Positions 1 through 30,914 of a stretch of 30,914 nucleotides of DNA are shown here, piece by piece. The notes below the pieces were generated by a model, which saw nothing but the letters and a program-made list of their open reading frames with translations, had not been told where the DNA came from and searched no databases. Where the stretch lies: IMG/VR virus record IMGVR_UViG_3300047354_001209, positions 1 through 30,914 of that record. One strand, written 5' to 3'. The stretch's first letter is position 1. Every line of letters starts with the position of its first letter. Origin of the DNA: a virus. The position numbers and the translations under genes are program-made.

Positions 1-1448
1 ATGATGAAAATGATGAAGGTACAGCAGACCGCTCGAACATTGCAGTTGCAGATAGAACATTAGATGTTTATAGTTTTGAAAAAGCAACTCGCATTGATGA
101 AATAATTGAAAAGGTGTTATTGGACAGCGACCAATTAAAAGAACTTGCAACACGTGAGTCAAAAAATGGAACCAAAGAATGGTTTAGAATAGATACAAAA
201 GTTTTCATTGATAACGATCCTGTTGCTACTGAACAATTAGGACGTCCACCGAGAATATATGTTTACAGTGTTATACCATATTTCCATGATGAATCTAAAG
301 TACAAGCGCCTACAGAAAAACCTACTAATATTGAAGGTTTAAAAAAGGCGGCAGTAAAACAATATGATTACATCTATACAGGAAAAAATGAAGATGTTAT
401 AAATGTTGACTTACAGTTCAATATGGCATTTATGCAGACAGCGTTTGCAAACTACGGTAACAACACAGGTGCGCAAAGATCTGGTACAGCAAACAGAATG
501 TCTATGCAAAATAACGATGAAGCAAATAGAGCAAAACCAGCAGAAAATAAAGGCAATGCTAATAACAGAGAAGCCGGTAAGGAAGTTGCTGAAAAAACAA
601 GATCACAAGTTACATCAGGATCAAGAGACTTTGACGTAAGACAAAAAATTGCAGAAATGTTTAATGATATGTTAAACTATAGCAGTGCAGATATGCTTAG
701 TGTAGAACTAAACATATGGGGAGATCCGTTTTTTATTCCGCAACAAACAGGAAACTATACAGGAAGAACTGTTGGTAATCCTAACATGACAGAAAACGGC
801 ACTGTGCAATATTTGACTAACCAAGTATATTGTGTTCTTAACTTTTTAACTCCGTTTGATTACCAAGTAAATGGCGCCACAATGGAAATGCCAAGAATCG
901 TTCCGGAATTTAGCGGATTGTATGTAGTAACACAAGTTTCTAATAAGTTTTCAAGTGGACAGTTTACACAAACACTTACAATGTATAGAAAAACTGGACA
1001 AGCAGACGAACCTACAGACAATAATAAAGGTGCAGTGGTTACAGATAGTGGCGCCGCGCCGCAAACAGGACCAGGTGCAGAACAACGTGCTAACAGTGCA
1101 GTGAATAATCAACAAGGCGGAACAAATTGTGATAACATAGTAACTGTTCCTGAAAGTGATGAAATTATAGATGCATACGGAGAGGACTTTAGTAATCCTA
1201 CTCCTATTATATCATCCAACACAAGATTACCTGGGACAGTTTCAGTTGGTGAAGTTACTTACAGCCCATTTGGAGATGCAATTTTTGCAAATAATTCTGC
1301 GGCATCAAAAACAGTGTCAGCAGTTTCTAATGCTAATGCTCAGGTTCAACGAGCGCAAGAACTGCAAGCCTTAAATACTGAATACACTAAAAGAGTACAA
1401 GCAATATCTTCTGGTAATAGGCGATTAGGAGGCTTATTAGGTCTATGA
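1..1448 (+). CDS. Putative baseplate hub protein (gp27-like), 5' end outside window
   Basis: The reading frame (codons from base 3) is already open at the left edge, so the gene starts upstream. A GTG at 114 lies inside a continuous charged helix-like stretch (YSFEKATRIDEIIEKVLL) and is unlikely to be the true start. About 482 residues are visible. One segment has the pattern YDYIYTGKNEDV...LQFNMAF. A 100-residue Asn/Gln/Lys-rich stretch follows. Near the C-terminal third is a beta segment GLYVVTQVSNKFSSGQFTQ followed by TLTMYR; the form 'Y.V..V...F..G.F.Q.L...R' is common in phage hub and late-control proteins. Position just before a tail lysozyme and a gp5-like needle supports a hub role (T4 gp27 binds gp5). 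The last four bases overlap the next start (ATGA), and the tail codons carry that gene's AGGAGG ribosome site. The structural role is fairly safe; the gp27 assignment is inference. Confidence 0.6.
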   Translation, partial: DENDEGTADRSNIAVADRTLDVYSFEKATRIDEIIEKVLLDSDQLKELATRESKNGTKEWFRIDTKVFIDNDPVATEQLGRPPRIYVYSVIPYFHDESKVQAPTEKPTNIEGLKKAAVKQYDYIYTGKNEDVINVDLQFNMAFMQTAFANYGNNTGAQRSGTANRMSMQNNDEANRAKPAENKGNANNREAGKEVAEKTRSQVTSGSRDFDVRQKIAEMFNDMLNYSSADMLSVELNIWGDPFFIPQQTGNYTGRTVGNPNMTENGTVQYLTNQVYCVLNFLTPFDYQVNGATMEMPRIVPEFSGLYVVTQVSNKFSSGQFTQTLTMYRKTGQADEPTDNNKGAVVTDSGAAPQTGPGAEQRANSAVNNQQGGTNCDNIVTVPESDEIIDAYGEDFSNPTPIISSNTRLPGTVSVGEVTYSPFGDAIFANNSAASKTVSAVSNANAQVQRAQELQALNTEYTKRVQAISSGNRRLGGLLGL

Positions 1449-2824
1449 GTTATGAAATTGACCAAATTGACAAAGCAGTTTTAGAATTAATAGCAAAGCA
1501 TGAATCCGGTAGCTTAGGCTATTATGCTGTATATCCTGGCCTCCGTAATGAAGAAATTACACAAATGACTTGCGCACAACTTTTGCGTTATATGAAAAAT
1601 AGAACAGATAGTGGAGTAAGATCAAGTGCATGTGGAAAATATCAATTTATAAGAGTATCATTATCTGATACAATTAACACAGCAGGAATTGATCCTCGTA
1701 AAACTTTGTATTCAGAAGAAGTCCAAGATTTTTTAATTCTAACAAGGTTAAAAAGATATCGTAAACACAATGATTGGAAGTCAGGTGAATTACCAACAGA
1801 CAAGTACATGATAAAACTTGCACAAGAATTTGCAAGTATGCCTGTACCATATGCTATGAAAGGAGCATCAAGACAACTTAACAAAGGACAAAGTTATTAC
1901 GCAGGTGATGGTCTCAATTCTGCTCATCACGATCCAGATACACTTTATACACAATTAGAAGATATCAAAGCAGGAGGTACTGGTGAAATAACTTCAGTAG
2001 ATGTTACACCCGCTGGACCTAATCAGGGACAAAGTGTAATCGGTACAAGTCCACGTACACAAACAGAACGTGCAGTATCTGGCACAGGATCAACAGCATC
2101 TCCAGACAGAGGACATCCTGGAGCACAGCCTTTACCAAATTCGGCACTACCGTCTGCAGGAGATGTTTATGTTTACAGACCAATTGATCCTTTAGACGAT
2201 AGATATGATTTTAGGACAGGAACACATGTTAGAGACATTGGAGTATACGGCACAGATTCTGTTGCATCAAATCCAGTAGTTGCAACAAACGTAGGTGAAT
2301 CTAATTCAGTCATTGATAGTGGCGTTATACATCCAGATGTAGATGGAGAGGATCCTCGAGGCAAAGACCAAATACCACAAGATCCTACCCCAGCAGAAAC
2401 TAATGATACAGCGGCAGCAACTTCATCCGCAGACGATCTGGCTGCCGAGTTAGATGCATTTGGAGGATTAGGCGAACCTGTGTCTGATCAAACACCATGC
2501 CCAGAACCAGTTACACAAAATTTACCTCAAGCAGAACCAACGGTGGTTATTACACAAACTAATACAGGAACAAATGACGAAACTGTAGAAACAAATAAAT
2601 CAGTTGAAGAAGTAAACCCCAGAGATACAAAACAGTTTGGCGGAGATAACGAAACACCAGCACAAAGACGTGAACAAAAAGTACAAAATATTTTAAACAA
2701 AACTTACGACAGGCGCGGCGATGCACGTAAAGCTTCAAGAAAAGCAGAAATATATAATCCTGGCGTAAAATATAAACACATTGCAGCCGGCAATGGCAAG
2801 TATATCGTAGTAGAAGAAGGATAA
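1445..2824 (+). CDS. Baseplate-associated lysozyme-like (muralytic) protein
   Basis: A 459-residue protein. Residues 1-160 look like a lysozyme/transglycosylase-fold domain: a predicted helix leads to KHESG with Glu20 in the position of the catalytic acid, then SSACGKYQFI, which is a variant of the 'G.YQ..' motif of such enzymes, and later AQEFASMPVP and GQSYYAGDG. It would cleave peptidoglycan glycan strands during injection. Residues 170-400 are a Pro/Thr/Gly/Asp-rich, probably disordered linker. Residues about 404-459 are basic and then hydrophobic (RREQKVQNILNKTYDRR to KYIVVEEG) and could be a docking tail. The start is set by AGGAGG at 1427-1432, and the gene overlaps its neighbour by 4 nt. 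In T4 the lysozyme domain lies inside gp5; here it is a separate gene next to the gp5-like gene. The fold call is from motifs only. Confidence 0.65.
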   Translation: MSYEIDQIDKAVLELIAKHESGSLGYYAVYPGLRNEEITQMTCAQLLRYMKNRTDSGVRSSACGKYQFIRVSLSDTINTAGIDPRKTLYSEEVQDFLILTRLKRYRKHNDWKSGELPTDKYMIKLAQEFASMPVPYAMKGASRQLNKGQSYYAGDGLNSAHHDPDTLYTQLEDIKAGGTGEITSVDVTPAGPNQGQSVIGTSPRTQTERAVSGTGSTASPDRGHPGAQPLPNSALPSAGDVYVYRPIDPLDDRYDFRTGTHVRDIGVYGTDSVASNPVVATNVGESNSVIDSGVIHPDVDGEDPRGKDQIPQDPTPAETNDTAAATSSADDLAAELDAFGGLGEPVSDQTPCPEPVTQNLPQAEPTVVITQTNTGTNDETVETNKSVEEVNPRDTKQFGGDNETPAQRREQKVQNILNKTYDRRGDARKASRKAEIYNPGVKYKHIAAGNGKYIVVEEG

Positions 2825-2825
2825 T

Positions 2826-5645
2826 ATGCAGTATAAACGTAGTAGTAGATCAAGACCAGAAATTAGAGACAACGTTTTATATGAAGCTGTTGTTGTAAAT
2901 CATCTTGATCGTAGATATATGGGTGGCTTAGAAGTTGAAATATTAAACTACACTACTTCAGGCGATACACCGGAACTTACTGGACAATTAAAACATGTAA
3001 GATATCTTTCTCCGTTTTACGGTATAACACCAAACACAGGTTTATCACCAAATGACGGATATGCTAACACACAAAAAAGTTATGGCATGTGGGCAGTACC
3101 ACCAGATATTGGAACAAGAGTTTTAGTTTGTTTTGCTGAAGGAAATGCAAACTTTGGATATTGGATTGGTTGTATACCTGATGACTATATGAACTTTATG
3201 GTTCCTGATCCACGTTCAGCTACTGAGCGTACCACCGACAGCACACCTCCATCACTTACAGGTGCAAAACTTCCTGTAGGCGAATATAACAAATTATTAG
3301 AAACAGCAGAATTATTAGACCCAACACTTTTTAACAAACCGTACAATAAAGATTTTGTAGGTGTCTTAGAAGCACAGGGTTTATTATACGACGAAACACG
3401 CGGTACAACAACATCAAGTTCAAGACGTGAAACACCAAGTATGGTGTTTGGCATAAGCACACCAGGACCGTTAGACAAAAGAACAGGCTCACCAAAAGCA
3501 AGCGTAGGACCAGCAGGCGACAAAGTTAGAATGCCGTCTAATAGGTTAGGCGGATCGTCTATTGTAATGGACGACGGTGACGACAAACTAATAAGAAAAA
3601 CACATGCAGAAGATGGACCTCCGTTTTATGTTAATGCAGAAGCAGGAGAATTAGGTGGCGACGAAACTATACCTCAAAATGAAGGTATACGTATTAGAAC
3701 ACGCACAGGACATCAAATATTACTACACAATTCAGAAGACTTAATCTATATTGGTAACAGTAGAGGAACTGCATGGATCGAACTTACTTCAGATGGAAAA
3801 ATTGATATTCATGCAACTGATAGTATTAGTGTTATGAGTGGTCAAGATGTAAACTTTACAGCAGAAAGAGATTTTAATGTTGATGCTGGCCGTAACGTGA
3901 ATATTAAGGCATCTGGTAGATGGGCAGATTTTCAACATTTTGAAGATGGCAAAGAAAACGGTAGAGTGCAAATTGAAGCATTATTTAATAAAAATGTTAT
4001 TGTGGGCGCAGATTATAAAATAAAAATTGACGGCGAAGCAGATACTACAATAGGTAAAGATAATAACACTTCTATATCAGGTGCAGATCATTTAACTGTA
4101 AAAGGTAACATCTATGAACGCACAGATGGTTCTAAACATTCAAGTAGTAGATTGTCACAATACAGAACATCAGATCTTGCTATACATGATACAGCAACAA
4201 ATGCATATTTCCTTAGTGCAAAAGCAATACAGAATAAAGCAACCGGTGGAGATAGTAGATCTTATATTAACGGAAACATAGAAACTATTGTTACCGGACA
4301 CAGACATGAAAACATTACTGGTGAAGTACACTTAATTACAGAATCAAATCATCGTACTTTAGTAGGCGCAGATGTATCGTTAACTGCCGCTACAACAATT
4401 GATACTTTTGCTGGCGGCAACATAAACACAACTACCCAAGCAAGTAGTTATTTGACAGCATCAACAAATATTAATCAACAAGCTGGCGGAATTATTGCTG
4501 GTGATGCAGGCGAAATACATTGGAACAGTGGACTAAGTGGAGGAGCATCATTAGGAAATGATCCTACTGCGGCAATAACAGCGTTAACAGCAGTGAAAGC
4601 GACTGCACCAGAAGGTGCAGAGGCACCAAACTTATTAGTAACAGTTCCGTTACCATATGTGTTCCCGGGTGCGGTTGGCGCAGTGCCTTACGAAAGTATA
4701 CTTACAAGAGCACCGCAACACGAACCGTGGACACAACATGAAAATATGAATCCACAAGGATATAAGCCACAACAAACAGATAGAGAATCTCCGGGCATAT
4801 TACCATTGAATGATAGAATTATCACACCTGATACATTTATAGGCGGCAAAACATTAGATGGCCAAAGCAAAACAGTTACAGGTAGTAGTGGTGCAGGACA
4901 ATCATCTACATTCTTTGACGGTGGCACTGGCGACGGACAGATTACAAACAACGCACAAGGTAGAGGTACAGCAACAACATCAACAAGAGGCGATTTTGCT
5001 GTAGATACTGCACGAGGATCAGGATCAGGTTGTAACTCATTCTTCATAGGTGATGGTGCATTAGGAGAAATTAAAACTAAGAGCGGACTTACCACAATGG
5101 TTGCAGAACTATTTGTTCCTAACTTCCAAGGATTTATTGATGACTTAGAAGCTACAGGTTACCAAATTAAATCATTGGGCGGATACTGTAAGAGACAAAC
5201 TGTAAGTGGATCAAGTTGGTCTGTACATGCTTCAGGTGGCGCTATTGATATTAATCCACCGAATCCTGTAATGAACAATGGACCAAATGGATTCTTTAGT
5301 CCAAGACCTGCAAATGCGCCTATTACTGATATGCCATCTAACACATTAGAGCTTGCAAACAAGCATGGCTTAGGTTGGGGAGGTGCATGGAGTTCGATAG
5401 ACGATGCTATGCATTTTAGTGCATACAAAGGTGAAGGCGGTGCATATAGATTTAGAAAAGGTTACATACCTTTAGGTCCTACAGACGAAGCGGCACAACA
5501 AAACCAGAAACCAGAAGATGGAGAAGATTTAGCAGAAGCAACAGTTCCAGCAGAATCAGAACAGAATTTACCTGGCACACAAAATGCTGACGGCACTGCA
5601 AATGCAGACGGTGGCGATGGCGATACAGGTGATGCCAGAAGTTAA
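2826..5645 (+). CDS. 5: gp5/VgrG-like baseplate needle protein with C-terminal M15-type peptidase
   Basis: A 939-residue central spike. Residues 1-125 form an OB-fold-like N-terminus (YEAVVVNHLDRRYMGGLEVE ... VPPDIGTRVLVCFAEGNANF...GYWIGCI) typical of gp5 and VgrG. From about 285 (IRIRTRTGHQILLHN) the chain becomes VgrG-like beta-helix repeats such as DGKIDIHATDSISV and FNVDAGRNVNIKA, to about 570. A Gly/Ser/Thr linker leads to a C-terminal domain of about 770-880 with SVHASGGAID (Ser799, His801, Gly804, Ala806, Asp808) and DAMHF (His863). This is the S-x-H-x-x-G-x-A-x-D plus later His arrangement of zinc D-Ala-D-Ala carboxypeptidase/L-Ala-D-Glu endopeptidases (VanY/M15). It would puncture the outer membrane and cut peptide cross-links. 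There is no lysozyme domain between OB fold and helix, unlike T4 gp5 (575 aa). AAGAAGGA at 2814-2821 is a good ribosome site. Confidence 0.85.
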   Translation: MQYKRSSRSRPEIRDNVLYEAVVVNHLDRRYMGGLEVEILNYTTSGDTPELTGQLKHVRYLSPFYGITPNTGLSPNDGYANTQKSYGMWAVPPDIGTRVLVCFAEGNANFGYWIGCIPDDYMNFMVPDPRSATERTTDSTPPSLTGAKLPVGEYNKLLETAELLDPTLFNKPYNKDFVGVLEAQGLLYDETRGTTTSSSRRETPSMVFGISTPGPLDKRTGSPKASVGPAGDKVRMPSNRLGGSSIVMDDGDDKLIRKTHAEDGPPFYVNAEAGELGGDETIPQNEGIRIRTRTGHQILLHNSEDLIYIGNSRGTAWIELTSDGKIDIHATDSISVMSGQDVNFTAERDFNVDAGRNVNIKASGRWADFQHFEDGKENGRVQIEALFNKNVIVGADYKIKIDGEADTTIGKDNNTSISGADHLTVKGNIYERTDGSKHSSSRLSQYRTSDLAIHDTATNAYFLSAKAIQNKATGGDSRSYINGNIETIVTGHRHENITGEVHLITESNHRTLVGADVSLTAATTIDTFAGGNINTTTQASSYLTASTNINQQAGGIIAGDAGEIHWNSGLSGGASLGNDPTAAITALTAVKATAPEGAEAPNLLVTVPLPYVFPGAVGAVPYESILTRAPQHEPWTQHENMNPQGYKPQQTDRESPGILPLNDRIITPDTFIGGKTLDGQSKTVTGSSGAGQSSTFFDGGTGDGQITNNAQGRGTATTSTRGDFAVDTARGSGSGCNSFFIGDGALGEIKTKSGLTTMVAELFVPNFQGFIDDLEATGYQIKSLGGYCKRQTVSGSSWSVHASGGAIDINPPNPVMNNGPNGFFSPRPANAPITDMPSNTLELANKHGLGWGGAWSSIDDAMHFSAYKGEGGAYRFRKGYIPLGPTDEAAQQNQKPEDGEDLAEATVPAESEQNLPGTQNADGTANADGGDGDTGDARS

Positions 5646-5652
5646 ATAAATA
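5645..5652 (+). promoter_or_regulatory. T4 late-promoter-like AATAAATA touching the gp25 start
   Basis: AATAAATAC begins on the last base of the upstream stop codon and ends four bases before the gp25 ATG. It differs from the T4 late element TATAAATA at one base. Initiation at the usual distance would fall on the ATG itself, so it may be non-functional or give a leaderless message. The same layout recurs at 25456. No strong Shine-Dalgarno sequence precedes this ATG. Confidence 0.3.
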
Positions 5653-5656
5653 CGAT

Positions 5657-6097
5657 ATGAGCAGTTTAGAAAAAGACATATATAAAACAGTGAAAGTTAA
5701 ATCCACTACAAAAGTGGATAATCCTACTACACGAGCATATAAAGGCTTTAGTACACAAAGTACAAATAAGAACGAATTTGCATTGTATGACTTTGAATTA
5801 ATTAAACAAGATATTATTAACCATTTTCACATTAGGCAAGGGGAAAAATTAAGCGATCCAACTTTTGGATGCATAATTTGGGACTTATTATATGAGCCGT
5901 TTACTTCACAGATACAAACTGCGATTATAAGAAATGTTACTGAAATTGTAAATTTTGATCCACGTATATCTGTAGACGAAATAATTGTTGACACTTACGA
6001 ACAAGGCATTCAAGTAGAAGCATTATTGACATATCTTCCGTATAATATTTCTGAAGCAATGCGTTTTAAGTTCGATCAAAACGCTGGTTTAGCTTAA
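5657..6097 (+). CDS. 25: gp25-like baseplate wedge subunit
   Basis: A 146-residue protein close in size to T4 gp25 (132 aa). It has the gp25/GPW pattern: YDFELIKQDIINHFHIRQGE (about 44-63), then DPTFGCIIWDLLYEP (about 67-81), the counterpart of the family's 'P.FG..i...lfEp' motif, and a C-terminal FDPRISVDEIIVD strand region. gp25 is a core wedge component of contractile injection systems and joins the wedges to the sheath-nucleating inner baseplate; its relative in type VI secretion is TssE. It sits directly before gp6, its known partner. The ribosome site is weak (AGAAG about 15 nt upstream), and an AATAAATA element abuts the ATG. The length of about 40 N-terminal residues before the conserved part is slightly longer than in T4. 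Confidence 0.9.
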   Translation: MSSLEKDIYKTVKVKSTTKVDNPTTRAYKGFSTQSTNKNEFALYDFELIKQDIINHFHIRQGEKLSDPTFGCIIWDLLYEPFTSQIQTAIIRNVTEIVNFDPRISVDEIIVDTYEQGIQVEALLTYLPYNISEAMRFKFDQNAGLA

Positions 6098-6127
6098 AAG
6101 AAAAATATACGCACATTATTATCTTAG

Positions 6128-6134
6128 CTAAATA
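6128..6134 (+). promoter_or_regulatory. Late-promoter-like CTAAATA upstream of gp6
   Basis: The 59-nt gap between gp25 and gp6 holds GCTAAATATT, 23 nt upstream of the gp6 ATG. The gp6 ribosome site AAGGAAG lies at 6144-6150, so a transcript starting a few bases downstream of the element would keep it. This spacing suits a T4-type late promoter. No hairpin terminator is visible in the gap. Confidence 0.45.
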
Positions 6135-6156
6135 TTAAAGTATAAGGAAGCAAAAT

Positions 6157-9100
6157 ATGTCTACAGTTGATAGACAGTCAAGGTTACTTGTAGCCGAAGA
6201 CTGGAAAAGAATTTACCAATCGTTCCGCAACGCTGACTTTCAAAGTTACGACTTTGATAATCTTCGCAGAACGATGATTACATACCTCAGAAACAATTAT
6301 CCTGAGGACTTTAACGATTACATTGAATCAAGCGAATATCTTGCGCTTATAGACCTTATTGCATTTCTTGGTCAAAACATCAGCTTCCGTGTTGACCTTA
6401 ATGCAAGAGAAAACTTCCTTGAAACAGCAGAGCGCAGAGAAAGTATTTTACGTCTTGCACGTATGCTTTCTTACAATCCAAGACGTAACCAAGCCGCAAA
6501 TGGCTTACTAAGAATAGACACTGTGCGTACTACAGAAAATGTATTAGACAGCTCAGGACTTAACTTAGGCAACATTACAGTCAAATGGAACGACAATAAA
6601 AATGCCAATTATTTTGAGCAGTTTACAAAAATTGTAAATGCGGCTTTACCAAAAACTAATAAAGTTGGTAATCCTTTAAAAAATGCTACAATCGAAAATG
6701 TACAAACTTCACAGTATAGATTTAATGCTACTAATGTTTCACAAGCTATATTTCCTTTTAGTAAAAGCATCGAAGGTGTAAGCACACGCTTTGAAGTAGT
6801 TTCATCAACATTACAAGGTGAGAACATTGTTGAAGAAGCACCGCTACCGGGTGTAAGTCCTGCTTTCTTATTCAGAGATGACGGACAAGGTGTTGCCAGT
6901 AGTAACACAGGATTCTTTATGCATTTCCGTCAAGGTAAAATACAAGACGGCACATTTAGTTTAGCTACACCTGTACCTAATCAGACAGTTGCAATTGATG
7001 CTGAAAAAATTAACGACACAGATGTTTGGTTATATGAAATAGACAGCAACGGTGTTGAATTAGATCAATGGACTAAATTAGAAGCTATAAAAGGTAATAA
7101 CATAATCTATAACAGTTTGTTTAATAATATACGTAAGGTATATTCTGTAAGCACACGCATAGGTGATAGAATTAACCTTGTTTTTAGTGATGGAGTTTTT
7201 GGAGACTTACCAAGCGGAAACTACAAAACATATTTTAGATCAAGTGATAGTTTAATAGGCACAATTACTCCAGCCGCAATGGGTAACATTGAAGTTGTTA
7301 TTCCTTATCAAAGCGTAACAGGTTCACAAGAAACACTTACGCTTACATTAAAATTAGCGGCTCCTGTAACAAACGGATCAGCATCTGAATCAAATAATGA
7401 AATTAGACAAAATGCACCGGCTGCATTTTATATTCAAAATAGACTTATTACAGCAGAGGATTATAACTTAGGTCCACTACAAGTAAGTCAGGATATTATT
7501 AAAACAAAAAGTGTCAACAGAGTAAGTAGTGGTATATCACGTTACTTTGATTTGAAAGATGCTACAGGCAAATACAGCAATACAAAGATATTTGCTGAAG
7601 ATGGAGTATTGTACAAAGAATATTTCAATAAAACACAGGATTTTGTATTTGGATCACAAAGCGATATTGAAGGTTTAATAGTAAACACATTAGAACCTAT
7701 TATTAAATCCAATAGTGTAAAGAATTTTTACTATGATAAGTTTCCAAAAATTAATGCAGAAGATTTAAATGCGGCTTGGTCAAATGTAAAAACAGCTACT
7801 AATGAAATTACTGGTTACTTTTTAGATGTAAACAGTTCTCCTTTACCGGTAGGATTGTCATTTACTACAAATAACTTAAAACTTATTGAAGTTGGTGCAT
7901 TACTAAAATTTAAAGCACCGGCAGGCAAACACTTTATGGTTAAAAACAACCAAAACATTTTAATGGACGGTGAAGCTGATCATAGAGATAGTAAAACTTA
8001 TCTTTATGCTACAGTAGACAGCATAGTAGGCGACGGAACCACTATCCAGCAAAACGGCAAAGGTCCAATTACTTTTAAAACTATAGTTCCAGATGGTGCA
8101 ATACTTAAACAAATTATTCCGTCATTATCTAAAATATTTACAGACGATATAAAAGTACAAATTATTGACAAGATGTTTGCTTACAAAAACTTTGCAATAA
8201 GATACGATTATGCTACTGACAGAGAATGGAAACTTATATTAAGTGAAAATGTAAATTCTGTAGGCAACTTTAGTTTAGGTAAAACAGGCGACATAAGCGG
8301 CCAGAACTTAGATTCAAGTTGGATAATCAACTTAACCACAGATGGACAAAAATACATTATTACACACAGAAATGCAAGATACAATTTTGAAAGTGCCAAT
8401 GAAGTAAAATTCTTCTTTGATTCAGCAGATAAAATTTATGATCCATCTTCAGGAAAAACATTTAGAGATACAATTACAGTATTAAACATTAATACTAAAC
8501 CTGACGAACTTACTCCTTTCAACTATGACCTGCGTTGGTTAATAGACGATGCATATAGAGATGCAGAAGGATATATTGACACAAGGAAATTACAACTTAC
8601 ATTCCTTGACGATGATGACAATGGTGTTTTTGATGATCCTGAAGTATTTGAAGAAATTGTAAAACCTGAAACAAATGTTAGTACCAAATATATTTTCCAA
8701 AAAAGATATGTAACTACAGACGGTGTTGAAAGTTTCAAGTATATAGATAATATTGCAGGCGAAGTTACAGTAGTAACTAACGAAGCTGGAATAGCACCTT
8801 ACAGTTCAAGAACTGAAGGACAAATTTTTTACTTGATAGAAGAAGCAGTATTTAAAATACTAAACAAGTCTGCTAACAATACAGAAATTACAACAGAGTA
8901 CAAAGCATTTATAGGTAGAGACAAACTAAAATTTAGTTACAGCCATGTAGCAGATAGTAATCATAGAATTGATCCAAGTGTAAGCAATATTATTGATACA
9001 TTTGTATTGACAAATAGTTATGATACTGCAATGCGTAATTACATTTCAAGCACTACAGCGTTATTACCTATACCGCCAAGTAATGATGAATTATTTAGAA

Positions 9101-9702
9101 CATATGGTGCAAAAATAAATGCAATTAAATCTATAAGTGACGATGTAGTTTACCATCCTGGTAGATATAAAGTACTGTTTGGTAGCAGAGCAAATGATAG
9201 TTTACAAACAATATTCAAAATTGTAAAAAACAGTGCATTGGTAACAAACGAAAATGAATTAAAGTCAGAAATTGTTCAAGCAGTTGATGCATTTTTTGAA
9301 TTAGAAAATTGGGACTTTGGAGAAACTTTCTTCTTCCAAGAATTAAGTTCATACATAATGAATAAATTATCTCCAAAATTAAGATCAATAATTGTTGTTC
9401 CAAGACAAAAAGATCAAGTATTTGGTAGCTTGTTCCAAATTAAATCAGAAATGGATGAAGTTTTTATAAGTGATCTAAAAGTTTCTGATATTGAAGTCAT
9501 AGATGAACTTACAGCAAGTAGCTTGCAAGCAACAGGTACGGTAATTACAAGTGCAGATGCAGGTGTTACAACAAACACTGTATCAGCAACAAGCACTACA
9601 ACATCTACAATCACTAATAGTTCAAGTAGCTCAAGTAGTTCAAGTAGTTCAAGCAGTTCAAGCTCAAGTAGCGGCAGTAGCAGTGGAGGTAGTGGTTACT
9701 AA
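6157..9702 (+). CDS. 6: gp6-like baseplate wedge subunit, enlarged
   Basis: A 1181-residue protein; T4 gp6 has 660. The N-terminus is strongly gp6/J-like: a W-K-R-I-Y-Q-S-F segment, DNLRRTMITYLRNNYPEDF, DLIAFLGQNISFRVDLNARE and NFLETAERRESILRLARML at residues 30-105. Near the C-terminus, residues 1040-1090 (IVQAVDAFFELENWDFGET then LSSYIMNKLSPKLRSIIVVP) match the terminal module common to gp6 and gpJ proteins. The extra 500 residues lie mainly in the middle (about 450-1000), with beta-rich sequence and acidic DDDDNGVFDDPE at about 825-837. gp6 dimers form the iris-like ring linking neighbouring wedges. The final 27 residues are Ser/Gly, including 18 consecutive serines. A good ribosome site (AAGGAAG) lies 7-13 nt before the ATG. 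The stop overlaps the next start by one base (TAATG). Confidence 0.9.
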   Translation: MSTVDRQSRLLVAEDWKRIYQSFRNADFQSYDFDNLRRTMITYLRNNYPEDFNDYIESSEYLALIDLIAFLGQNISFRVDLNARENFLETAERRESILRLARMLSYNPRRNQAANGLLRIDTVRTTENVLDSSGLNLGNITVKWNDNKNANYFEQFTKIVNAALPKTNKVGNPLKNATIENVQTSQYRFNATNVSQAIFPFSKSIEGVSTRFEVVSSTLQGENIVEEAPLPGVSPAFLFRDDGQGVASSNTGFFMHFRQGKIQDGTFSLATPVPNQTVAIDAEKINDTDVWLYEIDSNGVELDQWTKLEAIKGNNIIYNSLFNNIRKVYSVSTRIGDRINLVFSDGVFGDLPSGNYKTYFRSSDSLIGTITPAAMGNIEVVIPYQSVTGSQETLTLTLKLAAPVTNGSASESNNEIRQNAPAAFYIQNRLITAEDYNLGPLQVSQDIIKTKSVNRVSSGISRYFDLKDATGKYSNTKIFAEDGVLYKEYFNKTQDFVFGSQSDIEGLIVNTLEPIIKSNSVKNFYYDKFPKINAEDLNAAWSNVKTATNEITGYFLDVNSSPLPVGLSFTTNNLKLIEVGALLKFKAPAGKHFMVKNNQNILMDGEADHRDSKTYLYATVDSIVGDGTTIQQNGKGPITFKTIVPDGAILKQIIPSLSKIFTDDIKVQIIDKMFAYKNFAIRYDYATDREWKLILSENVNSVGNFSLGKTGDISGQNLDSSWIINLTTDGQKYIITHRNARYNFESANEVKFFFDSADKIYDPSSGKTFRDTITVLNINTKPDELTPFNYDLRWLIDDAYRDAEGYIDTRKLQLTFLDDDDNGVFDDPEVFEEIVKPETNVSTKYIFQKRYVTTDGVESFKYIDNIAGEVTVVTNEAGIAPYSSRTEGQIFYLIEEAVFKILNKSANNTEITTEYKAFIGRDKLKFSYSHVADSNHRIDPSVSNIIDTFVLTNSYDTAMRNYISSTTALLPIPPSNDELFRTYGAKINAIKSISDDVVYHPGRYKVLFGSRANDSLQTIFKIVKNSALVTNENELKSEIVQAVDAFFELENWDFGETFFFQELSSYIMNKLSPKLRSIIVVPRQKDQVFGSLFQIKSEMDEVFISDLKVSDIEVIDELTASSLQATGTVITSADAGVTTNTVSATSTTTSTITNSSSSSSSSSSSSSSSSSSGSSSGGSGY
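9619..9672 (+). repeat. Ser-codon microsatellite encoding 18 consecutive serines
   Basis: Eighteen serine codons in a row (residues 1155-1172 of the gp6-like protein), built from near-repeats of TCAAGTAGT with AGC/AGT changes. A Gly/Ser tail GSSSGGSGY follows. The purine-rich glycine codons GGAGGT at 9685-9690 also form the ribosome site of the next gene, so the tail has a double role. The synonymous mixing suggests age or selection against perfect repeats. Confidence 0.85.
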
Positions 9703-12700
9703 TGGCCAATCAAGACAAACTTAATGACAGTCCAGTTCCTTTGAGCAATAATAGCAAAAGGCAGGCAAAAGATTTACTACCACGCTTTTTTAGGACTGCG
9801 GCAAATGAAAAGTTTTTACAAGGTACAATTGATCAACTTGTACAACCAGGTACAGCAGAAAAAATTAATGCTTATGCTGGAGAAAAATACACAAAGTCAA
9901 AACAACCAAACGATACCTTTTTACCAGAAGTAAGTAAAATTAGAGAAGACTACCAGTTAAGTCCTGCATTAGTATATGAAGATAAACTGAAAAATGTAGA
10001 ATATGTTAAAGACTATATTGACTTTATAGGAACTACAGAATTTTTTGGCGGCGAAACAGTCAACCATTCAAAGTTAAATGAGCAACAATCCTATGCATGG
10101 AATCCAAATATTGACTTTGATAAATTTACAAACTTTAGAGAATATTATTGGTTACCTCAGGGACCACAGTCAGTTGATATATTTGGCCAAAGTATAGAAA
10201 TAGAAAGCACCTACACAATCAAAACAGTTGTAGATGATGATAATACTGCATATGTGTTTAACGGATTAGTAGAACGCAATCCTTCATTAAGTTTATATAG
10301 AGGCCAAACATACAAATTTGAAATAGATTCTCCTGGGCATCCAATTGCATTTAGTTTAAGTAGATCATTTTTGCCAGGTACTGCTATTATCACAGCAGGC
10401 AAAGAGGGTATAAAAGCCGACGGCGCATTTGATTCTCAAGTGTATGGCGCAACTAATTATGACATAGGTGAATTTATTGTTTTACCTCAAAGCGGAAGTG
10501 TTACTTTTGACGATGCAGAAAATGTTTCAACACTTTATACTGACGGTCAGCGTAAATTAGGTGAAGAAGGCGAAGAAATAACAAATGTGTATATTGAAAA
10601 AGGCACAATTGTATTTACAGTGCCTGAAAATGCTCCAGACAGACTTTTTTATGTAAGCAAAAATGCAGAAGATACAAGCGGCTTATTTAGAATATACAAT
10701 ATTGAAGATGCAACACAGATTAATGTTGAAAAAGAAATACTAAACAAAAAGGCTTATACCAGTAGCAATTCAGTGCAATTGTCAAATGGTATGAAAGTAA
10801 AATTTAGAGGACAAGTTACACCGGCAATGTACGGTGAAGGCGAATGGTACATAGAAGGTGTAGGCGATGCTATAAAAATTGTTAGCACAGTTGACCTTGT
10901 ATCTGCCGCTGAATTTTATAATGATAAAAATATTGCGTTTGATACAGATGCTTTTGATACAAACCCCTTTTCCAATGCACTTTCATATCCTGAATCAAAA
11001 GATTATATTGTTTCAAACAGAGGAAGTATTGATAGAAATCCCTGGGCACGTAACAATAGATGGTTTCATAAAAGTGTAATCGAAGAAAGTTTACGCCTAA
11101 ACCATTTACCAGATACATTTGATCAGAGCGGAAGAGCTTCCCGTCCTATTATTGAATATGATGCAGGACTAAAATTATATAATTACGGCGTATTAGCTAA
11201 AAAAGACGTAGACTTAATTGATACATTTACTACAGATGTTTTTAGTACAATTGAAGGACAGATTGGTTATAACATAGACGGAATTGATCTTGCTGAAGGT
11301 ATGCGTATTCTTTTTACAGCAGACAATGACATATTAGTAAAAGGTAAAATTTACGAAGTTAAATTTATTACTATAGGCGAAGGTCAAAATGTTAAAAGAC
11401 AAATTAGTTTAGTTGCACCTGCAGATACAAATCCTGTGGATTTAGAATTAGTATTTGTTACTAACGGTTTAAAAAATATTGGTAAAACATATCATTATCA
11501 CGGTGACGCTTGGCAAGTTGCGCAAACAAAAACAGATATTAATCAATATCCTATGTTTGAATTGCATTTTGAAAATCTTACTGATGCAGAGATGCAAAAC
11601 TTTAAAGGTACTAATATTATTTCTTATAAAGAAGGTACCGGAGCAATTGATAGTGAATTAGGAATTGCACTTAGCTATAAAAATATTACTAATAGTGGCG
11701 ATATACAATTTAATTTTAATCTACTTACTGATTCATTCTTAGTAGAAAATGAAGATCCTGAATTATCGTTTACACAAAGAACAGATACTGCATTTTTAAA
11801 AATATACAAATCTATTAATGATTTTGATTATGCTAACGGTTGGAGTAGTGATAGTGTATTAACAAAGCAATTTGTTTGTAAAGAATACACAGCACAACCA
11901 ATACAGCTTAACAACTTTGAAATATCGCAGTATACTAATCCTGCAGATATTACAGATTTAAAAATTAAAGTTTTTAAGAATCACGAATTTAAATTACGCG
12001 ATGTAGACTATACAATTACAACAATTAACAAAGCACAGTTTATAACATTTACAAAAGACTGTGAAGTTAACGACCAGATTAAAATAAGTGCATTTAGTAA
12101 TACTGTAAATGCTAACGAAAATGGCAAATACGAATTGCCTATTAACTATGTTTCAAATCCTAACAACTTAGATGTGTCAACATTTACTTTAGGCGAAGCA
12201 ATTGACCACGTTGGTACTACAATAGAAGATATTGAAGGTTACAATGGTGTATTTCCCGGCACAAGCAATCTACGAGACTTAGGGAACTATAGTAAACACG
12301 GCAAGCGTTTTATCAAACACTCTGCTCCTTTATCATTAGCACACTACCATTTAACTAATAAAAAGTATAATATAATCAAAGCACTTGATTACGCTGAGAA
12401 TGAATACATAAAGTTTAAAAGAATTTTTATTGAAACTGCAAGTAACTTAGGATTTGACGGTCCGTTGCTTACACACTTTGATAAAGTAATGGAAGCTCTA
12501 AACGCTGATAAAATTACTACAGCACCATTTTACTTCTCAGATATGATAAGTTATGTTGGCGGCAAAAAGCAAACATACGAAGTATTGGATGCCAGAATTA
12601 AAGATTATCCATTACAAAATGTTTTCAACTTAGATTCTATAAGCACACGTTCAGTGTATGTTTACTATGAAGGTGAGCAATTAGTACACGAAAGAGATTA

Positions 12701-15700
12701 TGATTTTAGTAATAGTGGCTTTGTAACTATACTTAAAGATATTCAAGCAGGCAAAACAATTGAGGTTATGGAATTTGATCTGTCAGACGGTAACTTTGTT
12801 CCGCCTACGCCTACTAAGTTAGGATTGTTTCCAAAATATTATCCTGCATTAGTAATTGATGATACTTACCAAACTGAAAAAGCACAAGATAATGTTGCTT
12901 ATCAGATATATGGCGAGGTAGCATCAGAACAGAAAGCATTGCGTGATGTAAGAAATGATCCACCAGAGCTTACTGAAGCTGAAAAGGTCGAAGGTAAAAA
13001 AGGCTATCACTGGCCAGTGTTTAAAAATGAAAGTGCGGCAGCGGCAGCAGATAGCAACGGAGAAGTAATTAAGATTTACTTTACAGGAATGAGTATTCCT
13101 GTGTTTATGCCAAAAAGCACAGCAAGTTTTGTAAATCAAATTTCACCAGATTATGAAATATATCCAAACGGAGTGCCTTTTATAAGAGGACACGACGGTA
13201 GTATGGTAAGAGCTTACCAAGACTATAGAGATGACTTATTAATAGAATTAGAAAAGCGTATTTACAACAACATTAAAATTAAGTACGATACAGACTTTTT
13301 TGATATTGATGATTATTTGTCAGGTGCATTTAGAAAAAATAGATTTAGTTATGACGAAAACAATTCGTCAATGCTTGCAAGTTTTTCAAAATGGTTGAGA
13401 TTAGTAGATAATGATTATACTGATGCAAGTTTCTATGATAGAAATAATCACTTTACATTTAACTATAGTAATTCAAATGCTCCTAATGGCGACATGCTAC
13501 CAGGATTTTGGAGAGGCGTTTACACTTACCTATTAGATACAGACCGCCCACATAGTCATCCTTGGGAAGTATTAGGATTTCATGATAAACCAAGATGGTG
13601 GGACAAAACATATGGTGAAGGTCCTTACACAAGTGATAACCTTATTTTATGGGAAGATTTGCAAGAAGGTATTGTTAGAGAGCCTGGCAAAGAAATAAAA
13701 ATACGTAACAAATATAAGCGTCCAGGATTGTTAAAATCAATACCGTCTGATTCAAATGGTAATTTAAGAAGTCCAATTGAAAGTAGTACAGCTAAAAACT
13801 TTATTACAAGACAAGCTACTCAAAGTTATAAATTTGGTGACATAGCACCTGTAGAAAATGCATGGCGCAAAAGTTCAGGATATGCGTTTGCAGTAATACG
13901 TTCTATGCTTGTAAATAATCCTGCAAAAACTTTTGCATTAGGATTTGATAGATCACGTATCAAAAAGAACCTTGCAAATCAAATAATTTATACTCAAACT
14001 AATAAACCAATTAGTATGAATTCTCTTGTTTTTCCAAACACACAAAAAGATAACACAAGAGTATACACATCAGGATTTGTGAATTACATTTACAATCTAA
14101 TTGCAAGTGACATATTACAAGTATACAAAGATTACCAAAACGAAGTTACAAACATAGATACTAAACTTGTTTTACGACTTGCTGGATACAGTGATACTAA
14201 TAAATTAAATATATTAATTGATAGTAGAAGTCCTACCAGAGCACAACAAGGCGGAATATATCTGCCTAAAGAAAACTATAAAGTAGTTTACAATAAAAGT
14301 AATCCTATACAAACAATTAGCTATAGTGGTGTTGCAATACAAAAAGCACCAGATGGATTTATTATTAGAGGTTATACAGACATACAGCCTTACTTTGAAT
14401 ACTTCGATAAAGTTGATACAAACACACTTAATTCAATTACTGTTGGAGGAATAAGTGAGACGTTTAGTGCATGGGAAGCAGGCAGTCGTTATACAGATGG
14501 ACAAATAGTAGAATTTAATAATACGTATTACAGAGCTACAAAAAGTTTTACAGCCGGCGAAACATTTGATACAGATAACTTAGCAAAACTACCAAGTGGC
14601 TTACCAATTGTAGGCGGAAAAACTGCAACCATTGCAAAAGCATTTGATAAAAAAGTTGTAAAAAGACTTGCATATGGTGAAAAACTTAAAACCAGTCAAC
14701 AAGTAGTTGACTTTCTGTTAGGCTACGATGCAAGACTAAAAGAATTAGGATTTTCTTTTAACTATGTAAGCGGCGCAGGACAAGTTGAAACTTGGCGCAA
14801 AGCAATAGAAGAATTTTTATTCTGGACTACACAAGGTTGGGCCGCAGGTACAGTCATTACACTTTCGCCAAGTGCAAATGAATTAGAATTTAATCCACCA
14901 ACAGTGGGTAATGTTGATAACTTATATGACGACTTCTATGATTATAGCATAGTTGATAGTGCAGGTCAACCATTAGATAAAGAATTTGGTAATTTAGTTA
15001 GAGCAGGAAATAGCTTTGGACTTACTGTTCAAGAAACTGACAACGGAATATACGGAATAATATTACCTATAGTACAGCATGAACATATTGTTGTATTTGA
15101 CAATGTAACATCATTTGATGATATTATATACCAACCAAGAACAGGTTACAGACAAGAAAGACTTAAAATAATTGGATACAGAAGTGACGACTGGGATGCC
15201 AGTTTAAATGTTCCTGGATTTATATTTGACGAAGCAAAAGTTGTTGAGTGGCAGGCTTACAAAGATTATGTAATTGGACAACTTGTAAAGTATAAAGAAT
15301 TTTATTATGTTGCTACAGCAAATGTGCCTGGTAACGCAACCTTTAATGACCAAAATTATTTTAGGCTTAACGAAAAGCCTGAAGCTGAATTGCTTACAAA
15401 CTTTGATACAAGAACAAACCAGTTTGCAGACTTTTATGATGTAGACACAGCAGGATACGATAGTGAGCTACAAAAAATGGCTCATCATTTAATCGGCTTT
15501 CAAAAACGTGAATATTTGTCAAACATTGTAATTGACGATATAAGTCAATATAAATTCTATCAAGGAATGATACAAGAAAAAGGTACGCAGAATGCCTTGA
15601 CAAAATTGTTTAGTAGATTAAACACACAAGAAAACGTAGACAGTTTAGAATTTTACGAAGACTGGGCATTACAGATAGGTAGATACGGTGCCTCTGAAAG

Positions 15701-18700
15701 TTACGATCAAATTGAAATTGATATTAAACAAGAAAACTTGCAGAACACTCCTCAGATTGTTAAACTTACAAATAATGTACCACCGACAAATGTTGAAAAA
15801 ACTTATTATGTAAAAACATCAGACTTGAACGATAGACCTGCACATTTTGATATTGATAATACATTTGAAGAAAACGCAAATGTTAACCGTTATATTGATA
15901 CTACAGGTAATGTACACGAAAGTGATGTGCAATTTATTGCTGGCGACAAGCAACAACTTACAACCGGCAATGTTAATTTATTAAAACTAAATGATTACAT
16001 TTGGACACAAGGTAACGACAGTGAAGATTGGAATGTATATCAACATATTGAAACAGCGGCGCAAGCAACTAACGGTATTTTAGAGCAAGTTGAAAATCGT
16101 GAAGGTAATATCATTTATACTTTAACATTAGATACCTTAGCAAGTACAGTTGCACAAAAAGGTGATCTTGTTGGTATATTAAATGCTGGCGAATTTCTTG
16201 TTAACGGAATATATGAAGTAAGCAGAACAAGTCTTAAAACGATTGATATTATTGTAAATGAAGATTCAGACTTACTTAATTTTGCAGGGCAAAAGTTTAG
16301 ACTGACTAAGTTACGCTCAGTTAGATATGAAGAGCTTTCAGACATTGATATTTTTGGTCGCAATACTTTTTACAAAAATCAAAAAATATGGATCAATAAC
16401 TTTGCAGGTGATTGGAATGTATTACGCCACAACGAAATATGGTCAAAAAAACAGGAAGTAAAAAATCATTTACCAGACACAGGTGACTATGAAAACTTTG
16501 CAAGATACGTTGTTGCAGATAGAGATAACAGAAATGTATTTGTAAGTGCAGAAGGACAAGGTAACGGACAAGTAAACTTTTACAAACGCACAAAAGAGAA
16601 TTTTGATTTAACACTCGATCAAGAAATTACGTTCGACGAAGAATATTTAGATACAACGTCTACAGACTTTGGCGCAAGCATAGATGTAAGCCCAGACGGA
16701 GAATATCTTGCAGTTGGTATGCCCGGCGCAAGTGCTGTAAAAACTCGTTACAAAGATACATTTGACGAAACAGCAACTTATACAAAAAATGATATAGTAA
16801 AATATAGAGAACAACTTTGGCAGGCAGTAAGACAGATTAACCCAAGAGTTGATCAGCAAGCATTTACTACATTTGATAGTTATAGTTTGATGATTTCAAG
16901 ATCTGATACAGACAGTACAGATTTAAATTTATTATTAGCAGGTAATCCAGGACTTAATAATACAACAGTAGATCATATACTTGTTAGAGCACCATTTGAT
17001 ATGTACATAGGTACAGTTGCAGGTGACAGAATAAACTTAGCATGGAATAGTAATAGTTTTGCATATCCTACTTTAGACACGTTTACTCCTTTTAACGGTG
17101 ACATACCTTATATTACAAAAGAATTAATTACGTCAGAGTTTGAAATTCAAGCTAAAATTGACCATGTATTGTTGATTGAAACATTTGTTGCATTACCTAC
17201 TGTTGGGCAACGTGTTACTACAGACACAGGCAGTGGTACTGTGTATTATGTAGATACATCAGGCGACAGTGCAATAATTTATATAACCGATGTAAACGGC
17301 GAATTAAGTGCAAGAGGTGAGTTGTTTATTGAAGAACTTGATTTTGTTGGGTTTTACGATGAAACAAACACACTAAGCACAAGTGATGCAATAGGTGGAT
17401 ACTTCTTCCTTAACACTCCTCTGTCATACAGTAACGGTAACAATCAAATTGACAAAGGCCAAGGTTTAGTTTATGCAGATATTAGACAAGCCGGCGAAAC
17501 AGATCCTGTAAACGATTATTACAATATTCAAGATACAGTGGCTGAGGTTGGACCATATGTCACACAGAAAAACAATGCAAGTTTTGTAACACATCTTAGT
17601 TATAGAGGTGATCCGGGCGGCACTGTTGAAGGACCACAATTAAGTAAGTTTTACCTTGTAAAACTACCTAAAGTCTTTAGTGATGCTTACTATGCAGAAA
17701 ACTTTGACGGCAATGGAGACATAATTACCGATCCAAGAGCATATGAATTAAGATTCTTCCAACATGCAACAAGTGCAGATCTTATAGCTAAAGGTTTTTC
17801 AACTAAAGAGTTAATGAATAAAAGTGTGCAAGCATATGACTTGTGGGACGGATACATTGACTTTACATTTGACAATTTTGATTTTTCTGGAAATGCTTTT
17901 GAACCTGTAGCAAAATATGTTGAAGACAGTAGTGGTAATTTAACAATTAATCCGAACGGTGGAGATATTATTGAAGATATACAAACACCAAGAGATGGAT
18001 TAGGCGGCTTAGCACTTACCACACAATCAACAAGTACAGCAGAAGTTATGTACTTTAGAAGACAGTTTAACACTGTAAGAGTTTACATAAAAATTAAAAC
18101 TGGTACGTGGGAAGAGTTAAACAACATCGGTAGATATCAAATACGTAGAACTTCCAATGAAACATTGCGCTCGCCAGGTGATGTTAATATCACAATGGGT
18201 ACAGTAGCAGATTTTGACAATGATGTTATTGTTGAAAGAGATCCTATTGGTAAACTTATGGTATTAAGAGCTGAGAATAATTTTGATATTGTAGACGATC
18301 CTGAAATTAAAGATAACGAATATTATTTCTTCAACGAAGAAACTATTTTAACAGGTGCATCAAGACCTGCCAATCCACCATATTCAACAAATAAAGATTA
18401 TAGAAAATTATACCACTTACCTGCAGATCCTGCAGGAACAGAAGGTCCAAGTGAAGAAGGCGCAGTTGCAATTTATAGACGTTTGCCACAAGGCACTTAT
18501 GCACTAAGCAAATTTTTTGTAAGTGAGTATAGAACAGCTGGTAGAAGATTTGGATCACAGGTTAAATTTGTACAGCAGGATAATTATTATACTCTTGTTG
18601 TAGGTACAAAACCTATACCTGGTGAAGATGATTTAATAAATCAATTTGCAGAAAGAGATAATCCTGGATCATTAGAATTTTATAGACACGGCACATTGCC

Positions 18701-21700
18701 AACTGATGCTTTCAAAGGTGAGTTCAAACTTACTACATACGAAAGAGGCGATATTGTAATTTATAAAGATGATTACTATAGAGCTAACAAAGATGTCAGT
18801 TCAGCATTAGCAAACTCTAATACTATTTTAAACAATATATTTTGGACAAACATAAGTTGGAAATCTGGCAAGGACGAAAACTATCAAGGTGAATGGGAAA
18901 ATAGTTACCCATATGCCTTAGGAGACATTGTACATAATCAAGGACAGTTATACAAAGCAAAAACTAATCTTAGTGCAGGTCAAGCATTTAGTACAAATGC
19001 ATGGGCTAACATAGAAAGTAATATTGATTATGTAGGACTTATTCCAAATAGGTCTGGATTGACATTTTACACAGACGAAACAATTTATGATCCACAAGCA
19101 AACATACTAAACTTTGCGAGCAGTTTTGATATTAGTGATAATGGACAAGTTATGGCCATCATTGCTAAACAGTCATATGCAGATAGTACAGCAAACAGCG
19201 TACTATTAATATATAGACAAACTGATGATAAGTTTATGTTGCACCAAACAATAGAGGCTCCAAGCACTGAAACAATATTCAATCCTTTCTTACAAGAAAT
19301 TGTTGAAAGTTCTCGTTATAGAGGATACTATGGCGCACTAACAGAAGAAGATAGTTCTTTTGATGCAAGTGTTACAGAAGGATTGTCTATTGCTTACGAA
19401 GCAGGAGACATTGTACAGTACAAGCGTTCATACTACAAATCAAAACAGAACATGGTTATCGGCGATGTGATGAGAACAAGTGCATTTGGTGATAGTGCAG
19501 GCGCATACGAAGTTGCATTTGACATTACTAAGTGGGAAATAATTCCTAAAGAGTTAAGAGTTGTATCAGGGGAATGGGGATCTGCAATAAGCATCAGTCC
19601 AGATGGCGATACCGTTGCAGTTGTTGCTCCGTCAGATGATACATTTGGAGCAAACCAAGGCGTAGTTTATATTTACGAGTTAAGCAACGGAACATTTGCA
19701 CAAAGCCAAGTAATACGTGCCCCTGGCAACGAAGAAAGCGAAGGATTTGGTACAGACGTTTCAATAACTGATAATTCATTAGCAGTAAGTTCAAGAAACG
19801 GTGATCAAATTATCAGCACAACATTTGACGAAAGTGCAACAGTATTTGATAGTAAGTTTACTGTGTTTAATAATGTTAAGTTAGACACTGGAGTAGTAAC
19901 AGTTTATGAAAAAGTAAATGATACATTTATATACTCTGAACAATTACAATTTAAGAATGCACAAACTGCATTTGGTGAGGTTCTAAACAATAACAACAAT
20001 CACATTTATGTAAGTATGCCTGATTATCAAAACAGTGATTTAAGTTTTGGTATATTCTTAGATTATAGAAAACCAAAAAATACAGTAAGTTGGAGTGATC
20101 TTAGAAGTAAATCAGGACAAGTTGATCTTAATAAAATTCAAGGTATTGTGCTGTACAACAAACGTGAACACAGAATAGAAACTTATATTGATTATATTGA
20201 TCCTGTACAAGGTAAAATAGCAGGCCCTGCAGATCAAGAAATAAAATACAGAAACCGTACTGATCCTGCATTATATAATGTAGGTGCGTTGAACAACTTG
20301 CGTGTTAATACTTCACAATTTTGGGGCGAAGAACACGTTGGCGAAGTTTGGTGGGATATTTCAAAAGCAAGATTTACTGAACCTTACCAAGATTCAGACA
20401 TTTGGCAAAGCGATAATACAAACACACTTTCACAAGTATCATCCATACAATTATACGAGTGGGTAGAAAGTAATTTCCTACCTGCACAATGGAACGAACT
20501 TTCTGGTACAGCAGATGGATTGGCATTAGGTATTACAGGTAATGCTCCATTTGGCGATACACAGTATAGTAGCTCGTTAGTTTATGATCAAGTAGCACAA
20601 AACTTTAGTAACAAATATTACTTCTGGGTGCAAAATAAAACTACTATTCCAAATGTATCGTTTAGAAAAATTAGATTAGATGATATAAAAAATCTTATAG
20701 CCGCTCCAAGGGAAAACGGTTATAGATATATTAGTTTCTTAAACAAAAATACATTATTGTTAAACAACTTTAAACAGTTGATTACTAATGATGATATGAC
20801 TCTTCAAATACGATACAAGAACATTGAAGACCAAGATCAAAATAGACACACACAATATCAAATTGTTAGTGAAGGTTTAGTTAGAGATGGACTTAATGTT
20901 GATATTGAAAGAAAATGGTTTGATAGTTTAGTTGGTATTGACTACAATGGTAAAAAAGTACCAGATACTAACATACCAATGAACCATAGATATGGCGTAC
21001 AAAATAATCCACGCCAGAGCATGTTTAAAAATAGAAACGAAGCAGTTAAGCAAGTTATAGAAAGAATTAATTCAGTTGTTGAAAATTATACAATAGTAGA
21101 TAACTTTGATATTAGTCCGCTAAACAAATCGCAACCTGCTCCTACTATTCAAAGTAGAATATATGATTTAGCAATTGACACATATGAAGATTTAACTTTT
21201 GTTAGTACAAACAAAGTTACACAAGCTAAATTATCACCGGTTATTACTAATGGTAGAATTGTAGCAGTAAATGTTACTGAATCCGGCAGAGGTTATAAGA
21301 CTGCACCAACAGTTGAGATTGTAGGATCTGGTACTAATGCAGAAATTAGAACTGAAATAAACAATTTAGGTCAAGTTACTGGTGCAACTATTGTCAACAA
21401 CGGTGAAGGTTATTTACAATCTACTACACTATTTGTAAGAAGATTTACTGTACTAATTAGATCAGATGCTTCAAACTTTAACAAATGGGCATTATATACA
21501 TATAATGAAATAGACAAAAGATGGTTTGTTTCCAAAACACAAGATTATGACGTAAGCAGTTTCTATGAAACTATTGATTGGTATGCAGAAGGATATAATC
21601 AATTTACTAAAGTAGACAATGTAATAAAAGGTACTTACGAATTTGGCAGTATTACTGATTGGATCGGACAAACAGTTAAAGTTGAAAACATTGGATCTGG

Positions 21701-24700
21701 TGGTTGGACATTATTTGAAAAAATAGATAGTCAAGATACAAATGACTTTACTGTAAATTATAAAACTATTGGTAGAGAAAATGGAACTATCAAATTTAAA
21801 GATACATTATACAATGTAGGTTCACGTGTTGGTTTTGATTCAAGAAGTTTTGATACATATTTCTTTGATAACATTCCACAGACTGAATTACGTTTAATTT
21901 TAGAAACAGTCAGAGATAACATCTTTATAGGTGATCTAAAAAATGAATACAACAAATTATTCTTTGCAAGTGTAAGGTATGCGATTGCAGAGCAAATAGA
22001 TATTGATTGGGTCTTTAAAACAAGTTTTGTATCAGCCACACATAACTTAGGTGGGCTAAAGAAAACACCAACATTTAAAAATGATAACTTAGATGATTAT
22101 GAAAGTTATGTACAAGAAGTTAAACCTTATAAAACTAACATACGTGAATATGTAAGCAAGTATACAGAAGTAGAGCCTACAAACAGTGCAATGTCAGACT
22201 TTGACTTACCACCAGAGTATAATACGTTTGATAAAAAGATTATGCCGTCGAGAGCATCCATTATTGACGGTGTAGTACAAGACGGCGAAGACAACTTACA
22301 ACAGTATCCAAGAAAATTCTGGACTGACAACAATGGATTTAAAGTTGTCAAGATAGAAATTAAAAATGGTGGTAGCGGATATGTTACAAAACCTAAAGTA
22401 ATGATAGAAAGTGCTACTGGTACAGGCGCTGCCGCAGAAGCATCAATCGGATACGGCAAAGTTACAGGTATTACTGTAACATACAAAGGAGATGGTTACA
22501 AGTCACCTCCAACAGTTAGCTTTATGGGCGGTAATGGCGATGGTGAAAACGCAACAGCATATGCTATATTAGGTGAAGGCGTTGTAAGAACTCCGCATAT
22601 TAGAGTTAAGTTTGATAGAACTGACTTTAATTATTACTTCTCAACACTACAGCATACAGAAACATTTACAGGTACACAATTTGAAACAAGATTTGACCTT
22701 AAATGGCCAATGGATACACAAAAGACAAAAGTTATTGTAAAACTAAATGGCGTAGAGCAATTAAGAAGCAAGTATACTTTTGAAAACATTACAAATACTA
22801 CAGCTGGTTATACAAGAGAGCAAGGACGTATTACATTTACTACTCCTCCTGCACTTAATGATGTTATAAGTGTTGAGTATTATAAGTCACAAGATTTATT
22901 AAAGGCTACAGACAGAATACAGTTTGCATATGATCCGTTAACTGAAATGTACGGCAAAGACCTTGCTCAACTTATGACTGGTATTGATTACGGTGGAGTT
23001 GAAGTTAAGAGTTACGGTTTTGAAGGCATTAGTGGATGGATGAATGATGCATACTTTGTAGACTCATGGGATAACTTTGATAACACATACGAAGACGAAG
23101 TATTTACAGCAGACGGAAGTACAATTGCTGTGCAATTATCACAACCACTTGCAGACAACGTTGATTACAACATTTATAAAAACGGCGTAAGAATTGACGC
23201 ACCTGATTTTGTAAACGGAAGTTCTCCTACTAATGTAAATGCAGTTTGTAAAGGACCAAGAGGCGATGGCTCTACCCAAGTAATTTACTTAGACGAATTA
23301 AACATTGAACTGTTAGACGGCGATGTTTTAATTGTAAGAAAAATTACAAGTGACGGTAGCATACTTCCTGACTCACAGAGCTTTGATACACAGTTGAAAG
23401 GCGGAGACTTACCTTACAATAGTGCAAAAGGTGTTGACGCTGGAGAAATAATTGTAGATGGTAGCGGATTTATTGATCCGAAAAATATAGGACCAGAAGA
23501 ATTTGTTCCAGGCACAGTATTAGATACTTTAGATATTAAAGTGTATACTAACAAAAGCAAAGGTCAAGGTAGAATCTTTAGTCAAAGTTACTTAATGGAT
23601 TCTACAAATACTTTTAGCCTTGGTGTAGTTCCTGCTACAATAGATAATGTAATTGTAAAAGCAAATAATATTATATTACCTGCGACAGATTACACATTTG
23701 ATTATACTGTTACTCCTCCTACAATTACAATTGATTCAAGCAAAATAGTTGCAGGACAAGAACTAAACATAATTTCGCAAGAAGCAGGCGTACAAAACAT
23801 TATAACATTTGGAACGTTTACTACAGACGGAAGTACAACAGCGTATGACACTGGAATAACATATAATAGTGATTACACTGTGTTTGCAACACTAAATGGA
23901 GTTGTAGAACCAGACGTTACAACAGTAGATACAAATGGTATTTTATATATAGCACTACCTGAAGAAACTGCACAAGATCACAAGTTAAGTTACATTGTAT
24001 TTTCAAATGACACAGAAGTAAACTACAGTCAAGCAAAAATTGATAACTTTGTAGCAGGCGCCTCGCAAACAACATATACGTTGCCACAAGCACCGTTTTA
24101 TGCACCTCCTGCACAACATAACACTATTGTAAAAGTAGATAATGTTATTTTAAATCCAGGTTATAATATACAATATACAATACCTGCAAACAACCAACGT
24201 GAATATGTGTTAGAAACATTCCAGCAACCACCAGGTAGTAATGCGGCTGAAGATTTAAAAGTCTTTATTAACGGTGAAGAAATATTTACACCTATACAAT
24301 GGAGATTTGATGTTGCAAACAGTTCTATTGTATTAAGTGATGAATACGGTATACCGGGTGATATTATTGAAATATTTGTTATTACAGATGGTGAATACAT
24401 ATACAACGGAGCAAACTTAATTCTCAACACAGCACCTACAGAAGGACAAAGTGTTTCTGTATACCAATATAGTAATCATAATATTGTAGGTATTGAAAGA
24501 ATTAATTACGATGTTATCAAGCGTGACACAATTTTGCCAAATACTGTAGATTATCAAAAGTATAACAGGCTTACAGACGGCGAAGTTCCATTAAGAGGCA
24601 AAGCAGTAGATGCACAATATGTATTTGTAAGCATCAATGGTGAGCTTTTGACACCAAGTGTTGATTTTAGTTTACACGAAGATAGAGACAAAATACAAAT

Positions 24701-25448
24701 AGCAAGGCCAGTATCGCAAAACGATGTTATTGACATTATGCATTTTTCAAGTGATGTAAGTGTTACTAACTTTGCGTTTAGACAGTTTAAAGACTTGTTA
24801 AACAGAACACATTATAAGCGTTTGGATGCCGCAGTTGCTACATTGACACAGCCATTAGGACTTACAGACTTGCGTATATATTGTGATACATCACATTTAC
24901 CTACGCCAAGCAAAGAAAAAAATGTGCCTGGTGTTGTGTTTATTGACCAAGAGCGTATTGAATACTTTGTTAAAGAAGATGGTATGATAAGACAGTTACG
25001 CAGAGGTACATTAGGTACTGGTGCAAAAGCACATCCTGTAGGTTCAGAAGTATTTGATCAAAGCATTGGTAAAACAATACCGTACAAGGATGTAACTTTT
25101 GAGAATAGGTTTACAACAGATGGTATTACAAATGATTTTGATTTAACATTCAATATTGAAAGCATTAACGAAATAGAAGTTTTTGTTGCTGGCAAGCGTT
25201 TACGTAAAGCAGATATACAAGTGTATAATCCTGAACTTGCAATGGATAGCCCAGCAGGCGACGAAACAATACCAGCAGAATTTAGTGTTAATACCACACT
25301 TAATACTGTCACTATAAACACTTTGCCAGCAGAAGGACAAAGGGTTATAGTAATTAAGAAAACGTTGACAGAGTGGTCAGCGTCCGGCGAACAGCTGGGA
25401 TTAGCAGAAAATAGTGTCGCAAGATTCTTACGAGCAGGCGCTTACTAA
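9702..25448 (+). CDS. Giant multidomain baseplate/tail-fibre protein, 5248 residues
   Basis: One intact frame of 15.7 kb with no internal stop; roughly 0.58 MDa at 110 Da per residue. It starts at TAATG overlapping the gp6 stop, with GGAGGT at 9685-9690. Order of parts: residues 1-160, conserved N-terminus with LLPRFFRTAANEKFL and YYWLPQGPQ; 183-331, cupredoxin-like but lacking metal ligands; 446-457, NPWARNNRWFHK; 860-1010, a helical block (GKRFIKHSAPLSLAHYHL...YAENEYIKFKRIF); 1281-1302, DRPHSHPWEVLGF and PRWWDKTYG; six chitin-binding-like modules (1589-1631, 1850-1889, 2351-2395, 3008-3055, 3061-3105, 3227-3285); an FG-GAP-type propeller, 2266-3470; GxGY repeats, 3845-4290; beta modules with DGST turns, 4467-5240; and a QERIEYF...RRGTLGT motif at 5083-5107. 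Proteins with this N-terminal region follow gp6 in marine T4-like phages, the slot T4 uses for gp7 (1032 aa). I found only about four cysteines. A role in host-surface contact is inference. Confidence 0.85.
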   Translation: MANQDKLNDSPVPLSNNSKRQAKDLLPRFFRTAANEKFLQGTIDQLVQPGTAEKINAYAGEKYTKSKQPNDTFLPEVSKIREDYQLSPALVYEDKLKNVEYVKDYIDFIGTTEFFGGETVNHSKLNEQQSYAWNPNIDFDKFTNFREYYWLPQGPQSVDIFGQSIEIESTYTIKTVVDDDNTAYVFNGLVERNPSLSLYRGQTYKFEIDSPGHPIAFSLSRSFLPGTAIITAGKEGIKADGAFDSQVYGATNYDIGEFIVLPQSGSVTFDDAENVSTLYTDGQRKLGEEGEEITNVYIEKGTIVFTVPENAPDRLFYVSKNAEDTSGLFRIYNIEDATQINVEKEILNKKAYTSSNSVQLSNGMKVKFRGQVTPAMYGEGEWYIEGVGDAIKIVSTVDLVSAAEFYNDKNIAFDTDAFDTNPFSNALSYPESKDYIVSNRGSIDRNPWARNNRWFHKSVIEESLRLNHLPDTFDQSGRASRPIIEYDAGLKLYNYGVLAKKDVDLIDTFTTDVFSTIEGQIGYNIDGIDLAEGMRILFTADNDILVKGKIYEVKFITIGEGQNVKRQISLVAPADTNPVDLELVFVTNGLKNIGKTYHYHGDAWQVAQTKTDINQYPMFELHFENLTDAEMQNFKGTNIISYKEGTGAIDSELGIALSYKNITNSGDIQFNFNLLTDSFLVENEDPELSFTQRTDTAFLKIYKSINDFDYANGWSSDSVLTKQFVCKEYTAQPIQLNNFEISQYTNPADITDLKIKVFKNHEFKLRDVDYTITTINKAQFITFTKDCEVNDQIKISAFSNTVNANENGKYELPINYVSNPNNLDVSTFTLGEAIDHVGTTIEDIEGYNGVFPGTSNLRDLGNYSKHGKRFIKHSAPLSLAHYHLTNKKYNIIKALDYAENEYIKFKRIFIETASNLGFDGPLLTHFDKVMEALNADKITTAPFYFSDMISYVGGKKQTYEVLDARIKDYPLQNVFNLDSISTRSVYVYYEGEQLVHERDYDFSNSGFVTILKDIQAGKTIEVMEFDLSDGNFVPPTPTKLGLFPKYYPALVIDDTYQTEKAQDNVAYQIYGEVASEQKALRDVRNDPPELTEAEKVEGKKGYHWPVFKNESAAAAADSNGEVIKIYFTGMSIPVFMPKSTASFVNQISPDYEIYPNGVPFIRGHDGSMVRAYQDYRDDLLIELEKRIYNNIKIKYDTDFFDIDDYLSGAFRKNRFSYDENNSSMLASFSKWLRLVDNDYTDASFYDRNNHFTFNYSNSNAPNGDMLPGFWRGVYTYLLDTDRPHSHPWEVLGFHDKPRWWDKTYGEGPYTSDNLILWEDLQEGIVREPGKEIKIRNKYKRPGLLKSIPSDSNGNLRSPIESSTAKNFITRQATQSYKFGDIAPVENAWRKSSGYAFAVIRSMLVNNPAKTFALGFDRSRIKKNLANQIIYTQTNKPISMNSLVFPNTQKDNTRVYTSGFVNYIYNLIASDILQVYKDYQNEVTNIDTKLVLRLAGYSDTNKLNILIDSRSPTRAQQGGIYLPKENYKVVYNKSNPIQTISYSGVAIQKAPDGFIIRGYTDIQPYFEYFDKVDTNTLNSITVGGISETFSAWEAGSRYTDGQIVEFNNTYYRATKSFTAGETFDTDNLAKLPSGLPIVGGKTATIAKAFDKKVVKRLAYGEKLKTSQQVVDFLLGYDARLKELGFSFNYVSGAGQVETWRKAIEEFLFWTTQGWAAGTVITLSPSANELEFNPPTVGNVDNLYDDFYDYSIVDSAGQPLDKEFGNLVRAGNSFGLTVQETDNGIYGIILPIVQHEHIVVFDNVTSFDDIIYQPRTGYRQERLKIIGYRSDDWDASLNVPGFIFDEAKVVEWQAYKDYVIGQLVKYKEFYYVATANVPGNATFNDQNYFRLNEKPEAELLTNFDTRTNQFADFYDVDTAGYDSELQKMAHHLIGFQKREYLSNIVIDDISQYKFYQGMIQEKGTQNALTKLFSRLNTQENVDSLEFYEDWALQIGRYGASESYDQIEIDIKQENLQNTPQIVKLTNNVPPTNVEKTYYVKTSDLNDRPAHFDIDNTFEENANVNRYIDTTGNVHESDVQFIAGDKQQLTTGNVNLLKLNDYIWTQGNDSEDWNVYQHIETAAQATNGILEQVENREGNIIYTLTLDTLASTVAQKGDLVGILNAGEFLVNGIYEVSRTSLKTIDIIVNEDSDLLNFAGQKFRLTKLRSVRYEELSDIDIFGRNTFYKNQKIWINNFAGDWNVLRHNEIWSKKQEVKNHLPDTGDYENFARYVVADRDNRNVFVSAEGQGNGQVNFYKRTKENFDLTLDQEITFDEEYLDTTSTDFGASIDVSPDGEYLAVGMPGASAVKTRYKDTFDETATYTKNDIVKYREQLWQAVRQINPRVDQQAFTTFDSYSLMISRSDTDSTDLNLLLAGNPGLNNTTVDHILVRAPFDMYIGTVAGDRINLAWNSNSFAYPTLDTFTPFNGDIPYITKELITSEFEIQAKIDHVLLIETFVALPTVGQRVTTDTGSGTVYYVDTSGDSAIIYITDVNGELSARGELFIEELDFVGFYDETNTLSTSDAIGGYFFLNTPLSYSNGNNQIDKGQGLVYADIRQAGETDPVNDYYNIQDTVAEVGPYVTQKNNASFVTHLSYRGDPGGTVEGPQLSKFYLVKLPKVFSDAYYAENFDGNGDIITDPRAYELRFFQHATSADLIAKGFSTKELMNKSVQAYDLWDGYIDFTFDNFDFSGNAFEPVAKYVEDSSGNLTINPNGGDIIEDIQTPRDGLGGLALTTQSTSTAEVMYFRRQFNTVRVYIKIKTGTWEELNNIGRYQIRRTSNETLRSPGDVNITMGTVADFDNDVIVERDPIGKLMVLRAENNFDIVDDPEIKDNEYYFFNEETILTGASRPANPPYSTNKDYRKLYHLPADPAGTEGPSEEGAVAIYRRLPQGTYALSKFFVSEYRTAGRRFGSQVKFVQQDNYYTLVVGTKPIPGEDDLINQFAERDNPGSLEFYRHGTLPTDAFKGEFKLTTYERGDIVIYKDDYYRANKDVSSALANSNTILNNIFWTNISWKSGKDENYQGEWENSYPYALGDIVHNQGQLYKAKTNLSAGQAFSTNAWANIESNIDYVGLIPNRSGLTFYTDETIYDPQANILNFASSFDISDNGQVMAIIAKQSYADSTANSVLLIYRQTDDKFMLHQTIEAPSTETIFNPFLQEIVESSRYRGYYGALTEEDSSFDASVTEGLSIAYEAGDIVQYKRSYYKSKQNMVIGDVMRTSAFGDSAGAYEVAFDITKWEIIPKELRVVSGEWGSAISISPDGDTVAVVAPSDDTFGANQGVVYIYELSNGTFAQSQVIRAPGNEESEGFGTDVSITDNSLAVSSRNGDQIISTTFDESATVFDSKFTVFNNVKLDTGVVTVYEKVNDTFIYSEQLQFKNAQTAFGEVLNNNNNHIYVSMPDYQNSDLSFGIFLDYRKPKNTVSWSDLRSKSGQVDLNKIQGIVLYNKREHRIETYIDYIDPVQGKIAGPADQEIKYRNRTDPALYNVGALNNLRVNTSQFWGEEHVGEVWWDISKARFTEPYQDSDIWQSDNTNTLSQVSSIQLYEWVESNFLPAQWNELSGTADGLALGITGNAPFGDTQYSSSLVYDQVAQNFSNKYYFWVQNKTTIPNVSFRKIRLDDIKNLIAAPRENGYRYISFLNKNTLLLNNFKQLITNDDMTLQIRYKNIEDQDQNRHTQYQIVSEGLVRDGLNVDIERKWFDSLVGIDYNGKKVPDTNIPMNHRYGVQNNPRQSMFKNRNEAVKQVIERINSVVENYTIVDNFDISPLNKSQPAPTIQSRIYDLAIDTYEDLTFVSTNKVTQAKLSPVITNGRIVAVNVTESGRGYKTAPTVEIVGSGTNAEIRTEINNLGQVTGATIVNNGEGYLQSTTLFVRRFTVLIRSDASNFNKWALYTYNEIDKRWFVSKTQDYDVSSFYETIDWYAEGYNQFTKVDNVIKGTYEFGSITDWIGQTVKVENIGSGGWTLFEKIDSQDTNDFTVNYKTIGRENGTIKFKDTLYNVGSRVGFDSRSFDTYFFDNIPQTELRLILETVRDNIFIGDLKNEYNKLFFASVRYAIAEQIDIDWVFKTSFVSATHNLGGLKKTPTFKNDNLDDYESYVQEVKPYKTNIREYVSKYTEVEPTNSAMSDFDLPPEYNTFDKKIMPSRASIIDGVVQDGEDNLQQYPRKFWTDNNGFKVVKIEIKNGGSGYVTKPKVMIESATGTGAAAEASIGYGKVTGITVTYKGDGYKSPPTVSFMGGNGDGENATAYAILGEGVVRTPHIRVKFDRTDFNYYFSTLQHTETFTGTQFETRFDLKWPMDTQKTKVIVKLNGVEQLRSKYTFENITNTTAGYTREQGRITFTTPPALNDVISVEYYKSQDLLKATDRIQFAYDPLTEMYGKDLAQLMTGIDYGGVEVKSYGFEGISGWMNDAYFVDSWDNFDNTYEDEVFTADGSTIAVQLSQPLADNVDYNIYKNGVRIDAPDFVNGSSPTNVNAVCKGPRGDGSTQVIYLDELNIELLDGDVLIVRKITSDGSILPDSQSFDTQLKGGDLPYNSAKGVDAGEIIVDGSGFIDPKNIGPEEFVPGTVLDTLDIKVYTNKSKGQGRIFSQSYLMDSTNTFSLGVVPATIDNVIVKANNIILPATDYTFDYTVTPPTITIDSSKIVAGQELNIISQEAGVQNIITFGTFTTDGSTTAYDTGITYNSDYTVFATLNGVVEPDVTTVDTNGILYIALPEETAQDHKLSYIVFSNDTEVNYSQAKIDNFVAGASQTTYTLPQAPFYAPPAQHNTIVKVDNVILNPGYNIQYTIPANNQREYVLETFQQPPGSNAAEDLKVFINGEEIFTPIQWRFDVANSSIVLSDEYGIPGDIIEIFVITDGEYIYNGANLILNTAPTEGQSVSVYQYSNHNIVGIERINYDVIKRDTILPNTVDYQKYNRLTDGEVPLRGKAVDAQYVFVSINGELLTPSVDFSLHEDRDKIQIARPVSQNDVIDIMHFSSDVSVTNFAFRQFKDLLNRTHYKRLDAAVATLTQPLGLTDLRIYCDTSHLPTPSKEKNVPGVVFIDQERIEYFVKEDGMIRQLRRGTLGTGAKAHPVGSEVFDQSIGKTIPYKDVTFENRFTTDGITNDFDLTFNIESINEIEVFVAGKRLRKADIQVYNPELAMDSPAGDETIPAEFSVNTTLNTVTINTLPAEGQRVIVIKKTLTEWSASGEQLGLAENSVARFLRAGAY
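10248..10694 (+). other. Cupredoxin-like domain in the giant protein, copper ligands lost
   Basis: Residues 183-331 of the giant protein. The opening AYVFNG...NPSLSLYRGQTYKFEID with GHPIAFS (His213) and the closing GTIVFTVPENAPDRLFY follow the layout of cupredoxin-like domains in marine phage structural proteins ('NP.l.l.RG..Y.F....HPf' and 'VP..AP..LYY.C..H..M.G'). Where the Cys-x-x-His-x-x-Met copper site would come, the sequence reads VSKNAEDTSG, so copper binding is unlikely. The domain is probably structural. The fold call rests on pattern only. Confidence 0.5.
16497..20111 (+). other. Seven-bladed FG-GAP-type beta-propeller with large insertions (in giant protein)
   Basis: Seven units open with F/W-G/A-x-x-h: FARYVVAD (2266), FGASIDVSPDGEYLAVG (2323), FGSQVKFVQ (2950), FASSFDISDNGQVMAI (3138), WGSAISISPDGDTVAVV (3292), FGTDVSITDNSLAVS (3349) and FGEVLNNNNNHIYVS (3424). 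Each has a later 'G.v..Y.r...f...q.i' half: GQVNFYKR, GAVAIYRR (2920), GSLEFYRH (2989), NSVLLIYRQ, GVVYIYELSNGTF, GVVTVYEKVNDTF and FGIFLDYR. The halves of blade 2 are separated by about 570 residues. The blade count is mine and untested by structure prediction. Confidence 0.5.
21234..22571 (+). repeat. GxGY beta repeats in the giant protein
   Basis: Four copies of 'hNxGxGY...P.V...G.G' occur at Tyr3865 (SGRGYKTAPTVEIVGSG), Tyr3904 (NGEGYLQS), Tyr4227 (GGSGYVTKPKVMIESA) and Tyr4266 (KGDGYKSPPTVSFMGG). They come as two pairs separated by about 320 residues. Each pair alternates with a 'G.vt.i.v...G.GY' connection. This repeat class is frequent in phage tail fibre and spike proteins. It is probably a repeated beta-sandwich or beta-roll element; the function is unknown. 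Confidence 0.6.
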
Positions 25449-25455
25449 TGATTAG

Positions 25456-25463
25456 AATAAATA
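25456..25463 (+). promoter_or_regulatory. T4 late-promoter-like AATAAATA touching the 203-residue gene start
   Basis: GAATAAATACAATATG lies in the 19-nt gap after the giant gene and copies the arrangement before gp25 (AATAAATAC, three bases, ATG). A transcript starting 6 nt downstream would begin inside the first ATG (25468) but would still include in-frame ATGs at 25477 and 25489. Promoter activity is unproven. Confidence 0.35.
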
Positions 25464-25467
25464 CAAT

Positions 25468-26079
25468 ATGAAACATATGGATGATAACATGCAAGATAAG
25501 AACGGTGTATTAGTCCAAGGGCATATTAAAATATTTGACCCTGAGACAAAAGAAATTTACATAAACAAAAGAAATGCCATTCATTACGAGAATATGAGTA
25601 TTGCTCTTGCAGACAGCTTGTCTAACCAGGGTGAAGGCTTTATTTACGAAATGAGTTTTGGCAATGGTGGAACAAGCGTTGATCCAACAGGGATTATTAC
25701 TTATTTGACACCTAACAACACGGGTGCAAACGCTACTCTTTATAACCAAACGTATACTAAAGTTATAGACGATCGTAGTGCAAATAACACCGATCCAACA
25801 AGAAATAAATTAGAAACAAGACATATAAGCGGTGTTAATTATACTGATATTGTTTGTACTTGTCTTTTAGATTACGGTGAGCCGCAAGGACAGCAAGCAT
25901 TTGACACTGCAACTGATGCAGACAATGCATTTGTATTTGACGAATTAGGTTTAAGAAGTTATGATCCTAATAGTACAGGAAGATTAATTACCCATGTAAT
26001 TTTCCATCCTGTTCAAAAGTCATTAAACAGACTTATACAAATTGATTATACTGTTCGTGTACAGAGTTTGTCAGGTTAA
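25468..26079 (+). CDS. Conserved phage structural protein of unknown function
   Basis: 203 residues; I cannot assign a T4 homologue. The middle has GFIYEMSFGNGGTSVDPTG, then YTKVIDDRS, a Cys-Thr-Cys segment (DIVCTCLLDYGEP, about 130-142), and AFVFDELGLRSYDP. The C-terminus THVIFHPVQKSL...RLIQIDYTVRVQ reads as two closing beta strands, as often seen in tail-fibre and collar-type proteins. No signal peptide or membrane segment is present. It lies between the giant gene and the fibre paralogs in the same late run, so an adaptor or fibre-attachment role is plausible but unproven. Start choice is uncertain: three in-frame ATGs (25468, 25477, 25489) give 203, 200 or 196 residues, and none has a clear Shine-Dalgarno sequence. 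The next gene follows after 13 nt. Confidence 0.8.
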   Translation: MKHMDDNMQDKNGVLVQGHIKIFDPETKEIYINKRNAIHYENMSIALADSLSNQGEGFIYEMSFGNGGTSVDPTGIITYLTPNNTGANATLYNQTYTKVIDDRSANNTDPTRNKLETRHISGVNYTDIVCTCLLDYGEPQGQQAFDTATDADNAFVFDELGLRSYDPNSTGRLITHVIFHPVQKSLNRLIQIDYTVRVQSLSG

Positions 26080-26092
26080 CGGGGAATAATTA

Positions 26093-28156
26093 ATGTCATA
26101 TACAATAAGTTATACAGATAGCGTTAACAAAGGAACTATTACAGTTGAAGATGGTACTCTTAACCAAGATACATCTTTACAAATTCCTGGACGTAACAGT
26201 ACAAGCTACGGTACAGCTATCGGTGAGAACTTTTTACACTTATTAGAAAACTTTGCAAGTGCAAATGCACCAGCTCGTCCGGTCGAAGGACAACTTTGGT
26301 ATGATAATACAGACGGAGTTGACCAACTTAAAATATATGACGGTACTAACTGGGTAGCAAGTGGCGGTCTTAAAAAAGCAAGCTCGGAACCAGCAGTTGC
26401 AAACAGTAATGCAGGCGATCTTTGGGTCAACACTGAAGCACAACAACTTTATTTGTTTACAGGTTCAGGTTGGGTATTAGTTGGTCCTGAATTTAGTGAC
26501 GGACTTTTAACTGGTACACAAGCGAGTAGTATTGTAGGTACAGATGATTTAACATATAACGTACTTTCAATCAAGATACAAGACCAAATTATTGCTATTA
26601 TTGCAAAACAAGCATTTATTCCTAAGGTTGCTATTCCTGGATTTAGAACAGGACTAAGTGCAGGATTTAATTTAAGTGATACACCTTTAGTGGGCTCAGA
26701 AGCTGTTAAGTATTTTGGTACAGCAGAAAAAGCTGAAGCATTAGTTATTGGTGATACAACAATTCCTGCTAACAACTTTTTGAGAGGTGACTTAGCAAGT
26801 ACAACTACAGAACAGTTGACTATACAAAATAACAACGGTATCAAAATTGGTACAGAAGGTCAACTTAGTTTTAATGTTGACAGTAACAACAGTGGCGTGA
26901 TTCAACAAAACAGAGAAGGTAGTACTATTGATATAAAACTTATCAGTGGCTCAGATAACCCAACTGTAATTAGAGTTGATAGTGAAGGCTTTGTTGGTAT
27001 TAATAATGTTGCACCAGAAGATGAATTAGATGTCAAAGGTGATGTGCGTATTAACACAAGAGAAGGTTTTCCTGACAGTGGCGTTCTTAGAGTTGATAGT
27101 ACAAAAAATGCAACAGCAGAAAACACAGGTTCGATACAAACATTAGGCGGAATATCAGTTTCGCAAAATGCATATATTGCAGGCGCCGCACAAATAGAAG
27201 GCATTATAACTTCTGGAAGTAATATTGTACCAAAAGAAAACAGTCTTTACAATGTTGGTAGTTTAACAGCACAATGGGACAATGTATATGCAAACACATT
27301 TATTGGTAACTTACAAGGTAACGTAAGTGGTACAGTTTCAGGTAGAGCAGGATCTGCAGACAGATTAGCAAGTGCTACTACTTTTGCAGTAAGCGGTGAC
27401 GTTACAAACAACAGTTTTGAATTCGATGGACAAACAGGTGGTACATCAAAAACTTTTAATATACAAATTGCAAACAGTTTTATTAGTAATAAAGATGTAA
27501 TTTATGATGCAGGAAATGCAGACGAATTACTGTTAAATGTTACATCAGGAACAACAGGTGTTTATAGAATTACAAAACGTAACTTCTTAAAAACAATTCC
27601 ACTATTACCAGCAGGCGTGCTTATGCCATATGGTGCAGGAAATGCACCGTCAGGTTGGTTATTATGTGACGGTACTGTTGTGCGTAAATCAGATTATACA
27701 GAATTATGGAACGCAATTGGACATAACTTCTTAGATGCATCACTATTAGATGATGCAGGTGTTAATACTTTTGCATTACCAGACATGCGTGGTAGAATGC
27801 CATTGGGTCTTGATAATATTGGCGGCAGTCCTGCAAACAGGGTTACAAACGCCGCGGCAGATGCAATTGGTGGTAACTTAGGTAGTGAAACTAAACAAAT
27901 TGATGTAATTAACTTACCAGAGCACGAACACGATATGGAAGGTGATAGTGGTACACAGTATTATGCAACAAGAGTTGGCGAAGGTCAACCAGCAGATGAT
28001 GCGGCTATTACACTAACTGTTGAGCCAGGATTGGGCGGAACACAAGGACTTGCATCCAGTGGTGGTATTAAAACTACAAATACACTTGGTCAAGGGCTTG
28101 ATGTTATGAATCCATACTTAGCATTGAACTACATCATATACACTGGGGCAGGTTAA
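26093..28156 (+). CDS. Tail-fibre-like protein with C-terminal tail-collar domain
   Basis: 687 residues. Residues 1-132 are a domain shared with the next two genes (GTLNQDTSLQIPGRN, ENFLHLLENFA), with two copies of a 'G.LW......L...G..W...G' unit at 66-92 and 108-132. Homology to the neighbours seems to continue to about 280. The middle has the fibre motif VGINNVAPEDELDVKGDVRI and NVGSLTAQWDNVYANTFIGN. Residues 503-687 look like a phage tail-collar domain: LPAGVLMPYGAGNAPSGWLLCDG, FALPDMRGRMPLGLD and the final MNPYLALNYII. LPEHEHD (His611, His613) resembles the His-x-His zinc site of T4 gp12. It is therefore a candidate short-tail-fibre or receptor-binding protein. The ribosome site GGGGAA lies at 26081-26086. 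The stop overlaps the next start by one base (TAATG). Confidence 0.8.
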   Translation: MSYTISYTDSVNKGTITVEDGTLNQDTSLQIPGRNSTSYGTAIGENFLHLLENFASANAPARPVEGQLWYDNTDGVDQLKIYDGTNWVASGGLKKASSEPAVANSNAGDLWVNTEAQQLYLFTGSGWVLVGPEFSDGLLTGTQASSIVGTDDLTYNVLSIKIQDQIIAIIAKQAFIPKVAIPGFRTGLSAGFNLSDTPLVGSEAVKYFGTAEKAEALVIGDTTIPANNFLRGDLASTTTEQLTIQNNNGIKIGTEGQLSFNVDSNNSGVIQQNREGSTIDIKLISGSDNPTVIRVDSEGFVGINNVAPEDELDVKGDVRINTREGFPDSGVLRVDSTKNATAENTGSIQTLGGISVSQNAYIAGAAQIEGIITSGSNIVPKENSLYNVGSLTAQWDNVYANTFIGNLQGNVSGTVSGRAGSADRLASATTFAVSGDVTNNSFEFDGQTGGTSKTFNIQIANSFISNKDVIYDAGNADELLLNVTSGTTGVYRITKRNFLKTIPLLPAGVLMPYGAGNAPSGWLLCDGTVVRKSDYTELWNAIGHNFLDASLLDDAGVNTFALPDMRGRMPLGLDNIGGSPANRVTNAAADAIGGNLGSETKQIDVINLPEHEHDMEGDSGTQYYATRVGEGQPADDAAITLTVEPGLGGTQGLASSGGIKTTNTLGQGLDVMNPYLALNYIIYTGAG

Positions 28157-30036
28157 TGGCATATCAATTAAACAAAACAGACGGAACACTACTTACAGAT
28201 CTTGTAGATGGCCAAATAGATAATACTACAACTAATCTTGTATTAGTTGGTAGAAACTACTCAGGTTACGGTGAAGCATTTAACGAAAACTTTATCAAAT
28301 TACTTGAAAATTTTGCAAATACTGCGGCACCTACAAATCCGATGACAGGACAAGTTTGGTGGAATTCGTCAGAACAAAGATTAAAAGTCTATGACGGAAC
28401 GCAATGGAAAGCATCAGGCGGTCCATTTGTGCAAAACACACAACCAAGTATGGTTGCAGGTGACCTTTGGATTGACAACTTAAACAACCAGTTGTATGCT
28501 TTTGACGGAGCAGATTTAATACTTGTTGGACCGTTGTATACAGAAAACCAAGGAACAAGTGGATTTGTTGTATCAAGTATACTTGACGAACAAAGTAGAT
28601 CACGTACAATTGCTAATATGTATGTAGGTGGAACACTTGTTGCAGTAATGAGTGCTATTGAGTTTACACCAATCTTTAGTGAGCGTATATCAGGATTAGT
28701 TACAGCAACCAATCCAACAGGTACAATTTTCCAAGGTATAAATGTTATTGATAAAGTTAACTTTAAGTTTTATGGTAACTCGGAAAGTTCCAACGCTTTG
28801 ATTACAGGTACTGGAGCAGTTAGAACAGCTGACCAGTTTCTTCCATCGGATGCAAATGGTGTTACAGTTGGTACACTTACAATTCAAAACTCAGGTGGCT
28901 TAACACTTGGTTTGTCCCAAAACCATGTACAAAAAATTGTAGGACCAAGAGTTTACTTTGAAAACCAATTACTTGATCATGACATTAGTTTTAGATTACG
29001 TTCAAGTGCTGAAGGAAGTACAATTATTGATGCAATGTATTTTGATGCATCAACAAAGAAAATTGGTATATTTAATAACACTCCTGCACATACTTTAGAT
29101 ATTACTGGTGATTTGCGTGTAACAGGCAACTTACTTGTAGAAGGTGAACGTTCAAGTTTAGAAGTAACAACACTTAAAGTACAAGACAAAAATATTGAAC
29201 TTGGTATTGTTGATGACAGTACAGAAGCATCAGAAAGCACCTTAGATGGCGCAGGTATTATTGTAAGAGCTACAGAAGGTAGTAAAGACTTTGCTTGGAA
29301 CTTAGCAAATAATGCATTTACTTCTAATGTAAATATGGATTTATCACGCACACAAGATGCGTATAAAATTGGCGGACAAGACAAACTTACAAACACAAGT
29401 TTGACAAACGTACAAAAGGCACTTGACCTTGATGAAATAGGCACACTTTCATACTTAAACGTTGATAACGTAAGCATTGACAGTGCAAGTATATCATCAA
29501 GTCTTGCAATGACAATAGGTTCTACAGGCGGCATGGCTATAAATGCAGATGGCGATATAACTGTAGACAGCAATAAAATTAAAGGTGTTGCAGATCCTGT
29601 AGACGCACAAGACGTAGCGACTAAGAATTATGCAGACACTAAAACAGCAAATGAAAATATTGTATTTTCGTTTGATATTACTGGATTAGGCACAGGAGTT
29701 ACATTGCAAACTGCAATGATAGGATACTTAGCTGATATGTATCCACCAGCCGCTGAAAACAATGGCAAGGAAGCACGTATACATGCTATATCATACGCTT
29801 CTGCTACAGTTTCTGGTATCGCTATTACAGTAACACAAGATCCTGATACGTCAGGTGTTTTGACGCAAAGTAAGTTGGCTGTTGATTCGAACGGCACACA
29901 AAATGAATCTGTAGTCCAAGATATTTCAAACTCAAATACTGCTACTGGTAGTGTTTCGCTTACACCGGTTAGATCATTAATGATCTTTGAAAGTGACGGT
30001 ACAGCGTGGAGTTTTGTATCTTCGAGTACATATTAA
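28156..30036 (+). CDS. Tail-fibre-like protein, second paralog
   Basis: 626 residues. The N-terminal 126 residues match the preceding and following genes: GRNYSGYG, NENFIKLLENFA, GQVWW...LKVYDGTQW and GDLW...QLYAFDG, then LVGP. The similarity continues more weakly to about 290 (NALITGTGAV, LTIQNSGGL). Then comes the fibre motif IGIFNNTPAHTLDITGDLRV with TGNLLVEG, a segment LKVQDKNIELGIV, and DPVDAQDVATKNYAD at 480-494, a motif common in phage tail fibres. The C-terminal 130 residues are beta-rich and end in WSFVSSSTY; there is no tail-collar domain. It is probably a fibre shaft with its own tip. The ribosome site GGGGCAGG lies at 28145-28152. A 42-nt gap with a late-promoter-like element follows. 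Confidence 0.75.
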   Translation: MAYQLNKTDGTLLTDLVDGQIDNTTTNLVLVGRNYSGYGEAFNENFIKLLENFANTAAPTNPMTGQVWWNSSEQRLKVYDGTQWKASGGPFVQNTQPSMVAGDLWIDNLNNQLYAFDGADLILVGPLYTENQGTSGFVVSSILDEQSRSRTIANMYVGGTLVAVMSAIEFTPIFSERISGLVTATNPTGTIFQGINVIDKVNFKFYGNSESSNALITGTGAVRTADQFLPSDANGVTVGTLTIQNSGGLTLGLSQNHVQKIVGPRVYFENQLLDHDISFRLRSSAEGSTIIDAMYFDASTKKIGIFNNTPAHTLDITGDLRVTGNLLVEGERSSLEVTTLKVQDKNIELGIVDDSTEASESTLDGAGIIVRATEGSKDFAWNLANNAFTSNVNMDLSRTQDAYKIGGQDKLTNTSLTNVQKALDLDEIGTLSYLNVDNVSIDSASISSSLAMTIGSTGGMAINADGDITVDSNKIKGVADPVDAQDVATKNYADTKTANENIVFSFDITGLGTGVTLQTAMIGYLADMYPPAAENNGKEARIHAISYASATVSGIAITVTQDPDTSGVLTQSKLAVDSNGTQNESVVQDISNSNTATGSVSLTPVRSLMIFESDGTAWSFVSSSTY

Positions 30037-30042
30037 AATATG

Positions 30043-30050
30043 AATAAATA
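30043..30050 (+). promoter_or_regulatory. Late-promoter-like AATAAATA upstream of third fibre paralog
   Basis: GAATAAATA lies 28 nt before the ATG at 30079, with the ribosome site AGGGG at 30065-30069 between them. This is the best placed of the four elements in the window. One base differs from the T4 late consensus TATAAATA. No terminator hairpin is visible in the gap. Confidence 0.5.
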
Positions 30051-30078
30051 AGTATAATACACTTAGGGGTAACACAAC

Positions 30079-30914
30079 ATGGCATATCAGATAGATAGAT
30101 ATAATAATACATTGTTAACAAATGTAGAAGACGGGACAGTTGATCAAACAACTGACCTTAAATTTATTGGTAAGAACTACGCTGGATACGGCGAAATACA
30201 AAATGAAAACTTTTTGTTCTTACTTGAAAACTTTAGCGGTGCAAATCAGCCAAGCAGACCTATTAGCGGTCAAGTTTGGTTTGACAGTGCAAACAGCAAA
30301 TTAAAATTTTATGACGGTAGTAAATGGCGTACAACAGGTGGCGCAGAAGTTAGTACTACACAACCAGCAGGTTTAACAGAAGGTGATTTTTGGTGGGACG
30401 AAACTAATGATCAACTTTATGTATACAACGGAGTATCATTTATTTTAATTGGTCCACAAAACGCAGGCGAAGGTGTTACCCAAATGCAAAGCCTTAGCGT
30501 TATTGATGACCAAGGAAATACTCAAGGTGTTATCGCAGCCACAATCGAAGATGTTGTAGTTGCAATTATAAGTGAAAACGCAACAGCGTTTACATTAGGT
30601 AGTTCTAATACAATTACAGGGTTTGACAAAATCAACCATGGTATTAACTTAGTTGATACAAAAAATGCTGCCGCAGGTGTAACAACATCCGGCGCAAGAT
30701 TCCATGGTACTGCAACTAACGCAGATAGATTAGGTGGTAACCTTGCAAGCGAATATGTTAGAACACAAGCAGGCGGAACCCCAACTACATTCCAGTCAGC
30801 AGTAATTTTACCAGACACAGGTATAAGAGTAGGCGAAGGACAAGACTTACAATTACTTGTTGAAAACGGTGACGAAGGTGTTATTCAAAATATTTCAACA
30901 CCAAGCAGTTTAAT
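30079..30914 (+). CDS. Tail-fibre-like protein, third paralog, cut by right edge
   Basis: The frame is open from ATG 30079 to the window end, giving 278 complete residues plus two bases. The start MAYQIDRYNNTLLTNVEDGT is close to the preceding gene's MAYQLNKTDGTLLTDLVDGQ. It then shows GKNYAGYG, NENFLFLLENFSG, GQVWF...LKFYDGSKW, GDFWW...QLYVYNG and LIGP (to residue 126). Later parts include ITGFDKINHGINL, FHGTATNADRLGGNLASEYV and TGIRVGEGQDLQLLVENGD, typical of phage fibre shafts. The C-terminal part is outside the window. It has its own late-promoter-like element and a good ribosome site (AGGGG, 9 nt spacing), so it may begin a separate transcript. Confidence 0.8.
   Translation, partial: MAYQIDRYNNTLLTNVEDGTVDQTTDLKFIGKNYAGYGEIQNENFLFLLENFSGANQPSRPISGQVWFDSANSKLKFYDGSKWRTTGGAEVSTTQPAGLTEGDFWWDETNDQLYVYNGVSFILIGPQNAGEGVTQMQSLSVIDDQGNTQGVIAATIEDVVVAIISENATAFTLGSSNTITGFDKINHGINLVDTKNAAAGVTTSGARFHGTATNADRLGGNLASEYVRTQAGGTPTTFQSAVILPDTGIRVGEGQDLQLLVENGDEGVIQNISTPSSL

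Follow-up and report, generated by a model that had tools for sequence, protein, structure and literature searches.

In contractile injection systems it is gp7 that keeps the wedge together, yet T4 profiles recognise neither a gp7 nor a gp8 in the RaK2-like jumbo phages. In cyanophages and pelagimyophages, VrlC has been reported to substitute for gp7 and has been linked to double-layered baseplates (PMC7029224). In the Synechococcus cyanophage S-PM2, a protein of 3,048 aa (p084; L105:7073-16219) sits between gp6 and gp8, and a short motif is common to this protein, to a 498-aa protein of Xanthomonas phage X1 and to T4 gp7 (E 2.6e-6 for X1-T4 and 7e-6 for S-PM2-X1, both E-values referring to very small databases). 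By way of X1, p084 thus carries the gp7 core motif, although gp7 has been described as absent from cyano- and pelagimyophages. The statement on VrlC fits S-PM2 poorly, p084 holding the place of gp7 there; the S-PM2 'Virulence Associated' protein p087, located after gp8, is probably VrlC. In phage XM1, finally, the gp7 orthologue holds the tail spikes through loops (PMC10457771).

The window analysed here is the whole of a 30,914-nucleotide virus record from IMG/VR, and this 30.9-kb record probably covers only part of a longer genome. Its genes run in the order gp5-like hub, gp25, gp6, giant, 203-aa protein and three fibre-like proteins (Table 1). The 203-aa companion belongs to phrog_11259 and occurs in ~60 phage records, mostly the same set as those of the giant. 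The 687-aa collar-domain protein is followed by a 626-aa protein and then by an open 278-aa frame. In PA5oct, the gene occupying the first of the fibre positions has a match to a portion of T4 gp10. An N-terminal module that spans ~130 residues and probably serves all of them for docking recurs in the three successive fibre-like proteins (26093-30912). The C-terminus of gp6 is a serine-rich tail, partly encoded by five 9-bp tandem repeats at 9618-9662, just upstream of the giant.

Table 1 Features of the window. Residues are numbered along the giant protein and positions along the window.
Feature	Residues	Position	Strand	Basis or remark
gp5-like hub/lysozyme protein		2826-5645		D-Ala-D-Ala carboxypeptidase (M15_4) peptidase domain in C-terminal part
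gp25-like wedge protein, 146 aa		5657..6097	+	PF04965 E 1.7e-9
gp6-like baseplate wedge protein, 1,181 aa		6157..9702	+	phrog_10646 E 3.8e-278
Giant virion structural protein, 5,248 aa, gp7 position		9702..25448	+	intact ORF, phrog_10938
Conserved core 1	1-1060	9702..12881	+	phrog_10938 E 7.6e-134; blastp, alignment map
Cupredoxin-like domain	166-337	10197..10712	+	VIA-align on predicted structure
Conserved core 2	1130-2350	13089..16751	+	phrog_10938 E 9.7e-95; alignment A2
CBM_5_12-like module	1590-1618	14469..14555	+	PF02839 E 2.4e-7, above Pfam cut-off
Second small CBM_5_12-like module	about 1850-1895	15249..15386	+	structural matches 8fqc, 9rkv
gp7-core-like helix motif, FYQGMIQEKGTQNALTKLF	1941-1978	15522..15635	+	hhalign scans; suggestive only
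Variable middle	2350-3290	16749..19571	+	low occupancy among relatives
CBM_5_12-like	3064-3089	within variable middle		E 2.4e-5, below Pfam cut-off
Conserved core 3	3290-4175	19569..22226	+	phrog_10938 E 3e-75
FG-GAP_2	3297-3325	start of core 3		E 5e-5
GxGY module 1	3849-3923	21246..21470	+	phrog_22827; motifs at 3862, 3901
Possible gp7 HPVGF helix counterpart, YVQEVKPYKTNIREY	4130-4155	22089..22166	+	invariant E4139, K4141, P4142
GxGY module 2	4210-4286	22329..22559	+	phrog_5342 E 2.3e-12
Conserved C-terminal beta domain	5024-5130	24771..25091	+	39% identity to PA5oct
Conserved 203-aa companion		25468..26079	+	phrog_11259
Fibre-like protein, 687 aa, tail collar domain		26093..28156	+	PF07484 E 1.4e-13

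The preliminary description had pointed to a single intact gene filling half of the window at the place of T4 gp7, and both observations held. The frame opens with an ATG, encodes a protein of 592 kDa, occupies 51% of the window and has zero internal stops where ~421 would be expected by base composition in 5,248 codons (log10 P(no stop) = -190); its start codon overlaps the gp6 stop codon in a TAATG junction. GC content at codon positions 1/2/3 is 0.45/0.36/0.21, and substitutions relative to one of its relatives (L075) favour the third position (1995/1648/2758 at positions 1/2/3), from which we conclude that the giant behaves as a translated gene. An assembly artefact was ruled out because intact homologous ORFs of 3,344-5,363 aa were found in 26 full-length relatives. 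Some relatives are longer (5,363 aa in L086 and 5,343 aa in L076), so that the window giant is not the longest of its family.

A search of IMG/VR yielded 67 loci with an N-terminus related to that of the giant, and 20 IMG/VR contigs together with six named jumbo phages made up the full-length set of 26 sequences. Short peptides from the giant C-terminus found no match when searched against IMG/VR; the C-terminus is nevertheless present in relatives. In a PHROGs profile search, the giant matched phrog_10938 over three stretches (E 7.6e-134, 9.7e-95 and 3.8e-58). Judged by sequence, the giant is thus a member of an already known, little-studied family of RaK2-like, T4-related jumbo phages and not a new kind of protein, in keeping with the motifs of large structural proteins that the preliminary description had recognised in its N-terminal third. 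Its homologues adjoin gp6 in PA5oct, Atu_ph07, CBB, Vibrio 2.275.O, Phosso and XacN1, and the order gp25-gp6-giant of the window recurs in those named phages that were inspected; in the Salicola phage SCTP-2, the homologue adjoins a 3,096-aa gene (L007:24272-33562). No host was inferred, since the MAG contigs bearing relatives of the giant fall in unrelated bins.

Virion peptides, whose absence the preliminary description would have counted against its reading, are on record for homologues (those of PA5oct, CBB and phAPEC6) and not for the window giant. The annotation of PA5oct gp355 carries ESI-MS/MS virion detection, 21 virion peptides of CBB_236 were identified by mass spectrometry (PMC5259590), and 17 unique virion peptides were assigned to the 382-kDa gp245 of phAPEC6 (PMC7247149), which we infer to be a homologue because of its size and because its number adjoins that of the baseplate wedge gene gp244. 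PHROGs labels the family 'virion structural protein' under the category 'head and packaging'. The category is a library label and not evidence for a head location; a head or neck protein, which that category would favour, is very improbable given a label that reads only 'virion structural protein' and neighbours that are gp5, gp25, gp6 and fibres.

Conservation extends beyond the N-terminal third, where the preliminary description had recognised motifs; blastp and the alignment map placed it in three cores spread along the chain and in a C-terminal domain, with a second variable region at residues 4200-5000. Alignment A2 (core 2; 26 sequences) contains 38 invariant columns. Core 1 was modelled by AlphaFold (AF2) with a mean pLDDT of 73.5, and its direct profile comparison with T4 gp7, X1 gp7 and gp6 returned nothing. 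A relative of the C-terminal beta domain is present as an insert in the gp7-like protein of S-PM2 (hhalign Prob 94.8, E 5e-8). The mosaic of accessory modules originally described proved largely right: CBM_5_12, FG-GAP_2 and GxGY stretches were recovered, and a cupredoxin-like domain had been missed. The latter aligned with copper proteins at Z about 10 over 98-110 residues (rmsd 2.5-3.5; VIA-align), does not keep the usual Cys/His/Met ligand pattern in its sequence, and is mostly missing from the named phages. It was the only match of the AF2 model of residues 1-1100 in the PDB (Foldseek/VIA), and the matches of the same model in a viral library were mainly homologous giants. The first CBM_5_12-like module was matched in 20 of the 26 family members. 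The second resembles parts of the Agrobacterium phage Milano baseplate (8fqc) and of the phage 7-7-1 fibre (9rkv) at Z about 6 over 41-43 residues, with a weak sequence match to 9rkv. Five alignments of the cores, compared with the sequences of the PDB, returned chitin-binding-like modules only, all other hits being at chance level.

The T4 gp7 profile phrog_964 was not among the PHROGs matches of the giant. Neither this profile nor that of T4 gp8 (phrog_977) matched anything in seven complete or near-complete relatives, comprising six named phages and one contig of 382 kb; T4 served as positive control and was matched. The cyanophage gp8 profile phrog_438 touched the giants only at its GxGY stretch 185-301, outside the gp8 core. 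Evidence bearing on a gp7 core in the giant came from a helix motif at residues 1941-1978, a site originally picked out by eye, of which K1960 and G1961 are invariant in 26/26 sequences of alignment A2. With a mixed gp7 profile it was the top core site (Prob 57.5, E 1e-4, which becomes about 0.01 over the ~136 window-profile comparisons of this first scan; reversed-sequence maximum 1.9%). It was again the top core site with an X1-only profile (35%; reversed-sequence maximum 0.8%) and with a cyanophage-only profile (14%; reversed-sequence maximum 4.3%). The cyanophage profile matched the giant C-terminus more strongly, that match corresponding to the beta domain inserted in the cyanophage protein. 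With a T4-only gp7 profile, the site was not ranked first and its score of 0.9% was not significant.

Two further gp7 anchors were sought. The HPVGF-type element gave a non-significant profile match (3.7% vs 2.0% for the null), and the N-terminal helix-turn-helix of the gp7 bundle scored 2.6% at rank 4/87, with null values of up to 7.7% and only 9.5% for the T4-X1 positive control. An N-terminal LP-F pattern, alike by eye, was statistically not above null and was rejected as an anchor. AF2 modelling of residues 1850-2200 placed helices at the 1941-1978 site with pLDDT below 50, which neither supports nor refutes a gp7 core; the model gave no gp7 fold match, and its best structural matches (Z below 8) were to a beta domain.

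The gp7 role suggested in the preliminary description thus stands in part, with one gp7-core-like site and no gp7 or gp8 profile match in the relatives on the one hand, and a non-significant T4-only comparison and an uninformative fold prediction on the other. Given the conserved gp25-gp6-giant order, the failure to detect gp7 and gp8 in seven relatives, the presence of homologues in virions and the 1941-1978 site, we regard the giant of this RaK2-related jumbo myovirus as reasonably likely to be the functional equivalent of T4 gp7, much enlarged by extensions and by inserts that include cupredoxin-fold, chitin-binding-like, propeller-type and GxGY modules. Counted against this role are the T4-only profile and the other two gp7 anchors, none of them significant, and an AlphaFold model of low confidence at the site without a gp7 fold match. 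In each of the six wedges, a short stretch of helices to which residues about 1941-1978 belong would join two copies of gp6 in the manner of gp7. The extended N-terminal region and the inserts further along would form the outer baseplate body, on which the fibre proteins encoded next could dock; the loops of XM1 gp7 provide a precedent for such inserts. The small carbohydrate-binding-like modules may contact the cell surface, and fibre signals would then travel through the single giant chain to the gp6-gp25 ring and sheath. We infer the wedge role, the fibre docking and the cell-surface contact alike. That the giant replaces gp8 is plausible, since no gp8 could be detected by profile in the relatives; replacement of gp9-gp11 is unproven, and so is a function as an adhesin, an idea drawn solely from the accessory modules.

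A bolder version, possible but doubtful, holds that the giant is itself a true gp7, with two inserts of ~1,900 and ~2,100 residues interrupting its wedge core, one chain making up most of the outer baseplate as the counterpart of T4 gp7, gp8, gp10 and gp11. At the T4 stoichiometry of one gp7, two gp8, three gp10 and three gp11, these proteins sum to 465 kDa against 592 kDa for the giant, an excess that is compatible with replacement and no evidence for it.

The giant, encoded beside gp6, might instead be a peripheral protein, either an elongated adhesin or a platform for fibres, the true gp7 counterpart being an unrecognised smaller gene. Modules of the CBM_5_12-like, GxGY, FG-GAP and cupredoxin-like types do occur in surface proteins, phage fibres among them, and the middle region and residues 4200-5000 are highly variable among relatives. 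We nonetheless consider this unlikely: three long conserved cores are not what a fast-evolving adhesin would display, the place after gp6 is fixed, separate fibre genes lie downstream, and profiles found no other gp7 in the seven relatives. Less likely still is a VrlC-type protein of the outer baseplate layer, added to the wedge and not equivalent to gp7. The reported substitution of gp7 by VrlC and its tie to double-layered baseplates (PMC7029224) would favour such a protein; in S-PM2, however, it is p084 that lies between gp6 and gp8, the probable VrlC, p087, comes after gp8, and the giants resemble p087 in short, weak stretches only.

Returning to the preferred reading of the giant as a gp7 equivalent, no such interpretation of the phrog_10938 family was found in our literature search. 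If the giant is the missing gp7, the build of RaK2-like baseplates becomes directly testable, and a core machine part would be able to take up docking and binding modules within one chain. With T4 gp7 the giant shares its genomic place and possibly, via intermediates, the core helix motif; it is five times longer, is without a significant T4-only profile match, and its core fold is left unsettled by prediction. S-PM2 p084 and the X1 gp7-like protein (498 aa) have the place after gp6, a gp7-core-like motif and GxGY stretches in common with the giant, to which p084 adds a beta domain of the C-terminal type. At the level of sequence, the gp7 core of p084 is clearer than that of the giant; the motif lies near the N-terminus in p084 and the X1 protein but at residue 1960 in the giant, and gp8, which follows in S-PM2, was not found in the RaK2-like relatives. 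The members of phrog_10938 (PA5oct gp355, CBB_236, Atu_ph07 gp180 and those of RaK2-like phages) share with the window giant the post-gp6 locus, homologous conserved cores (~24-30% identity to those of the named phages) and giant size. Compared to the about 3,340-4,555 aa of the named-phage members, the window giant reaches 5,248 aa and harbors longer variable regions as well as the cupredoxin-like insert that is mostly missing from them.
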